Part shown: in pieces, positions 1 through 64,000 of the stretch
Numbering within the stretch: the first letter of the stretch is position 1
Layout of the letters: every line of letters begins with the position of its first letter
NCBI RefSeq assembly: GCF_035994945.1
Contig: NZ_CP108677.1
Coordinates: 2,232,001 to 2,296,000, forward strand
DNA length: 64,000 bases
Direction of reading: 5' to 3'
Source: Streptomyces sp. NBC_01216
GTDB taxonomy: Bacteria > Actinomycetota > Actinomycetes > Streptomycetales > Streptomycetaceae
Translations under genes and position numbers: made by a program
Notes under the pieces: generated by a model
The model's input: only the letters and a program-made list of their open reading frames with translations
What the model was told of the DNA's origin: nothing
Database searches by the model: none

Positions 1-1
1 G

Positions 2-604
2 GAGGCGGCGCTGAAGGCGGTCGCGGCCTTCGGCCCGGCGGCCCGGGAGGCGGCGCCCGACCTGCTGCCCGACCTGCGGTCGCTGCTGGCGGGCGGCTCG
101 GCGACGGTCGCCACGAAGGCGGCGCTCGCGCTGTGGTCGGTGGAGGGTGACGTCGCGGCGGTGTTGCCGGCACTGGAGGAGTGGCTACGGCCGGGAGTCT
201 CCGATCCGGACCGCTGCGCGGCGGCCGGGGCGCTGGGCGCGATCGGCCCGGCGGCGGCCGGCGGCGCGCCCGCGCTGCGCCACGGCCTCACGGCGCGGGA
301 CCTGTGGGTACGGGTGGGAAGCGCGGCGGCCCTGTGGCGGGTGACCGGCGACGCGGAGGCTGCCCTTCCGGTGCTGCTCGCGGCCTGGGAGGAGAACCGG
401 CACGCGCGGGTGGCCATCGCGGAGTGCCTGGCGGAGATGGGGCCCGCGGCGGCGGAGGCGGAGTGGGTGATCCGCTCGGAACTGGCGCGGAACCGCCGCC
501 ACAACGCCCGGGAGAACGGCTCCGGAAGTCATGACATCCACGAGGACGAGAAGCTCCTCACGTTCTGCCGGGCGGCCCTCGCCCGGATGGAACGGGGGCG
601 CTGA
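2..604 (+). CDS. HEAT-repeat protein, 3' part (5' end outside window)
   Basis: The reading frame is open from the first bases of the window and ends at TGA 602-604, so this is the C-terminal ~200 residues of a longer protein. The sequence is alanine-rich and built of repeating helical pairs of the form ALWxVxGDxxAALPxLxxxW, spaced about 35-40 residues, as in HEAT/PBS-lyase-type repeats. An internal ATG at 140 is not a credible start because the repeat pattern begins upstream of it. HEAT repeats form protein-binding superhelices and no catalytic motif is visible. The last ~30 residues are charged and non-repetitive. The partner is unknown, and the gene is separated from the next one by about 190 bases. 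Confidence 0.75.
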   Translation, partial: EAALKAVAAFGPAAREAAPDLLPDLRSLLAGGSATVATKAALALWSVEGDVAAVLPALEEWLRPGVSDPDRCAAAGALGAIGPAAAGGAPALRHGLTARDLWVRVGSAAALWRVTGDAEAALPVLLAAWEENRHARVAIAECLAEMGPAAAEAEWVIRSELARNRRHNARENGSGSHDIHEDEKLLTFCRAALARMERGR

Positions 605-801
605 CCGGTCCCGGCGGGGCTCCGCCGACCACCAGGCGGAGAGAACCACACTCAAGAGGCAGAAAGGACCCGCCTCGGGACCCCGGGGCGAGACCGACCC
701 CCCGGACGCGCGTGAGGAGCGTCCACGGGACTGACCCTCACCGGACGGCACACCGTCACACAAAAGGGACATAAGGCTTACTGCTTGCTACGTTGCGGAC
801 C

Positions 802-2181
802 ATGACCGCAACACGAGCGGACGCTCCCCCGCCCGGGCTACGCACCCCGAAGCGCCGCGGCGTGGAACTCTCCCTCCTCGTCTGCGCCGTCCTCATCTCC
901 GTCTTCGGCTACGCCGACGTGGGCCTCGCCAGGAACGGAGCCGTCCCCCCGGACGCCGCCCGCTACGGCGCCGGGCTCGGGCTCCTCGCGCTGCTCGCCC
1001 ACCTCGCCGTACGCTTCCGCGCCCCGTACGCCGACCCGCTGCTCCTGCCGATCGCCGTGCTGCTCAACGGCCTGGGCCTGGTGCTGATCTACCGGCTCGA
1101 CCTGGAGACCCCAGGCGACCCGGCCGCACCCACCCAGTTGGACTGGTCGACGCTCGGGGTCGGCCTGTTCATCACCGTGGTCGTCCTGCTGCGCGACCAC
1201 CGGGTGCTCCAGCGGTACGCCTACCTCTCGGTGGCCGCCGCCCTGGCCCTGATGGTCGTGCCGATCTTCTTCCCGGCCGTGAACGGCGCCCGGATCTGGA
1301 TCCGTGCCGGCGGACTGTCCTTCCAGCCCGGGGAGTTCGCCAAGATCCTGCTGGCCGTCTTCTTCGCCGCCTATCTCGCCGCCAACCGCCACGCGCTGGC
1401 GTACACCGGCCGCAGGATCTGGCGGCTGCGACTCCCCGCCGGCCGGGTACTCGGCCCGATCGTCGCGATCTGGGCGGTCAGCGTGGGCGTCCTGGTCCTG
1501 GAACGCGACCTGGGCACCTCACTGCTCTTCTTCGGACTCTTCGTGATCATGCTGTACGTGGCGACCGGCCGCACCGGCTGGATCGCGGTCGGCCTGCTGC
1601 TGGCGGCCGTGGGCGCGTTCGCGGTCGGCACCCTCGAACCGCATGTGCACGGCCGGGTCGAGGACTGGCTCGACCCCTACGCCTCCATCGAAGCGGGCGA
1701 CGGCCCCGGTCAGCTCGCCCAGTCGCTGTTCTCCTTCGCCGCGGGCGGGACGCTCGGCACCGGGCTCGGCCTCGGGAACTCCATCCTCATCGGCTTCGCC
1801 GCCAAGTCAGACTTCATCCTCGCGACGGCGGGCGAGGAACTCGGGCTCGTCGGCCTGACCGCCCTGTTCCTGCTGTACGCGCTGCTCGTAGCCCGCGGCT
1901 ACCGCGCCGGACTCGCCCTGCGCGACCCCTTCGGCCGACTGCTCGCGACAGGGCTCGCCTCGATCCTGGCGTTGCAGGTCTTCGTCATCGCGGGCGGGGT
2001 GATGGGTCTGATCCCGCTGACCGGTATGGCGATGCCGTTCCTGGCGCAGGGCGGCTCGTCCGTCGTGACCAACTGGGTGATCGTGGCGCTGCTCGTCCGG
2101 GTCAGCGACTCGGCCCGCACCCCGGACCCCGAGACGGTGGACGCCGGGGTCGCCGGCCCGATCCCGCAGGGGGCCCGGTGA
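802..2181 (+). CDS. FtsW/RodA/SpoVE-family SEDS peptidoglycan glycosyltransferase
   Basis: A polytopic membrane protein of about 459 residues, with roughly 10-12 hydrophobic segments across its length. SEDS proteins polymerise lipid II glycan chains and work with a class B penicillin-binding protein, and the next gene encodes such a protein. Family signatures are visible: FQPGEFAKI near residue 175, the DLGTSLLFF segment that follows, and the C-terminal GMAMPFLAQGGSSVV motif. The length suits the family. The start is uncertain: TTG at 793 is in frame, but ATG at 802 is preferred; neither has a strong ribosome binding site. The stop overlaps the next start by four bases (GTGA), so the pair is translationally coupled. 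It is probably a paralogue of the main division or elongation SEDS protein, given its genomic setting. Confidence 0.9.
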   Translation: MTATRADAPPPGLRTPKRRGVELSLLVCAVLISVFGYADVGLARNGAVPPDAARYGAGLGLLALLAHLAVRFRAPYADPLLLPIAVLLNGLGLVLIYRLDLETPGDPAAPTQLDWSTLGVGLFITVVVLLRDHRVLQRYAYLSVAAALALMVVPIFFPAVNGARIWIRAGGLSFQPGEFAKILLAVFFAAYLAANRHALAYTGRRIWRLRLPAGRVLGPIVAIWAVSVGVLVLERDLGTSLLFFGLFVIMLYVATGRTGWIAVGLLLAAVGAFAVGTLEPHVHGRVEDWLDPYASIEAGDGPGQLAQSLFSFAAGGTLGTGLGLGNSILIGFAAKSDFILATAGEELGLVGLTALFLLYALLVARGYRAGLALRDPFGRLLATGLASILALQVFVIAGGVMGLIPLTGMAMPFLAQGGSSVVTNWVIVALLVRVSDSARTPDPETVDAGVAGPIPQGAR

Positions 2182-3653
2182 TCCCGTACATCCGCCGGGC
2201 CGCCGGCCTCTGCCTCGTCCTCCTGGCCGCGCTGCTGGTCAACGCCGTACGGGTGATGGTCGTCGAGGCCGACGCGCTGGACGGGAACCCGGCCAACCGG
2301 CGCCCCGCGATCGCCCGCTGGGCCCAGCCGCGCGGCACCATCAAGGTCGACGGCCGGCCGGTGACCGGCTCCCGTGACAGCGGCCAGCAGCTCCGCTACG
2401 AACGGACCTACACCCAGGGCCCGTTGTACGCGCCGGTGACCGGCTACGCCTCCCAGACGTACGGCACCACCCTGCTCGAACACGCCGAGGACGCGATCCT
2501 CTCCGGCACCGACCCGATGCTGGCGCCGCTGCCCTTCTGGAACGACATCAGCCGGGTCCGGAACCCGGGCGGCACCGTGCTGACGACGATCCGCGCCTCG
2601 ATGCAGGAGGCGGCCTACCGGGGCCTGGCGGGAAAGCGGGGCGCGGTCGCCGCGATCGAGCCGTCGACCGGGAAGATCCTGACGCTGGTCAGCTCGCCGT
2701 CGTACGACCCGGGGGTGCTGTCCGGCACCGGAGAGCAGGTCAAGGATGCCTGGGCCAGGCTGAACTCCGCTCCGCAGCAGCCGATGCTGAACCGTGCCCT
2801 CCGCCAGACCTACCCGCCTGGCTCCACCTTCAAGATCGTGACGGCGGCGGCAGCCCTGGACGCGGGAGTGGTGACGGACGTCGACGCGCCGACGGACACT
2901 CCGGACCCGTTCGTCCTGCCGGGCACCCGCCAGGTACTCCCCAACGAGGCGAAGGGCTGCGAGGACGCGTCGCTCGCCTACGCGCTCCAGTGGTCGTGCA
3001 ACACGGTGATGGCCGGCCTCGGGGTGAAGGTGGGACTCTCCGGCATGCTGGACACGGCGGGCGGCTTCGGCTTCAACGACACGGCGCTGCGGGTGCCCTC
3101 GTGGGTCGCGAAGTCGAACTTCGACCGGGAGATGAGCGACGACCAGCTGGCGCTGTCCTCGATCGGCCAGTTCGACACGACGGCGACCCCGCTCCAGATG
3201 GCGATGGTGGCGGCGGCGGTCGCGAACAACGGCGAGATCGCCGCCCCGCGCCTGGTGGACCGCACCACCACCTCGGGCGGCCGGACGGTCGGCACGACCG
3301 GTCGCGACAGCTACCGCCAGGCGATGCGCCCCTCGACCGCCAACCAGCTCCGGCGCCTGATGGTCAAGGCCGTCGAGGAGGGCACCGGCACGAACGCGGC
3401 GATCCCGGACGCCACCGTCGGCGGCAAGACGGGCACCGCCCAGCACGGCTTCGGCAACACCGGCACCCCGTACGCCTGGTTCATCGCCTGGGCCCAGGCG
3501 GACGACTCCGCCCAGCCGGCCGTGGCCCTCGCGGTCGTCATCGAGGACGCGGAGGCCAGCCGTACCGACATCAGCGGCGGAGGCAGCGCCGCCCCGATCG
3601 CCCGCGCGGTGATGGCGGAGGCACTGAGGCTGGAGGCGGCGGACAGGGGGTAG
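2178..3653 (+). CDS. Class B penicillin-binding protein (transpeptidase)
   Basis: A 491-residue D,D-transpeptidase that cross-links peptidoglycan on the outer face of the membrane. One N-terminal membrane anchor (residues ~8-30) is followed by a dimerisation region and a C-terminal penicillin-binding domain. All three active-site motifs are present: STFK (catalytic Ser, context PPGSTFKIVTAAAALDAG), SCN, and KTGT (context VGGKTGTAQHGFG). There is no glycosyltransferase domain, so polymerisation is presumably supplied by the coupled SEDS protein upstream. The GTG start overlaps the SEDS stop codon. The length resembles PBPA/PBP2-type proteins of actinobacteria. A strong bidirectional hairpin follows the stop. 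Confidence 0.93.
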   Translation: MIPYIRRAAGLCLVLLAALLVNAVRVMVVEADALDGNPANRRPAIARWAQPRGTIKVDGRPVTGSRDSGQQLRYERTYTQGPLYAPVTGYASQTYGTTLLEHAEDAILSGTDPMLAPLPFWNDISRVRNPGGTVLTTIRASMQEAAYRGLAGKRGAVAAIEPSTGKILTLVSSPSYDPGVLSGTGEQVKDAWARLNSAPQQPMLNRALRQTYPPGSTFKIVTAAAALDAGVVTDVDAPTDTPDPFVLPGTRQVLPNEAKGCEDASLAYALQWSCNTVMAGLGVKVGLSGMLDTAGGFGFNDTALRVPSWVAKSNFDREMSDDQLALSSIGQFDTTATPLQMAMVAAAVANNGEIAAPRLVDRTTTSGGRTVGTTGRDSYRQAMRPSTANQLRRLMVKAVEEGTGTNAAIPDATVGGKTGTAQHGFGNTGTPYAWFIAWAQADDSAQPAVALAVVIEDAEASRTDISGGGSAAPIARAVMAEALRLEAADRG

Positions 3654-3662
3654 GACCAAAAG

Positions 3663-3702
3663 CCAGGGAGCCCCGACCGATGACACGGTCGGGGCTCCCT
3701 GG
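3663..3702. terminator. Perfect 17-bp hairpin between convergent genes
   Basis: Arms at 3663-3679 and 3686-3702 are exact reverse complements around a 6-nt loop. The hairpin lies 10 bases after the PBP stop and 38 bases beyond the end of the minus-strand immunity-type gene, so it can terminate transcription from both sides. There is no long U-tract, as is common in Streptomyces. Confidence 0.85.
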
Positions 3703-3739
3703 GCGCTGGTCCGGGCCGGCCCGGGAGGCCGGCTCGGAC

Positions 3740-4300
3740 TCACACCTCGTGACTGTCGAGCCAGCGGCGTACCGCGGGGCTCAACGCCGGCTCATCCGGC
3801 TCGTCCATCGCTCCCTCCGCCACCCATGCGGCGAACCGTCGGAGGACGTGGGAACGATGCGGCGCCGTCAGCACCGAGGTACTGATGGCGTGCTCCCAGG
3901 TGGTCGCGAAGCAGAGCACGTCCCCGTCGAGCGAGAGCATGCGGAACTCAGGGCGGCAGGGCGCGCTTCCGAGTAGCCCGGCAGCGCCCCTCCCCATGAT
4001 GTCCCACGAGCTCTGCAACTCGACACAGGCCCATCGAGAGGGGCCTTCCTCCTCGGGCGGGAGCGCGAGCAGGAACCTGCGGTCGGTCGCGGAGAAGAGT
4101 CCTCCTTCGAGCGACAACCGGTACCAGTCGGCGTTCGCCTTCTCGCACAGCAGCGGATCGCTGATGTCCAGCATGGCCTCGATGCGGCCTTCTTCAAAGG
4201 GGCAGCTCGGAGCCTGGCCGGCGATGAGGGGTGGAATGAGCCCTTCCGGCTCAGTCCACCCGTCCACCATCAGTAGACCCGCTGCGGCGAGAGAACTCAT
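3740..4300 (-). CDS. Putative immunity protein of the RHS toxin
   Basis: A 186-residue protein of no family I recognise, with no signal peptide or membrane segment, so it is probably cytosolic. The start is placed at ATG 4298-4300, which overlaps the stop of the RHS toxin gene as ATGA. A longer GTG start at 4318 exists but lies within the toxin gene and has no ribosome binding site. A small cytosolic gene stop-to-start coupled to the 3' end of a polymorphic toxin is the standard arrangement for an immunity gene, and that is the basis of the call. The sequence is rich in Trp, Glu and Leu and acidic at its C-terminus. Not excluded: an unrelated hypothetical gene. Confidence 0.7.
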   Translation of the reverse strand: MSSLAAAGLLMVDGWTEPEGLIPPLIAGQAPSCPFEEGRIEAMLDISDPLLCEKANADWYRLSLEGGLFSATDRRFLLALPPEEEGPSRWACVELQSSWDIMGRGAAGLLGSAPCRPEFRMLSLDGDVLCFATTWEHAISTSVLTAPHRSHVLRRFAAWVAEGAMDEPDEPALSPAVRRWLDSHEV

Positions 4301-7300
4301 GAGTGTGCGTTCAACCAACTTTGCGGGGGTGCGTTGTGCCGGCCGGGCAATCGGCCAGCGTATCCGTACTCATGGATCTGATTGTAGTTGTGCCCCAATA
4401 CGTACCCGACGACGCCGTCGGCTCTGACGAGCACACGCGTCAGGGTGGTGCCCGGGGTCGTTCTCCGCCCATCACCGGCGCCCGTGAAGATCGTGGCGCC
4501 ATACCATGGATGGTTGGTGTTGAACGTGCCGTTGGGCCTGCGGGCATCGAACCAGTCAAGGCCGTTCGAGTTGACTCGCTGGGAAATCGCACCGCTCTCC
4601 ACACCATTCACGGTGTGATGAACTTCCCTCGGGATCTCCGACCAGTTCTCAGCGTTCTCCTGCTGCCGCGCTTTGGTGTGCTCCTCCGAGTACGGGTCGC
4701 GCTCTGGGGTCCCTTCTCCTGCCGTCGGACAGGAGTCATTGTGGACAAGGAACGAGGTAGCCGCAGCCAGCACGTAGTACGTGTGCAGTTCGCTGACGGT
4801 GAGGTTGTGGACGGTGGCATCCTGGGCGGTCCAGCGCTCGATCGCGGCGATCTGGACGTAGGTGCCGGCATTGGTCTGGAGCCATTGGCCCGACTTCAGC
4901 TCGGTAGCCTTGATCCATTTGCCGAGCTCGGGGACCCAAACAGGGTGGCCGTCGGTCGCGGTGACCTCGGCGGTCTTCGTGCCCTTCTTGCCGTCGGTGT
5001 CGATGGTGATCTTGACGAGGTGCTTGAGGCCCTCACCCTTGATCTCGGCGGTGACGGTCTCGATCCGGCTTTCTCCGGTCTTCGGGTCGGTCGCGACGAC
5101 CTTGTCGCCGGTCCTGACCTTCTCGATCGGCTTGCTCGTGCCGTCGGCCATCAGGACCTTCGTACCGGGCAGGAAGCTGTTGCAGCCAGCCTTTCCGGAA
5201 CCACCGCTACCACTGGACCCGCCACTGCTGCGGGAGGAGCCGCCAGAGTTGCCACCGGGCTTGGTGGTGTTGGCCTTGCCACCTCCGGATCCCTTGGCCT
5301 GAGATGTGGCCTTCGGGGCAGCCTTGGCCTGGGCCTTCTTCTGAACCGGATTACCGGTCTTCTTCTTGGCCGCGGCCGCGGCGTCAGCCTTTCGCTTTGC
5401 AGCCTCGGCTGCCTTCTTCTTAGCTCGTTGTGCTGCTTCCTTCTTGGCCTTCTCGATGGCCGCCTTCTTGGCCTTCAGGGCTGCCGCTTCGGCGGCCTTG
5501 GCAGCCTTGAGGACGAGCGTGGCCGCCTTCTTCGCGGCCTTGAACGCCTGGATGGCGTTGATGGTGCGGTTGACTGCCTTCAGAACGGACGGGATCTTGC
5601 CGAGCTTGGTCCACGGGATGGCGCCGATGATCAGGCTGCCGCAGGACCACATGTCGCCGCCGAAGCAGGCCATGGCGTCGTTGATGCCGATGAAGTCCTT
5701 CAACGTCTCCCACGCGACAGCGAGGATGACGGAGGTGAGGGACTTGCCCTGCATCGCCTCTGCCTGGGCGACCTGCGCCGCCGACAGACCCGCACCCGCG
5801 AGGGCCGCAGCCCGCTCCGACGCGGTCAGGCTGATCGCCAGACCGGTCGGGTCGGAGTAGGTGACGGGGTTGTTGTGGGCATAGGTGTAACCGTTGGACT
5901 GAAGCGGGTCGTTCAGGTCGAGCAGCGGGTCGGCGGACAGGAAGCGCCCCACGACCGGGTCGTACAGCCGGGCACCCAACGGCTGGTAGCCGGAGGCGTC
6001 GTCCCGGGTCTTGCCGAGGAACCCCTTGTGGTTCTGCAGGTTGGCCAGTGCGGAACCGCGCTCGTTGCCGAAGGGATCCTGCTTGCGGATACGGACCGAC
6101 ATGCCGCCGTAGAGGGCGACCTCCGTGTACGCACTGCCCTGGTGGTCCCCGGTCTGGGCGACCAGGGTCTCCGAACCGGTGCCGTACGCGTAGCGCATGA
6201 CCGCGCCACCGGGTGCGGCGTAGGTGCGCTGGGTGTTGACCAGGACGCCGCCCTGCTGGACGGTGACCTCGGTGTCTCCCAGGTGCAGCGTGGCCTGCTT
6301 CCCCTTGATGGTCAGCAGACGCTCACCGCCGGGCCCGTAGATGTGACGGGTGTCGTTCTGCGGCACCCACAGCTGCGCGGCGGAGCCGCCGCTGCAGGTG
6401 GCGAGGACGATCGCGGTGCCGGTGGCGGAGGTGCCGTCCTTGACCGCGACGCACAGGCCGGACGAGTGGGTCAGCTGACCGGCGGTGTTGCGCTTCAGCT
6501 CCTGTGCGGACGAACCGTCACACTTCTGGATCTGGAGCGCCGAGCCGGCCGTGCCCGCGGCGGGCTGCAGACACCAGTCGTCGTAGACCGACAGTGCGCC
6601 CTTGTCCGGGTCGGACTGACCTGGGGTGGGAGTGAACCGGAAGTTCTGCGCCGCGGTGTTGTTGCAGCCGTACAGCTGGATCGGCTGGCTCGCGACCGGC
6701 AGGCCGGACTTCAGGTCGAGGCACTTGTCGGCCAGGCCCACGTAAGGGGTCTTGCCGCCCGTGCCCTGGCCGGTGATCCGGTCGACCTTCCCGTCGTAGG
6801 TCCAGGACAGGCTCTGCTTGTCACCGTTCTCAATCGAAGTGACGGACTTGGTCTCACCCGTCAACTCGTACAGTCGTTCGGCTTCCGCCTTGACCTGCGC
6901 ACCTGCGGGGGTGGTGTAGTTCTTGGTGACCTTGGTCAGGGTGTGCGGCTGGCTCTTGGCCGCGCCGACACCGTACTGATAGGTGGTGGTGGCGTCCTTG
7001 GCGGTCGCGCCGGTGAGATCCTTCTCGGTCAGCTTGGTTCGGTTGCCGAGGAGGTCGAACTCGTACTCCTGCCAGTAGCCGGAGCTGTCCTTGCCGGCGG
7101 CGACGTTCAGGGTGCCGTCGGTGTTCTTCGGGCTGGTACAGGCCCCCTGGTTCTTGGAGGTCCAGGCCGTCTTCAGCTGGCCGAGCGGGTCGTAGGCGAA
7201 GCACTGACGCTCCTCGATCCCGACGGACTTCTCCTGGATCGAGGTGACGTTGCCGGCCGGGTCGTAGGTGTAGGCCCGGTTGGAGACCAGGTTGCCACCG

Positions 7301-10300
7301 ACCACGGAGGTGTCCGTGCCCGTACCCGACTTCTCCCGGTAGACCAGCTGGTCCTTCAGCTCACCGCTGGACTCGTCGAACGAGTTCTGCGTCCACACCC
7401 GGTAGGGCTGGGCGCCCAGCGTCGAGCGCAGGACCTGGCCGTAGGGCGAGTAGACGGTCTCCGAGCCGTACCAGTCCTTGCCGGATATGGAGAGCGGCTT
7501 GCCGTCCTTGTTGTACCGGACGACCAGCTTCTCCGCGTCGAACCGGCCGGCTGCCGGAAGCTGCGCTTCCTCCAGCATTCCGTTGTCGGAGAACTTGTAG
7601 TCGTAGGTGTAGTCCTTGGCCAGGCCCCAGGTGTCGGCCAGCGGCTGCGGCAGCGACAGCGTGGTCGAGGTCGGCTCGTAGTCCTTGGTGTAGCCGTTGA
7701 CCTTCTGGGTGTACGCCTGGCCGTCAGTGTAGCGAGTGGCGGCGGCGGGCATGCCCTTGCCGCCGGCGACGGTGTCGTAGGTGAGGTCGGAGAGGACGTC
7801 ACCGTTGGCGTCGTTCAGGCGCTGCTGCTTCGGCCGAGACAGTTCGTCATAGGCGTTCCACACCGTGACACCGCGCGCATTGGTGACGGTCAGCGGACGG
7901 TCGAAACCGTCGTACGTGGTCCGCGTGGTACCGGCATCCGGGTCGGTCGCCGTCTCCATCCGACCGCGGCGGTCATACGTCCACGTCCACGGGTGGGTCG
8001 GGTCGGCTGAACTGGTCGCCTTCACCAGTTGCCCGCGCGTGTCGTACTGGTAGCGGGTGGAGGTGAAGCCACCGGGCGCCGCAGGATTGAGGGTATCCGT
8101 CCGCGTGGTGCGGCCCAGAGCATCGGTGTAGACGCGGTAGGAGGAGTCCCCCTGCGGGTGGATGATCTTCGACCAGTCCTGGCCGTACTCGTACTTGGTG
8201 GCCCGTTCCGGATACGCCTTGGAGACGGATTCCTTGGTGACCGGGTCCTCGTACTTCATGTACGGGGTCTCCTCGGTCACGCGGCCGAGGCTGTCGTAGG
8301 TGTAGCGCGTGATGTTGGGGATGAGGGTGTCGGAGACCGGGACGAACAGCTCGCCGGGGGTGGCGTCCTCGGTGAGGTAGGCGTTGTTGGTCTGGTAGAC
8401 CTCGCCGGAGCTGTCGTAAAGCGTGTCGGTGACGAGGTAGCCGGCGTTGTTGTCGGCCTCCTCGATGGACTGGCGCTCACGGCCGAGGCCGTCGTAGAGG
8501 GTGACCGACTTCTCGATCCGGTCCTCGTAGCCACGCGCGTACGTGGCGACGAACGGAGGCTTGCGGAGCTTGAGGTTCGGGTTGTCCGGGTCGGTCTCCT
8601 CAGCCGGGATGGTGTACTCGGCGCGGAAATCCGGCACCGAGGAACCCGAAGGAGTACGGCCGGGAGCCCAGGCTTCGGCGAGCCGGCCCAGCGGGTCGAA
8701 CACCGCCTCGCTGGTGTGTCCGTTGGCGTCGGTCGTCTTCAGCGTGACCGCGCGGCCCGGCTCCAGCTCCTGGACCTGGGTGTGGCCGAGCGGGTTGGTC
8801 TGGGTGATCTTGAAGACCTGCCCGGTGGGCGGGTCGAAGCTAATAGTGGACGAACGCTGTTCGGCATCGGTGTGCCTGATGACACGGCCGATGGGGTCGA
8901 AGGTCACTACGCCACCGGACTGGAAACCGCTGCCGTCGCCCTTGAGCGACCAGGACTCGGTGGCCAGGCCACGGGTCGAGGCGGCGGGCGCGGTGCCGTA
9001 GGCGGCGCCGTCGTAGGCGGTGCGGGTGGCGCCGCTCAGGGTGGTGAGGTCGCTCCAGTTCGCGTTCGCGCACAGGGTGGGCGAGACGAGGACCTGCTTG
9101 GTCAGACCGATGATGTTCTTGGTGGTCTGGTGCAGGTACTCGGACTTGACGCAGGACTCGTCACCGGTCTTGCCGGTGTCACCCTCGGACTCCACCAGGG
9201 TCGGCAGACCGTAGGTCGACTCGTAGGTGGTCTTCGTCCGCACCTGGCGCAGCGTGCGGGTGTCGTCGCCGGTGCCCGAGGACTTGGTGTAGGCGATCTC
9301 CTCGGGTTCGGTGACCCGCCAGGACTTCAGCGGGGTGAGGCCGTCGCCGCGGTCACGCCGGGCGAGTTCGGTGGCCTGCAGCTTGCTGACGCTGCGCGAC
9401 TGCCAGTTGGCGTCGCCGTCGGCCGCGCTGTCGTAGGTGAGTTCCTCGGCGACCCGACCGGCGAAGGGCTCTTCGTCCTTGGCGATCTCGGTGCCGGTGA
9501 TGTCGTTGACCGGGACGGTGTCGCCCATGCCGCGGTAGTAGCGGGTGACGGCCTTGGACCGCTTCAGTCCGACGGACGGGTCCTCCGGGTCGTCCGCACC
9601 GGTGTACACCGTGGTCTGCTTGAAGCCCGCGAACTGCGAGTACGTGCGGGTCGACTTCTTGGAGAACTCGCCCTGGGCGAGCTTCCAGCCGGCGTCCTGG
9701 TACTCGTACGAGGTCTTCGTCGGGAACGCGCCGTCGATGTTGGAGAGTTCCTCGATGCTGGAGACCACGTACTTGTGGAACCAGTCGATGTCCTCGACCT
9801 CGGGGTCCGGGTTCCAGAACGACGGGTAGCAGAGCTCCGTGTTCGCCTTGAGCCCCGCCGTGTCCGTCTTGGACGGCAGGCCGGCACCGGTCTTGCACTT
9901 GTTCTTGATGGGCTGGTACGTGACGACGGTCTCGCCGCCGTACTCGTTGATCACACGGCCGATGCGCAGCCGGGAGAAGCCCGGACGCTCGGGGTGCACC
10001 GCCGTGACACGGTTGGGCATGTCATCGGGGTTGTGCTCGAAGCGGACCGAGTTCAGCGTGACCGAGTCGTCGGTCGAACCCTTGCGCGCGTAGCCGGTGC
10101 GCTGGATCGACTCCAGCCACAGGGCCGTGTTCGGTCCGGTCTCCAGCTCGGCGAAGCTCTGGGCGAGCTGGTACTCGTCGACGACCTGTCGGGCGGTGGT
10201 GTCCGTGCGTCGCTGGGCCGACGTGGTGATCTTGTCCAGGCGCTTGCGGGTCCAGAACGTCGGACCGGCGTTCCAGCACTTCTTGCCGGCCTCACAGCGC

Positions 10301-12219
10301 AGGTCGACGGGGGTGTCGAACCAGGGGCGGTACTTGCCCGGGTCCTTGGAGGTGAAGTTGGCCTCGGAGCAGTCGACCGTGCCGACGGTGTAGCAGCGCT
10401 CCTTGACCGAGAACCCGATGCGGGCCGGCGCGGTCGCGGAGAAGATGCTGTCCTTGCGCTGGCCGTAGTAGATGTGCGACAGGTAGCCGTCGCGGTGGTA
10501 CTCGACCGGGGCCTTGAAGTTGAAGTTGCGCGCGTAGTGGTTCGTGTCGCGCTTCCACCACAGCGACATGGCGTTGCCGTGGATGTCCTCGACGTAGTCG
10601 AGGTTCCAGCGCCATGCCTGGTTGCAGTAGGAGTGGGCCCAGTCACCGGCCTTGTAGCAGGGCTCGCCCGGGTGGTTGCCGTAGACCGGCACCGCGAGGA
10701 CCGAGTCCGTGTACGGGTCGTCGGCGGCACTGCCGTTGTCCGACCAGCCCGGCAGCTTGTTCAGGCCGAAGTGGTAGCGCGTGCCGTCCTTGGTGGTGAC
10801 GACCCAGTACTCGCCGTCCGCGTCCTTCATCCCCGAGCGCGGGTCGGTCGACGTGTCCTTGATCCGCTCGATCTTCGAACCGTCACCGTTGGCGGTGAAC
10901 CACTTGTTCTTCGACTCGTCCCAGACCAGCTCGGTCGTCATCCCGCCCAGCGACAGCGTGGCGTTCTCCGAGCCGTAGCACAGGTCCGCGGTCTTGTGCG
11001 TGGCGTTGTTCGAGCCGGACTTCTTGGAGTCCTGACGGCAGTTGACGTACGTACGGGTGATGGAGCCCGCGTTGTAGTCCCAGCCGTCACCGATCCAGGA
11101 CGCCTGGTTGTTCGTCGACGAGGTACGGCCGTCCACCGACTGCGAGGAGTAGGACAGCGCGACCTTCGGCATCAGACCGCCGGCGGTCTCCGGGGTCTGC
11201 ACCTGGTAGCCGTACGTGAACGCGCCCGAGGACGCGCCGGCCGACCAGGAACCCGCCGACAACAGCGGCGAAGCGGTGAAGTCACCCTGCACCGACGAAC
11301 CGGTGTCGAGCAGACCGACCGCCGAACCGCCCGAGGAACCCGAGGCGGTGCGCAGCGACGCGGTCCGGGCCGAGGCGCCCGTGGCCGTGCCGGCGGTCTC
11401 GGTGGTGTCGGCCAGGAGCTTGGCCACCGGGACGGTGCCGGTCGTGACCTTGCGGGACTTGGCGCCCTTGGCGGCGGTGGTCCGCGTGGGGGCGTCCTTG
11501 GCGGGCACCACCTCGACGCTGCTGCTCAGCCGTTCGAAGGACTCCGGGTCCTTCTCGCCGGCCATCGTCGTCGTGCCGCCGTCGTCCGCGCACTCACCGG
11601 CCGTCGGGTCGTCGTAGACGCAGTCGGGCAGCAGGACCAGGCCGAAGCGGTCGGCGGCCTGCGGCCCGTAGAGGTCGGCGAAGCCGGTGGTGTCGACGCT
11701 CAGCGACACCTGCGCGGCCGGGTCGACCGTCGCGGGCGGCGTGACCTTCATGATCAGGCCCGACACACCGGCGTCCTGGGACGCCTCCGGGGCCGCCAGG
11801 CCGACCGTCCACTCGCCGGCGAGAGCCGCCGCGTCCTCCGGTTCGGTGCCTTCCGGCACGCCGATCGCGATCGGCAGGTTCTTGTCGAGCGGCACGGTGT
11901 CGCCGGGCTTGGCGTCCACCGGCAGCGTCGCCGTGCCGACATCGCCCACCCACGGAGTGGTGGCCTTCGGATCGTAGGGGTCGATCGGCACCTCCTCCGC
12001 GAGCGTCAGCCGCTTGTCGGCGGTGTTGTCGCCCTCGGCCTCCGACGCCTCGGGCAGATCAGGAAGCTCGACCTGGGCGTTGTCCTTCTCGCGGCTCATG
12101 CCCGGACCGGGCACGGCCAGCGCCTGCCCGCCCAGGCTCGTCACCGTCAACGTCGAGGACAGCAAGACAACGGTCGCGATGCGGCTTCGCCGCCGTCGCC
12201 GTCTTTGTGAATCCGTCAT
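4297..12219 (-). CDS. Exported RHS/YD-repeat polymorphic toxin with ricin-lectin insert, Hint domain and novel C-terminal toxin
   Basis: The protein has 2,640 residues. It begins with an Arg-rich, Sec/Tat-like signal peptide (RRRRRRSR, a hydrophobic core, cleavage near QALA). A SpvB/TcdB-like N-terminal region (from ~330, YGYQVQTPETAGG) is followed by many YD repeats. A ricin-type beta-trefoil segment is inserted at about 1833-1957 (CLDL, QLYGCN, CLQP, IQKCDG and CVAV blocks). The RHS core ends near 2118 with NPVTYSDPTGL. A Lys/Ala-rich segment (~2230-2340) leads to a Hint domain (~2343-2491: CNSFLPGTKVLMADG ... TDGHPVWV ... SFLVHND), which by analogy autocleaves to release the last ~149 residues as the toxin. 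That toxin domain is unrecognised. ATG 12219 is preferred because the signal peptide follows it; the open frame runs upstream to 12381. Large antisense frames here are GC-bias shadows. Confidence 0.9.
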   Translation of the reverse strand: MTDSQRRRRRRSRIATVVLLSSTLTVTSLGGQALAVPGPGMSREKDNAQVELPDLPEASEAEGDNTADKRLTLAEEVPIDPYDPKATTPWVGDVGTATLPVDAKPGDTVPLDKNLPIAIGVPEGTEPEDAAALAGEWTVGLAAPEASQDAGVSGLIMKVTPPATVDPAAQVSLSVDTTGFADLYGPQAADRFGLVLLPDCVYDDPTAGECADDGGTTTMAGEKDPESFERLSSSVEVVPAKDAPTRTTAAKGAKSRKVTTGTVPVAKLLADTTETAGTATGASARTASLRTASGSSGGSAVGLLDTGSSVQGDFTASPLLSAGSWSAGASSGAFTYGYQVQTPETAGGLMPKVALSYSSQSVDGRTSSTNNQASWIGDGWDYNAGSITRTYVNCRQDSKKSGSNNATHKTADLCYGSENATLSLGGMTTELVWDESKNKWFTANGDGSKIERIKDTSTDPRSGMKDADGEYWVVTTKDGTRYHFGLNKLPGWSDNGSAADDPYTDSVLAVPVYGNHPGEPCYKAGDWAHSYCNQAWRWNLDYVEDIHGNAMSLWWKRDTNHYARNFNFKAPVEYHRDGYLSHIYYGQRKDSIFSATAPARIGFSVKERCYTVGTVDCSEANFTSKDPGKYRPWFDTPVDLRCEAGKKCWNAGPTFWTRKRLDKITTSAQRRTDTTARQVVDEYQLAQSFAELETGPNTALWLESIQRTGYARKGSTDDSVTLNSVRFEHNPDDMPNRVTAVHPERPGFSRLRIGRVINEYGGETVVTYQPIKNKCKTGAGLPSKTDTAGLKANTELCYPSFWNPDPEVEDIDWFHKYVVSSIEELSNIDGAFPTKTSYEYQDAGWKLAQGEFSKKSTRTYSQFAGFKQTTVYTGADDPEDPSVGLKRSKAVTRYYRGMGDTVPVNDITGTEIAKDEEPFAGRVAEELTYDSAADGDANWQSRSVSKLQATELARRDRGDGLTPLKSWRVTEPEEIAYTKSSGTGDDTRTLRQVRTKTTYESTYGLPTLVESEGDTGKTGDESCVKSEYLHQTTKNIIGLTKQVLVSPTLCANANWSDLTTLSGATRTAYDGAAYGTAPAASTRGLATESWSLKGDGSGFQSGGVVTFDPIGRVIRHTDAEQRSSTISFDPPTGQVFKITQTNPLGHTQVQELEPGRAVTLKTTDANGHTSEAVFDPLGRLAEAWAPGRTPSGSSVPDFRAEYTIPAEETDPDNPNLKLRKPPFVATYARGYEDRIEKSVTLYDGLGRERQSIEEADNNAGYLVTDTLYDSSGEVYQTNNAYLTEDATPGELFVPVSDTLIPNITRYTYDSLGRVTEETPYMKYEDPVTKESVSKAYPERATKYEYGQDWSKIIHPQGDSSYRVYTDALGRTTRTDTLNPAAPGGFTSTRYQYDTRGQLVKATSSADPTHPWTWTYDRRGRMETATDPDAGTTRTTYDGFDRPLTVTNARGVTVWNAYDELSRPKQQRLNDANGDVLSDLTYDTVAGGKGMPAAATRYTDGQAYTQKVNGYTKDYEPTSTTLSLPQPLADTWGLAKDYTYDYKFSDNGMLEEAQLPAAGRFDAEKLVVRYNKDGKPLSISGKDWYGSETVYSPYGQVLRSTLGAQPYRVWTQNSFDESSGELKDQLVYREKSGTGTDTSVVGGNLVSNRAYTYDPAGNVTSIQEKSVGIEERQCFAYDPLGQLKTAWTSKNQGACTSPKNTDGTLNVAAGKDSSGYWQEYEFDLLGNRTKLTEKDLTGATAKDATTTYQYGVGAAKSQPHTLTKVTKNYTTPAGAQVKAEAERLYELTGETKSVTSIENGDKQSLSWTYDGKVDRITGQGTGGKTPYVGLADKCLDLKSGLPVASQPIQLYGCNNTAAQNFRFTPTPGQSDPDKGALSVYDDWCLQPAAGTAGSALQIQKCDGSSAQELKRNTAGQLTHSSGLCVAVKDGTSATGTAIVLATCSGGSAAQLWVPQNDTRHIYGPGGERLLTIKGKQATLHLGDTEVTVQQGGVLVNTQRTYAAPGGAVMRYAYGTGSETLVAQTGDHQGSAYTEVALYGGMSVRIRKQDPFGNERGSALANLQNHKGFLGKTRDDASGYQPLGARLYDPVVGRFLSADPLLDLNDPLQSNGYTYAHNNPVTYSDPTGLAISLTASERAAALAGAGLSAAQVAQAEAMQGKSLTSVILAVAWETLKDFIGINDAMACFGGDMWSCGSLIIGAIPWTKLGKIPSVLKAVNRTINAIQAFKAAKKAATLVLKAAKAAEAAALKAKKAAIEKAKKEAAQRAKKKAAEAAKRKADAAAAAKKKTGNPVQKKAQAKAAPKATSQAKGSGGGKANTTKPGGNSGGSSRSSGGSSGSGGSGKAGCNSFLPGTKVLMADGTSKPIEKVRTGDKVVATDPKTGESRIETVTAEIKGEGLKHLVKITIDTDGKKGTKTAEVTATDGHPVWVPELGKWIKATELKSGQWLQTNAGTYVQIAAIERWTAQDATVHNLTVSELHTYYVLAAATSFLVHNDSCPTAGEGTPERDPYSEEHTKARQQENAENWSEIPREVHHTVNGVESGAISQRVNSNGLDWFDARRPNGTFNTNHPWYGATIFTGAGDGRRTTPGTTLTRVLVRADGVVGYVLGHNYNQIHEYGYAGRLPGRHNAPPQSWLNAHS

Positions 12220-12412
12220 GGCTAGGCGTCCCCGCCCCAGCCATGACAGTGGACCTGAAGCACGCATGTGCGTCGACTCCCACCAGGCAGATCTATCGAT
12301 GGACGAGGTGCGGAAACACCAAAGAGCACGCACCTGGCTCAGGCGCGTGCGAGCGCACTCTCTGTCATGAACGCCGCGCATTTCAACATCGAAAACGGCA
12401 GGCCGACGATCT

Positions 12413-12446
12413 TGGAGTGAACCGCCTCACGCCGTAGTTCACTCCA
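12413..12446. promoter_or_regulatory. 10-bp inverted repeat in the divergent RHS / FG-GAP promoter region
   Basis: Arms tggagtgaac (12413-12422) and gttcactcca (12437-12446) are exact reverse complements with a 14-nt spacer. They lie in the 445-base region between two divergent large exported-protein genes (12220-12664), which is clearly AT-richer than its surroundings and contains no convincing gene. The arrangement fits an operator for a dimeric regulator controlling one or both genes. No regulator is encoded next to it. Confidence 0.45.
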
Positions 12447-12664
12447 GACACCAGCACAAACGATCTTCCCGGCGGATGGGGCGAATCGGTTCATTAATCG
12501 CATTGAAGTTCGCCAAAAGGTCTACATCATGACAAATCTGACGCGGTTTCGAGAAGCGCACCATCCTGGGTAACGAATTCATCAAATTCTTATGTGTGGA
12601 CCTTGTGTGCCAAGTGTGTGATCGTGTGCGCGCCTTGCCCCGCGGCCTGCCGTAGGGGCTTTCT

Positions 12665-15600
12665 GTGCTGCCCCCTATCCCCTGGTCCACACGGGAGTCG
12701 ACCGCCGTGTCCGCGCCGCCACCTCGCCTTCTCAGCCCTTTCGTGCGCACGCGCACCCGGCTGTCACTGACGCTCGGCCTAGTTCTGGCCGCCCTCACCG
12801 CCGCCCTGTTGCCCTGGTGGCAACCCGATACCCCGCCCGCCGCCCACGGCGGTACGGCCATCGACACGAAGCGGGCCTCCACCGGCCCTCGTGACGAGGC
12901 CGCCGCCATGGCCGAGGCCCGGCGTTCCCACAAGAAGGTGCTCGTCGACACGGCGACCACCGCCACGGAACTGACCTGGGCGCTGCCGAACGGGCAGCTG
13001 CGCAGCCAGGTCCACGCGCTGCCGCAGCGCGCGAAGAACGCCAAGGGCCAGTGGGCCCCGATCGACAACAAGCTGACCCGGACGAAGTCGGCGCCCCGCG
13101 GCCTCGGTGTCGCGCCGGTCAACCCGGCCGTCCCGGTGCGCTTCTCCAGCGGCAGCGCGGACGGAAGCCGGGCGAACCGTTCGTTCGCCCGTGCCCCGCA
13201 GCCGGGCGAGACGGTGCTCGCCGAGGTCGAGCTCGGCGGCCACACCATCGCCTACACCTGGCCCGGCGCCCTGCCCGAGCCGGTCCTCGACGGTCCGCGT
13301 GCCCTCTACTCCGAGGTCATGCCGGGCGTCGACCTGCTGCTGGTGGCGCGTGAGGAGGGCGGCTTCGGTCAGCTCCTCGTCGTCAAGAACCGCGAGGCCG
13401 CGCAGAACGAGGCCGTCGCCACCGTGTCCTACGGGCTGCGCTCGGCGACCGCCACCTTCCGCCACGACACCAAGGCCAGCCGCGTCCAGGTCCTCGACAA
13501 GGACGGCAAGGAGATCGGCACGATCCCGACGCCGTTCGCCTGGGACTCCAGCGGCAGGGACCCCGAACTCCCCGCCGGCCGGCAGGAGCCCCGCACCTCC
13601 ACGGCCACCCCGGAGGACGTGCTCAAGCTGTCCGGCCTGACCGGCATCGAGCCCGGCGCGCACTCGGCCCCGCTGCCGCTGCGCCTGGACGGTGAGGGAA
13701 CCGGCTCCGCGCACCTGCGTCTGCGGGCCGCCGAGACCAAGCTGTTCACGGACGAGAACGTCCGCTTCCCGGTCTTCATCGACCCGCCGCTCAACAGCGG
13801 CTGGCAGGCATGGACGACCGCGTACAAGAAGTACCCGAACAGCAGCTTCTGGAACGGAACCAACTTCTCCAGCGGCACCTCAGACGCCCGCGTCGGCTAC
13901 GAGTCGGACACCGGCGGCCTCGGCCGCTCCTTCTGGCGGATGGGCTTCTCCTCCAGCTACAAGGGCGCGACGTTCACCCGCGCGACCTTCAAGGTGCTCA
14001 ACAACCACTCGTGGTCGTGCACCAAGCGGGAGTACAAGTTCTACCTGACCGGGTCCATCTCCTCCGGCACCACCTGGAACGCCCAGCCGAGCTGGTCGAC
14101 GCTGCTGGAGAAGAAGTCCTTCGCGCACGGCTGGTCCTCCAGCTCCTGCCCGGACGCGTACGAGGCGTTCGACGTGAAGGCCGCCGCCCAGAAGGGCGCC
14201 GACAGCGGCTGGTCGAACATCACTTTCGGCATGCGGGCCACCAGCGAGAGCGACACGCAGACCTGGCGCAAGTTCCGCGCCACGTCCGCCGTCCTCGAGG
14301 GTGACTACAACCGGAAGCCGTCCGAGCCCACCAACGGCACGACCTCGCCCGGCGGCGACTGCGTCGTCGGCTCGCCGGGCCGTACCGTCGGCCGGACCAA
14401 CCTGATCCTGAAGGCGAAGGGCACCGACCCCGACGGCAACCTGAAGGGCCTGCGCTTCCGCATCTGGGAGGCCGGCACCAGCGCCCCGACCGGCACCCTG
14501 GTCACCAACCTGTCCAGCGGCTACGCCTCGACGACGATCGTCCCGTCCTCCACGATGCTGGTCGACAAGAAGACCTACTACTGGGACGTCCGCTCCGAGG
14601 ACACGGTCGGTGCCGTGTCCACCTTCTTCCCGCCCGGCACGACGCCGTGCGCCATCACCATCGACGGCTCCGGTCCGCCGGCGCCGACCGTCGACGAGGA
14701 CACCACCCCCTTCAAGCGGGCCACGTCCGACGGCATGACCTGGGCGACGCTGAAGTTCGGCAAGACCGGTCCGATGTCCTTCTACTCGGAGGGCGCGGCG
14801 AAGTTCAGCTACTCCTTCGACGGTCTGAACATCAAGTACATCAACGCCGTCAACGGCTCGGCCACGGCGACCGATCTGACCCCGCCGCACGCCGGGCCGA
14901 ACTGGCTGCAGCTGTACGCCTACGACACGCTGGGCAACCGCAGCGTCCGTGGCGACTACCTGACGTACGTCCCGCCGAAGGACAACGCCGACGGTCCCCA
15001 TGACGTGGGCGGCGACGGCCAGCCCGACATCCTGGCCATCAACTCCAGCGGCAACCTGTTCTCCTACTCGGGCGGACCGGGCGGCGACCTGTACGGCAGC
15101 CTCGCCGGCTCGTACTCCGTCGCCCAGGGTACGAACGGCAAGCCCCGTCTGCACCCGGCCGGCCACTGGTACGACCCGGCGACCGGCCAGGCGGCGCTGA
15201 TCGCCCACTACGGGGACGTGTACCCCGGTGACGGTACGACCGACCTGTTCGCCCGGACCCCGGACGGCGGCTTCTGGCTGTACCCGGGCGACGGCTACGG
15301 CAGCTTCAACGTCGACGACCGGATGAAGGTCCGCCTGCCGGCGAACGCCCCCGCGTCCTCGACCTGGACCCAGATCAAGGCGGTCGGCGACGTCACCGGC
15401 GACAAGCTGCCCGACCTCTTCCTGCGGGCCGGTGCCGAGTTCTGGGTGCTGTCCGGCTACACCGGTGCGACCTTCCAGACGGCGACCCTGATGAACTCCG
15501 ACGCCTGGGAGCGGCGCGACATCGTCAACGTCGCCGACATCAACAAGGACTCCGTGCCGGACCTGCTCTGGCGGAACCTGGACAACGGCAACATGTACGT

Positions 15601-15889
15601 CCGCCACGGCAAGCCGGGCTCCGGGACCGACAGCGTCGACCTCACCTCGCTGAAGCTGGCGGCGAACTCCCTCAACGGGGACGTCAAGTACGGCACGAGC
15701 TGGACCGAGGCGAACGTTTCGACCGCGATCGGCATCCCCGACGTCAACAACGACGGCATCCCGGACATCTGGGCCCGATCGGGTGTCGACGGTCAGATGC
15801 GGGTGTACTACCCGTCGACGACCAACACCAACCCGCCGGCGATGAACGTCCTGTCGGTGGACTGGCGCAGCGTCAAGGCCCTGAGCTGA
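12665..15889 (+). CDS. Exported DNRLRE-domain / FG-GAP (VCBS) repeat protein
   Basis: A 1,074-residue protein with an N-terminal hydrophobic segment (~37-57, LSLTLGLVLAALTAALLPWW) that acts as a signal peptide or anchor. The N-terminal ~350 residues resemble regions found in front of RHS-associated wall proteins. A DNRLRE-like beta domain follows (~370-540, with paired Trp/Cys residues), then a fibronectin-like segment. The C-terminus (~775-1074) has repeated calcium-type FG-GAP/VCBS loops such as DVGGDGQPDI, DINKDSVPDL and DVNNDGIPDI, typical of beta-propellers. GTG 12665 has an AGGGG element ~8 bases upstream; GTG 12707 is an alternative. It is transcribed divergently from the RHS toxin; proteins of this type often accompany such toxins in Streptomyces, so a role in display, adhesion or delivery is inferred. 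Confidence 0.8.
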   Translation: MLPPIPWSTRESTAVSAPPPRLLSPFVRTRTRLSLTLGLVLAALTAALLPWWQPDTPPAAHGGTAIDTKRASTGPRDEAAAMAEARRSHKKVLVDTATTATELTWALPNGQLRSQVHALPQRAKNAKGQWAPIDNKLTRTKSAPRGLGVAPVNPAVPVRFSSGSADGSRANRSFARAPQPGETVLAEVELGGHTIAYTWPGALPEPVLDGPRALYSEVMPGVDLLLVAREEGGFGQLLVVKNREAAQNEAVATVSYGLRSATATFRHDTKASRVQVLDKDGKEIGTIPTPFAWDSSGRDPELPAGRQEPRTSTATPEDVLKLSGLTGIEPGAHSAPLPLRLDGEGTGSAHLRLRAAETKLFTDENVRFPVFIDPPLNSGWQAWTTAYKKYPNSSFWNGTNFSSGTSDARVGYESDTGGLGRSFWRMGFSSSYKGATFTRATFKVLNNHSWSCTKREYKFYLTGSISSGTTWNAQPSWSTLLEKKSFAHGWSSSSCPDAYEAFDVKAAAQKGADSGWSNITFGMRATSESDTQTWRKFRATSAVLEGDYNRKPSEPTNGTTSPGGDCVVGSPGRTVGRTNLILKAKGTDPDGNLKGLRFRIWEAGTSAPTGTLVTNLSSGYASTTIVPSSTMLVDKKTYYWDVRSEDTVGAVSTFFPPGTTPCAITIDGSGPPAPTVDEDTTPFKRATSDGMTWATLKFGKTGPMSFYSEGAAKFSYSFDGLNIKYINAVNGSATATDLTPPHAGPNWLQLYAYDTLGNRSVRGDYLTYVPPKDNADGPHDVGGDGQPDILAINSSGNLFSYSGGPGGDLYGSLAGSYSVAQGTNGKPRLHPAGHWYDPATGQAALIAHYGDVYPGDGTTDLFARTPDGGFWLYPGDGYGSFNVDDRMKVRLPANAPASSTWTQIKAVGDVTGDKLPDLFLRAGAEFWVLSGYTGATFQTATLMNSDAWERRDIVNVADINKDSVPDLLWRNLDNGNMYVRHGKPGSGTDSVDLTSLKLAANSLNGDVKYGTSWTEANVSTAIGIPDVNNDGIPDIWARSGVDGQMRVYYPSTTNTNPPAMNVLSVDWRSVKALS

Positions 15890-15908
15890 CCGCTGCCCTG
15901 TGAGTGAG

Positions 15909-15947
15909 GGGGGAGCCCCCCGGCGCGCCGCGCCGGGGGGCTCCCCC
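15909..15947 (+). terminator. Perfect 17-bp GC hairpin
   Basis: Arms 15909-15925 and 15931-15947 are exact reverse complements with a 5-nt loop, starting 20 bases after the FG-GAP protein stop. It can also end transcription of the convergent gene that stops at 16011. Confidence 0.85.
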
Positions 15948-16010
15948 GTTTCCGCCTCCGTCGCCCGCCGCCCGTGTGGGCGGCCGGGCCGCGAGCCGCC
16001 CGAGGGGCGC

Positions 16011-16856
16011 TCAGCCGCCGATGGGCCGGCGCATCTCGGCGCGTACCGCGGCCGTCTGACGGGCGAGGGCGGCCAGGTCGATCTTCTCCGGGGCGGTGGT
16101 GGCCGACTCGGCGGTGACGACGGCGACGAAGGAGGCGGTGTTGTCGTCGCCCCAGGCGCACATGGGCAGGGTGCCGCCACCCGTGGCGTCCTTGGCGCGC
16201 GTCACCTGGCAGGTGACGACCACGTCCGCGCCGGCCGGGCTGAAGTCCCGGGGCGGGACGACGAGAGTGGACCGCTTGTCGACGGCGCCCTTGAGGATGG
16301 CGGCACGGGTGACCTCGGGATGCTTGATCCGCCCGGAGAAACCGGAGACCACGAGCACGGCGCTCTCCTCGCCCGTGTACTGGGCGATGGCCGCCTTCGC
16401 GTCCTTCACGGTGGGATCGTAGGTCTCCTCGACCTCCTTGCCCTCGGTGCCGGACATGTCCTGGGTCAGCTTGAACTCGCCGTCCAGCAGGGTCTCGGTC
16501 ACCACCAGCCGGTGCGTGGCCTCGGGAAAGGACCCGGTGACCCCGGCACCGGAGAGGAGCAGGCTGCCGGCGTAGCCGAGGGCGCCGACCACGGCCACCG
16601 AGCCGACGACGATGGCCACGACGGCTCCCGTCGGCATCTTCTTCTTCGGGGGCGGTCCCGTCGGCGGCTGCCCCCAGGCCCCCTGACCCGGCGGCGGCCC
16701 CAACGGCGGTTGTCCCGGGTACGGGTGCGGGTATCCCGGCTGGGCGGGCGGGCCGTAGGGGCCGGGCTGCTGCGGGGGCACCGCCGGTCCGGTGTACGGG
16801 TTGTACGACTGCGGCCGGGGTTCGGGCTGCGGAGGCGGCATGGTCATGACGGGCAC
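16011..16856 (-). CDS. Proline-rich single-pass membrane protein
   Basis: A 281-residue protein I cannot assign to a named family. Residues ~1-70 are a low-complexity Pro/Gly/Tyr/Gln tail (repeated PPQQPGPYGPP-like units) ending in KKK, then one transmembrane helix (~76-100, TGAVVAIVVGSVAVVGALGY), then a folded ~180-residue extracytoplasmic domain containing two cysteines (TCQVT and MCAWGDD). This topology (cytosolic Pro-rich tail, one helix, external domain) is common among Streptomyces envelope proteins. It stands alone, convergent with the FG-GAP gene and 95 bases downstream of the minus-strand ferritin-like gene. Function unknown. Confidence 0.75.
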   Translation of the reverse strand: MPVMTMPPPQPEPRPQSYNPYTGPAVPPQQPGPYGPPAQPGYPHPYPGQPPLGPPPGQGAWGQPPTGPPPKKKMPTGAVVAIVVGSVAVVGALGYAGSLLLSGAGVTGSFPEATHRLVVTETLLDGEFKLTQDMSGTEGKEVEETYDPTVKDAKAAIAQYTGEESAVLVVSGFSGRIKHPEVTRAAILKGAVDKRSTLVVPPRDFSPAGADVVVTCQVTRAKDATGGGTLPMCAWGDDNTASFVAVVTAESATTAPEKIDLAALARQTAAVRAEMRRPIGG

Positions 16857-16951
16857 GCTACGTCACCGCCGCGAGCGCCCGGGTCGCGGGTGGGGCTCGG
16901 GGCGGGGGTGGGGCTCCGGCGTCTTCGCGGGGTACGGAGGTCCGGCCCGGT

Positions 16952-18061
16952 CTACGTGTCGGCCGCGCCCCGGCCGATGGTCTCCGTGACCTCGCGCACC
17001 CGCTCCCGCTCCTCCGCCGCGAAGCGCTCCCGGTCCAGCCGCTCCGCGATCTCCTCGTCCTGGGTCATCAGCAGGTCCAGGTTCGAGTCCCCGAGGTCGA
17101 AGACGCCCATGTCGAGGTAGGCCCGCTGGAGTCGCGGTCCCCACAGGCCGATGTCCTTGACGCACGGGACGATCCGGCTGAAGAGCAGCTTGCGGAACAG
17201 GTGCAGGAACTCGCTCCGCTCGCTCAGCTCCTCGGCCTCCTTCCTCGGGATGCCGAAGTTCTCCAGGACCTCGACCCCGCGCAGCCGGTCCCGCATGAGG
17301 TGACAGCCCTCGATCACGAACTCCTCGCGTTCGCGGAGTTCGGCGTCCGACAACTGCCGGTAGTAGTCACGCAGCGCCATCCGGCCGAAGGCGACGTGCC
17401 GGGCCTCGTCCTGCATCACATAGGCCAGGATCTGCTTCGGCAGCGGCTTGTCCGTCGTGTCGCGGATCATGCCGAAGGCGGCGAGCGCGAGGCCCTCGAT
17501 CAGCACCTGCATGCCGAGGTAGGGCATGTCCCAGCGGGAGTCCCGGAGGGTGTCGCCGAGCAGGCCCCGGAGATGGTCGTTGACCGGGTACAGCATGCCG
17601 ATCTTCTCGTGCAGGAAGCGTCCGTAGACCTCCGCGTGCCGGGCCTCGTCCATCGCCTGCGTCGCGGAGTAGAACTTGGCGTCGAGGTCCGGCACGGACT
17701 CGACGATCCGGGCCGCGCAGATCATCGCCCCCTGCTCGCCGTGCAGGAACTGGCTGAACTGCCAGGCCGCGTAGTGCTTGCGCAACTCCCCCTTGTCCCG
17801 TTCCGTCATGCGGGCCCAGTGACGCGTGCCGTGGAGGGTCAGCACCTCGTCCGGGGTGCCCAGCGGGTCGCGGGGGTCGACCTCCAGGTGCCAGTCGACA
17901 CGTGTGGCGCCGTCCCACTGCTTGTCCTTGCCCTTCTGGTAGAGCGCGAGCAGGCGGTCACGGCCGTCGGCGTACTCCCAGCCGAAGCGGGCCGAACCGG
18001 TCGCCGGCACCGTCCAGACGGGGTCTTCCGGGGCGCTCGTGTAAAGGCCGTACGTCGACAC
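16952..18061 (-). CDS. Ferritin-like diiron protein (putative oxygenase)
   Basis: A 369-residue, mostly helical soluble protein with the paired iron-ligand motifs of a four-helix-bundle diiron site: a Glu in HGEQGAM, then MDEARHAEV, a third Glu in LIEGLAL and MQDEARHVAF. The two D-E-A-R-H motifs are the E-x-x-H ligands of the ferritin/ribonucleotide-reductase-like superfamily. This suggests O2 activation or a related redox reaction on an unknown substrate. It is divergent from a second, AurF-like diiron gene across 185 bases, so the two are likely coregulated. The start at 18061 follows a GGAG-type sequence. Whether it acts as an oxygenase or merely binds metal cannot be read from the sequence. 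Confidence 0.8.
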   Translation of the reverse strand: MSTYGLYTSAPEDPVWTVPATGSARFGWEYADGRDRLLALYQKGKDKQWDGATRVDWHLEVDPRDPLGTPDEVLTLHGTRHWARMTERDKGELRKHYAAWQFSQFLHGEQGAMICAARIVESVPDLDAKFYSATQAMDEARHAEVYGRFLHEKIGMLYPVNDHLRGLLGDTLRDSRWDMPYLGMQVLIEGLALAAFGMIRDTTDKPLPKQILAYVMQDEARHVAFGRMALRDYYRQLSDAELREREEFVIEGCHLMRDRLRGVEVLENFGIPRKEAEELSERSEFLHLFRKLLFSRIVPCVKDIGLWGPRLQRAYLDMGVFDLGDSNLDLLMTQDEEIAERLDRERFAAEERERVREVTETIGRGAADT

Positions 18062-18149
18062 TGACGACTCCTTCGTTCGAACGGAGGGGGTTCTGTCCGG
18101 CAGGCTGACACCTTGGTAGACACACAGTCAACAAGTCGCGCACAAGGGA

Positions 18150-18178
18150 TTGACGAGCTTGCTGACGAGTAGTCTCAT
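18150..18178 (+). promoter_or_regulatory. Candidate promoter for the AurF-like gene
   Basis: TTGACG (18150-18155) and TCTCAT (18173-18178) are 17 bases apart in the region between the two divergent diiron genes. The -35 element is good and the -10 weak, so this is tentative. Confidence 0.3.
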
Positions 18179-18246
18179 ACGGGGTGACCGCCGGTGATGA
18201 CTTCCCGTCACACGACCGCGAGCCCACAGCGAGGTGCTCTCCCGCC

Positions 18247-19182
18247 ATGACCGCCTTGACCGCACAGGACCTCAGCCTCCTCCGGGACGCCCTCGGTCCC
18301 CTCCGCGACCGGGAACAGGTCGCGGAACGGCTCCTCGAGTCCTCCCGCAAGCACTCCTTCGATCCCGACACCGAACTCGACTGGGAGGCGCCCCCCGAGG
18401 ACGGCAAGTGGTTCTGGCCGCCGGAGCTGGTCTCCCTGTACGACACCCCGCTCTGGAGGCGGATGTCGGAGGAACAGCGGATGGACCTCGCCCGGCACGA
18501 GGCGGCCTCGCTCGCCTCGCTGGGCATCTGGTTCGAGATCATCCTCATGCAGCTGCTCGTCCGGCACATCTACGACAAGTCCGTGACCAGCAAGCACGTG
18601 CGCTACGCGCTCACGGAGATAGCGGACGAGTGCCGGCACTCCATGATGTTCGCCCGGATGATCGAGAAGGGCGGCACACCCAGCTATCCCGTGCCGAGGA
18701 TCTACCACAACCTCGCCCGCGTCCTGAAGACCGTCTCGACGACGCCCGGGTCCTTCGCCTCCACCCTCCTCGGCGAAGAGATCCTCGACTGGATGCAGCG
18801 GCTGACCTTCCCCGACGAGCGGGTGCAGACGCTGGTGCGCGGGGTGACCCGCATCCACGTGGTCGAGGAGGCCCGGCACGTCCGGTACGCCCGCGAGGAA
18901 CTGCGCCGCCAGATGGTGACCGCACCCCGCTGGGAGCAGGAGTTCACCCGGCTGAGCTGCGGGGAGGCCGCGCGCGTCTTCTCCGTCTGCTTCGTGAACC
19001 CCCGGGTGTACGAGAACGTCGGCCTGGACCGGCGGGAGGCGGTCGCCCAGGTCCGGGCGAGCGGCCACCGCCGTGAGGTCATGCAGTCGGGCGCGAGGCG
19101 CCTGACGGACTTCCTCGACGACATCGGCGTCCTGCGCGGGCCGGGGCGGCGGCTGTGGAAGTCCTCGGGACTCCTGGCCTGA
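18247..19182 (+). CDS. AurF/CmlI-like diiron N-oxygenase family protein
   Basis: About 311 residues. The family includes AurF and CmlI, nonheme diiron enzymes that oxidise arylamines to nitro groups. Iron-ligand motifs are visible: a Glu in IWFEIILMQ, DECRHSMMF, GEEILDW and VVEEARHVRYARE, in the spacing expected of the fold. ATG 18247 is chosen over GTG 18184 because a GAGGTG element sits 10 bases upstream and the residues before it do not look like this fold. Divergent from the other ferritin-like gene and followed 73 bases later by a TetR gene. The substrate is unknown, and no biosynthetic cluster surrounds it. Confidence 0.82.
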   Translation: MTALTAQDLSLLRDALGPLRDREQVAERLLESSRKHSFDPDTELDWEAPPEDGKWFWPPELVSLYDTPLWRRMSEEQRMDLARHEAASLASLGIWFEIILMQLLVRHIYDKSVTSKHVRYALTEIADECRHSMMFARMIEKGGTPSYPVPRIYHNLARVLKTVSTTPGSFASTLLGEEILDWMQRLTFPDERVQTLVRGVTRIHVVEEARHVRYAREELRRQMVTAPRWEQEFTRLSCGEAARVFSVCFVNPRVYENVGLDRREAVAQVRASGHRREVMQSGARRLTDFLDDIGVLRGPGRRLWKSSGLLA

Positions 19183-19255
19183 GCGCCCGCCGGGCGGCCC
19201 GTGTCACGCCACCCGGCGGGCACCGGGGACCGCCTCGCGGAGTTACGCTGCGGGC

Positions 19256-20020
19256 ATGACCAGGAGCCCCGTCCCGCCCGCGTCCCCCGCGTCGCCCGCC
19301 CCGGCGCCGCCGGGACCCGCGTATCGCCGGCTGAGCGTCGAGGAGCGCAGGACCCAGCTCCTCGGCGCCGCCCTCACACTCTTCGCGCACCGCGCGCCGG
19401 ATGAGGTCTCCCTCGACGACGTCGCGGAGGCGGCGGGCGTCTCCCGGCCGCTCGTCTACCGCTACTTCCCCGGCGGCAAGCAGCAGCTGTACGAAGCGGC
19501 CCTGCGCTCCTCCGCCGACGCGCTGGAGCACTGCTTCACCGAGCCGCCCGCCGGCCCGCCGACCGAGCGCCTGGCCCGGGTACTGGACCGCTATCTGGCC
19601 TTCGTCGACCAGCACGACACCGGGTTCAGCGCACTGCTGCGCGGCGGGTGCGTCGCCGAGACCTCCCGGACCACCGCGATCGTCGACGAGGTGCGACGGG
19701 CCGCGGCGGAACAGATCCTCGTCCACCTGAGCGTCGCGCGGCCCGGAGCCCGGCTGCGCATGATGGTCCGGACGTGGATCGCCGCCGTCGAGGCCGCCTC
19801 GCTGATCTGGCTCGACGAGGAGAAGCAGCCGCCGGCGGACGAGCTGCGGGACTGGCTGGTCGACCACCTCGTCGCCCTGCTCGCCGCGACCGCCGCGACC
19901 GACGCGGAGACGGCGGAGGTGGTCGGACGCCTCCTGACGCTGGAGTCTCCCGAGGGCCCGGTGGGGTCGCTGGCCCGAAGAGTGACCCCCGTGGTGAGCG
20001 AGGCCGCACACCTCATATGA
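19256..20020 (+). CDS. TetR-family transcriptional regulator
   Basis: A 254-residue protein. After a ~20-residue Pro/Ala-rich tail, residues ~28-75 form the TetR helix-turn-helix ([16 protein letters not shown] ... [21 protein letters not shown]). The remainder is a helical ligand-binding domain of typical length. It lies downstream of the AurF-like gene on the same strand, so regulating the divergent diiron pair is plausible but unproven. Confidence 0.9.
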
Positions 20021-20030
20021 GACTGGTGGG

Positions 20031-20330
20031 GTGAGAAGCGAGAACACCCCCTTTCGCGGCGGCCCCCTGGACGGCCGGGTCCTGCCCGTCCTGACCGGTC
20101 CGACCGGACATCCGCCCAAGTGGTACGAAGTGCCCGTCCCGGACGGCGACGGCGGCCCGCCGACCCTGTACGCGTACCGCCGCGAGCCGGCCGGGCACAC
20201 CAAGCGGCTCGGGCTCCCCCGCGGCTGGGTCTACGAGTACGACCCCGGGGGGCGCCCCAAGCCGAAGTGGCCGTGGTCCAAGCCGCAGCCCGGACCGGGC
20301 TCCGGGCAGGGAGCCCAGCCGGACGAGTGA
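20031..20330 (+). CDS. Small conserved hypothetical protein
   Basis: A 99-residue hydrophilic protein starting with GTG, 10 bases after the TetR stop and so probably cotranscribed. It begins with a short folded stretch ([36 protein letters not shown]) and ends in a Pro/Lys/Gly-rich tail. It has no signal peptide or membrane segment. I recognise it only as a type of short protein common in Streptomyces; function unknown. Confidence 0.65.
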
Positions 20331-20406
20331 GCCCGTTGCGCCATCTCGCCCTCTCGTCGGGTTGTCCGACGATGACACCCCGCATCATCTCGATGGAGGT
20401 GATGAC

Positions 20407-21570
20407 GTGTCAGGAACGCTGCTGCGCACGGTCTGCACGGGGATGCTCGCGACGACGGCCCTGTCGGGGGTCCTGACCGGGACGGGGCCGGCTTCGGCCG
20501 GCACCGCCGCGACGACCACCGTCGACGCCGAGGACCTGCCGCCTTCCGGCGGGGACTCCGTGGCCACCCTGCTCACCCGGCTCCAGACGCTCTACCGGCA
20601 GGCCGAGGAGGCCACGGAGAGCTTCAACGCCGCCGAGGAGGCCCTGAAGGCCCAGACCGCCGACACCCGCAGGATCAGCGCCGCCCTCACGGCCGCGCGC
20701 CGGGCGCTGTCCCAGGGGCACGACGCGGCAGGACGGATGGCCCGGCAGCAGTACCAGGGACGTTCGGAGCTCTCCTCCTACCTGGAGCTGCTGCTCACCC
20801 GCGATCCCCAGCACGCCATGGACCAGGGCCGTCTGATGGCCCGTGCGGCACGCGAGCGGGCCACCGCCCTCACCAGGCTCGAGGAGGCGGAGAGGACGGC
20901 GGACGCGCTCGCGAGCGCCTCCCGCAAGGCCCTGGACCGGCAGCAGACCCTGGCCGAGCAGCAGCGGCTGCGGCGGAACGAGGTGCGGACCAGACTCGCG
21001 GAGGTCGAGCGGCTGCTGGCGACGCTCTCCGCGGACCAGCTGGCGGGCCTGGCCGAGCGGGAGCGGGCACAGACGGCCGGTGCCCAGCGCGAACTGCTCG
21101 GCTCCGGAGTCCTGGACGGCACCCGGACACCGTCGGCGGAGGGCGGCGAGGCACTGCGCTTCGCGGTCCGCCAGATCGGCAAGCCGTACCTGTGGGGCGC
21201 CGAGGGCCCGGAGGCGTACGACTGCTCGGGGCTCACCTCCCGGGCGTGGGCGAGCGCCGGCCGGGACATCCCCAGGACGAGCCAGGAGCAGTGGCGGACG
21301 CTGCCGAAGGTGCCGTTGAGTGAACTGCGGCCCGGGGACCTGGTCGTGTACTTCCCCGGAGCCACGCACGTGGCGCTCTATCTCGGGGGCGGCCTCGTCG
21401 TCCAGGCGCCGCGCCCGGGTGCCCGGGTCAAGGTCTCGCCGATCGCGGCGAACCCCCCGCTCGGCGCGGTCCGGCCGGACCCGTCGGGCGTCCCGCTCCC
21501 GGCGTTCACCCCGCCCGTGCTCCCGGCGGGTGCCACTGAGGGCTCCGACGAGGGCTTCGGCGGGCCCTGA
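20407..21570 (+). CDS. Secreted NlpC/P60 peptidoglycan endopeptidase
   Basis: A 387-residue exported protein. A signal peptide (~1-35) is followed by a long coiled coil (~55-245, rich in Glu, Arg, Ala and Leu) and a C-terminal NlpC/P60 domain (~255-365). The catalytic Cys is in AYDCSGLTSRAW and the His in ATHVALYLGGG. NlpC/P60 enzymes cleave peptide stems of the cell wall; the coiled coil usually controls access, as in RipA-type proteins. GTG 20407 is chosen because GGAGG lies 7 bases upstream and the signal peptide begins there; the frame is open to TTG 20362. It stands as a single gene. Confidence 0.9.
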   Translation: MSGTLLRTVCTGMLATTALSGVLTGTGPASAGTAATTTVDAEDLPPSGGDSVATLLTRLQTLYRQAEEATESFNAAEEALKAQTADTRRISAALTAARRALSQGHDAAGRMARQQYQGRSELSSYLELLLTRDPQHAMDQGRLMARAARERATALTRLEEAERTADALASASRKALDRQQTLAEQQRLRRNEVRTRLAEVERLLATLSADQLAGLAERERAQTAGAQRELLGSGVLDGTRTPSAEGGEALRFAVRQIGKPYLWGAEGPEAYDCSGLTSRAWASAGRDIPRTSQEQWRTLPKVPLSELRPGDLVVYFPGATHVALYLGGGLVVQAPRPGARVKVSPIAANPPLGAVRPDPSGVPLPAFTPPVLPAGATEGSDEGFGGP

Positions 21571-21675
21571 GGACGTCCGGCCGCCCAGAGGGCCGCCTGC
21601 CGTTCGGAGGCCCACACCGAGACGGCGGGGTGGCTGTCGCCCCGGCGCGGGCGGTGCGCGGTGGGCGGTGCGCGG

Positions 21676-22911
21676 TCAGGCGCCGGAGACGGAGGCCAGA
21701 TACGCCGTCGTCTTCTCGGGGTCGAAGAAGAAGTTCTCGAAGTCCGCCGGGTCGTCGAAGCCGTTCGCGAAGCGGTCCGCGACCGGCTGGAGCCCGCCCG
21801 CCGCGCCGATCAGCCCGAGGACGTGCTCGGGCGGGACACCCAGCATGGCGTTCGTCCACTTCGTGACGTGCCGCGCGGTGTCCCAGTAGCGGTCGAACGT
21901 GGCCTGCATCCAGCTCTCGTCGAAGGGCTTCTCACCGTTCTCGACGATGGCGGCGAGGTACGCGGCGGCGCACTTGGCGGCGGAGTTGGAGCCCTGGCCG
22001 GTGATCGGGTCGTTGGCCACGACCACGTCCGCGACGCCCAGGACCAGCCCGCCGCCGGGCAGGCGGCCGATCGGGGTGCGGACGGTCGGGGCGTAGCGCC
22101 CGGCCAGGGTGGCGTTGGCGTCGGTCAGTTCGACCTTGGTGGCACGGGAGTACTCCCACGGCGTGAACCGCTCCATCAGCTCCAGCGTCAGCGCCAGGTG
22201 CTCGGAGGGGTCCTTGACGCCCCGGAAGACGTCGAGCGGGCCGCCGGGGACACCCTCCCAGAAGAGGATGTCCGCCCGGCCGCTGATCGTCAGGGTCGGC
22301 ATCACGAACAGCTCGCCGACGCCCGGGACGAGGTTGCAGCGCACCGCGTCGAAGTCCGGGTGCTCGGGGCGCGGTCCGAGACCGTGGACGTAGGCGACGG
22401 CCAGGGCGCGCTGCGGCTCGCTGAACGGGGAGCGGGCGGCGTCCCGGCCGAACATGGAGACCAGTTCGCCCTTGCCGGCCGCGATGAGCACCAGGTCGTA
22501 GCCGCGGGCGAAGTAGTCCAGGTCGGAGACGGCGGCGCCGTGTATCACGAGCTGACCGCCGCGCTGGGCGAAGGTCTCCATCCAGCCGGCCATCTTCACG
22601 CGCTGGTCGACGGACTGGGCGAATCCGTCGAGCCTGCCGACCCAGTCGACGGCCCGCGTGGAGTCGGGTGCGGCCACGGACACTCCGAGCCCCTCGATCC
22701 GCGGGGCCTGGGACTCCCAGAAGTCGATGCCGAGGTCGCGCTCGTGCTGGAGCGCGGTGTCGAACATGCACTGCGTGGACATGACCCGGCCGGACCGGAT
22801 CTCGTCCGCCGTGCGGTTGGACATGAGGGTGACCTCGTACCCCTGCGACTGGAGTCCGAGGGCGAGCTGAAGACCGGACTGGCCGGCTCCGACGATGAGT
22901 ATCTTCCGCAT
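21676..22911 (-). CDS. FAD monooxygenase of the styrene/indole monooxygenase (StyA-like) family
   Basis: A 411-residue flavoprotein. An N-terminal Rossmann fold shows GAGQSGLQLALGL at residues 8-20, and a second FAD-binding element contains NDPITGQGSNSA near residue 300. This arrangement is that of single-component-like or StyA-type epoxidases that take reduced FAD from a reductase. No reductase gene is adjacent. It begins 18 bases after the conservon GTPase stop and is therefore the last gene of that operon, in the position where many conservons carry a cytochrome P450. The product could be an oxidised signal or pigment; the substrate is not predictable. Confidence 0.82.
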   Translation of the reverse strand: MRKILIVGAGQSGLQLALGLQSQGYEVTLMSNRTADEIRSGRVMSTQCMFDTALQHERDLGIDFWESQAPRIEGLGVSVAAPDSTRAVDWVGRLDGFAQSVDQRVKMAGWMETFAQRGGQLVIHGAAVSDLDYFARGYDLVLIAAGKGELVSMFGRDAARSPFSEPQRALAVAYVHGLGPRPEHPDFDAVRCNLVPGVGELFVMPTLTISGRADILFWEGVPGGPLDVFRGVKDPSEHLALTLELMERFTPWEYSRATKVELTDANATLAGRYAPTVRTPIGRLPGGGLVLGVADVVVANDPITGQGSNSAAKCAAAYLAAIVENGEKPFDESWMQATFDRYWDTARHVTKWTNAMLGVPPEHVLGLIGAAGGLQPVADRFANGFDDPADFENFFFDPEKTTAYLASVSGA

Positions 22912-22929
22912 GGCGGCGTTCCTTACGGG

Positions 22930-23613
22930 TTATTCAGGGGTGGCTTCGAGCGCGTGGGAGACCATCGCGAGCAGGGACTCGACCACGCTGTACCGCTTGC
23001 GCGCGTCCATGATCACGACGGGTACGTGCGGGGGCACCGTCAGGGCCTCGCGGACGTCCTCGGCCTCGAACAGTTCGGTCCCCTCGAAGTGGTTCACGGC
23101 GACGATGTAGGGCAGCCCGCAGCTCTCGAAGTAGTCGAGGGCCGGGAAGCAGTCCGTCAGCCGCCGGGTGTCGGCCAGCACGATGGCCCCGATCGCCCCG
23201 CGCACCAGGTCGTCCCACATGAACCAGAAGCGCTGCTGTCCCGGTGTGCCGAAGACGTAGAGCACCAGGTCGTCGTCCAGGGTGACGCGGCCGAAGTCCA
23301 TCGCCACCGTGGTGGTCAGTTTGTCGGGCGTCGCGGAGAGGTCGTCGGTCTCCTCGCTCGCCTGGGTCATCAGCGCCTCGGTCTGGAGCGGGGTGATCTC
23401 CGAGACGGCGCGGACGAAGGTGGTCTTGCCGACGCCGAAGCCGCCCGCCACGACGACCTTGGTCGCGATCGGGGCCCGGGTGTGGTCGAGCTGCCAGTCC
23501 TGGGAGCCCTCCTCGGCGGCCGGTTCCGGGCGGCCGGCATCGGGCTGGGCGGGTATCCCGGCGGTGGCCGGTGTTTCGGAGTCGGCGAGGACGTCAGAGA
23601 CGGCGGAGTCCAC
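22930..23613 (-). CDS. Conservon GTPase (CvnD, MglA-like)
   Basis: A 227-residue small Ras-like GTPase. The P-loop is GGFGVGKTTFV (~56-66), followed by TTVAMDFGRV (switch region) and VFGTPGQQRFWFMWD. A ~45-residue Pro/Ala-rich N-terminal tail precedes it. Its start overlaps the DUF742 gene by 20 bases. In conservons the GTPase forms a membrane-associated complex with the sensor kinase, roadblock and DUF742 proteins, resembling a eukaryotic G-protein-coupled unit. Confidence 0.93.
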   Translation of the reverse strand: MDSAVSDVLADSETPATAGIPAQPDAGRPEPAAEEGSQDWQLDHTRAPIATKVVVAGGFGVGKTTFVRAVSEITPLQTEALMTQASEETDDLSATPDKLTTTVAMDFGRVTLDDDLVLYVFGTPGQQRFWFMWDDLVRGAIGAIVLADTRRLTDCFPALDYFESCGLPYIVAVNHFEGTELFEAEDVREALTVPPHVPVVIMDARKRYSVVESLLAMVSHALEATPE

Positions 23614-24013
23614 TCAGCACCCTTTCGAGGAGCGCGCGGTCGGGCCGGCCGGTGCCGTGGCCGGTCCCGTACACACGGATCTTTCCCTGGTCTGCGAGGT
23701 CGCTCAGGAGGACCCGGACGACCCCCAGCGGCATCTTCAGGAGCGCCGAGATCTCCGCGACGGTACGCATCCGGCGGCAGATCTCGACGATGGCCCGCAT
23801 CTCGGGCATGAGGCCGCGGGCGAGCCCGCCGTCCGTGAGCGCCCTGCGCTCGGGCGCCGCGTCGAGAGCGGCCACGAAGGTCTCGACGAGCAGGACGTGT
23901 CCGAAGCGGGTCCGGCCGCCGGTGACCGAGTACGGGCGGACCCGCGCGGGGCGCCGGGCCTCCCCACGGACCGGCAGCTTGTGCGCGTGGTACGCGGACG
24001 GCACGGACGTCAC
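23594..24013 (-). CDS. Conservon DUF742 protein (CvnC)
   Basis: A 139-residue DUF742 protein, a winged-helix-like fold. Family landmarks visible are RPYSVTGGRT near residue 25, the central ICRRMRTVAEISALLKMPLG, and VRVLLSDLADQGKI. It overlaps the roadblock gene upstream by 4 bases and the GTPase gene downstream by 20 bases, so expression is coupled. Conservon C proteins are thought to bridge the kinase-like and GTPase components; some bind DNA. Confidence 0.93.
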   Translation of the reverse strand: MTSVPSAYHAHKLPVRGEARRPARVRPYSVTGGRTRFGHVLLVETFVAALDAAPERRALTDGGLARGLMPEMRAIVEICRRMRTVAEISALLKMPLGVVRVLLSDLADQGKIRVYGTGHGTGRPDRALLERVLSGLRRL

Positions 24014-24495
24014 TGGGTGCTCTCCATCGATTTGCGCAGCTCACTGCGGAGTTCGGGGGTGAGTACGTGTCCGGCGCGGCCGACGAAGAGCGCCATGTGG
24101 TAGGCGACGACGCTCATGTCGCAGTCGGGTGTGGCGTGGACCCCGAGCAGCGAGCCGTCACTGATCGACATGACGAAGACGCTGCCCTCCTCCATGGCCA
24201 CCATGGTCTGTTTGACGCCGCCGCCGTCCATCAGCCGGGCGGCGCCGATGGTCAGGCTGCCGATGCCGGAGACGATGGTCGCCAGGTCGGCGCTGGAGCC
24301 CCGGGGACCGCCGGGGCGCTCTCCCGGGGTGGCGGCGGGGCCCTGCGGGGTCGGGTCGGACGAGAGCAGCAGCAGCCCGTCGGACGAGACCACGGCGACG
24401 GAGCGGACCCCTGGCACCTCCTCGACGAGATTGCCCAGCAGCCAGTGCAGGTTGCGGGCTTCCGTGCTCAGTCCGAATGTTCCGGTCGCAGTCAA
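24010..24495 (-). CDS. Conservon roadblock/LC7 protein (CvnB)
   Basis: A 161-residue roadblock/LC7 domain protein (LHWLLGNLVEEVPGV, SVAVVSSDGLLLL, GVHATPDCDMSVVAYHM). Family members act as GTPase-activating or scaffold partners of MglA-like GTPases. A short Pro/Gly loop replaces part of the central helix (residues ~50-65). It overlaps the sensor kinase gene by 4 bases and the DUF742 gene by 4 bases. Confidence 0.93.
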   Translation of the reverse strand: MTATGTFGLSTEARNLHWLLGNLVEEVPGVRSVAVVSSDGLLLLSSDPTPQGPAATPGERPGGPRGSSADLATIVSGIGSLTIGAARLMDGGGVKQTMVAMEEGSVFVMSISDGSLLGVHATPDCDMSVVAYHMALFVGRAGHVLTPELRSELRKSMESTQ

Positions 24496-27335
24496 CTGCG
24501 TGCCTCCTCGACGGTGTCCCCCGTCTTCTCCTCGGTACGTGCCGGCTGTGCGTCTTCGTGGGGGTCGGGCCGGACCCCGGTCAGGATCTCGGCCTCCACG
24601 TCCCGGCGGCCCTTCTCGGCACCCTGCTGGAATCCGCCGAGCCGTCTGCGAAGGACCTCGGCGTCGACGCCGCCCGTGCGGGGGGCGACAGGGGCGTCGG
24701 CCTGACGGACTATCTGCGGGGTCCGCTTCGGCAGGCCCTTGTCCGTGAGTCGCTGGGTCTGCCGCGCGGGCTGCGGCTCTTCGCCGATCCGCTCGTGGCC
24801 GTCGGGCTCGGCGGGCGGGTCGGGGAGCCGGACTTGAAGGGTCGTCTCGGCGACGGACTCGGTGGCTGCCGTGGCCTCGGGCTCCACCGGCGACACGCGC
24901 GCGGAAGCGGCCCCCGGCGCGGGCTCGGGCTCCGCGGGGGGCTCGGGCACCGGCGCGGGTCGGGCCTCGTCCGTGAACGGCGCGGCCTCCACCGGGACGT
25001 CCGGCACGTCCGCGGCTTCCGGGGCGGTCCGCGGGGCCGGGGGCGTTTCCGCGGCGGCGAGGGCGTGCTCCGCGGCCTCGACGAGCGGGTCCCTCACCCG
25101 GGACGGAAGCGCGTTCGAGTTCGCCTCGGCGACCGATCCCGGCAGGTTCAGGACGGGCGCGGCGCCACCGACCTGGACGGTCGGCGGGACGGTGGTCGGC
25201 GGGACCGTCGGCAGCAGGGCCGGCGGCAGCACGACCACGGCAGCGATACCGCCCTGCTTCTGCTCCCTCAGCTCCACGCGTACGCCGTGGCGGGCCGCGA
25301 GGAGGCCGGCGACCCGGAGGCCCAGGCCCTCCCCCTCGGTGTCGCCGGGGTCGGCCGCGGTGAGCCGGGCGTTGAGCTCGGCGAGCCGGGAGGCGGTCAT
25401 GCCGATGCCCTCGTCCTGCACGGACAGCATCACCTCGCCGGACTCCAGGAGCCAGCCGGAGAGCTGGACCTGGGCGTCGGGCGGCGAGAACGAGGCGGCG
25501 TTCTCCAGGAGTTCGGCCACCAGATGGCTGAGGTCGTCCGCGGCGAAGCCGGCGACCTGCGCGTGCGGTGGCAGGGACTGGATGGCGACCCGCTCGTACC
25601 GCTCGATCTCGCTGACCGCGGCGCGCAGGACGTCGACCAGCGCGACCGGACCCGCGTGACCGTGGACGTGTTCGTGACCGGCGAGGACCAGGAGGTTCTC
25701 GCTGTGGCGGCGCATGACGGTCGCCATGTGGTCGAGCTTGAAGAGGGTGGCGAGCCGGTCAGGATCCTGTTCGCGCTCCTCCAGCTTCTCGATGACGCCG
25801 AGCTGGCGCTCGACCAGGCCGAGGCTGCGCAGGGAGAGGTTGACGAAGGTGTGCTGGACGCTGCGCCGGAGCCGTTCGAGTTCGGTGGCGAGCCGGGCGG
25901 TCCGTTCCCGGAGTTCGGCGCGCTCCTCGGCGAGCCCGCTGACGGCGGAGTCCCGGGCGCCGGCCAGGTCGGCGCGCTCGCTGTCGAGCCGGTCGGCGCG
26001 CCGGGCGAGCGCGACCAGCTTGCCCTGCAGCGTGTTGAGTGACCGTACGACCTGGGCGAACTCGTCGTTGCGGCCGGTGAAGCGGACCGGTTCCTCGGAC
26101 TCCGGGGTGGCCGAGAGGCGGGCGGCGCCGAGGCGCAGCACGGCGAGCGGCCGGGTGAGGGTCCGGGCCACGAAGGTGGAGATGCCGACCGCGAGCAGCA
26201 GACAGCCGCCGAGGAAGGCGATCCGCACTTCGAGGTCGGTGACGTCGTCGTCCCGGAGCTGGGCGAGCCGTTCCACCTGCTGGGTGGCGAGGGCGGACTG
26301 GACACCGCGCATCTGCTCGATGCGTGCGGAGAGCGCGGCGTCCAGCTTCTCCGGGTCGGTCTTGAGCTCGGAGGCGCTCAGCTCGGGCTGGTCGGTGAGG
26401 CGGGCCAGGTAGCGCTCGGCGTTCTTGACGTCCGGGCCGGTGACGGTGGCGGCGAGGGAGTCGCGGGCGGGCGTGGCGGCGGCCTGGTCGAAGTCGGCGA
26501 GGGCGGCCTGTTCGCGGACCCGGGACTGCTGGGCGGCGGCGGTGAGGGCGTTGCGGACCCGCTCGGCCTCGGCGGAGCCCTCGGGCTCGATCGGCACGTA
26601 GGTGCCGGTGATCGGGTCGTAGCGGGTACCGGTGGGCTCGGGCCGGGGGACGGCGAGGGACGCCAGGAGCAGCCCGCGGCCGGCCGACGCCTGCTCGACG
26701 GCGCGGGCGAGGGCCGCGGGGGCGCGGGTCGCCGAGGCGGCGCGGGCGGGGGTCTTCTCGGCGAGCTCGTCGCCGAGGACCTGGAGCTTGGCGATGACGT
26801 CCGAGTACGCCTTGTGGGCCTCCAGCGCGGTGCCCTTGCCGGTGAGGGCGGCGCGGCGGAGGGAGGTCAGTCCGGCCAGGTCGCGGCGGAGTTCGTCGGG
26901 GGCGACGGGGCGGATCTCGTCGATCTGGCGGTCGACGCGGGCCGAGCGGGAGGCGGTGATCCGCCGCTTCTCCTCGTCGTCGCCGTCCTGTTCCTCCCGG
27001 CCGGCGGCGACGTAGGCGACGACCTCGTCGCGCTCGTCCGCGAGCGAGTGCGCGAGGGTGACGGCCTGACGGTCCAGTTCGGCGAGGGTGACCAGCCGCT
27101 GGGAGTCGGTCAGCTCGCCGGAGGCGGTGAGGACGGCGGGGGCTCCGGCGGCGAGGACGGTGACACCGACGAGGGCGACGCCCGCCACCAGGCGGTTGCG
27201 GACCCGCTTGGGGCGTCCCGCGGGGACGGCGCCGACGACCGCGGCGTCCTCACCCGTGGTCGGTGTGTCAGCAGGGGTCCGGCTCGGCGTGCCGTTCTTG
27301 GTCCGAGGCCGCTTCTTCTGCACCGGTGCTCGCAT
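24492..27335 (-). CDS. Conservon NIT-domain sensor histidine kinase-like protein (CvnA)
   Basis: A 947-residue membrane protein. Membrane segments at ~48-68 and ~355-375 flank a helical extracytoplasmic NIT (nitrate/nitrite-sensing type) domain. A HAMP-like linker (TRPLAVLRLGAARL) and coiled coil follow. The phosphoacceptor-like helix has LDHMATVMRRHSENLLVL, and an ATPase domain (~610-720) has LLENAASFSPP and DEGIGM. The last ~220 residues are a disordered Pro/Glu/Ala/Val tail. It is the first gene of the conservon operon; ATG 27335 is the start. Conservon kinases often lack demonstrated phosphotransfer, so signalling may run through the GTPase instead. Confidence 0.92.
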   Translation of the reverse strand: MRAPVQKKRPRTKNGTPSRTPADTPTTGEDAAVVGAVPAGRPKRVRNRLVAGVALVGVTVLAAGAPAVLTASGELTDSQRLVTLAELDRQAVTLAHSLADERDEVVAYVAAGREEQDGDDEEKRRITASRSARVDRQIDEIRPVAPDELRRDLAGLTSLRRAALTGKGTALEAHKAYSDVIAKLQVLGDELAEKTPARAASATRAPAALARAVEQASAGRGLLLASLAVPRPEPTGTRYDPITGTYVPIEPEGSAEAERVRNALTAAAQQSRVREQAALADFDQAAATPARDSLAATVTGPDVKNAERYLARLTDQPELSASELKTDPEKLDAALSARIEQMRGVQSALATQQVERLAQLRDDDVTDLEVRIAFLGGCLLLAVGISTFVARTLTRPLAVLRLGAARLSATPESEEPVRFTGRNDEFAQVVRSLNTLQGKLVALARRADRLDSERADLAGARDSAVSGLAEERAELRERTARLATELERLRRSVQHTFVNLSLRSLGLVERQLGVIEKLEEREQDPDRLATLFKLDHMATVMRRHSENLLVLAGHEHVHGHAGPVALVDVLRAAVSEIERYERVAIQSLPPHAQVAGFAADDLSHLVAELLENAASFSPPDAQVQLSGWLLESGEVMLSVQDEGIGMTASRLAELNARLTAADPGDTEGEGLGLRVAGLLAARHGVRVELREQKQGGIAAVVVLPPALLPTVPPTTVPPTVQVGGAAPVLNLPGSVAEANSNALPSRVRDPLVEAAEHALAAAETPPAPRTAPEAADVPDVPVEAAPFTDEARPAPVPEPPAEPEPAPGAASARVSPVEPEATAATESVAETTLQVRLPDPPAEPDGHERIGEEPQPARQTQRLTDKGLPKRTPQIVRQADAPVAPRTGGVDAEVLRRRLGGFQQGAEKGRRDVEAEILTGVRPDPHEDAQPARTEEKTGDTVEEARS

Positions 27336-27662
27336 TCTCGACTCGTCCGCCCATGAAGCAGAGGTGACGACCGGTCATCACTGCAGAGCGCCCCCACCCC
27401 TGGTACGGCTCACGACCATTCCAGCGCTTCCGGTAGGGGGGCGTGCATCGACCGCTCCGCCACCCGAACGAGTGAACAACACTCACGAGTTGGCGAACAA
27501 CTCCCCGCCGGGGCGGCCGGGGGCCGTCTCGGGGTGCCGGTTGGATCTTCCACGCGGGCTTTGGCAGGATGCCCGCCCGCAGCTTCTCGGAAGCCGCGGT
27601 TCCGTGCCCTGTCCGGGCGTCGCCGGGGGAACACCGGCCGGAATCCGGTGTTGGGAGGCACT

Positions 27663-28481
27663 GTGAAGAAGTGGTGCGGGCCGGGCAGACTGACGATCAT
27701 GCGCACTGAAGTGGTCACTCTGCCCGGCAGTCCCGGTCGGCCCAACGAGGACTGGGCCGGAACAGCTCTGCCCGTCGTCGGCGGAGGCGGCGCGGTCGTG
27801 GTGCTGGACGGGGTGACGCCACCTGCGGACGGGGGCGGTTGTGCGCACGGCGTCCCCTGGTTCACGGCCCGCCTCGGCGGCGCTTTGACCGAACTGTGCG
27901 CTTCGCGGCCGGACGTGACGCTGATCGGAATCCTGTCCCTCGCAATCCGGCTCACCGCGGACGCCCACCGGGAAACCTGTGACCTTTCTCACGCGCGGAC
28001 GCCTCAGGCGACCGTCGCCCTGGCCCGCTGGGGCGCGGCCGGGGTGGAGCACCTGGTCCTGTCCGACGCGGCACTCCTCCTGGAGGCGCCGGACGGAGCG
28101 GTACGCCCGGTACTCGACGGCCGTCTCGGCCGGGTCCCGCCCGAGATCCTGCGCTCGCCGGAGGCGACGGACCGGCTGCGCAACCAGGAGGGCGGCTTCT
28201 TCACCGCCGCGGCGGACCCGGCCGTCGCGGAGCGCGCGGTGTCCGGGACGACTCCCCGCTCGGGGGTGCGGGCGCTCGCCGCGCTGACGGACGGGGCCAC
28301 CCGCTGGGTGGAGACGTTCGGGGAGGGCGACTGGACGGACTGCTTCGGGGTGCTGCGGCGGGAGGGTGCCGACGGGCTGATCCGGCGGGTCCGGGCGCGG
28401 GAGGCCGCGGACGCGGCGGCGGGCACCGCCCGGCGCGGGAAGCTCCACGACGACGCGACGGCCGTGTACGCGGTCCTGTAG
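27663..28481 (+). CDS. PP2C-like Ser/Thr phosphatase domain protein
   Basis: About 272 residues. It resembles compact PP2C/SpoIIE-fold proteins: PNEDWAGTAL near the N-terminus, VVVLDGVTPP (the metal-binding D-G), and the C-terminal HDDATAVYAVL (the D-D pair). The GTG 27663 start is preferred because GGGAGG precedes it, although the spacing is short; ATG 27699 is an alternative without a ribosome binding site, and upstream frame from 27534 looks non-coding. Metal ligands appear incomplete relative to classical PP2C, so activity is uncertain. It is divergent from the conservon across ~330 bases in which I see no gene. Target unknown. Confidence 0.65.
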   Translation: MKKWCGPGRLTIMRTEVVTLPGSPGRPNEDWAGTALPVVGGGGAVVVLDGVTPPADGGGCAHGVPWFTARLGGALTELCASRPDVTLIGILSLAIRLTADAHRETCDLSHARTPQATVALARWGAAGVEHLVLSDAALLLEAPDGAVRPVLDGRLGRVPPEILRSPEATDRLRNQEGGFFTAAADPAVAERAVSGTTPRSGVRALAALTDGATRWVETFGEGDWTDCFGVLRREGADGLIRRVRAREAADAAAGTARRGKLHDDATAVYAVL

Positions 28482-28610
28482 GCGGCGGCCCCGGGGCGCT
28501 CCGGGCAGGGGCGGGGCGGCACGGGTGATCGGCGGCGTCCCGGGAGCGGTCCGGGCGATCGAGGGCCCCGGAGCACCACGGGGCGGCCCGGGGCGTCGCG
28601 GTGCGCCGGT

Positions 28611-29093
28611 TCAGCCCTCCGCCCGGTCGTTCAGCTGGTGGAGCAGGCGGGCCAGTTCGGCGACCTCGCCGCGGTCCCAGTCGGCCAGCTTGCGCACGTA
28701 CCGGCCCCGCCGGGCGTCACGGACGTGGCGGAACCGGTCCCTCCCTTCCTCCGTCAGCCGGACCAGAGAGGCCCGCCCGTCGGCCGGGTCCGGGTCCCGG
28801 GCGACGAGGCCGAGGTCTTCCAGGGCGCGCAGCTGGCGGCTCATGGTCGCCTTGCCGACGCCGAAGTACCCGGCCAGATCGGTGGCGCGCTGAGGCCCGG
28901 TGTCGTCGAGCCGCACGAAGAGACCGTAGGCGGCGGGCTCCAGTCCGGGGTGGACCTCGCGGGCCATCTCGCCCGACTGCGCGCGGGCGCGCCGCAGGAA
29001 GACGGCAAGCTCGCGCTCCAGGGCGAGGAACTCCTGGTCCACATCGAATCCGGAGGCGATCTTGTCCTCGTTCCCCTTGCCGCTTCCGTGCAC
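28611..29093 (-). CDS. MarR-family transcriptional regulator
   Basis: A 160-residue winged-helix regulator. The recognition region contains RATDLAGYFGVGKATMSRQL (~70-89), and the wing contains DPADGRASLVRLTEEG. GTG 29093 is chosen: AGGGGG lies 8 bases upstream, and the longer frame to 29612 has no family resemblance. MarR proteins usually repress a neighbouring gene in response to small phenolic or oxidant ligands. The divergent neighbour is the LPMO gene, 414 bases away, so regulation of it is possible but not shown. Confidence 0.88.
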   Translation of the reverse strand: MHGSGKGNEDKIASGFDVDQEFLALERELAVFLRRARAQSGEMAREVHPGLEPAAYGLFVRLDDTGPQRATDLAGYFGVGKATMSRQLRALEDLGLVARDPDPADGRASLVRLTEEGRDRFRHVRDARRGRYVRKLADWDRGEVAELARLLHQLNDRAEG

Positions 29094-29340
29094 GTCAGCT
29101 GCCCCCTCGCGCGGGTTTCCCGTCGCTGAAAGTTTCTTCCCGCCACGGCCGTCGCCGCAGCTCCTCCAGTATTTCGCAGGCGGAGAGCAGCAGCAGCACC
29201 CGGACCCCCTTCCGCCGGAAGGGCCCCTCCGCGGCCCCACGAGGGACGCCGGGAACCCCGGCCCCCGGCAGATCCCGGACTCCGGCTCCGCCCGCCTGGA
29301 CACGGGCCCCTCCGGCGCGGCGCGCGGTTCGACGGCGACC

Positions 29341-29362
29341 TCTCCCGGGCGCACCCGGGAGA
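29341..29362. repeat. 9-bp inverted repeat upstream of the LPMO gene
   Basis: tctcccggg and cccgggaga form exact arms (29341-29349, 29354-29362) around a 4-nt loop in the MarR/LPMO intergenic region (29094-29507). The region contains no other gene. It could be an operator or a weak terminator. Confidence 0.35.
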
Positions 29363-29396
29363 CTTCCCATGATTCCCCGCCGCCAGACCCTTGCTC

Positions 29397-29412
29397 ATTG
29401 GTATGGACCAAT
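29397..29412. promoter_or_regulatory. Putative DasR-responsive element (dre) upstream of the LPMO gene
   Basis: The 16-base sequence attggtatggaccaat matches the known DasR site consensus (ACTGGTCTAGACCAGT) at 12 of 16 positions, and its outer arms pair as an inverted repeat. It lies 96 bases before the LPMO start. DasR represses chitin and GlcNAc genes in Streptomyces and is released by GlcN-6-P, so control of a chitin-active LPMO makes sense. The match is imperfect at the centre. Confidence 0.5.
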
Positions 29413-29507
29413 GCCACCCTCTGGGCAGTGCGTGCGGCTTTCAACTTCCGTGCGCCGTCCGGTCGTTGCTCGGTCCGTACTCCCCCACGCACGAGAGAGA
29501 GCCCCGC

Positions 29508-30383
29508 ATGACGTCCCTCCGCGCCCGTCGCCCCCGTCGCCTCGCCGCAGCCGGCGCCGTCCTGTCCGCCGCCGCGATCGTTCCCCTGACCCCGTCCGTG
29601 GCCGTCGCCCACGGTGCCGTCTTCAACCCGGTGAGCCGGGTGGCCGCCTGCTACGCGGAGGGGCCCGAGTCACCCAAGTCGCAGGTGTGCAAGGACCTCG
29701 TGGCCGATTCCGGCACCCAGCCGCTGTACGACTGGAACGAGGTCAACATCGCCAACGCCGCCGGTCAGCACCAGGCGCTGATCCCGGACGGCAAGCTCTG
29801 CTCGGCCAACCGCGAGAAGTACCGTGCCCTCGACTGGGCGCGCACCGACTGGCCGTCGACGGCGGTGGCCGCGGGCACCTTCGACTTCAAGGTCCGGGTG
29901 ACGGCGCCGCACTCGGGCACGATGACGGTCTACCTCACCAAGGAGGGCTTCGACCCCACCCAGCCGCTGAAGTGGTCCGACCTGGACACGACGCCGGTGG
30001 CCACCTACGCCACCACGCGCTCCTCGGACAACGGCTACTACGACTTCACCGGGAACCTGCCCTCCCGCACCGGCCGCCACATCGTCTACAAGGTCTGGCA
30101 GCGCAACGACAGTCCGGAGGCGTTCTACAGCTGCTCCGACGTCACCTTCGGCGGCCCGGCGGCGGCCGTGGCCAAGGCTCCGACCGAGGCGAAGATCGCG
30201 GCCGGAGCCGACCTGTCGACGGTGAGCCACGCCGGCCACGGCGGCGACGAGCAGCCCCCGGCCCTGTCGGCCGAGACCGCCGCCACGCCCACCTCCCCGC
30301 TCCCGCCGGCGCTCGCGGGCGCGGGCGGCCTGGCGGCGTTCGCCGTCGGCGGCCTGTTCCTGTCGCGCCGCCGCGCTTCCTGA
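29508..30383 (+). CDS. AA10 lytic polysaccharide monooxygenase with C-terminal membrane tail
   Basis: A 291-residue copper LPMO that oxidatively cleaves chitin or cellulose. The signal peptide (Arg-rich n-region, cleavage at VAVA|HGAV) leaves His as the mature N-terminus, as required for the histidine brace. The second His is in VTAPHSGTMTVY, and the C-terminal aromatic motif is in FYSCSDVTFGG. The ~190-residue catalytic domain is followed by a flexible linker and then LAGAGGLAAFAVGGLFL plus RRR, a membrane or sorting-like tail unusual for freely secreted AA10 enzymes. There is no carbohydrate-binding module. ATG 29508 is chosen because the signal peptide begins there. A dre-like site lies upstream and a hairpin terminator follows. 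Confidence 0.92.
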   Translation: MTSLRARRPRRLAAAGAVLSAAAIVPLTPSVAVAHGAVFNPVSRVAACYAEGPESPKSQVCKDLVADSGTQPLYDWNEVNIANAAGQHQALIPDGKLCSANREKYRALDWARTDWPSTAVAAGTFDFKVRVTAPHSGTMTVYLTKEGFDPTQPLKWSDLDTTPVATYATTRSSDNGYYDFTGNLPSRTGRHIVYKVWQRNDSPEAFYSCSDVTFGGPAAAVAKAPTEAKIAAGADLSTVSHAGHGGDEQPPALSAETAATPTSPLPPALAGAGGLAAFAVGGLFLSRRRAS

Positions 30384-30409
30384 CGACCGCGTCCCGGCGG
30401 CGGACGCCA

Positions 30410-30442
30410 CGAGCGGGGTGCCCGCACCGGGCACCCCGCTCG
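30410..30442. terminator. Perfect 15-bp hairpin between LPMO and lon
   Basis: Arms 30410-30424 and 30428-30442 are exact reverse complements with a 3-nt loop. It sits between the convergent LPMO (+) and Lon (-) genes, ending 6 bases from the Lon stop, and can serve both. Confidence 0.85.
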
Positions 30443-30448
30443 CGCGGC

Positions 30449-32860
30449 TCACGCCGCCGCGCTCACCGACACCTCCGCCGGGGTCAGCGCGATCTCCAGG
30501 ACCTGGCGGACGTCCGTCACCGGGTGGACCTCCAGCTTCTCCAGGATCTCGGCGGGGACGTCGTCCAGGTCGGCCTCGTTCCGCTTCGGGATCACGACCG
30601 TCGTCACGCCCGCCCGGTGCGCGGCCAGCAGCTTCTGCTTCAGGCCGCCGATCGGCAGCACCCGCCCGGTCAGCGACACCTCGCCGGTCATCGCCACGTC
30701 CGTGCGGACCAGCCGGCCGGACAGCAGCGAAGCCAGCGCGGTCGTCATGGTGATGCCCGCGCTCGGCCCGTCCTTGGGGACCGAGCCCGCCGGGAAGTGG
30801 ATGTGCACGCCCCGGTCCTTCAGACCGGTCACGGGCAGCTCCAGCTCCGCGCCGTGCGAGCGGAGGAAGGAGAGCGCGATCCGCGCGGACTCCTTCATCA
30901 CGTCACCCAGCTGTCCGGTCAGGGTCAGCCCCGCCGCGCCCGTTTCCGGATCGGCGAGCGACGCCTCCACGAAGAGCACGTCGCCGCCCGCGCCCGTCAC
31001 GGCCAGACCGGTGGCCACACCGGGAACGGACGTACGGCGTTCGGCCGGGTCCTGAGCCGACTCCGGTACATGGTGCGGCCGCCCGATCAGGGCGCGCAGG
31101 TCCTTCGGCGTCAGGGTGAACGGCAGCTCCCGCTCGCCCAGTTCGTGCTGCGCGGCGACCTTCCGCAGCAGCCGGGCCACGGTCCGCTCCAGGGTGCGGA
31201 CACCCGCCTCCCGGGTGTACTCGCCGGCCAGCTTCCGCAGGACCGCGTCCTCCAGAACGACCTCGCCCGGCTCCAGACCCGCCCGCTCCAGTTGCCGGGG
31301 CAGCAGATGGTCGCGGGCGATGACGACCTTCTCGTCCTCCGTGTACCCGTCGAGGCGCACCAGCTCCATCCGGTCGAGCAGCGCCTCCGGAATGGCCTCC
31401 AGGACGTTCGCCGTCGCCAGGAAGACGACGTCGGACAGGTCGAGTTCGACCTCCAGGTAGTGGTCCCGGAAGGTGTGGTTCTGCGCCGGGTCCAGGACTT
31501 CGAGTAGGGCCGCGGCCGGGTCGCCGCGGAAGTCGGAACCGACCTTGTCGATCTCGTCGAGCAGGACCACCGGATTCATGGACCCGGCCTCCTTGACCGC
31601 CCGGACGATCCGGCCGGGCAGCGCGCCCACGTACGTACGCCGGTGCCCGCGGATCTCCGCCTCGTCGCGCACCCCGCCGAGCGCGACCCGCACGAACTTC
31701 CTCCCCATCGCGTGCGCGACGGACTCACCCAGGGAGGTCTTGCCGACGCCGGGCGGACCGACCAGCGCGAGGACCGCGCCGCCGCGCCGGCCGCCGACCA
31801 CGCCGAGGCCCCGCTCGGAACGCCGCTTGCGCACCGCCAGGTACTCGGTGATCCGCTCCTTGACGTCTTCCAGGCCCGCGTGCTCGGCGTCGAGGACCGC
31901 CTTGGCGCCCCGGACGTCGTACCGGTCCTCGGTCCGCTCGTTCCAGGGCAGTTCGAGGACGGTGTCGAGCCAGGTGCGGATCCAGGAACCCTCCGGCGAC
32001 TGGTCGCTGGACCGCTCCAGCTTCGCGACCTCCTTGAGGGCGGCCTCCCGCACCTTCCCGGGCAGGTCGGCGGCCTCCACCCGGGCACGGTAGTCGTCGG
32101 ACTCGTCGCCCTCGCCGTCGCCGTCCAGCTCGCGCAGTTCCCTGCGCACGGCGTCGAGCTGGCGGCGCAGCAGGAACTCTCGCTGCTGCTTGTCGACACC
32201 CTCCTGGACGTCCTTGGCGATGGTCTCGGCGACGTCCTGCTCCGCCAGATGCTCACGCAGCCAGACCGTGGCCAGCCTGAGGCGCGCGACCGGATCGGCC
32301 GTCTCCAGCAGCTCCACCTTCTGCTCGACCGTGAGGAACGGCGAGTACCCGGAGTTGTCGGCGAGCGCCGCGACACCGTCGATCTGCTGCACCCGGTCCA
32401 CGACCTGCCAGGCACCGCGCTTCTTGAGCCAGCTGGTGGCCAGCGCCTTGTACTCCGTGACCAGCTCGGTCACGGCGCCGGGCAGCGGGTCCGGCAGGAC
32501 CTCCTCGACGACGGCACCCTCGACCCACAGGGCGGCGCCGGGTCCGGTCGTGCCGGCGCCGATCCTCACCCGGTCCCGGCCGCGGATCAGCGCACCGGGA
32601 TCACCGTCGGACAGCCGCCCGACCTGTTCGACGGTGCCGAGCACACCGGTTCCCGCGTAGGTCCCGTCGACGCGGGGCACCAGCAGCACCCGCGGCTTGC
32701 CACCACCCGGCCGGGCGGCGGCCTGGGCGGCCTCCACCGCGGCGCGTACGTCGTTGTCGGACAGGTCGAGCGGCACCACCATGCCGGGCAGCACGACCTC
32801 GTCGTCGAGCGGCAGCACGGGCAGGGTCAGCGTCGAGTACTCCGTGGACTCAGGAGCCAT
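30449..32860 (-). CDS. lon: ATP-dependent Lon protease
   Basis: An 803-residue cytosolic AAA+ serine protease that degrades damaged and regulatory proteins. An N-terminal substrate-binding domain (LPVLPLDDEVVLPGMVVPL) is followed by an ATPase with Walker A GPPGVGKTS (~365) and Walker B VVLLDEIDKVG. The C-terminal protease domain has the catalytic Ser in PKDGPSAGITM (~700) and Lys in GGLKQKLLAA (~740). Length fits LonA. ATG 32860 is chosen over TTG 32881 because GGGGAG precedes it and an HspR-type operator abuts the upstream side. Heat-shock control by HspR is known for Streptomyces lon. Confidence 0.96.
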   Translation of the reverse strand: MAPESTEYSTLTLPVLPLDDEVVLPGMVVPLDLSDNDVRAAVEAAQAAARPGGGKPRVLLVPRVDGTYAGTGVLGTVEQVGRLSDGDPGALIRGRDRVRIGAGTTGPGAALWVEGAVVEEVLPDPLPGAVTELVTEYKALATSWLKKRGAWQVVDRVQQIDGVAALADNSGYSPFLTVEQKVELLETADPVARLRLATVWLREHLAEQDVAETIAKDVQEGVDKQQREFLLRRQLDAVRRELRELDGDGEGDESDDYRARVEAADLPGKVREAALKEVAKLERSSDQSPEGSWIRTWLDTVLELPWNERTEDRYDVRGAKAVLDAEHAGLEDVKERITEYLAVRKRRSERGLGVVGGRRGGAVLALVGPPGVGKTSLGESVAHAMGRKFVRVALGGVRDEAEIRGHRRTYVGALPGRIVRAVKEAGSMNPVVLLDEIDKVGSDFRGDPAAALLEVLDPAQNHTFRDHYLEVELDLSDVVFLATANVLEAIPEALLDRMELVRLDGYTEDEKVVIARDHLLPRQLERAGLEPGEVVLEDAVLRKLAGEYTREAGVRTLERTVARLLRKVAAQHELGERELPFTLTPKDLRALIGRPHHVPESAQDPAERRTSVPGVATGLAVTGAGGDVLFVEASLADPETGAAGLTLTGQLGDVMKESARIALSFLRSHGAELELPVTGLKDRGVHIHFPAGSVPKDGPSAGITMTTALASLLSGRLVRTDVAMTGEVSLTGRVLPIGGLKQKLLAAHRAGVTTVVIPKRNEADLDDVPAEILEKLEVHPVTDVRQVLEIALTPAEVSVSAAA

Positions 32861-32882
32861 GATCTCCCCTTCGGCAGTCAAG

Positions 32883-32903
32883 TTGAGCTATGCCGACTCA
32901 ATG
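32883..32903. promoter_or_regulatory. HAIR-type operator (HspR binding site) upstream of lon
   Basis: gttgagc-N7-actcaat matches the HspR inverted repeat CTTGAGT-N7-ACTCAAG at 11 of 14 defined positions with the correct 7-base spacer. It is 23 bases before the Lon start codon. HspR repression of lon is established in Streptomyces, which makes this match credible. The rest of 32904-33136 shows no gene. Confidence 0.75.
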
Positions 32904-33136
32904 CACATGAGCCCAGGAATGTTCCCCGGGGGGCGTTCGCTCTCGGCGATCACCCGGCGGTCGTCCTGTGACGGGGCGGTCCTGTGACGGGGCCGGCCCG
33001 CGCCGGCCCGCGCTCCACGAGGCCGTCGTACGCACCGATCCGCGTACCGAGCCGGCGAGGGCACGAGGCAGGTCCGCGGACCCTGGCGCGACGGCCCGTC
33101 GGCCTGCCTGTCAGTGCCTGCCCCTAGCATCCGGCC

Positions 33137-33640
33137 ATGAGCATGATCGGAGAGTACGCGCGCCTCACTCCTGCCGAACTCGATCGCGCGGTCCGTGATC
33201 CGGACTGGGCGCGGGAGTTCGTCGACGAACTGGTCGAGACGGAGCTGGACGTACACCCCGAGCCGTCCGAAGCGCGCCTCCACGAAGTCGACAAGGCGTG
33301 GCACGCGCTCGACTTCCTGCTGCGCCGCGTCGACTTCCCCGTCGACGTCGTTCACGGCGAGGAAGAGATCCTCGGGGCCGAGGACTGGGGGTACGGACCG
33401 CCCCGCTTCCTCCGGCCGGAACGCGTGCGCATCGCGGCGAAGGCGCTCTCCGCCACCCCCCACGAAGCCCTGATCGAGGGTGTCCTCCCGGCGGAGCTCG
33501 CCGAGGCGGGCGTCTACCCCGCCGTCGTCTGGGAGCGCGGCGAGTCGCTCGACTACGTGACCGGCCACTACCAGGCGCTGGTTCCGTTCCTCCGAGCCGC
33601 GGCAGACACCGGGGACGCCCTGCTCATCTGGCTGGACTGA
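33137..33640 (+). CDS. YfbM-family (DUF1877) protein
   Basis: A 167-residue soluble protein matching the DUF1877/YfbM pattern: N-terminal MSMIGEYARLTPAELDRAV, central DKAWHALDFLL, the E-rich ILGAEDWGYGPPRFLRPE, and a C-terminal LDYVTGHYQALVPFLRAAA. The function of the family is unknown; members occur as single genes or near toxin/immunity loci. It is divergent from lon. No enzyme motif is visible. Confidence 0.88.
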   Translation: MSMIGEYARLTPAELDRAVRDPDWAREFVDELVETELDVHPEPSEARLHEVDKAWHALDFLLRRVDFPVDVVHGEEEILGAEDWGYGPPRFLRPERVRIAAKALSATPHEALIEGVLPAELAEAGVYPAVVWERGESLDYVTGHYQALVPFLRAAADTGDALLIWLD

Positions 33641-33772
33641 CCGCCGGGGAACAGGGCTCACCCTCACGGTCGCACCGAGCTGACGCCCGCCGTTCGGCCG
33701 GGGGAAGCCCGGCCGCGCCGGAATCCTCGCCGGATCCGCAACCTCCGGTCGGCTCCGCGGCGTTCATTCCCC

Positions 33773-34654
33773 GTGACGAGCAGCTATCCCGGGTGCGGGC
33801 ATTGCACAGAGGGCGGGCACCACCCCCCGGTCGGCCCCGCCGAGGCGACCGGCCCGGAGACGGCGAGCGGCGGAAACCGGGCGGGTGCCACGGGCACGCG
33901 GCGCGAGGCGGCCCCGGACCTCGTGCCCGGTGAGGGCCCGGCCCATGCCCCGGGTGCGCCCCGCCCGGCCGCACCCCACGCACCCGGCTCCGCCCCCTCC
34001 GCTGCGGACGCCACGGAGGACCCCTGCGACACCCGCCTGGTCCACGCGGTCGCCGACGGGGACAAGGACGCCCTGTCCCTGCTGTTCGCCCGGCACGCCG
34101 CCACGCTGTTCGCTCATCTCCTCAACCGCGGCTTCCCGGCACCGACCGTCGAGGACGCGGTGCAGGAGTCCTTTCTCACGGTGTGGAAGAGCGCCTCGGG
34201 CTTCCATGAGGGCAGCGTCCCGGCCTGGCTGCGCCGGATCGCGCTCTGCCGGGCCGTCGACCTCGAACGGGCCGCGAGCCGCCATCGCGCCCTCGCGGAC
34301 CGGGCGCGCGAGCACACCCCCGCCTCGGCCGCCACGGCGCCCTCCGCCGAGGAGTGCCTGCTCGCGTCCTCCCCGCGCTACGCGGCGATCGCCGTCGCCC
34401 TGGCCGGCCTCCCCGGGCCGCAGCGCGAGGTGATCGAGCTGCGCTATCTCCGGCACCTCAGCGTCCGCGAGACGGCGGAACGGCTCGCGATACCCGAAGG
34501 CACGGTCAAGGCCCGTGCCGCCCGTGGCTGCGCCCGGCTGCGCGAGTGGATCGTGGCCCAGCGTGAGGCGGAGTCCTCAGCCGGCGCGCCGGAGGAGATC
34601 GCCCGCGAGGCGCAGCCCTCGCGCCGCCCCCGCGTGCCGCGTCCCCGCCCATGA
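33773..34654 (+). CDS. ECF-type sigma-70 factor with N-terminal extension
   Basis: A 293-residue sigma factor. Region 2 (~85-150) contains LLFARHAATLFAHLLNRG and VEDAVQESFLTVWKSA; region 4 (~205-255) contains LPGPQREVIELRYLRHLSVRETAERLAIPEGTVKARAARG. An N-terminal extension of ~80 residues, rich in Pro/Ala/Gly and starting with a GCGHC cysteine pair, is unusual for this class. GTG 33773 is the longest start; a shorter one cannot be excluded. An anti-sigma-like gene follows 130 bases later. Confidence 0.87.
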   Translation: MTSSYPGCGHCTEGGHHPPVGPAEATGPETASGGNRAGATGTRREAAPDLVPGEGPAHAPGAPRPAAPHAPGSAPSAADATEDPCDTRLVHAVADGDKDALSLLFARHAATLFAHLLNRGFPAPTVEDAVQESFLTVWKSASGFHEGSVPAWLRRIALCRAVDLERAASRHRALADRAREHTPASAATAPSAEECLLASSPRYAAIAVALAGLPGPQREVIELRYLRHLSVRETAERLAIPEGTVKARAARGCARLREWIVAQREAESSAGAPEEIAREAQPSRRPRVPRPRP

Positions 34655-34784
34655 CGGCGATCGGGCTCCGCGGACGGCCCCGACGCCCCGCCCCGCACCC
34701 CACTCGCCCCGGGAGCACGACGTCCCCTGCCCGGACCCCGGCCCCGCCGCCCGCCCTCCCCCCGCACCCGAAGGCAGTCCTCGC

Positions 34785-35036
34785 ATGACCGAGCTCTCTC
34801 CCCCCGTCCCCCGTCCGGCCCAGGCGTCCGGACCGGCCGGCGACCGGCATCTGCCGGGGCACCGGGTGGCCACGTACGCGCGCGGGGAACTCTCCCGTGA
34901 GCTCCTCGTCTCCGCCGAAGCCCACCTGGACTCCTGCCGCGACTGCGCCGAGGCCGTCGGCACGGCCGTACGCGGCGGGCCCTACGGTCCACGACTCGAC
35001 GCGGTGCACCGCGCCCTGGTCAACCGGATCGGCTGA
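34785..35036 (+). CDS. Soluble zinc-finger anti-sigma factor
   Basis: An 83-residue protein with the ZAS signature H-x3-C-x2-C (HLDSCRDC, ~residues 48-55) in the expected helical context ARGELSRELLVSAEAHL. It has no transmembrane helix, so it is a cytosolic ZAS protein of the RsrA type rather than a membrane-spanning one. Placement directly after the ECF sigma gene indicates it binds that sigma factor. Soluble ZAS proteins can respond to thiol oxidation or be constitutive inhibitors. ATG 34785 is chosen over upstream in-frame positions because the family fold starts there. Confidence 0.78.
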   Translation: MTELSPPVPRPAQASGPAGDRHLPGHRVATYARGELSRELLVSAEAHLDSCRDCAEAVGTAVRGGPYGPRLDAVHRALVNRIG

Positions 35037-35040
35037 GGGC

Positions 35041-35559
35041 ATGCTCGGGAGCATGGCGGACAGGAGCGGCGGAGGCGGACGGTACAGGGTGGGCCGATGG
35101 GGCGCGGCCGTGGCACTGGTGCCGCTGGTGGCGCTGGCCGGATGTGGGACGGACGGCACCAGCGGACCGTCCGAACCGGGGCGCGGCACCGCGAAGAACA
35201 GCGGGGAACCGGCTCCCCGGGAAGTCCTGGTCGACCTGGAGGTCAGCGGTGGCTTCGCCGGTGTCCGGAACCGGCTGGTCGTCCGCTACGACGGCTCGTA
35301 CACCACCCGTTCCGGCACGAAGCCGCCACGCACCGGCCGGATGGAGCCCGCGGAGGTCGCGGAACTGCGCGCGGCGCTGGAGGACCCGGCGTTCGCCGCG
35401 GTGCCCGCCCGGCCGAGCGGGAAGACGGTCTACGACGGCTTCGAGTACGTCATCACGTACGGGTCCCGGGTGGTCGTCGCCACGGACGACGAGCGCCCGC
35501 CGGCGCTCCGGCGGGTCTTCGCGGCCCTTCCCGACGGCGGCCCGCCGACCAGCCCCTGA
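35041..35559 (+). CDS. Putative lipoprotein
   Basis: A 172-residue protein with an N-terminal signal and lipobox (VALAGCG), so the mature protein would be lipid-anchored outside the membrane. The mature part contains repeated beta-strand-like stretches (VDLEVSGGFAGVRNRLVV, YVITYGSRVVVAT). No family recognised. The start is 4 bases after the anti-sigma stop; ATG 35053 is an alternative start. Its position in the sigma/anti-sigma operon suggests it is a target or a modulator of that signalling. Confidence 0.75.
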   Translation: MLGSMADRSGGGGRYRVGRWGAAVALVPLVALAGCGTDGTSGPSEPGRGTAKNSGEPAPREVLVDLEVSGGFAGVRNRLVVRYDGSYTTRSGTKPPRTGRMEPAEVAELRAALEDPAFAAVPARPSGKTVYDGFEYVITYGSRVVVATDDERPPALRRVFAALPDGGPPTSP

Positions 35560-35690
35560 CCGGAGGCCCGCCCGCCCCCGTGACCGCCCTCTCCGCGGCC
35601 CGCCACCCCCCGCGGTTTGTCCCGGCCGCCGGCCCACGGCGAGGATGGCCGGGTCGTTCCCGCGAGCCGAGAACCGGAGTGAGTGTCACC

Positions 35691-36356
35691 ATGCCGACCC
35701 CCGTCACCCTCGACCGCCGCGAAGGCCCCTACGGGGAGGTGGTCCTCCGCCGGCGCGACGAGCATTTCGAGATCATCGCCAACGGCACGTTCCTGATGGA
35801 CACGTCCGACGGACGCTCCGAGCGGCTGCTGATCGACGCGGCGAGGGACGCCCTCGGCGACCGCCTCGGCCCGTCCGTCCTGATCGGCGGCCTGGGAGTC
35901 GGCTTCTCCCTGGCGCACGCCGCCGCCGACCCGCGCTGGGCGCGGATCGTGGTGGCCGAGCGCGAGGAGGCGATCATCGACTGGCACCGGCGGGGGCCGC
36001 TGGCCGGGCTCTCCGGGGAGGCGCTCGGCGATCCGCGCTGCGTGATCCTGCACACGGACCTGGTGGAGTACCTCCGCGTCTCGTCCGACACCTACGACGC
36101 GCTCTGCCTGGACATCGACAACGGACCGGACTGGACCGTCACCGAGGACAACGAACACCTCTACTCCGCCTCGGGGTTGGCGCACTGCGCGGCCCGGCTC
36201 AACCCCGGCGGCGTGCTCGCCGTCTGGTCCGCGCGCCCCTCGGCCGATTTCGAAGAGTCATTGCGGAATGCCGGATTCAGCGAGGTACGGACGGAAGAGA
36301 TCCCAGTTGCCCGGGGCGTCCCCGACGTGGTGCACCTCGGCATCCGGCCTGCGTAG
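35691..36356 (+). CDS. Spermidine synthase-like (SAM/aminopropyltransferase-fold) protein
   Basis: A 221-residue Rossmann-fold protein resembling spermine/spermidine synthases: an N-terminal beta region (YGEVVLRRRDEHFEIIANG) and a nucleotide-binding motif (SVLIGGLGVGFSLAHAA), followed by VVAEREEAIIDWH and a YDALCLDIDNGPDW motif. It is shorter than true spermidine synthases and may lack their full polyamine site, so the substrate is uncertain. ATG 35691 is used; in-frame GTG 35679 is possible. Single gene between the lipoprotein and the two-component pair. Confidence 0.75.
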   Translation: MPTPVTLDRREGPYGEVVLRRRDEHFEIIANGTFLMDTSDGRSERLLIDAARDALGDRLGPSVLIGGLGVGFSLAHAAADPRWARIVVAEREEAIIDWHRRGPLAGLSGEALGDPRCVILHTDLVEYLRVSSDTYDALCLDIDNGPDWTVTEDNEHLYSASGLAHCAARLNPGGVLAVWSARPSADFEESLRNAGFSEVRTEEIPVARGVPDVVHLGIRPA

Positions 36357-36415
36357 CCGGGATGCTCCCACTGCCTCTAGGCTGCTGGCCGACCACCAGC
36401 GAGCGAGGCGGGGCG

Positions 36416-37153
36416 ATGGAGCAGACACACACCACTCATCACGGTGCGGCGGCCACTCCGGGCGCTCAGCGACGGGTGCTGGTCGTGGAGGACGACACGA
36501 CGATCGTCGACGCGATCGCCGCCCGACTGCGCGCGGAGGGCTTTCTCGTCCACACCGCGGCCGACGGGCCCGCGGCCGTGGACGCCGCCGAGGCGTGGCA
36601 ACCCGACCTGATGGTCCTCGACGTGATGCTGCCGGGCTTCGACGGTCTGGAGGTGTGCCGCCGGGTCCAGGCCCGGCGGCCGGTGCCCGTCCTCATGCTC
36701 ACGGCGCGTGACGACGAGACGGACATGCTCGTGGGCCTGGGCGTCGGCGCGGACGACTACATGACGAAGCCGTTCTCGATGCGCGAGCTGGCGGCGCGCG
36801 TCCACGTGCTGCTGCGCCGGGTGGAACGGGCCACGCTGGCCGCGGTGACCCCGCGCAGCGGAATCCTGCGCCTGGGCGACCTGGAGCTCGACCACGCCCA
36901 GCGCCGGGTCCGGGTGCGGGGCGAGGACGTCCACCTGACCCCGACCGAGTTCGACCTGCTGGTCTGCCTGGCGAACACCCCGCGGGCGGTCCTCTCCCGC
37001 GAACAGCTGCTGGCGGAGGTGTGGGACTGGGCCGACGCGTCCGGTACCCGGACCGTGGACAGCCACGTCAAGGCGCTCCGCAGGAAGATCGGGGCCGAGC
37101 GGATCCGCACCGTGCACGGGGTCGGCTACGCCCTGGAGAGCACGCTCTCATGA
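36416..37153 (+). CDS. OmpR/PhoB-family response regulator
   Basis: A 245-residue two-domain regulator. The receiver domain has acidic residues in VVEDD, phospho-acceptor Asp in MVLDVMLPGFDG, Thr in LMLTARD and Lys in MTKPFS. The C-terminal winged-helix domain contains VHLTPTEFDLLVCLA and RTVDSHVKALRRKIG. ATG 36416 is preceded by GAGGCGGGG. The first ~17 residues (His/Thr-rich) are an extension. It overlaps the kinase gene by ATGA, so the pair is coupled. Confidence 0.95.
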   Translation: MEQTHTTHHGAAATPGAQRRVLVVEDDTTIVDAIAARLRAEGFLVHTAADGPAAVDAAEAWQPDLMVLDVMLPGFDGLEVCRRVQARRPVPVLMLTARDDETDMLVGLGVGADDYMTKPFSMRELAARVHVLLRRVERATLAAVTPRSGILRLGDLELDHAQRRVRVRGEDVHLTPTEFDLLVCLANTPRAVLSREQLLAEVWDWADASGTRTVDSHVKALRRKIGAERIRTVHGVGYALESTLS

Positions 37154-38274
37154 GCCCACGAGCGCCGCACGCCGGGCACACGGGGCACACCGGAGCGGGG
37201 TCCGGCGTCCGTCGGCGCAAGATCGCCATCTCCATCAAGACCAAGCTGGGCGCGCTGGTCGTCGGGGCGGTCCTGCTGACCTCGGGCCTGGCGCTGGTGG
37301 CGATCCGGACCTCCACGGAGTTCCGCTACATCACCATCTTCGCGATGATCGCGACCCTGCTGATCACCCAGTTCGTGGCGCAGTCGCTGACGGCACCGCT
37401 GGACGAGATGAACGCGGTGGCGGGGTCGATCTCACGCGGGGACTTCGGCCGGCGGGTGCGCGGCGCGGACCGGCGCGACGAGCTGGGCGACCTCGCCTCG
37501 ACGATCAACCGCATGGCGGACGATCTGGAGGCCGTCGACCGGCACCGCAAGGAGCTGGTCGCCAACGTGTCGCACGAGCTGCGCACCCCCATCGCCGCGC
37601 TCCGCGCCGTGCTGGAGAACGTGGTGGACGGGGTCTCCGATGCGGACCCGGAGACCATGCGGACGGCGTTGCAGCAGACCGAGCGGCTCGGCCGGCTGGT
37701 GGAGACGCTGCTGGACCTGTCGCGTCTCGACAACGGTGTCACCACCTTGAAGGTGCGGCGTCTGGAGGTGTGGCCGTATTTGTCGGGGGTGCTCCGCGAG
37801 GCCAATCTGGCGGCGTCCCAGCGGGGCCTGTCGACCAGTTCGGGGCTGCACAACCGTACGGACGTCCATCTGCACCTGGACGTGTCGCCGCCCGATCTGG
37901 CGGCGTACGCGGACGCGGAGCGGCTGCACCAGGTGGTGGCGAACCTCATCGACAACGCGGTGAAGCACTCGCCCTCGCACGGCCGGGTGACGGTGCACGC
38001 GCGGCGCGGGCCGTGGCCGGACTCGCTGGAGCTGGAGGTCGAGGACGAGGGCCCCGGCATTCCGGAGGCGCTGCGGCACACGGTCTTCGAGCGGTTCAAC
38101 CGGGGATCGGTGCCGTCACAGGCCGGTCCGGGCGCCGACGGCGGCACGGGTCTGGGCCTGGCGATCGCCCGCTGGGCGGTGGATCTGCACGGCGGCAGCA
38201 TCGGAGTGGCCGAATCGTCACGCGGCTGCCGCATACATATCACTCTTCCGGGCAGCATTCCGGCACGGGCTTGA
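37150..38274 (+). CDS. Sensor histidine kinase, partner of the upstream regulator
   Basis: A 374-residue membrane kinase. Two close hydrophobic segments (~38-58 and ~64-82) with almost no sensor loop are followed by HAMP, the H-box NVSHELRTPIAALRAVLENV, and an ATPase domain with VVANLIDNAVKHS (N box), DEGPGIPEAL (G1) and GTGLGLAIARW (G2). The tiny external loop suggests sensing within the membrane or through partners. Its ATG overlaps the regulator stop (ATGA). Signal unknown. Confidence 0.95.
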   Translation: MSPRAPHAGHTGHTGAGSGVRRRKIAISIKTKLGALVVGAVLLTSGLALVAIRTSTEFRYITIFAMIATLLITQFVAQSLTAPLDEMNAVAGSISRGDFGRRVRGADRRDELGDLASTINRMADDLEAVDRHRKELVANVSHELRTPIAALRAVLENVVDGVSDADPETMRTALQQTERLGRLVETLLDLSRLDNGVTTLKVRRLEVWPYLSGVLREANLAASQRGLSTSSGLHNRTDVHLHLDVSPPDLAAYADAERLHQVVANLIDNAVKHSPSHGRVTVHARRGPWPDSLELEVEDEGPGIPEALRHTVFERFNRGSVPSQAGPGADGGTGLGLAIARWAVDLHGGSIGVAESSRGCRIHITLPGSIPARA

Positions 38275-38544
38275 CGTAGGGTTCGAACCGGAAGCACACG
38301 TTCTGCGTCTACCTGTACAGGACGTGATCAGGGATGCGGACCAAACCGGACCGCAGCCGCCTCCTCGCGTACCCGCGAGTGGGCAGAACCTCGCTTGTTT
38401 CCCGCCATTCCCTGCTCCGAAACACCCCTTCAAGTGTGACTTGCGCGACGTTGGAGTGCCCGGCCTGCACCTCTCGGCCAGGGAGGCGTAGCCTTTATTT
38501 CCGCTGTCCATCACCTTGTGAAGCGGAAGAGGGCGGTTACCGCC

Positions 38545-41500
38545 GTGTCGTCTCAGTCCCCCAGTAACTCGAGCTCCCCCAGCCTCCGGGCGGGTGGTAC
38601 CCCCATCACGGGCCAAGACGGGCAGGGTCAGAACCCTGCGACCGCCTTCGGCGCCAATGAGTGGCTCGTCGACGAGATCTACCAGCAGTACCTCGAGGAC
38701 CCTCATTCGGTCGATCGTGCCTGGTGGGACTTCTTCGCCGACTACAAGCCCGGCTCGTCGGAGACTCCCGCCGCCGCGGGGGCGGCCGGAGCCGCGCCGA
38801 GCTCCCCGGCCACTCCGAGCGCGCCGGCCGCTCCGCAGGCGGGTCCCGCACAGGCCGCGCCTGCGCCGACCCCGGCCCGGCCCGCCGCGGTCGCGCCGGC
38901 GCCCGCGAAGCCCGCCCCGGCTCCGGCCAAGGCTCCCGCTCCCGCTCCCGCTCCCGCCGCCAAGGCTCCGGCCGCCGCCACCGCCGGACCCGAGCTGATC
39001 ACGCTGCGCGGCCCCGCCGCCGCGGTCGCGAAGAACATGAACGCCTCGCTGGAGGTGCCGACGGCCACGTCCGTCCGCGCCGTCCCGGTGAAGCTGCTCT
39101 TCGACAACCGGATCGTGATCAACAACCACCTCAAGCGCGCCCGGGGCGGGAAGATCTCCTTCACGCACCTGATCGGCTACGCGATGGTGCAGGCGATCAA
39201 GGCCATGCCGTCGATGAACCACTCCTTCGCGGAGAAGGACGGCAAGCCGACCCTGATCAAGCCGGAGCACGTGAACTTCGGTCTCGCGATCGACCTGGTG
39301 AAGCCGAACGGCGACCGCCAGCTCGTCGTCGCGGGCATCAAGAAGGCCGAGACGCTGAACTTCTTCGAGTTCTGGCAGGCATACGAGGACATCGTCAAGC
39401 GCGCCCGGGTCGGCAAGCTCACGATGGAGGACTTCTCCGGCGTCACGGTCTCGCTGACCAACCCCGGCGGCCTCGGCACCGTCCACTCCGTGCCCCGCCT
39501 GATGCCCGGACAGTCCGTGATCATGGGCGTCGGCTCGATGGACTACCCGGCCGAGTTCCAGGGCACTTCCCAGGACACCCTGAACAAGCTGGGCATCTCG
39601 AAGGTCATGACGCTGACCTCGACGTACGACCACCGGGTCATCCAGGGCGCCGCCTCCGGCGAGTTCCTGCGCGTCGTCGCCAACTTCCTCCTCGGCGAGA
39701 ACGGCTTCTACGACGACATCTTCAAGGCCCTGCGCATCCCCTACGAGCCGGTGCGCTGGCTCAAGGACATCGACGCCTCGCACGACGACGACGTCACCAA
39801 GGCCGCCCGGGTCTTCGAGCTGATCCACTCCTACCGGGTCCGCGGCCACGTCATGGCCGACACCGACCCGCTGGAGTACCGCCAGCGCAAGCACCCCGAT
39901 CTGGACATCACCGAGCACGGTCTCACCCTGTGGGACCTGGAGCGCGACTTCGCGGTGGGCGGTTTCGCCGGCAAGTCGATGATGAAGCTCCGCGACATCC
40001 TCGGCGTCCTGCGCGACTCGTACTGCCGCACCACCGGCGTCGAGTTCATGCACATCCAGGACCCGAAGCAGCGCAAGTGGATCCAGGACCGCGTCGAGCG
40101 CACGCACTCCAAGCCGGAGCGCGAGGAGCAGCTGCGTATCCTGCGCCGGCTGAACGCCGCGGAGGCATTCGAGACCTTCCTCCAGACCAAGTACGTCGGT
40201 CAGAAGCGGTTCTCGCTGGAGGGCGGCGAGTCCGTCATCCCGCTGCTCGACGCGGTCATCGACTCCGCCGCCGAGTCCCGGCTGGACGAGGTCGTCATCG
40301 GCATGGCCCACCGCGGCCGGCTGAACGTCCTCGCCAACATCGTCGGAAAGTCCTACGCGCAGATCTTCCGCGAGTTCGAGGGCAACCTCGACCCGAAGTC
40401 GATGCACGGCTCCGGCGACGTGAAGTACCACCTGGGCGCTTCGGGCACCTTCACGGGCCTGGACGGTGAGCAGATCAAGGTCTCGCTGGTCGCCAACCCC
40501 TCGCACCTGGAGGCCGTCGACCCGGTCCTGGAGGGTGTCGTCCGCGCCAAGCAGGACGTCATCAACAAGGGCGGCACGGACTTCACCGTCCTGCCCGTCG
40601 CCCTGCACGGCGACGCGGCCTTCGCCGGCCAGGGTGTGGTCGCCGAGACGCTGAACATGTCGCAGCTGCGCGGCTACCGCACCGGCGGCACGGTCCACAT
40701 CGTCATCAACAACCAGGTCGGCTTCACCGCGGCCCCGGAATCCTCGCGTTCCTCGATGTACGCGACCGACGTGGCCCGCATGATCGAGGCGCCGATCTTC
40801 CACGTGAACGGCGACGACCCGGAGGCCGTGGTCCGTGTCGCGCGGCTCGCCTTCGAGTTCCGCCAGACGTTCAACAAGGACGTCGTGATCGACCTCATCT
40901 GCTACCGCCGCCGCGGTCACAACGAGGGCGACAACCCGCAGTTCACCAACCCGCAGATGTACAACCTGATCGACAAGAAGCGTTCGGTGCGCAAGCTGTA
41001 CACCGAGTCGCTCATCGGTCGCGGCGACATCACGCTGGAAGAGGCGGAGCAGGCGCTCCAGGACTTCCAGGGCCAGCTGGAGAAGGTCTTCGCCGAGGTC
41101 CGCGAGGCCACCTCCGCGCCGGCCCCGGCGCACGTCCCGGACCCGCAGCCGGAGTTCCCGGTCACGGTCACCACCGCGGTCTCCCAGGAGGTCGTGAAGC
41201 GGATCGCCGAGTCCCAGGTCAACGTCCCGGAGCGGATCACGGTCCACCCGCGTCTGATGCCGCAGATGCAGCGTCGCGCGGCGTCCGTCGACGACGGCAC
41301 GATCGACTGGGGCTTCGGCGAGACCCTCGCCATCGGCTCGCTGCTGATGGAGGGCACCCCGGTCCGGCTGTCCGGCCAGGACTCGCGCCGTGGCACCTTC
41401 GGCCAGCGCCACGCGGTCCTGGTGGACCAGGAGACCGGTGAGGACTACACCCCGCTGCTCTACCTGACCGACGACCAGGCCCACTACAACGTCTACGACT

Positions 41501-42351
41501 CGCTGCTCAGCGAGTACGCGGCGATGGGCTTCGAGTACGGCTACTCGCTGGCCCGCCCGGACTCCCTGGTCGTCTGGGAGGCCCAGTTCGGTGACTTCGT
41601 CAACGGCGCCCAGACCGTCGTCGACGAGTTCATCTCCTCGGCCGAGCAGAAGTGGGGCCAGACCTCCGGCGTCACGCTGCTCCTGCCGCACGGCTACGAG
41701 GGCCAGGGCCCGGACCACTCGTCCGCCCGCCCGGAGCGCTTCCTGCAGATGTGCGCGCAGGACAACATGACGGTCGCCATGCCGACCCTGCCGTCGAACT
41801 ACTTCCACCTGCTGCGCTGGCAGGTCCACAACCCGCACCACAAGCCGCTCATCGTCTTCACGCCGAAGTCGATGCTGCGTCTGAAGGCCGCGGCGTCGAA
41901 GGTGGAGGAGTTCACCACTGGCGGCTTCCGCCCGGTGATCGGCGACGACTCGGTGAACCCGGCCGATGTCCGCAAGGTCGTCTTCTGCGCGGGCAAGGTC
42001 TACTACGACCTGGAGGCCGAGCGGCAGAAGCGCGGTGTCACGGACACGGCGATCATCCGTCTGGAGCGCCTGTACCCGCTGCCGGGTGCCGAGGTCCAGG
42101 CCGAGATCGCCAAGTACCCGAACGCCGAGAAGTACCTGTGGGCGCAGGAGGAGCCGGCGAACCAGGGTGCCTGGCCGTTCATCGCGCTCAACCTGATCGA
42201 CCACCTGGACCTGGCGGTCGGCGCCGACATCCCGCAGGGCGAGCGCCTGCGCCGGATCTCGCGTCCGCACTCCTCGTCCCCGGCGGTCGGTTCGGCCAAG
42301 CGTCACCAGGCCGAGCAGCAGCAGCTGGCCAACGAGGTCTTCGACGCCTGA
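38545..42351 (+). CDS. kgd: Multifunctional 2-oxoglutarate decarboxylase/dehydrogenase (Kgd)
   Basis: A 1,268-residue TCA-cycle enzyme of the actinobacterial type. An N-terminal segment ([14 protein letters not shown]) is followed by an Ala/Pro linker (~70-145), then an E2-like acyltransferase domain (~150-380, [16 protein letters not shown] motif), then a ThDP-dependent E1 domain ([33 protein letters not shown]). It decarboxylates 2-oxoglutarate and can feed the dehydrogenase complex. GTG 38545 is chosen because the conserved N-terminus ([10 protein letters not shown]) starts there; the frame extends to 38518. It stands alone with a strong terminator. Confidence 0.95.
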
Positions 42352-42375
42352 TCCGCTGCCCGTCCCGGCACGGAA

Positions 42376-42409
42376 GGAGGCCCGGCACCCTCGCGGGTGC
42401 CGGGCCTCC
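42376..42409 (+). terminator. Perfect 15-bp hairpin after kgd
   Basis: Arms 42376-42390 and 42395-42409 are exact reverse complements with a 4-nt loop, 25 bases after the kgd stop. Confidence 0.88.
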
Positions 42410-42428
42410 GGCGTGCCGTGGCGCGGTC

Positions 42429-42463
42429 AGAGCCTGTCGACCGAAGGCCGCCCGACAGGCTCT
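42429..42463. repeat. Palindromic repeat R1 (11-bp arms) at one side of the conflict/RiPP block
   Basis: Arms agagcctgtcg (42429-42439) and cgacaggctct (42453-42463) flank a 13-nt loop. The reverse complement of R1 matches R2 (54303-54352) nearly base for base over the first ~26 and last ~13 bases, differing by two substitutions and an inner insertion in R2. It begins 6 bases after the stop of the TIR/NB-ARC/TPR gene and could act as that operon's terminator, or be a short mobile palindrome. Confidence 0.75.
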
Positions 42464-42468
42464 CAGTC

Positions 42469-45400
42469 TCAGCCGAGGTTGGCCTCGAAGTCCCAGTAGG
42501 GGCGGTTGCGCTGGCGGGCGGAGAGCGTGTGCGGGTGCTGCGCGCCGAGCGTCCGGGTGAGGGTGAGCAGCGCGTCCTCCTCGATCTTCGCGGCCTCCTC
42601 GACCTCGCGCAGGCCGCGGAGGTCGGTGGCGAGCGCGACCTGGCAGGAGAGGGTGAGGGGGTGCTCGTTGCCCAGGGCGTGCCGGGCGCGCCGGAGGGTG
42701 TCCCGGCTGAGTTCGGCGGCGTCCGCCACCCGGCCGTTGAAGTTGCGGGCGGCGGTGGCGTTGAGCGCGCAGCCCAGGACCCAGGGATGGTCGGGGCCCA
42801 GGGTGGCGGTCAGCCCGGCGAGCGCGCCCTCCATCATCACCATGGCGTCGGCGCGTTCTCCGGCCGCCTGCATGACGAGGGCGGTGTTGGCGAGGACGCC
42901 GGTGGCCACGGGGTGGGCGGGGCCGAGGAGGGCGCGGTAGCCGGCCTCGGCCTCGTTGCTGAGTTCGCGGGCGTGGTCGAGGTCGCCGTGCTCGCGGAGG
43001 TAGTTGGCGTAGTTGTTGATGGAGGACAGGGTCACGTAGTGGCCGCGGCCGTGGACCTGTTCCAGTTGTTCGAGCAGGCTCGCCATGGTGGCGCCGAGGT
43101 CCTGCTGGAAGCCGCCCTCACGGCGGCGGCACAGGGCGAGTTGGGAGCGGGCGTACAGGGTCTGGAGGTGCTGGGCGCCGAGGACCTGGACGTGGACCCG
43201 GACGTTGGCCTCCTGGCGAGCCAGGGCCTCACGGTAGCGGCCGAGCAGCCGGAGGTCCTGGGCGACGGCGTTGCTGGAGTTGAGGCTGTGGGCGTGGCGG
43301 GCGCGTAGCAGGCTCTCGCTGCGGGACAGCGATTCGACGTCCTCGTCGTACGCCTCCTGGTAGCGGCCGAGCATCCGCAGGACGACGCCCAGGTTGTGGC
43401 GGGCGACGAGGGTGAGGAACTCGGTCTCGCCGAGGAGGCGCCGCGACTCGGCGAGGCAGGCGCGCTGGATGCGTTCGGACTCGCGGTACTGGCCGAGGAA
43501 GCGCAGGTCGCTGGCGATGGCGACGGTGGAGCGCAGCGAGCCGAGTTCGTCGCGGTCGGGGGCCGCGTCGAGCCGTCGGCGCAGGGCGAGGTCGAGTTCG
43601 TAGGCGTCCCGGAAGCGACCGTGGGAGCGCAGGATGTTGCCTTCCTGCGTGGTCAGCTCCAGCATGGCGGGGGCGAGCGGTTCCATGAAGGTGGACCAGT
43701 GCTCCCGGATCTTCTCGGCGAGGCGGACGCCGGCGCGGAACTCGGCGCTGCGGAAGCAGTAGCGGAGGCAGTTGAGGACGGCGGACTGGATGCGCGGGGC
43801 CCGGCTGGAGAGTGCGCCGGAGGGCTCCAGGTGCGGGAGGAGTTCGGCGTAGCGGGGCCAGTGGCGGCTGTCCATGGGGTTGCCGGGATCGGCCTCGGCG
43901 ATCAGGGTGCGGACGGCCCTGCGGTGCGCGTCGCGGTGCTCGCCGTCGGTGAGGCGGGCGACGATGTCGTGGACGAGCCGGTGCATGTGCACGGACTCCT
44001 GGTGAGGTTCCATCTCGACGCTGGTGGCGGGTCCGCGGGACTCGCGGGTGAGCACCGAGTAGTTGACCAGGGTGTCCAGGGCCCGGGTCCAGGCGGGCAG
44101 GTCGGTGGCCATCCAGCGCAGGTCCTCGGGCAGTTCGGCCTGGGGGTAGGCGCGGACGATGCCGAGCGGGATCCGGCCGGGGGCGAAGGAGGCGCACAGG
44201 CTGAGGACGTCGATGGCCTGGGGCTGGGAGCGGCGGAGCCGGTTGATCAGTATCGACCAGGAGGTCAGCGAGGCGTGGGGGAAGCCGTCGCCGGCGGAGG
44301 GTTCGTCCACCGTGGACAGCCGGCCGTCGCGGACCATGCGCAGGTACTCGGGGACCTCCATGCCGGACTCGCCGAGCCAGGAGGCGGCCTGGACGAGCGG
44401 GAGCGGGACGTCGCCGAACTCGGCGGCGACCTCGTCGGCCTGGGGCGCGGTGATGTGGGGTGCGCGGCGCATCAGGTAGGCGGTGGACTCGGCGCGGTCG
44501 AAGCCGGGGACCTCGACGACGTCGGTGTGGTCGCCCCAGGCGCGGTTGCGTGAGGTGATCAGGACGTGGCCGGGGCCGTGCGGCAGCAGTACGGGCGCGC
44601 CGTCGGTGTCGTCCCATCCGTCGAAGACGACGAGCCAGCGGGCGTGCGGGTCGCCGCGGCGCAGGGCCTCGCGGACCGCCCGGATGCGTTCGCCGGGCTC
44701 GTTGCCGCTGGCCAGGCGGAGTTCGGCGGCGAGTTCGCCGAAGCGGTCGCGCTGGACGTTGCGGTCGTCGGAGTTGACCCACCAGATCACGTCGTAGTCG
44801 GGGCTGAAGCGGTGGGCGTACTCGGCGGCGATCTGGGTCTTGCCGATGCCGGACATGCCGAGGAGGGTGCAGGCCGCGTTGCCGCGTTCGGCGTCCATGA
44901 GCCGTTCCTGGAGGGTGGTCAGGAGATCGTCGCGGCCGGTGAAGCGGGAGTTGCGGCGCGGGACCTCGCCCCAGACCTCGGGTGGGGTGTCGGGGTAGCG
45001 GACCTTCGCGCCGGACGGCAGGCGGCGGGCGGCGGAGCGGCGGGGTTCGATGCCGAGCCTGCTGAACAGCCGTGCCTCGGCCTCGTCCTCCCCGACGCCC
45101 CAGAGGCTGACCGGCTCGAGGACGGCGGTGGCGGGGAGGAGGGGCCTGTTGGTGAGGTTGACGGCCGCGAAGCGGTCGGCGTGTGCGGCGACGAAGCCGC
45201 GCAGCACGTCGTTCCACTCGCCCGCGGGGCGGGGGCCGATGTCGAAGAACCAGTCGTTGAGGACCAGGAGGACACGGCCCCGGGCGAGCAGCAGGTCGCC
45301 GAGCGAGTCCTCCAGCGCCACCTCGCGGGGCGGGTCCCAACGTTGGAGGGTGACGCGGACGCCCTGTGCTTCGAGGCGCTGGCCGAGCCAGGCCGCCCAC

Positions 45401-45492
45401 GGTCGGTGGTAGCCGGGGAAGACCACGAGGACGTGTTCGGGGGCGGCCCTGCCGCTGTCCACCGCTCCACCGCCCGGCCGTTGTTCCGCCAT
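42469..45492 (-). CDS. TIR-like / NB-ARC / TPR protein (FxSxx-system FxsT type)
   Basis: A 1,007-residue STAND-type protein. An N-terminal TIR-like fold (~20-135, HVLVVFPGYHRPWAAWLGQRL ...) is followed by an NB-ARC-type NTPase with P-loop GMSGIGKTQIA (~212), Walker B LVVFDGWDD and sensor VLITSRNR. The C-terminal half is TPR repeats (~560-980; units such as HPWVLGCALNATAARNF and GRYQEAYDEDVESL). NCBI names proteins of this architecture FxSxx-system TPR protein; STAND proteins are signal-dependent switches. ATG 45492 is preceded by GGAGACGGAGAG; the longer frame to 45627 overlaps upstream coding and is rejected. It is the last gene of the minus-strand block. Confidence 0.88.
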   Translation of the reverse strand: MAEQRPGGGAVDSGRAAPEHVLVVFPGYHRPWAAWLGQRLEAQGVRVTLQRWDPPREVALEDSLGDLLLARGRVLLVLNDWFFDIGPRPAGEWNDVLRGFVAAHADRFAAVNLTNRPLLPATAVLEPVSLWGVGEDEAEARLFSRLGIEPRRSAARRLPSGAKVRYPDTPPEVWGEVPRRNSRFTGRDDLLTTLQERLMDAERGNAACTLLGMSGIGKTQIAAEYAHRFSPDYDVIWWVNSDDRNVQRDRFGELAAELRLASGNEPGERIRAVREALRRGDPHARWLVVFDGWDDTDGAPVLLPHGPGHVLITSRNRAWGDHTDVVEVPGFDRAESTAYLMRRAPHITAPQADEVAAEFGDVPLPLVQAASWLGESGMEVPEYLRMVRDGRLSTVDEPSAGDGFPHASLTSWSILINRLRRSQPQAIDVLSLCASFAPGRIPLGIVRAYPQAELPEDLRWMATDLPAWTRALDTLVNYSVLTRESRGPATSVEMEPHQESVHMHRLVHDIVARLTDGEHRDAHRRAVRTLIAEADPGNPMDSRHWPRYAELLPHLEPSGALSSRAPRIQSAVLNCLRYCFRSAEFRAGVRLAEKIREHWSTFMEPLAPAMLELTTQEGNILRSHGRFRDAYELDLALRRRLDAAPDRDELGSLRSTVAIASDLRFLGQYRESERIQRACLAESRRLLGETEFLTLVARHNLGVVLRMLGRYQEAYDEDVESLSRSESLLRARHAHSLNSSNAVAQDLRLLGRYREALARQEANVRVHVQVLGAQHLQTLYARSQLALCRRREGGFQQDLGATMASLLEQLEQVHGRGHYVTLSSINNYANYLREHGDLDHARELSNEAEAGYRALLGPAHPVATGVLANTALVMQAAGERADAMVMMEGALAGLTATLGPDHPWVLGCALNATAARNFNGRVADAAELSRDTLRRARHALGNEHPLTLSCQVALATDLRGLREVEEAAKIEEDALLTLTRTLGAQHPHTLSARQRNRPYWDFEANLG

Positions 45493-45550
45493 CTCTCCGT
45501 CTCCCGTCCCACTCCCGCGCAACGCAGTGTGATCTGCCCTGGGCACAGTG

Positions 45551-46831
45551 TCACCCAGAGGCCCTGGGGGCCGCGCCGAGGCTCGCGTGGTGCCCCGCCA
45601 TTTGTCGGGCGAACTCCCTTCCCTCATTGGTCAGTTCATCGGATTCAAGCAGGATCGCCAATGCCTCGCCCACCTGATCGTGGATATCGTCGAACTGCTG
45701 CCCGGCATGGGTGCGCCAGGGCGCCGGCACCTGTGTGGCGGTCGCGGTGCGGCGCCAGAGGTCGGCCAGGGCCAGGTGCGCGTAGGCGCCCTGGAACACC
45801 CCGGCGACCGGGCGCGGATCGGGACGCCAGCCGACCCGGTGCAGGGCGGCCCGCCCGGGCCGGTACAGCGGGACGGCTTCGTGCAGGGTGGCGAGTTTGC
45901 CGTGGTGGATCTCGTGCACCAGGGTCTCCGCCAGATCGGGCCCCCCGGCGGCCGGGGAGGACAGTACGGCGCCGGGTGCGGCGCTCAGGGTGGCGCCGAC
46001 GGACCGCGGTCCGTTCGGGGTGAGCGGGACGAGGAGGCGTACGGCCCGGCGGGTCTCGGCCGCCCGGTCGCTGTCCGTCCGCGCGAGCAGTTCGTGGGCG
46101 TCCCGCCAGTGGGCCACCCAGCCGGGCCGGTCGGTGTCGGTGTGGTCGGCCGCCCTGCGGAGCGGGTCGCCGAATCCGCCGGGCGGCACCCGGTAGGGGT
46201 CCAGGTCGTCCAGGCGCGCGGTGGACCCGGGCAGCAGGGGCAGCCCGGTCCAGGCGGGACCGCGCCCGACGAGGGTGCCGGCGCGGCGGTCGGTGAGGAG
46301 CAGGACGGTGGGGGCGGCCGGGCTTCCGCCCTCGGCGTGCAGCCGGACCACGCGGGACCGCGCCCGGATGCGGACCGGGCCCGCGCTCGGCAGCCGCAGG
46401 CGCCCCACGCCGGGCAGCGAGAGCAGGCCGTCCGGTGCCTCGACGGCCAGGTCGAGGGGGCGACCCGCACGGAGCGCGCCGGTCACGGCGAGGACCTCCA
46501 GCCGGTCGAGGTGCCGGTCGAAGGCGGGACCGGTCGGTCCGGCGAGCGCCACGGCCAGCCACACGCCGGTCGTGGGGTAGTCGAGCAGGTCCCGGACGAC
46601 GCCGGGGTGGCGCCGCTCGGTCTGTTCGAGCAGATGCCAGGACGTCTCGAACCGGCGGAGGACGGTGGGGTCGACGGCGTCGCGGTCCCGCCGGGCACGG
46701 ACCAGCAGGGACTTGAGGAGCACCAGGCGGCGGGCGCGCAGGGCGGAGCGCAGCAGCGCGGTCCCCTCCGATGCGGGCCGAGTGCGGGCGAGTGCGCCGA
46801 GTACGGCGGAGGACGGCGGGGGAAGCCTCAT
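45551..46831 (-). CDS. HExxH peptide-modifying enzyme (putative alpha-KG peptide beta-hydroxylase)
   Basis: A 426-residue protein whose hallmark is LAETLVHEIHHGKL (~305), the HExxH motif of the 'HEXXH motif-containing putative peptide modification protein' family. Family members have been reported to be 2-oxoglutarate-dependent Fe enzymes that beta-hydroxylate precursor peptides rather than proteases; this is recalled knowledge. The usual form is fused to or beside a radical SAM enzyme (FxsB); here it stands alone. The remainder is helical, Arg/Leu-rich and lacks a signal peptide. It starts 75 bases after the small peptide gene, which is its likely substrate. Confidence 0.82.
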   Translation of the reverse strand: MRLPPPSSAVLGALARTRPASEGTALLRSALRARRLVLLKSLLVRARRDRDAVDPTVLRRFETSWHLLEQTERRHPGVVRDLLDYPTTGVWLAVALAGPTGPAFDRHLDRLEVLAVTGALRAGRPLDLAVEAPDGLLSLPGVGRLRLPSAGPVRIRARSRVVRLHAEGGSPAAPTVLLLTDRRAGTLVGRGPAWTGLPLLPGSTARLDDLDPYRVPPGGFGDPLRRAADHTDTDRPGWVAHWRDAHELLARTDSDRAAETRRAVRLLVPLTPNGPRSVGATLSAAPGAVLSSPAAGGPDLAETLVHEIHHGKLATLHEAVPLYRPGRAALHRVGWRPDPRPVAGVFQGAYAHLALADLWRRTATATQVPAPWRTHAGQQFDDIHDQVGEALAILLESDELTNEGREFARQMAGHHASLGAAPRASG

Positions 46832-46906
46832 TCCGGCCCCCCTGTCACGACGGCCGGGCGCCGACCGGATCTGACCGGAAAACGCCGGTCGGACCGGGGC
46901 CCGCGG

Positions 46907-47116
46907 TCAGGAGTGGTGGTGGTTGCCGCCCGCCCCCTCGGCCCAGAACTCCACGAGTTCGCCGGAGCGCAGCAGGACGCGGCGGACGGCTGCCTCCAGG
47001 TCCGGATCCTCGGTACGGCGCAAGGTTCGCAGGTCGAAGGCCGCGAGATCGGGAAGCTGCGGAGATCCCGCGGCATCCCGGTCGGTACCGGTCGCCCACT
47101 CCGTGCGCTGCAACAC
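46907..47116 (-). CDS. Small RiPP precursor-like peptide (FxSxx-leader related)
   Basis: A 69-residue peptide. GTG 47116 has a strong AGGAGG ribosome binding site about 8 bases upstream, which supports real translation. The middle (LPDLAAFDLRTLRR, then DPDLEAAVRRVLL) resembles the leader region of FxSxx-COOH precursors as I recall them. The tail, however, is EFWAEGAGGNHHHS, with no F-x-S-x-x end. Its position next to an HExxH modifying enzyme and an FxsT-like protein supports a precursor role; His, Asn, Phe or Trp in the tail are candidate modification sites. It could instead be an unrelated small protein. Confidence 0.68.
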   Translation of the reverse strand: MLQRTEWATGTDRDAAGSPQLPDLAAFDLRTLRRTEDPDLEAAVRRVLLRSGELVEFWAEGAGGNHHHS

Positions 47117-47254
47117 CCTCGGTTCCTCCTCACCGACCCTTGTCCCCCACGGTCGTAGCGGCGCAGCGGTTCTTCCCGACGCCGGTGAGGCAGAAACCCG
47201 TTCGACTCAACTGCGCCCATTCACGCCCCTGTTGTCCAGCCGTCTCCGTGGCGC

Positions 47255-50200
47255 CTATCCGGCGCCCCCGTTCCAGGTCCACCAGGGCGGAGCGGTCCGG
47301 CGGCGTTCGTCGGCGGAGAGCCGCACCGGACGGGCGGCCTGCTGTGCCGTCACCTCCGCGAGCAGGCTCAGGGTCCGCTCGACGTCGCCCCGGTCGACCT
47401 CCACCAGGGCGGCCACCAGCCGCCGCCACCGCTCGGCCGCGGCCCGCAGCACCGCCTCCGCCCGCGCGGTGCGGCCCATGAGCCGCAGGACCGCGCCCTC
47501 GGCGTGCAGGGCGCGCGCTCCGGTGACCGCGCCCGGGGTGTCGCCGTGGGCGGAGCGGGCGTCCTCGGAGCAGCGCTGGTAGGCGGTGAGCGCGTCACCG
47601 AGCACCCCGTCCCGGGACGTCTCGCTCAGTTCCAGTCTCACTCTGGCGAGTTGCAGCCACGCCTCGCAGCTCAGCGCGGGTTCCCCCGTCGTCCGTACGG
47701 CCTGTTCCAGGAGGTGGCGGCTTTCGAACAGGTCGGGCAGGAATCCGGCCCGGTGAAAGCGCAGGGCCAGCACGCTGCCGATCAGGATGCGGGCCTTGTG
47801 CCGCTCGGTCGCGTCGGCGGGCAGCGCGGTGAGTGCCTCGCGCAGCACCCCTTCGGCCCGGTCGACGGACGGGGTGCCGCCGTCGGTCGCGGCACGTCGC
47901 AGCAGCGATTCGCCCCAGGCCATCAGGAGCCGGCCGCGCCGCGCGCTGTCGGCGGGCGCCAGCAGGGTGGCCTGTTCGTAGGCAGCGTCGGTGGCCGGTC
48001 CGTCGCCGACGGAGTCGTGGAGCCGGGCCCAGGCGGTGGTCCAGCGCAGACGCAGGGCGCCCCCTTCGCCGACCAGCGGTTCGGCACGGTCCAGCACGGA
48101 GGCGATCCGGGCGGGTTCGCCGCCCGCGAGACGGAGGGCGTCGGCCAGGTCGAGGAGGGCGGGGCCGGTCTCCCCGGTCGCGAGGGCGGCGCTCAGCGCG
48201 GCGACCGCACCGGGTCCGTCGCCGCGAGCCAGCAGGAGCCGGCCGCGCCGGAGGTGAAGGGAGTGGTGGTGGTCTTCGGGCCATTCCGCCGGGTCCCCCG
48301 TCAGGGCGCGGAGCGCGGCGTCCAGGTGGGCGGCGTCGCCGGTGTGCCGCCACAGGGCGTGGCGGGCGGCGGCCAGTTCGAGACGGGCCTGCGCCCCCTC
48401 CTCCTCGCCGCTGCCGGTCAGCTCCGCCGCGCCGTCCAGTGCGGCCGCCGCGCGCCGCAGCAGCTCGCCACGCCGTGCGGTGGCGCGGCCGGCCGCGGTG
48501 CCCGCCTCGGCGTACAGCACCCGTCCGAGGAGCACGCGGGCGCGGACGGGGTCCTCGGCGAGCGCCGCCTCGGCCCGCTCGCGGGCGACGCTCAGCAAGG
48601 AGGGGTCGGACTGGCCGCGCCACCGGTCGAGCAGCCGACGCGCCTCGGTGAGCGGTTCCGGGGTGACGAGGTCGGGGTGGTAGAAGCGGAGCACGCGCGC
48701 GGGGATGCGGGCGAACAGTTCGGGCTCGGGGCCCACCGGGCCTGTCGGCTCGTCCGTCTCCTCGGGCGGCGGCGCGTCGTCCTCGGTGGTCTGTCCGGCG
48801 AGACGGGCCGCGGCCAGGGCCGGGAAGTTCCGCATGCCGTGGCCGAAGTTGCGCTCCACGTAGGCGGAGCAGTGTTTGAGGACGAGGGCGGCCGCGCCGC
48901 GGTCCAGGGAGCCGAGGAGCTGCCGCTGCACGCCGGGCGGGTAGCTGTAGCAGGGGTACGGCGTGGGGCCGGGCAGTTGGCGCAGGAGTCCGCTCAGGAG
49001 CACTTCGGCGAGTTCCATGGGGCCGGTGTCGGGCAGCATCGCGCGCTGGACGAGCTGCATGACGGGAAGGGTCAGCGGGGCGGCGGCGAGATGGACGGCG
49101 AGGCGCAGGGCGCCCGGGGAGGCGCCGGCGCGGAACACGCGCAGCAGGTCCTCGTCGCGCGGGGGCCGGGCCGGCGTGCCCGCCGCCGGGGCCTCGGTCC
49201 GCGCGGGTCCGGGGCCGATCCGGGCGGCCCACCCCCGGACGGCACCCGTGCCCTGGCCGCTGAACAGCCGGGCCCAGGAGGCGAAGGCTTCCGGGGTCGG
49301 GGTGAGGACGGGCACGGCTCGGGCGTCGTCGGGAGCGGGCTCCCAGGGTTCCTCGTCGGGCTGGAAGAGGGTGCGTCCGCCGGGACCGGTGGCGCGGGAC
49401 AGGGTGCCGGGTTCGACGGTCAGGGCGGTGCGCGCCCACAGCCTCGGGGGCAGCGGCTGGACGACGGCGAGCGGGGAGCTGCGGGGCCACTGGTGGATGA
49501 GCCGCTGGGCCGCGCCGCGCCGCCAGAGCGGGCCGACGCAGTCACTCACGAGGAGGGTGAGGCAGCGGCCGGTGGGGTCGTGGAGCTGGTCGCCGGGACG
49601 CAGCCGGGGGTGGCCGTCGGCTCCGGTGGTGGTGGTGACCAGGGGTGGACCGGCGCCGGTGTCGTACAGCCGGTGGACCCGGACGTCGCGGAAGGCGCCG
49701 GACTGCTGGCAGGCCTGGCGCAGTTCCTCCACCATCCGGGTCCAGACGACCATGGCGGGGCCGGTGTCCATGAGGAGCTGGATGTCCGGGCGGCGCCCGG
49801 CGGCCGGGCGGAGGACCGGGGTGAGGACGCCGGCGGCGGCGCTGCGGTCGGCGGTCGCCTCCTCGTCAAGGGTTCCTTCGCCGGGGCGCGGCGGGAACAG
49901 GGCGTAGTGGCGGAGCGGTCGGAGGGCCTTCTGGAGTCCGAGGAGTCCGGGCAGGGCGTTGGCGCCGGGGGCGCGGACGCGCAGGGCGGCGCGGCCTTCC
50001 GTGCCGCCGTCGGCAGGGCGGGCGCCGCCGTGCGGTGTGTGGAGGGCGACGGTCTCCGGGGCGGGTGGCGGGGGGCCGGGGTCGGAGACGTCGTCACCCG
50101 CGGTGCCGGGTGACTCCCGGCCGTCCGGGTCGTCGCCCTTCCCGGGGGGCGGGGCGGCGGCCGGGCCGCCCGCCCGGCCCGCCGCCGGGTCCGGCGGGCC

Positions 50201-50311
50201 GGCCGGGAGCCACTGGGCGAGCCAGACGGCGTCCGCGAGTTCCTCGGCGGTGGGGTGCCGGCCGCCGGCCCGGAGCCGGCGCGTGAGTTCTTCCAGATGC
50301 ATCCGGTGCAT
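47255..50311 (-). CDS. vWA-like SAV_2336-type protein with C-terminal TPR-like repeats
   Basis: A 1,018-residue protein. After a Pro/Gly/Ala-rich N-terminal region (~20-100) there is a von Willebrand A-like fold (~165-320) with a degenerate metal site (LLMDTGPAMVVW in place of DxSxS) and LTLLVSDCVGPLW. A helical middle part (~390-520) precedes TPR-like repeats (~560-1000) rich in Ala, Leu and Arg. NCBI calls such proteins SAV_2336 N-terminal domain-related. Within the vWA-MoxR-VMAP conflict class the vWA partner occupies this position. ATG 50311 is preceded by GAGGTGATGG, and it starts 7 bases after the MoxR stop, so both are in one operon. Confidence 0.8.
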   Translation of the reverse strand: MHRMHLEELTRRLRAGGRHPTAEELADAVWLAQWLPAGPPDPAAGRAGGPAAAPPPGKGDDPDGRESPGTAGDDVSDPGPPPPAPETVALHTPHGGARPADGGTEGRAALRVRAPGANALPGLLGLQKALRPLRHYALFPPRPGEGTLDEEATADRSAAAGVLTPVLRPAAGRRPDIQLLMDTGPAMVVWTRMVEELRQACQQSGAFRDVRVHRLYDTGAGPPLVTTTTGADGHPRLRPGDQLHDPTGRCLTLLVSDCVGPLWRRGAAQRLIHQWPRSSPLAVVQPLPPRLWARTALTVEPGTLSRATGPGGRTLFQPDEEPWEPAPDDARAVPVLTPTPEAFASWARLFSGQGTGAVRGWAARIGPGPARTEAPAAGTPARPPRDEDLLRVFRAGASPGALRLAVHLAAAPLTLPVMQLVQRAMLPDTGPMELAEVLLSGLLRQLPGPTPYPCYSYPPGVQRQLLGSLDRGAAALVLKHCSAYVERNFGHGMRNFPALAAARLAGQTTEDDAPPPEETDEPTGPVGPEPELFARIPARVLRFYHPDLVTPEPLTEARRLLDRWRGQSDPSLLSVARERAEAALAEDPVRARVLLGRVLYAEAGTAAGRATARRGELLRRAAAALDGAAELTGSGEEEGAQARLELAAARHALWRHTGDAAHLDAALRALTGDPAEWPEDHHHSLHLRRGRLLLARGDGPGAVAALSAALATGETGPALLDLADALRLAGGEPARIASVLDRAEPLVGEGGALRLRWTTAWARLHDSVGDGPATDAAYEQATLLAPADSARRGRLLMAWGESLLRRAATDGGTPSVDRAEGVLREALTALPADATERHKARILIGSVLALRFHRAGFLPDLFESRHLLEQAVRTTGEPALSCEAWLQLARVRLELSETSRDGVLGDALTAYQRCSEDARSAHGDTPGAVTGARALHAEGAVLRLMGRTARAEAVLRAAAERWRRLVAALVEVDRGDVERTLSLLAEVTAQQAARPVRLSADERRRTAPPWWTWNGGAG

Positions 50312-50318
50312 CCGGCCA

Positions 50319-51320
50319 TCACCTCGGCTGATCGAGCGGCTGCATGAGCATGTCCGCGATGCGTTCCCTGGTCACCCGCTCGGTGCGCGGGGCGTGCTGG
50401 GTCAGGTAGAGGGCGTTGAGGAGCTGGTCGGTGGCGATGACCTCGCCGGGCTCGCGGTTCAGGAAGCGGCTGACGAGGCTCTGTTCGCCGGTCGCGGCGT
50501 CCGTGCCGAGATGGGCCTCGATCATGGCGCGCACCTGCTCCTCGCCGGGCGGTTCCAGTTCGAGCCGGATGCAGCGGCGCAACAGGGCGGCGGGAAAGTC
50601 CCGTTCGCCGTTGGAGGTGAGCACGATGAACGGAAAGGTGGTGCAGCGGATCCGTCCGCCGCGCACCGGGACCTTGCGGCCGTCGTCGGTGAGTACCTCG
50701 ACGACGGGTTCGCGGTCGGCGAGCCGTTCCAGCTCCGGGAGGGCGAACTCGCCTTCCTCCAGGGCGTTCAGCAGGTCGTTGGGCAGGTCGAGGTCGCTCT
50801 TGTCGAGTTCGTCGATGAGTAGGACGCGGGGCTGTTCGGAGGGGAGCAGCGCGGTGCCGAGCGGGCCCAGGCGGATGTACGAGCCGATACCGGCGGCGGC
50901 CGGGCCGGGTGCGCCGGTCTGGGCGCGTTCCAGCTGGACGTCCTGGAGGCGGCCGATGGCGTCGTAGCGGTAGAGCCCGTCCTGGAGGGTGGAGCGGCTG
51001 ACGATCGGCCAGCGCAGGACACGGCCCAGTCCGAGTTCGTGGGCGACGGCGTGGGCGAGCGTGGACTTCCCGGTTCCGGGGTTGCCGGTGACCAGGAGCG
51101 GGCGGCGCAGATAGAGGGCGGCGTTGACGGCGTCGGTCTCGGCGGGGCGGGGGTGGTGGTTGCGGACGAGCCGCCGGCGTACGCCGAGCCGCCGGTCGGA
51201 GCCGGCCAGGGTGTCGTCGGCGGCGCCGGCCGAGAAGTCACGCCAGGGCGGGGGCGGGGGGAGCCGTCTGATCTCGTCGTGCGGGTGGCCGGCACCACGG
51301 TAGATCCGCCAATCGTTCAC
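50319..51320 (-). CDS. MoxR-family AAA+ ATPase
   Basis: A 333-residue AAA+ ATPase. Walker A is VTGNPGTGKSTLAHAVAHE (~77) and Walker B VLLIDELDKSDLDLPNDLL (~168), followed by sensor 1 IVLTSNGERDFP and arginine-finger region ALLRRCIRLEL. MoxR proteins act as chaperone-like partners for vWA-domain proteins and remodel complexes; here the vWA-like partner is the next gene. GTG 51320 is preceded by AGGAGGAG. The ORF sits 118 bases after the VMAP gene and carries an N-terminal ~50-residue Pro/Arg-rich extension. Confidence 0.92.
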   Translation of the reverse strand: MNDWRIYRGAGHPHDEIRRLPPPPPWRDFSAGAADDTLAGSDRRLGVRRRLVRNHHPRPAETDAVNAALYLRRPLLVTGNPGTGKSTLAHAVAHELGLGRVLRWPIVSRSTLQDGLYRYDAIGRLQDVQLERAQTGAPGPAAAGIGSYIRLGPLGTALLPSEQPRVLLIDELDKSDLDLPNDLLNALEEGEFALPELERLADREPVVEVLTDDGRKVPVRGGRIRCTTFPFIVLTSNGERDFPAALLRRCIRLELEPPGEEQVRAMIEAHLGTDAATGEQSLVSRFLNREPGEVIATDQLLNALYLTQHAPRTERVTRERIADMLMQPLDQPR

Positions 51321-51438
51321 GAGGGGCTCCTCCTGGCTGTGGTGGGGTGGCCGGTCCCGTCGGCGGTTCCGTCCGGGCGGGCTGGGGGCGTCCGGCGTGG
51401 GGCGGTTCTTCGGGGCGGGTGTCGCGGCGGGTGTCCGG

Positions 51439-53487
51439 TCATGGGGCGGCCTCTTCGCCCAGCAGGAGGGGACCCTGGAGCGGCGGGGCGTGCGGTGGCC
51501 GGTCGGGCGGGTCCGTCAGGACGGCGAGATGCTCGGCCCAGGCGTCGGCGGACCGTTCCCCGGGGTCGGCTTCGTCGTCACCCGCCCTGATCCGCAGGGT
51601 GCGGACCGGCCGGTGCAGCCCGCCGGCCCGCCCCGCCTCCGCGAGCAGCCGGTTCGCCCGCTCGTGGAAGTCGGCGCAGTCCTCGTGCGGGTGCGTGCCG
51701 GTCCGCCACAGGGCGAGGGGGTGGCCCGCTGCGAGCGCGGCGGCCATGGCGCGGCGGCCCTCGTCGGCGCCGACCCGCCCGCAGTAGACCGGAACGGCTC
51801 CCTCCTCGGCGTCGAGGAGCCGGGCGAACGACTGCCGTGGGGTCTCCCGGCGCAGGTGTGGGGCGTGGGCGTCGGTTCCGGCCGCGGCCACCTCGGCGCG
51901 CAGCGGGACCGCGCGGAGCGGTCCGTGTTCGGCGGCCCGCCAGCGTTTGAGCCACTCGTGCGACGGCGGTCCGGCCCGGCGGCCGGCGTGCCGGATGACG
52001 ACGGTGCGTTGCTGTCCCAGGGTGAGCGCGTACGGGCCGAGGAGTTCGTCATCGGGTGTGAGCCGCCAGGCGTCGACGGGCAGGTCGAAGAGGTCGAGGG
52101 GCAGCACCGCCTCGACGGCCGCCAGGTGTTCGCCGCTGTCGCCGTGGCTGAGCGCGTCGGCGAGCGGCCCGCGCAGGGTCTCCTCCAGCCTGTCACGCTC
52201 CACGCCGTGGTCGTCGTGGTGCAGCGGGCTGATCGTGCGCCCGTCGAAGAGGAGCTTGATCCGCCAGGGAAAGCGGGTGCCGTAGTGCGGGGTGTCGATC
52301 TCCACGAGGACGTCGGCGCGGGCCCGGGACTCCCGTACGGCGGAGGCCGCGTCCGGTCCCGGGGCGAGGAGCCGGGCGATCTCCTGCCGGATGGCGGGGT
52401 GCGCCTCGACCGCCTCGTCGCCGGTCCAGCGGGCCAGGCTCCGCAGGGCGGGGCTGTCGCCGTGCCGGGCGGTGACGTGCCGGGCGACCAGGGCGGCGTA
52501 GAGGAACACGGCGTCGAGGCCGAGGTCCTGCTGTGCCTCCTGCGCGGGGTCGCGTAGTTCGTGGAGGAGGCCGACCCCTTCCCGCCAGGTGCGCGGGTCC
52601 GCTTCGAGGACCGACTGGAAGTCGTCGTGCAGGACGCGTCGTTTGACCTCGTCGACGAGGTGCATGACCTCGCCGGGTCCGGCGGGCGGGGGCAGTTCGG
52701 CGAGGCGCCCGTACAGGTGGACGCGGCGGCCGGGTCCGACGCCCTGAGTGGTGGGGGGCCGGAGCCGTATCTGTGCCCGTGTCCAGTCGGGCGCCCCGGC
52801 GAGGGAACGGTAGCGGCCGAGGTGGTGGCGGTCGTGGTCGCGCATCACCTGGTGGAGGATCTCGCCGCCGGGGGCGTCGTGCAGTGCGCGCAGGGCGGTG
52901 ATCGGGACGGCCGCGCCCTCGTCCCGGCCGCGGCCCTTGTTGAGTCCGATGACGGTGCCCCGGGCGAGGTCGACGACCGGGCCCCCGGAGAGCCCCTCCA
53001 CGGGCAGGGTCCAGCGCAGCAGCAGCGCGCCGCCGTCGACGGCGTGCGCCTCGCCGACGGCCTGGCGGATGCCGACCCTTCCGGTCTGCCGGGACCAGCC
53101 GTGCAGGCTGACCGGGATGGGTTTCGTGATGACGGGCGGTCGTTCGCTCAGCCGGACGCAGGAGACGTCCCGGGCTTCGGGAACCCGGACGAGGGCGAGG
53201 TCCGGGAAGTCCCAGTGGGTGAGGTCCCGGCCGGGCCGTTCGGGGCGCGGTTCGGCGAGGACCACCTCGCCGGTGGCGGCCCTGTCCTGCCAGCTGAGGC
53301 CGACGGCCCGCTCGTGTCTCCACACCGCGCTTCCCCCCTTGGCCACGACGTGGGCACAGGTCAGGACCCAGCCGGGGGCGATGAAGAAGCCGCTGCCCCA
53401 GTACCGGTCGCCGTGCGGGTCATACCCGTCTCCGGGGGCGGCGATGCGCACGAGCGCGGGGCGCACGAGCGCGTCCAGGGCGCTCAT
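51439..53487 (-). CDS. Trypsin-like protease with VMAP-C domain
   Basis: A 682-residue protein. The N-terminal ~190 residues form a trypsin fold with an intact triad: His in VLTCAHVV (~43), Asp in DLALVRVPEA (~95) and Ser in GLSGGPVVDL (~167). There is no signal peptide, so it acts in the cytosol. From ~270 to 640 lies a domain matching the vWA-MoxR-associated protein C-terminal (VMAP-C) region: GPGEVMHLVDEVKRRVL, DVLVEIDTPHYG, FPWRIKLLFDGR and LPLDLFDLPVDAWRL. Its ATG overlaps the upstream gene's stop (ATGA). A longer frame to 54024 is rejected because the trypsin fold starts at MSALDALVRP. Probably an activatable protease in a conflict system. Confidence 0.88.
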   Translation of the reverse strand: MSALDALVRPALVRIAAPGDGYDPHGDRYWGSGFFIAPGWVLTCAHVVAKGGSAVWRHERAVGLSWQDRAATGEVVLAEPRPERPGRDLTHWDFPDLALVRVPEARDVSCVRLSERPPVITKPIPVSLHGWSRQTGRVGIRQAVGEAHAVDGGALLLRWTLPVEGLSGGPVVDLARGTVIGLNKGRGRDEGAAVPITALRALHDAPGGEILHQVMRDHDRHHLGRYRSLAGAPDWTRAQIRLRPPTTQGVGPGRRVHLYGRLAELPPPAGPGEVMHLVDEVKRRVLHDDFQSVLEADPRTWREGVGLLHELRDPAQEAQQDLGLDAVFLYAALVARHVTARHGDSPALRSLARWTGDEAVEAHPAIRQEIARLLAPGPDAASAVRESRARADVLVEIDTPHYGTRFPWRIKLLFDGRTISPLHHDDHGVERDRLEETLRGPLADALSHGDSGEHLAAVEAVLPLDLFDLPVDAWRLTPDDELLGPYALTLGQQRTVVIRHAGRRAGPPSHEWLKRWRAAEHGPLRAVPLRAEVAAAGTDAHAPHLRRETPRQSFARLLDAEEGAVPVYCGRVGADEGRRAMAAALAAGHPLALWRTGTHPHEDCADFHERANRLLAEAGRAGGLHRPVRTLRIRAGDDEADPGERSADAWAEHLAVLTDPPDRPPHAPPLQGPLLLGEEAAP

Positions 53488-53945
53488 GCGGAGCCGTCGG
53501 CCGCCGGGGGGTGGGGCGGGCCGGTATCGGGGGCGGGGCCGGGGGTGTGGGGTGCGGGGATCGGCGCGCCGGCCGTCGCGGGTCCGGGGGCGGCTGGCGG
53601 TGCCGTGCCGGGGACGGGGCCCGGCTCGGTCCAGGTCAGCGAGACCGAGACGGAGGCGGTGCCGCCACCGTCGGCGAGGACGCCGATCACCTTTCCCGCC
53701 TGCGCGGACAGTTCGACGCCGAAGCTGACGGCGACCTCCATGGGGGCCCGCGCGTCGAGGCCGGCCCGCAGCGAGCCGACGACGCCGCGTACCACGTCCG
53801 TGAGTCCCCCGGCCATCGAGACCACCCGGTCGCCGATGCCGGTGTCCTGGAAGCCGCCGCCCCGGTCGAGTTCGTCCGCCCCGCTGATCCGGGCCCAGAC
53901 GGGTGTGCCGTCGTCCAGTCGGATCCGAGCGATCCCGTGCGCCAC
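53484..53945 (-). CDS. Trypsin-co-occurring domain 1 (CU044_2847 family) protein
   Basis: A 153-residue protein. Residues ~1-115 match the family by pattern: IARIRLDDGTPVWARISG, a central GIGDRVVSMAGGLTDVV amphipathic part, and SVSFGVELSAQAGKVIGV. The C-terminal ~40 residues are Pro/Ala/Gly-rich and disordered. The domain occurs beside or fused to trypsin-like proteases of conflict systems and probably controls them. It is the first gene of the minus-strand block and overlaps the VMAP protein gene by ATGA. Confidence 0.85.
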   Translation of the reverse strand: MAHGIARIRLDDGTPVWARISGADELDRGGGFQDTGIGDRVVSMAGGLTDVVRGVVGSLRAGLDARAPMEVAVSFGVELSAQAGKVIGVLADGGGTASVSVSLTWTEPGPVPGTAPPAAPGPATAGAPIPAPHTPGPAPDTGPPHPPAADGSA

Positions 53946-54040
53946 AGCGGCCCCCGCTCCCCGAAACGATGATGGGGAAGGCTAGTCCCTGCCGGGAGGG
54001 AGCGCGAGGGGACACGGAGGCCACGGCCTATCCTGATCGC

Positions 54041-54223
54041 ATGTACTTCACTGACCGTGGCATCGAGGAACTGGAGAAGCGGCGGGGCGAGGAGGAGGTC
54101 TCCTTCGAGTGGCTCGCCGAGCAGTTGCGCACGTTCGTCGATCTCCATCCCGACTTCGAGGTGCCGGTCGAACGGCTCGCGACCTGGCTGGCCAGGCTCG
54201 ACGACGAGGACGAGGACGAGTAG
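54041..54223 (+). CDS. DUF6104-type small acidic protein
   Basis: A 60-residue acidic protein (MYFTDRGIEELEKRRGEEE, then EWLAEQLRTFVDLHP), a small conserved Streptomyces protein of unknown function. It is divergent from the conflict-system operon and lies between it and repeat R2. No signal peptide or membrane segment. The ATG is the only plausible start. Confidence 0.82.
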   Translation: MYFTDRGIEELEKRRGEEEVSFEWLAEQLRTFVDLHPDFEVPVERLATWLARLDDEDEDE

Positions 54224-54302
54224 GACCGCGCGGGGCCGGCTCCGGGGTCCGTCCCGGGGCGGAGCCCGCCGGGGCGCCCCCGATGGCAGAGGCGCCCGGC
54301 TG

Positions 54303-54352
54303 AGAGCCTGTCGGGTGACCTTCGCCCGGTCAGAGGCCACCCGACAGGCTCT
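54303..54352. repeat. Palindromic repeat R2 (14-bp arms), reverse-oriented copy of R1
   Basis: Arms agagcctgtcgggt (54303-54316) and acccgacaggctct (54339-54352) are exact reverse complements with a 22-nt loop. R1 at 42429-42463 is a shorter copy in the opposite orientation. The next minus-strand gene ends at 54371, so R2 could also terminate it. The two copies bracket the conflict/RiPP block together with the DUF6104 gene. Confidence 0.75.
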
Positions 54353-54370
54353 GACCGGGGCGGCCTGGCG

Positions 54371-55231
54371 TCACGGGGCGGTGACGCGGTCCGGGCCGGA
54401 CAGCGGTCCGTCCGTCGCGCCGGACCGCAGCCGGTCGTAGGCGAGACCCAGCGCACCGCACACGACGAGGAGGGCGCCGGCGGTGACCCAGCCCCCGCGG
54501 CGACGGCCGATCCCCCACACGAGCATCGGCAGCCCCGCCCCCAGCTGGAGCGCCGCGGACATCCGGGCGTGGGGCCCGAGCAGGTAGGGGCCGGCCCGGC
54601 TGCCCTCGACGACGTGGAGTTCGGCCCGGACCGCCTCCCGCCACCCTGACCATTCGAGCTGTTCGGCGCCTTGGGCGAGGGCGACCGAGCGGAGCCGGTC
54701 GGCACTGTCACCGGGGGTGAGTCCGCCGGGCAGCGCGAGTCCGACACGGGCGAGGACGGCGACGAGACCGACGAGCCGGGCGTGGGCGTCGGCGTCCCGG
54801 TCCGGTGCGGTGAGCACTCCCAGGGACTGCACGTCCAGGACGGGATCGAGGGCGAGCCGGGCCGCGAAGGTGCGCATGGCCTCTTCCTCGCCGGCCGGGG
54901 TGCCGTCCGCGAGCCAGGTGTAGCCGACGGTACGGCGGAATCCCGCGGCGAGGATGAATCCGGCCCGGTCGGCGTCCCACCACAGCGCGAGGACGGGCCA
55001 GGTGGCGGCGGAGACCGCCAGCGCGGTGGCCCAGCCGGTGACGACGCGGTCGACCGGCTCGCCGCCGTGCAGCCAGGGCTTCCCCTCGGGGACGAGAACG
55101 CTCCAGCCGGCTCCCGCCGGGACGAGGAGAAGCTGTTCGCGGAGCAGCTGGGCGTGCGGGCGCACGGCCGAGGGCTCGGCACGGCAGAGCAGCAGCGCCC
55201 CGGCGGGCCTCGATCCGGATGTCGCGTTCAT
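54371..55231 (-). CDS. Putative membrane protein of unknown function
   Basis: About 286 residues. The N-terminal part is soluble and Trp/Leu-rich (ALLLCRAEPSAVRPHAQLL, WSVLVPEGKPWLHGGEPV). Hydrophobic segments occur at ~70-88 (TALAVSAATWPVLALWW) and near the C-terminus (~230-245 and ~250-268). Not assigned to any family. ATG 55231 is used; GTG 55240 is also possible and neither has a clear ribosome binding site. The upstream 130 bases are a divergent promoter region. Confidence 0.6.
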   Translation of the reverse strand: MNATSGSRPAGALLLCRAEPSAVRPHAQLLREQLLLVPAGAGWSVLVPEGKPWLHGGEPVDRVVTGWATALAVSAATWPVLALWWDADRAGFILAAGFRRTVGYTWLADGTPAGEEEAMRTFAARLALDPVLDVQSLGVLTAPDRDADAHARLVGLVAVLARVGLALPGGLTPGDSADRLRSVALAQGAEQLEWSGWREAVRAELHVVEGSRAGPYLLGPHARMSAALQLGAGLPMLVWGIGRRRGGWVTAGALLVVCGALGLAYDRLRSGATDGPLSGPDRVTAP

Positions 55232-55307
55232 AGGCCACACGCTAGGTCAATTTGCCCGATTTCGATGAGGAATGCACCCGTCGGGCGGGGTTGACTTCAC
55301 CAGACCG

Positions 55308-55350
55308 CGATATATCGTGTCTATCGAGAAGACGCGATATGTTGCGTCAC
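55308..55350. promoter_or_regulatory. Operator-like repeats upstream of the DUF4097/PadR pair
   Basis: The sequence holds cgcgatatatcg (with a perfect cgatatatcg palindrome) and a related copy containing cgcgatatgttgcg. The second copy lies in gacgcgatatgttgcgtc, with ends gacgc/gcgtc pairing. They sit 20-65 bases before the DUF4097 start, next to a PadR-type regulator gene. PadR proteins bind AT-rich inverted repeats of this kind, so autoregulation is inferred. The low GC here is distinct from its surroundings. Confidence 0.5.
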
Positions 55351-55370
55351 CGACACGGGAGGTCAGCACG

Positions 55371-56237
55371 ATGACAGAGTGGTCCGTCGCCGAGCCCAGG
55401 AAACTCACGCTGACCGAGCCCGTCACCCACCTCCGGGTCCGCCTCGTCAACGGGACCGTGAACGTCGTCGGCACCGACGAACCCGCCACCCGCCTGGAGG
55501 TCTCCGCGATCGACGGTCCCCCGCTGATCGTGACCCAGGAAGGCTCGACCCTGACCGTCAGCTACGAGGACCTGCACTGGAAGGGCTTCCTCAAGTGGTT
55601 CGACCGCAAGGGCCACCACCGCACGGCCGTCGTCTCGCTGGCCGTCCCGGCCTCCGCGGACGTCGAGGTGGGCGCGGTCGGCGCGGGCACGGTGATCTCC
55701 GGCATCAAGGGGCGTACCCACGTCCGCGGCGTCTCGGGTGACACCACGCTCCTCGGCCTGTCCGGCCCGGTCCACGCGGAGAGCGTCTCCGGCGACCTGG
55801 AGGCCCACTCCGTCACCGGTGCCCTGCGGGTCAACTCCGTCACCGGCGACGTCACGGTGATCGAGGGCTCCGGCGGCTCCGTGAAGGCGGAGACGGTCAG
55901 CGGCGACATGGTCATCGACCTCGACACCCCGGACCCGGACGCGCCCTCCACGGACATCCGGCTGTCCAGCGTGTCCGGCGAGGTCGCCGTACGGCTGCCG
56001 CACCCGACGGACGCCCGGGTGGAGGCGAACACGACCAGTGGCGCCCTCTCCAACGCCTTCGCGGACCTGCGGGTCCATGGCCAGTGGGGCACCAAGAGCA
56101 TCACCGGCACCCTGGGCGACGGCCGGGGCACGCTCAGGGCGACCACCGTGTCCGGTTCGATCGCCCTACTGCGCCGCCCCGAAACGACCGACGACGACAT
56201 CGACACCACCCCCTCCGCGTCCGGAAAGGTGCTCTGA
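55371..56237 (+). CDS. DUF4097-family beta-repeat protein
   Basis: A 288-residue protein consisting of repeated short beta strands (HAESVSGDLEAHSVTGALRV-like units, each about 20 residues), the DUF4097/adhesin-like parallel-beta-helix pattern. No signal peptide or membrane segment is seen. GGGAGG lies 8-9 bases before ATG 55371. It is separated by one base from the PadR gene, so they form an operon. DUF4097 proteins commonly sit next to PadR regulators in actinobacteria; the molecular function is unknown. Confidence 0.85.
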   Translation: MTEWSVAEPRKLTLTEPVTHLRVRLVNGTVNVVGTDEPATRLEVSAIDGPPLIVTQEGSTLTVSYEDLHWKGFLKWFDRKGHHRTAVVSLAVPASADVEVGAVGAGTVISGIKGRTHVRGVSGDTTLLGLSGPVHAESVSGDLEAHSVTGALRVNSVTGDVTVIEGSGGSVKAETVSGDMVIDLDTPDPDAPSTDIRLSSVSGEVAVRLPHPTDARVEANTTSGALSNAFADLRVHGQWGTKSITGTLGDGRGTLRATTVSGSIALLRRPETTDDDIDTTPSASGKVL

Positions 56238-56238
56238 C

Positions 56239-57177
56239 ATGCCGCCCGTCTTCGCCCACGGCAGACTGCGCCTCTATCTGCTCAAACTCCTCGACGAGGC
56301 CCCGCGCCACGGTTACGAGGTGATCCGGCTCCTGGAGGAACGCTTCCAGGGGCTCTACGCGCCCTCGGCGGGCACGGTCTACCCGAGGCTGGCGAAGCTG
56401 GAGGTCGAGGGCCTGGTCACCCACGCCACCGAAGGAGGCCGCAAGGTCTACTCGATCACCGACGCCGGCCGGGCGGAACTGGCCGGGCGCGAAGGTGAAC
56501 TGGCCGACCTGGAAGTGGAGATCCGCGAGTCGGTCTCCGAACTGGCGGCGGAGATCAGGGACGACGTGCGCGGCGCGGCGGGCAAGCTGCGCAGCGAGAT
56601 GCGCGCCGCGGCGAGCGAGACCCGCACACGGGGCTCGTCCTTCGCCGATGCCAAGGAGGAGATGCGCCGCGCCAGGCAGGAGTGGCGGGAGCAGACCCGT
56701 CAGGCCCGCGCGGAGGCCCAGTCGGCGCGCCGCGAGGCCAGGGAGTTCCAACGGATCGCCCAGCAGGTGCAGGAGCAGGTCCAGGAGCACTTCACCCGCG
56801 GCGACTGGCCCACCGGCGTCCGCGAGGGCCTGTCCGAACTCAGCACCCAGATCGGCGGCCTGGTCGGCGGGGGCACCTCGACCCGCACCCCTTCCGGGCA
56901 GTCCGAGAAGGCCGGGACGCCCGGAACAGCCAGGGCAGCCGGGAAGTCCACAACGGTCGGGGCGGACCCGGAATGGGCCGAGGACACCGGCTCCACCGGA
57001 GACCCCGCGCGCGACCTGGACCGCCTCCTGGACCGCTTCCGGGACGAGATCCGCGACGCGGCCCGCGACCACGGGGTGACACCGGCCCAACTCGCGGAGA
57101 CCCGCCGCCACCTCTCCGCGACGGCGGCCCGCGTCACCGCGCTGCTCCGCCCGGGGGACGAGAAGCGGAGCCGCTGA
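56239..57177 (+). CDS. PadR-family regulator with long coiled-coil and disordered tail
   Basis: A 312-residue protein. An N-terminal winged helix (~8-80: RLYLLKLLDEAPRHGYEVIRLLEE, AGTVYPRLAKLEVEGLVTH, GRKVYSITDAG) is typical of PadR. The rest is unusual: a long Arg/Glu/Ala-rich coiled coil (~90-190) and a Pro/Thr/Gly-rich segment (~210-250) ending in a helical domain. Ordinary PadR proteins are ~100-200 residues. The ATG starts one base after the DUF4097 stop. It probably represses its own operon via the repeats upstream. Confidence 0.85.
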   Translation: MPPVFAHGRLRLYLLKLLDEAPRHGYEVIRLLEERFQGLYAPSAGTVYPRLAKLEVEGLVTHATEGGRKVYSITDAGRAELAGREGELADLEVEIRESVSELAAEIRDDVRGAAGKLRSEMRAAASETRTRGSSFADAKEEMRRARQEWREQTRQARAEAQSARREAREFQRIAQQVQEQVQEHFTRGDWPTGVREGLSELSTQIGGLVGGGTSTRTPSGQSEKAGTPGTARAAGKSTTVGADPEWAEDTGSTGDPARDLDRLLDRFRDEIRDAARDHGVTPAQLAETRRHLSATAARVTALLRPGDEKRSR

Positions 57178-57230
57178 CCCACCGGCCGGGGCGCGGAGTC
57201 CCGGCCACAGGACGCGAGGCCCCGGGAGAG

Positions 57231-57250
57231 GCCCCGCCGCGCCGCGGGGC
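57231..57250 (+). terminator. Short GC hairpin after the PadR gene
   Basis: gccccgc (57231-57237) and gcggggc (57244-57250) pair around a 6-nt loop about 54 bases after the PadR stop. Short but plausible in this context. Confidence 0.4.
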
Positions 57251-57419
57251 GCCTCCCCCTCGGGGCCCGGCCGAAGGAGGCAGGGGCGCCACGGCAGAAG
57301 AGGTCCCTCCGCGGCAGGGAACTGTGGGGCGGCCCCACTCCCCCACGAGCCCGGCCCCGTACTCCTCCGGGAGCGGCGCCGCCGCTCCCTGCCCGGGTCC
57401 CCTCCCCCTCGGGGCCGCG

Positions 57420-57498
57420 GGCAGGGACGGTGCGGGGCCGCGGGCAGGGCGAGGAGCACGGCGGCGACGGCGCCCGCCGCGAGGATCGTTCGCGACAC
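57420..57498 (-). other. Signal-peptide-like small ORF start, possibly degenerate
   Basis: On the minus strand a GTG at 57498 preceded by GGAGG encodes SRTILAAGAVAAVLLALPAA, which looks like a signal peptide. The frame then runs on into Arg/Pro/Gly-rich sequence and antisense to PadR with no recognisable domain. It may be a short secreted protein whose 3' part was lost or frameshifted, or chance. The rest of 57178-57563 shows only hairpins. Confidence 0.3.
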
Positions 57499-57563
57499 AG
57501 GAGACCTCCGGTATGACGACCACGCGCGGCGCCGGAGATCCCATCAGCGGACCCGGCGAGCCA

Positions 57564-58529
57564 TCACGAGGGAGTCAGGACGATCTTCCCGAAGAGGTCG
57601 CCCGAGGCCAGCTTCTCGAAACCCTCGCGGGCGCGGTCCAGCGGCAGAGTCTCGTCGATGACCGGCCGGACGCCGGTGGTCGCGCAGAAGGCCAGCAGGT
57701 CCTCCAGCTCGTCCTTGGAACCCATGGTCGAGCCGACGACCTTCAGTTCGAGGAAGAAGATCCGGGTCAGTTCGGCGTGCGAGGGACGGTCGCCGCTGGT
57801 CGCGCCCGAGATGACGAGCGTGCCGCCGGGGCGCAGCGACTTGACCGAGTGCGACCAGGTGGCGGCGCCGACGGTCTCGATGACCGCGTCCACGCGCCGC
57901 GGCAGCCGGGCGCCCGGCTCGTACGCGTCCAGCGCGCCCAGCTCGATGGCCCGCTTGCGCTTGGCCTCGTCACGGCTGGTGGCGAAGACCCGTAGCCCGG
58001 CGGCCTTGCCGAGGGCGATCGCGGCGGTGGCGACCCCGCCTCCCGCACCCTGTACGAGGACCGAGTCACCGGGCCGGACGCCCGCGTTGGTGAAGAGCAT
58101 GCGGTACGCGGTGAGCCAGGCCGTCGGAAGGCAGGCGGCCTCCTCGAAGGAGAGCTCCCGGGGCTTGGGCAGGACGTTCCAGGAGGGCACCGTGACCCGC
58201 TCGGCGAACGTGCCCTGGTAGCGCTCGGTCAGGATGGACCGGGGTTCGTCGGGCCCGACGCCGTGGCCGGTCTGGCCGATCACGGAGTGCAGCACGACCT
58301 CGTTGCCGTGTTCGTCGATGCCGGCGGCGTCGCAGCCGAGGATCATCGGCAGCTTCTCCTCGGGCAGTCCGACCCCGCGCAGCGACCAGAGGTCGTGGTG
58401 GTTCAGCGAGGCGGCCTTGACGGTGACGGTGGTCCAGCCGGGACGCACCTCGGGCTCGGGGCGCTCGCCGAGTTCGAGGCCGTCGAGGGGCCGGTCGCGG
58501 TCGATTCGGGCGGCGTAGGCAGCGAACAT
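57564..58529 (-). CDS. Zinc-binding dehydrogenase / quinone oxidoreductase-type MDR protein
   Basis: A 321-residue medium-chain dehydrogenase/reductase. The GroES-like N-terminal domain (SLNHHDLWSLRGVG, MILGCDAAGI) is followed by a Rossmann domain with the NAD(P)-binding QGAGGGVATAAIALG (~165). The catalytic-zinc Cys/His set of alcohol dehydrogenases is not evident (no GHE and no Cys at the usual positions), so it resembles zeta-crystallin-like quinone reductases. ATG 58529 is chosen; the longer frame to 58871 has no MDR similarity. Single gene; substrate unknown. Confidence 0.88.
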   Translation of the reverse strand: MFAAYAARIDRDRPLDGLELGERPEPEVRPGWTTVTVKAASLNHHDLWSLRGVGLPEEKLPMILGCDAAGIDEHGNEVVLHSVIGQTGHGVGPDEPRSILTERYQGTFAERVTVPSWNVLPKPRELSFEEAACLPTAWLTAYRMLFTNAGVRPGDSVLVQGAGGGVATAAIALGKAAGLRVFATSRDEAKRKRAIELGALDAYEPGARLPRRVDAVIETVGAATWSHSVKSLRPGGTLVISGATSGDRPSHAELTRIFFLELKVVGSTMGSKDELEDLLAFCATTGVRPVIDETLPLDRAREGFEKLASGDLFGKIVLTPS

Positions 58530-58736
58530 GGCCCTGACATTAAGGGCCGCGCTTGCGTGGCGGAACCACGCACTCGTGTGACGCATGTCCCTCGGCGGCC
58601 GGCCCCCGGGAAGCGGGGCGGCGGGCCCGCGGGGGCTCGGAGCGACCGGGCCGACAGGGGGCTCGGGCGACCGCCGGCACGGGCGGGCCGGGCGGCGCCG
58701 CGCCCTCCCGTACGGCGACACGCCCGCCCACACGCG

Positions 58737-58780
58737 TGAGGGCCCGCCTCCGATGGGAGTGAACCGGGGGCGGGCCCTCA
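58737..58780 (-). terminator. 12-bp hairpin downstream of malic enzyme
   Basis: tgagggcccgcc (58737-58748) and ggcgggccctca (58769-58780) are exact reverse complements with a 20-nt loop that can pair further. It starts 23 bases beyond the malic enzyme stop on the minus strand. Confidence 0.6.
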
Positions 58781-58803
58781 GGTGACGCTGTGCGCCGGCC
58801 GGG

Positions 58804-60015
58804 TCAGCGGCGGGCGACGCCCTCGGCGCGCGCGGCGGCGGCGACCGCGACGGTGACCGCCGGGGCGACACGCTCGTCGAACGGCGACGGGATGACGTAG
58901 TCGGCGGCGAGCTGATCGCCGACGACGTCCGCCAGCGCGTTCGCGGCGGCGATCTTCATGCCCTCGGTGATCCGGGAGGCCCGGACCTGGAGGGCGCCCG
59001 CGAAGATGCCGGGGAAGGCGAGGACGTTGTTGATCTGGTTCGGGTAGTCCGAACGGCCGGTCGCCACGACGGCCGCGTACTTGTGCGCGACGTCGGGGTG
59101 GACCTCGGGGTTCGGGTTGGCCATGGCGAAGACGAAGGCGTCCGGCGCCATCGAGGCCACCGCCGCCTCCGGCACCGTGCCGCCGGAGACGCCGATGAAG
59201 ACGTCCGCACCGGCCAGCGCGGCCTCCAGCGAACCGGTGAGGCCCGCCTTGTTGGTGAGCTCCGCGAGCTCCCGCTTCACCGGGGTCAGGTCGTCACGGT
59301 CCAGGCTGACGATGCCCTTGCGGTCCGCGACGGCCACGTCGCCGAGCCCGGCCTCCAGCAGGAACTTCGCGATGGCGACCCCGGCCGCCCCGGCGCCGGA
59401 GATGACTCCGCGCAGGTCGCCGAGGGTGCGGCCGGTCAGCTTCGCCGCGTTGCGGAGTGCGGCGAGGGTGACCACGGCCGTGCCGTGCTGGTCGTCGTGG
59501 AAGACCGGGATGTCGAGGCGCTCCTGGAGCTTGCGCTCGATCTCGAAGCACCGCGGGGCCGAGATGTCCTCGAGGTTCACCCCGCCGAACGAGGGAGCGA
59601 GGCGGACGACGGTCTCCACGATCTCGTCGGCGTCGGTGGTGGCGAGCGCGATCGGCACCGCGTCCACGCCACCGAACTGCTTGAAGAGGATGGCCTTCCC
59701 CTCCATGACCGGAAGCGATGCCTCCGGGCCGATGTCGCCCAGTCCGAGAACCGCCGTTCCGTCGGTCACGACCGCGACGACCTGGGACTTCCAGGTGTAG
59801 TCGTGGACCAGCTCCGGCTGCTCGGCGATCGCGGTGCACACCTTGGCGACGCCGGGCGTGTACGCGAGGGACAGGTCGTCCTTGTCGCGCAGCGGCACCG
59901 TGGCCGAAATGGCCATCTTGCCGCCGCGGTGGAGCGCGAACGCCGGATCGAAGGGCTCCTCCGAAGCCCCGTCCGTACCGCTCTCGCTGCGAGGATTGAC
60001 GATCTCCGCTGCCAT
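58804..60015 (-). CDS. NAD(P)-dependent malic enzyme
   Basis: A 403-residue enzyme converting malate to pyruvate and CO2. The N-terminal malic domain has LAYTPGVAKVC, Lys/Asp catalytic residues in VVAVVTDGTAVLGLGDIG and DDQHGTA. The NAD-binding domain has GAGAAGVAIAKFL. It is the short (~400-residue) single-domain bacterial form without the phosphotransacetylase-like tail. AAGGGG lies 9 bases before ATG 60015. It links the TCA cycle to pyruvate and reductant supply; cofactor preference cannot be read reliably. Monocistronic with a terminator. Confidence 0.95.
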   Translation of the reverse strand: MAAEIVNPRSESGTDGASEEPFDPAFALHRGGKMAISATVPLRDKDDLSLAYTPGVAKVCTAIAEQPELVHDYTWKSQVVAVVTDGTAVLGLGDIGPEASLPVMEGKAILFKQFGGVDAVPIALATTDADEIVETVVRLAPSFGGVNLEDISAPRCFEIERKLQERLDIPVFHDDQHGTAVVTLAALRNAAKLTGRTLGDLRGVISGAGAAGVAIAKFLLEAGLGDVAVADRKGIVSLDRDDLTPVKRELAELTNKAGLTGSLEAALAGADVFIGVSGGTVPEAAVASMAPDAFVFAMANPNPEVHPDVAHKYAAVVATGRSDYPNQINNVLAFPGIFAGALQVRASRITEGMKIAAANALADVVGDQLAADYVIPSPFDERVAPAVTVAVAAAARAEGVARR

Positions 60016-60052
60016 TGGGTTGACCCCTTAAGTCTTCTTCGTCTGAGGGTGG

Positions 60053-60073
60053 CCCCTCCTGGTTAAGGAGGGG
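60053..60073. promoter_or_regulatory. 8-bp hairpin in the malic enzyme leader
   Basis: cccctcct (60053-60060) and aggagggg (60066-60073) pair around a 5-nt loop, 38-58 bases upstream of the malic enzyme start. It could form in the mRNA leader or act as an operator. A perfect aaggatcctt palindrome lies further upstream at 60155-60164. The rest of 60016-60550 shows no gene. Confidence 0.35.
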
Positions 60074-60423
60074 TAGGCGGAACCCGCGGCCGCCGTGTCT
60101 GGCAGCCGCGCGGGCGCGCCGCACAACGCGCCCTGAGCCCCGGATGAGGGGTGTAAGGATCCTTCTTACCGGACGAACAGCACCGCCGACGAGTCCATTC
60201 TGGCGCGGTGATGCGACTCATATGGACGCAGGGGCGCCCACTTGATATGCCGCACACCACTTGATTTCCGGACAAGTCCGACTACGCACCGGATCAGGTC
60301 GTTCGTGTCGTCCGTATGGCGAGACCTGCCGGAGATTTTCCGGCGGGAAAGAGGTATCCCTGAAGAAGGTCCGGCCCCGAAGGACCGGCCTGTCGGGATT
60401 CGGGGGTCACCCGTTACCCGATT

Positions 60424-60429
60424 TTGACA
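60424..60429 (+). promoter_or_regulatory. Candidate -35 element for the amino-acid ABC operon
   Basis: A TTGACA hexamer is present at 60424-60429, 122 bases before the binding-protein start. The -10 at 17-base spacing (CTGGCA) is poor, so this is suggestive only. Confidence 0.3.
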
Positions 60430-60550
60430 TGAAGGGCAGCCTGTTTCTGGCAGTCCGAATGGCAAGATGCCGTAATCACACGAGGTCGCGACACTCGAAG
60501 GTGCGTGCGCGACCTATGGCAACTCCCTCACACGCCGGAGGATCCCGACC

Positions 60551-61519
60551 ATGACCGCACGCTCCACGCGCCGCACGACCATCGCCAAGACCCGTACCTC
60601 CCGTCTTGCCGCGGTCGCCGCCATCGCGGTCGCCGGCTCCATGCTGCTGACCGCCTGTGGTGACCAGACCGACAGCGGGTCCACGCCCGAGGGCGGCACC
60701 AAGTCCGACGCGGCCTCCAACGCCCCGCTCTTCTCGAAACTGCCCGCGGACATCCAGAAGGCCGGCGTCATCAAGGTCGGTACGGACGCCACGTACGCCC
60801 CGATGGAGTTCACCGAGGGCGGCAAGATCGTCGGCGTCGACCCCGACATCGCCGAGGCACTCAGCAAGCAGCTCGGTGTGAAGCTCGAGTTCACCTCGGG
60901 CACCTTCGACGGCCTGATCACCTCGATCTACACCGGCCGCCAGGACCTGGTCATGTCCTCGATGACGGACAACAAGAAGCGTCAGGAGGGCCTGGACGAC
61001 GACGGGAAGAAGATCGGCAAGGGCATCGACTTCGTCGACTACTTCAGCTCCGGCGTCTCCCTGCTGGTCAAGAAGGGCAACCCGCAGGGCATCAACTCGC
61101 TCGACGACCTGTGCGGCAAGACCGTCGCCGTCCAGCGGGGCACCATCTACGAGGACACCTTCAAGGCCCAGGCCACGAAGTGCGGCGACAAGAAGCTGAC
61201 CATCCAGGCGTTCGACACCGACGCCGAGGCGCAGACTCGCGTCAAGGCCGGCGGTGCCGTGGCGGACCTGAACGACTACCCGGTGGCCGCGTACATCGCG
61301 AAGACCTCGGGTGGCGGTAACGACTTCGAGGTCGTCGGCAGCCAGAGCGACGTCGGCCTCTTCGGTATCGGGGTCGCCAAGGAGAACACCCAGCTGCGCG
61401 ACGCCGTCAAGGAAGCGCTGGACGCGATCATCAAGGACGGCACCTACACCGAGGCCCTGAAGAAGTGGAACGTCGAGGGAAGTGCCGTCCAGTCGGCAAC
61501 GATCAACGCCGGCAACTGA
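60551..61519 (+). CDS. Amino-acid ABC transporter substrate-binding lipoprotein
   Basis: A 322-residue extracellular solute-binding protein (SBP_bac_3 type). The signal peptide ends in a lipobox, MLLTACGD. Mature-domain signatures include VIKVGTDATYAPMEF and VGVDPDIAEALSKQLGVK, the pattern of polar amino-acid binders. GGAGG lies ~9 bases before ATG. First gene of the operon with permease and ATPase genes following. Similar operons in actinobacteria import glutamate or other polar amino acids; substrate not proven. Confidence 0.93.
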   Translation: MTARSTRRTTIAKTRTSRLAAVAAIAVAGSMLLTACGDQTDSGSTPEGGTKSDAASNAPLFSKLPADIQKAGVIKVGTDATYAPMEFTEGGKIVGVDPDIAEALSKQLGVKLEFTSGTFDGLITSIYTGRQDLVMSSMTDNKKRQEGLDDDGKKIGKGIDFVDYFSSGVSLLVKKGNPQGINSLDDLCGKTVAVQRGTIYEDTFKAQATKCGDKKLTIQAFDTDAEAQTRVKAGGAVADLNDYPVAAYIAKTSGGGNDFEVVGSQSDVGLFGIGVAKENTQLRDAVKEALDAIIKDGTYTEALKKWNVEGSAVQSATINAGN

Positions 61520-61548
61520 CCTCCTCGCTCCACTGAAGGGCAGTCGTC

Positions 61549-62493
61549 ATGACTGACAAGATCTCCAAGGACCCGGCCGACGCTCCGGGCTCCGCGCCCT
61601 CGGGCACCCCGTACGAGGCGATCAAGGCCATTCCGGTACGGCACTACGGCCGCTGGGTGAGCGCCGTCGTGGTCATCGTGCTCCTCGGCTGGCTGCTGTA
61701 CGCCTTCTCCCAGGGCAACATCATCTGGGACACCGTGTGGGACAAGCTGTTCGCTCCGTCGGTCCTGAGCGGCCTGTGGAGCACGGTGGTCATCAGCGTC
61801 GCTTCGATGGCCCTCGGTCTGGTCCTCGGAATCCTCTTCGCCGTCATGCGGCTCTCGAAGAATCCCGTCACCGGCGCCGTGGCCTGGCTCTACATCTGGT
61901 TCTTCCGCGGCACGCCCGTGTACGTGCAGCTGCTGGTGTGGTTCAACCTGTCGCTGATCTTCCAGTACATCAACCTCGGGCCGATCTACAAGAACGAGAC
62001 CGTCGACGTCATGACGCCGTTCATGGTCGCCCTCCTCGGCCTCGGCCTCAACGAGGGCGCCTACATGGCGGAGATCGTCCGCGCCGGCATCCAGTCGGTC
62101 GACGAGGGACAGACGGAGGCCGCGCACGCCCTCGGCATGTCCCAGACCAAGACCATGCGCCGGATCGTCCTGCCGCAGGCCATGCGCGTCATCGTGCCCC
62201 CGACGGGCAATGAGTTCATCAACATGCTCAAGACCTCGTCCTTGGTCTCGGCAGTGCAGTACACCGAACTCCTTCGCGCCTCGTCGAACATCGGCAGCAC
62301 GGCGGGCGCGGTCATGGAGATGCTGTTCGTCGCGTCCATCTGGTACCTGGCTCTGACCAGCGTCTTCAGCGTGGGCCAGTACTACCTGGAGCGCCGCTTC
62401 GCCCGCGGCTCCATTCGCACCCTGCCGCCCACGCCCTGGCAGCGGATCCGGTCAAACCTGACCATGTTCAAGCGTTCGGAGGTGTCGGGATGA
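61549..62493 (+). CDS. Amino-acid ABC transporter permease
   Basis: A 314-residue inner-membrane permease of the His/Glu/Gln/Arg family. About five hydrophobic segments; the conserved EAA motif [25 protein letters not shown] is in the loop that contacts the ATPase. The N-terminal ~30 residues are cytosolic. Only one permease gene is present, so it may act as a homodimer. A GAAGGG sequence precedes the ATG. Its stop overlaps the ATPase start (ATGA). Confidence 0.95.
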
Positions 62494-63257
62494 CCGGCGA
62501 GCCCATGGTCAAGGCGGAAGGCGTCCACAAGTCCTACGGGCCGGCGCACATCCTCCGCGGCATCGATCTGGAGGTCCAGAACGGTGAGGTGTTCTGCCTG
62601 GTCGGCCCGTCGGGCTCAGGCAAGTCGACCTTCCTGCGCTGCATCAACCACCTCGAGCGCATCGACGGCGGCCGCCTCTCGGTGGACGGCAACCTCGTCG
62701 GCTACCGCCAGAAGGGCGACAAGCTGTACGAGCTGAAGGACGGCGAGGTCGCGGCCCAGCGCCGGGACATCGGCATGGTCTTCCAGCGCTTCAACCTGTT
62801 CCCGCACATGACGGCTCTGGGCAACGTCATGGAGGCGCCGATCCAGGTCAAGGGCGACACTCGGGCGGTGGCGCGCGAGCGCGCCGAGCGCCTGCTCGAC
62901 CGTGTCGGCCTGGGCGACAAGATGGGCAACTACCCCTCCCAGCTCTCCGGCGGCCAGCAGCAGCGCGTCGCCATCGCCCGTGCCCTGGCGATGGAGCCGA
63001 AGCTGATGCTGTTCGACGAGCCGACCTCGGCCCTCGACCCGGAGCTCGTGGGTGACGTCCTGGACGTCATGCGGGACCTCGCCGAGTCGGGCATGACCAT
63101 GATCGTCGTCACCCACGAGATGGGCTTCGCCCGCGAGGTGGGCGACTCGCTGGTGTTCATGGACGGCGGTGTCGTGGTCGAGTCCGGGCACCCCCGGGAG
63201 GTCCTGGGGAACCCGCAGCACGACCGGACGAAGGCGTTCCTGTCCAAGGTGCTGTGA
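62490..63257 (+). CDS. Amino-acid ABC transporter ATP-binding protein
   Basis: A 255-residue ATPase. Walker [11 protein letters not shown]-loop [13 protein letters not shown], signature [15 protein letters not shown], Walker [13 protein letters not shown] and the switch His in VTHEMGF are all intact. Overlaps the permease gene (ATGA), so the operon is coupled. It is the last gene; a strong hairpin follows. Confidence 0.96.
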
Positions 63258-63284
63258 CTTCTGCCGAAAACCCCCGGCACCTGT

Positions 63285-63316
63285 CAGGTGCCCGCCGCTC
63301 ATGCGGCGGGCACCTG
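63285..63316 (+). terminator. Perfect 14-bp hairpin ending the ABC operon
   Basis: Arms 63285-63298 and 63303-63316 are exact reverse complements with a 4-nt loop, 28 bases after the ATPase stop. Confidence 0.88.
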
Positions 63317-63450
63317 CCTGCTTTCCGGCTCACCTCCGGGAACGGGCACCGAGCCCGCACGCACGGGCGCGGCGGTACCGAGGCGCCGGAGACGTCGGCC
63401 CGCGCGGCCGGCGGCGGCTCCCGAACAGGGCCGCCACCGTCTTCTCGGGT

Positions 63451-64000
63451 CTACCTGACCGCGAGGACCATCGTGTCCGACGGCGAGGCCCAGACCGGCC
63501 GCGCCTCGGCGAAGCCGGACGCGCGCAGGATCTCCGCGTGGCGGCGCGAGGAGGGCATGTCGCCGTCCGCGTGCTCGCCGTAGATCTCGAAACGACGGGC
63601 GGTGGGCTCGGCGAGCACCGGGTCCTGCGCGGCCACGGCCCACCAGTCTGCCCAGTCCAGGGCTCCGGCCGCCTTGGCGCGGTCCATGGCGGCGTGCCGG
63701 TGGGCGCGCTCGGCGGCGTTGATCCGGGGAGTGGTCTCGTCGATCATGTGGTCGGCGTTCATGAAGACACCGCCGTCACGGACCAGTCCGGCGAGCTGCG
63801 CGTAGAGCGTGGTGAGCGGGCCGGTGTGGAGCCAGTGGAGTGCGGTGGCGGTGAGCACGGCGTCGTACACGGTGTAAGGAAGCCCCGCCGCCCATTCCGG
63901 GTCCTTGAGATCGGCGGTCACGAAGGTGACGCGCCCGTCGCCGGCGAAGTAGCCCTTGGCGATGGCGAGAAGCGCGGGGTCGAGGTCCACCCCGACGCTC
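63451..64000 (-). CDS. Class I SAM-dependent methyltransferase, 3' part
   Basis: The frame is open to the end of the window, so the 5' end is outside. The visible ~183 residues begin at the end of motif I/post-I (SVGVDLDPALLAIAKGYF) and include VTFVTADLKDPEW, YDAVLTATALHWLH and LVRDGGVFMNADHM, the class I methyltransferase pattern. The substrate is unknown. It runs convergent to the ABC operon; no other gene is visible in between. Confidence 0.8.
   Translation of the reverse strand, partial: SVGVDLDPALLAIAKGYFAGDGRVTFVTADLKDPEWAAGLPYTVYDAVLTATALHWLHTGPLTTLYAQLAGLVRDGGVFMNADHMIDETTPRINAAERAHRHAAMDRAKAAGALDWADWWAVAAQDPVLAEPTARRFEIYGEHADGDMPSSRRHAEILRASGFAEARPVWASPSDTMVLAVR

Follow-up and report, generated by a model that had tools for sequence, protein, structure and literature searches.

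A radical-SAM-free VMAP and peptide-processing locus at a fixed slot on the Streptomyces chromosome: a candidate stress-induced conflict system

Predictions that VMAP systems can include peptide-processing modules date from 2020, and the passages on these systems in Kaur et al. (2020, PMC7159879) place such a merger in about 20% of actinobacterial VMAP systems. There, the HExxH protein is proposed to be an MPTase that releases the peptide, the RxD and acidic types have an AP-ATPase fused to the vWA protein, and a figure legend, open to two readings, refers to a mutual exclusivity of the peptide-modification and Trypco-trypsin components. Our searches of the open-licence PubMed Central literature found no experiments on these modules. 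As to the enzymology, the relevant sections of PMC12636437 report that HExxH enzymes of the fused-rSAM type require a preinstalled cyclophane, and that the HExxH relative PflC cuts peptides oxidatively and, without the leader, hydrolytically. The locus described here belongs, in Streptomyces, to a gene system for which a role against invaders had been predicted before. The first-pass annotation described a union of VMAP and peptide processing, which those passages of Kaur et al. (PMC7159879) had reported earlier.

In the window, the whole stretch of 64,000 nucleotides that was analysed, the block at 42469-53945 lies on the minus strand with all genes of the expected same-strand set present: Trypco1 (trypsin-co-occurring domain 1; 53484-53945; PF19493, E 2.7e-15; NF041216), a trypsin-like peptidase fused to VMAP-C (51439-53487; PF13365 and PF20028), a MoxR-like AAA+ ATPase (50319-51320; AAA_5/AAA matches), a SAV_2336-type vWA protein with a repeat-like C-terminal region (vWA-TPR; 47255-50311; NF041121, 446 bits), a precursor peptide of 69 aa with a GTG start (46907-47116), an HExxH enzyme (45551-46831; TIGR04267, 139 bits for a cut-off of 40) and a TIR/NB-ARC/TPR protein (42469-45492; TIR_2, NB-ARC and TPR domains). 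The last of these had been placed in 45493-53945 and lies wholly beyond that interval. Of the close joins described at first, the ATGA overlap of Trypco1 with VMAP-C and the 7 nt from MoxR to vWA were confirmed, whereas 118 nt separate VMAP-C from MoxR and 138 nt separate vWA from the precursor. The block is bordered by a DUF6104 gene (54041-54223, plus strand; PF19599, 125 bits) and by kgd, encoding a 2-oxoglutarate dehydrogenase/decarboxylase E1 (38518-42351, plus strand; NF008907, 2107 bits), which is convergent to the cluster.

To place the locus among its relatives, we collected 76 loci by the HExxH profile, 52 of class I and 24 of class II; the CxxxCx[YF]C[YF] radical SAM motif was found in 0/52 class I loci and in 24/24 class II loci. 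The five core genes occur in identical order and strand in 67 of the 76 relatives, corresponding to 67 of the 68 with sufficient upstream sequence; among the nine without the full core, eight stop at a contig edge and one (L031) is without MoxR and VMAP-C. The TIR/NB-ARC/TPR gene was present in 76/76 relatives and Trypco1 in 44 of the 45 complete class I relatives. A VMAP/MoxR/vWA conflict-type module is therefore truly joined to a TIR/NB-ARC/TPR protein, a precursor and its modifying enzyme, the combination recurs (67/68 relatives), and we rejected a union unique to the present genome. Neighbourhood analysis likewise removes the refutation foreseen at the outset, that the halves occur together only here. 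The halves do also occur apart: 59 of 120 HExxH matches in an unbiased sample had, among the matches listed, no vWA within 15 kb, and some VMAP systems have a radical SAM enzyme in place of HExxH. In one joint tree of concatenated MoxR, HExxH and TIR proteins, classes I and II separate with a support of 1.0. PF27839 is the precomputed database assignment for many homologues.

Among 296 Actinomycetota genomes, a sample with few Streptomyces, 8 genomes from 3 of 198 genera gave a match to the HExxH profile; scores above 300 bits were confined to the present genome and a second Streptomyces, G087. On these 8/296 matches we rejected a wide spread of the locus in its present form beyond Streptomyces, a weak rejection given the few Streptomyces sampled. 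Carriage of the module by phages was rejected with zero phage records having a similar HExxH protein, and carriage by plasmids with only 4 such records, each below 60% identity.

The VMAP half forms the complete ternary set (MoxR AAA+ ATPase, vWA protein and VMAP protein) in a single block, and its VMAP protein is of the trypsin type with a Trypco neighbour and an intact catalytic triad, retained in class I rows at His (45/46), Asp (46/46) and Ser (46/46). The MoxR Walker A and B residues checked are kept in 46/46 class I and 22/22 class II rows. Both Asp residues of the vWA MIDAS are retained, and the DxSxS of class II has become mostly DxGxA in class I, a loss of the MIDAS serines in most rows which weakens a peptide-capture step. 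Matches to PADLOC-DB 2023 were weak (trypsin protein to RT-Protease_XI, 17.6 bits; MoxR to IetA, about 22 bits). The TIR/NB-ARC/TPR protein belongs to the FxSxx_TPR family (NF040586, 732 bits for a cut-off of 300) and is probably the effector; Glu92 of its TIR domain, kept in 51/52 rows of class I and 21/24 of class II, is the candidate catalytic Glu.

The class I precursor retains an FxSxx-like leader, followed by one fixed Trp and a hypervariable acidic tail, which in the window ends in GGNHHHS. Its leader aligns weakly to positions 1-30 of the TIGR04268 model, and the peptide scores 11.6 bits, far under the 28-bit cut-off; none of 85 homologues ends in FxSxx, and membership of the FxSxx family as defined was therefore rejected for the peptide. 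Between lineages the leader is conserved and the tail hypervariable. In the tail, nonsynonymous and synonymous sites change at about equal rates, over divergence pairs that are not mutually independent, and the same would be expected if an unimportant tail drifted neutrally. An acidic residue lies at most 8 residues from the fixed Trp in 52/52 precursors, not far from the chance expectation for such acidic tails. The three roles suggested at first for the peptide, guard ligand, signal or protease substrate, are each possible.

By family, motif and fold, the HExxH enzyme is probably an alpha-ketoglutarate-dependent peptide hydroxylase: TIGR04267 bears the family name peptide beta-hydroxylase, the HExxH motif is kept in 52/52 class I rows, and the full-length fold is shared with the ChlBH HExxH domain (8s5f) and with SjiH (22nu, 22ob). 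HExxHxK and YxH are invariant in all rows checked, although this alone does not separate hydroxylase from peptidase chemistry. The genome has one FxsB-family enzyme elsewhere (427 bits), 1.92 Mb off in a Haa cluster beside a HaaT gene, from where it may possibly act on the precursor in trans. The usual ring-forming enzyme has probably been replaced here by a single hydroxylating enzyme. That a linear tail could be hydroxylated is extrapolated, because the known fused-rSAM HExxH enzymes need a cyclophane and PflC has peptide-cutting activity as well.

A candidate promoter-like box, GTTTCT-N14-GGGAAG(A), lies 5' of the precursor gene (47171-47197, minus strand). Its strict pattern matched once in the window, both strands scanned, and recurs with equal spacing in 50/51 class I relatives, 53-55 nt 5' of the start codon. 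A relaxed form precedes 13/23 class II precursors and occurs in 5/11 further slot loci, so it is not universal beyond the class I clade. GTTTCT-N14-GGGAAG fits the SigB-family layout given for Streptomyces coelicolor in PMC8346170, GTTTnn-N12-15-GGGnAn, and is by sequence a candidate promoter. We scanned the block for sigma-70-like promoters and terminator-like sites and found neither (terminators expected 1.6 in shuffles), rejecting a division of the block by such elements. A transcript shared by the two halves is doubtful, since the precursor half has its own conserved promoter-like box; read-through is nonetheless possible, as no terminator-like site was found between them.

The slot itself is fixed between DUF6104 and kgd. 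DUF6104 was matched in 148/150 Streptomyces genomes, and kgd adjoins 51/52 class I and 20/24 class II relatives. The DUF6104 border is non-uniform: in class I the gene runs opposite to the cluster in 26/45 loci and shares its strand in 19/45. In at least 62 of 134 Streptomyces genomes the two borders are less than 2 kb apart, which we scored as an empty slot by distance alone. Among the matches listed, 19 of the 61 slots with a vWA had no HExxH; nine of these were opened, of which seven held a radical SAM enzyme and a precursor, one held both enzymes and one was unreadable through. The slot modules are interchangeable, and core motif and maturase vary in pairs (a Trp tail with HExxH, FDS with rSAM and HExxH, YED with rSAM), a match which supports a genuine substrate relation. 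As a functional clue, the alpha-ketoglutarate dehydrogenase gene next door is no more than a hint, since it also borders empty slots.

We propose, with a probability of roughly 0.55, that the locus is a radical-SAM-free variant of the VMAP and peptide-processing conflict systems that makes a stress-induced, hydroxylated intracellular ligand for its TIR/NB-ARC effector, and we infer a role in phage defence. A SigB-family stress sigma factor would turn on the precursor/HExxH/TIR half. With Fe(II), O2 and alpha-ketoglutarate, the HExxH enzyme would hydroxylate the short tail that follows the fixed Trp, at acidic residues or ones near them. The peptide so modified would serve as a ligand setting the threshold at which the TIR/NB-ARC/TPR protein responds; MoxR, vWA and trypsin/VMAP-C/Trypco1 would act as an NTP-driven proteolytic switch exposing, clipping or removing this peptide. 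Once tripped, the switch would lead to NB-ARC assembly and TIR action, probably on NAD+, stopping the cell.

Several other readings bear on parts of this proposal. An HExxH enzyme that works as a zincin peptidase, cutting the precursor to free a C-terminal toxin or signal peptide, would agree with the MPTase proposal in the VMAP passages of Kaur et al. (PMC7159879) and with the PflC cleavages in the sections cited from PMC12636437; the family name, the fold shared over the full length with SjiH and ChlBH and, though non-discriminating alone, the HExxHxK and YxH residues all argue for the hydroxylase, and we consider the peptidase unlikely. Were the peptide a secreted or exported signal or an antimicrobial, with TIR/NB-ARC as self-protection or receptor partner, a tail hypervariable between lineages behind a kept leader would resemble signals diverging with their receptor; we strongly doubt this, having identified no transporter gene among the families scanned in 42469-53945 and finding DUF6104 and kgd as the conserved neighbours.

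That the locus might serve development or the general stress response, and not defence against phages, is a tentative alternative, somewhat unlikely, to which the fixed slot adjoining a TCA-cycle gene, the SigB-like box, the similar HExxH proteins in no phage and only four distant plasmid records, and the lack of a clear PADLOC match all lend weight. The patchy presence shown by the short DUF6104-kgd distances and the interchangeable slot modules speak for a conflict system, which patchiness and swapping fit better. Two independent systems merely sharing a hotspot would explain the separate box before the precursor and, among the matches listed, both the vWA slots without HExxH and the HExxH matches without a nearby vWA; yet the peptide half was visible in 8/9 of the opened slots without a listed HExxH, order and strand are constant in 67/68 relatives and the joint tree parts the two classes, making such independence improbable.

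A more speculative extension of the hydroxylated-ligand proposal, which we regard as very improbable, is an immune locus of swappable chemistry, in which ligand and maturase would be re-coded together on a constant chassis (VMAP/MoxR/vWA and TIR/NB-ARC/TPR) and hydroxylation would report metabolic state. The ligand of the present clade would be a linear hydroxylated tail under diversification, and a drop in O2, Fe(II) or alpha-ketoglutarate caused by an invader or stress would leave unmodified peptide to arm NB-ARC, by analogy with the oxygen-sensing hydroxylases of animals. Having just one stand-alone enzyme, this version would be the easiest to reconstruct (a precursor, a probable hydroxylase and an NB-ARC reader), the hydroxylase-only variant makes the role of the peptide easier to test, and the presence or absence of slot contents among related Streptomyces provides natural controls.

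Compared with known systems, the locus shares with the FxSxx-COOH system (TIGR04268, TIGR04269, NF040586) the NF040586 protein and the weak leader alignment, and differs in its below-cut-off precursor and in having no FxsB alongside. With the ChlBH domain and SjiH it shares full-length fold and metal motif at 24% and 18% identity, respectively, the enzyme here being stand-alone and lacking a radical SAM partner nearby. PflC and PosC, in the cited sections of PMC12636437, are also HExxH enzymes working on the tail of a RiPP precursor, with other precursors and gene neighbours and an MNIO-nitroreductase partner. The box shares its layout with the S. coelicolor SigB-family promoters listed in PMC8346170, which include GGGAAA and GGGAAC -10 elements. 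With the VMAP ternary system with a peptide module, as outlined in PMC7159879, it shares these parts: MoxR, vWA and VMAP with trypsin/Trypco, a zincin-like HExxH protein, a small precursor, a downstream AP-ATPase with an N-terminal TIR, and TPRs on the vWA protein. The form with a separate TIR-AP-ATPase is described there with a radical SAM gene and a peptide of the FxSxx type, neither of which is at the present locus, and the peptide-modification and Trypco-trypsin components, the subject of the ambiguous legend on mutual exclusivity, occur together here. Beyond what those passages of Kaur et al. (PMC7159879) describe are the radical-SAM-free clade, its own promoter-like box and the fixed slot.

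Every gene that the first-pass annotation named in this block was located on the minus strand of the window: Trypco1 (53484-53945), trypsin/VMAP-C (51439-53487), a MoxR-like ATPase (50319-51320), a SAV_2336-type vWA protein (47255-50311), a 69-aa precursor (46907-47116), an HExxH enzyme (45551-46831) and a TIR/NB-ARC/TPR protein (42469-45492). The junctions from Trypco1 to the TIR gene are a 4-nt overlap followed by gaps of 118, 7, 138, 75 and 58 nt, so that the annotated joins are right for two of the six; the annotated interval (45493-53945) ends just short of the TIR gene. Elsewhere in the window, a lower-GC stretch contains a 2694-aa reading frame (4297-12381, minus strand) that combines RHS repeats with ricin-type lectin and pretoxin HINT domains and thereby resembles a polymorphic-toxin-type protein.

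To collect relatives, a profile was built from 31 HExxH homologues and 76 loci were fetched, 75 of them titled Streptomyces and the other “Actinobacteria bacterium OV450”. The TIR/NB-ARC/TPR gene was present in 76/76 loci, vWA in 74, MoxR and VMAP-C in 67 and Trypco1 in 46. Order and strand were identical in all 67 loci with the complete set of five core genes, so the combination recurs and is not restricted to the window, which was one of the conditions under which the first-pass annotation would have been refuted. Eight of the 9 loci lacking the full set stop at a contig edge. In the ninth (L031, 7055-9577), MoxR and trypsin/VMAP-C are absent and Trypco1 adjoins the vWA gene, with the precursor, HExxH and TIR genes kept; this reflects either natural loss of the two genes or an error in the assembly. 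Because these loci were selected by their HExxH gene, they do not give a linkage rate. We also took 120 HExxH matches of at least 120 bits from 150 Streptomyces genomes. Among the matches listed, a SAV_2336 gene lay within 15 kb of at least 61 (20 at the short spacing of class I, the window's kind without a radical SAM gene; 35 on the same strand but farther; 6 on the opposite strand), and 59 had none listed within that distance.

The radical SAM motif was found in none of the 52 class I locus sequences and, in all 24 class II loci, between vWA and HExxH. Trypco1 occurred in 45 class I loci vs 1 class II locus, and a midpoint-rooted FastTree phylogeny built from 67 rows of MoxR+HExxH+TIR proteins split the classes with support 1.0. 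In both classes, HExxHxK and YxH of the HExxH enzyme (76/76 rows) and the MoxR Walker residues (all rows) were conserved, and the putative catalytic Glu92 of TIR was present in 51/52 class I and 21/24 class II rows. The class I trypsin triad was retained (His 45/46, Asp 46/46, Ser 46/46). The vWA MIDAS read DxSxS in 22/23 class II rows and mostly DxGxA in class I, with both Asp retained.

The leader LPDLTxVDLRTLRxMDDP... is common to the class I precursors, with a Trp 30 residues past DLxxLR in 51/52 (31 in the remaining one). The tail behind this Trp is 6-42 residues long, and in 52/52 an acidic residue lies no more than eight positions from the Trp. At moderate divergence, pairs had an identity of 0.69-0.80 in the leader vs 0.19-0.36 in the tail, where nonsynonymous and synonymous differences were about equal. 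Beyond the Trp block, 22/25 long vs 0/27 short tails contain a second F[SP][AV] block. In class II, F[DN]S-xx forms the C-terminus of all 23 readable precursors (mean identity of the last nine residues 0.82). A broader search yielded 85 homologues, the window's own among them, mostly named hypothetical protein and a few FxSxx-COOH; the Trp was kept in 84 (76 by script, 8 by eye), a C-terminal FxSxx occurred in 0/85, and the leader matched TIGR04268 weakly, under the cut-off.

Modifying enzyme and precursor motif go together. We opened nine slot loci (between DUF6104 and kgd, the 2-oxoglutarate dehydrogenase E1 gene) without HExxH among the matches listed: seven had the radical SAM motif, lacked HExxHxK and encoded precursors ending in A[YH][YF][DE][DN]; L093 could not be read through. 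L096 is an exception, with both enzymes yet WDFNQ, not FDS. The further class-I-like loci L101 and L102 have HExxH alone and a Trp tail, their precursors having a long conserved extension past Trp (GAIRSTSGPVHGVSDPPAGPGDGVGRHEPS). Elsewhere in the window's own genome, an FxsB-family radical SAM gene adjoins a HaaT gene and a small frame ending HAASLVLPWWF (L091, C1 4191000-4210500), apparently a Haa cyclophane system, and a distant HExxH match (L079, near C1 5317508; 67 bits) lies in one frame with a radical-SAM-like frame upstream.

In relatives the cluster sits between DUF6104 (bordering 45/52 class I and 22/24 class II loci) and the convergent kgd (51/52 and 20/24). Of the 45 class I loci bordered by DUF6104, 26 have it pointing away from the cluster and 19 have it in the cluster's direction. 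In 134 Streptomyces genomes with both genes on one contig, they lay less than 2 kb apart in 62 and enclosed an insert in 72; among the matches listed, at least 61 filled slots held a SAV_2336 gene and at least 42 also an HExxH match. All 19 measurable class I genomes had the cluster in the slot. Upstream of the precursor lies the most conserved intergenic stretch (46/100 columns at ≥90%; Trypco1 18/90, MoxR 23/100, HExxH 0/70, TIR 8/55), carrying GTTT-N16-GGGAAGA at a single fixed spacing, 53-55 nt before the start, in 50/51 class I loci. Across the 76 loci (1.51 Mb, both strands) this strict pattern matched 56 times: 50 upstream of class I precursors, 5 upstream of class II precursors and 1 extra farther upstream in L032. 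The window's box, GTTTCT-N14-GGGAAG, has the layout of S. coelicolor SigB-family promoters described in PMC8346170 and is a putative SigB-like promoter; a scan of the block for sigma-70-like promoters or terminators found neither. A slot that is fixed in position but only optionally filled, and whose modules are interchangeable, is compatible with a conflict system; the housekeeping-gene border and SigB-like box are also compatible with a stress role.

Open-licence literature yielded no experimental work on these peptides. The first-pass observation was right and its idea of a proteolytic switch linked to a modified peptide partly right, but the merger of a VMAP module with peptide processing is already known: the accessible text of Kaur et al. 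2020 (PMC7159879) describes VMAP systems joined to FxSxx, RxD, acidic and FtsH types, with a TIR AP-ATPase encoded downstream in the FxSxx type. Relative to that text, the window's kind has the FxSxx-type architecture but lacks both FxSxx and radical SAM, and its putative hydroxylase-only branch with Trp tail, conserved box and slot may be new.
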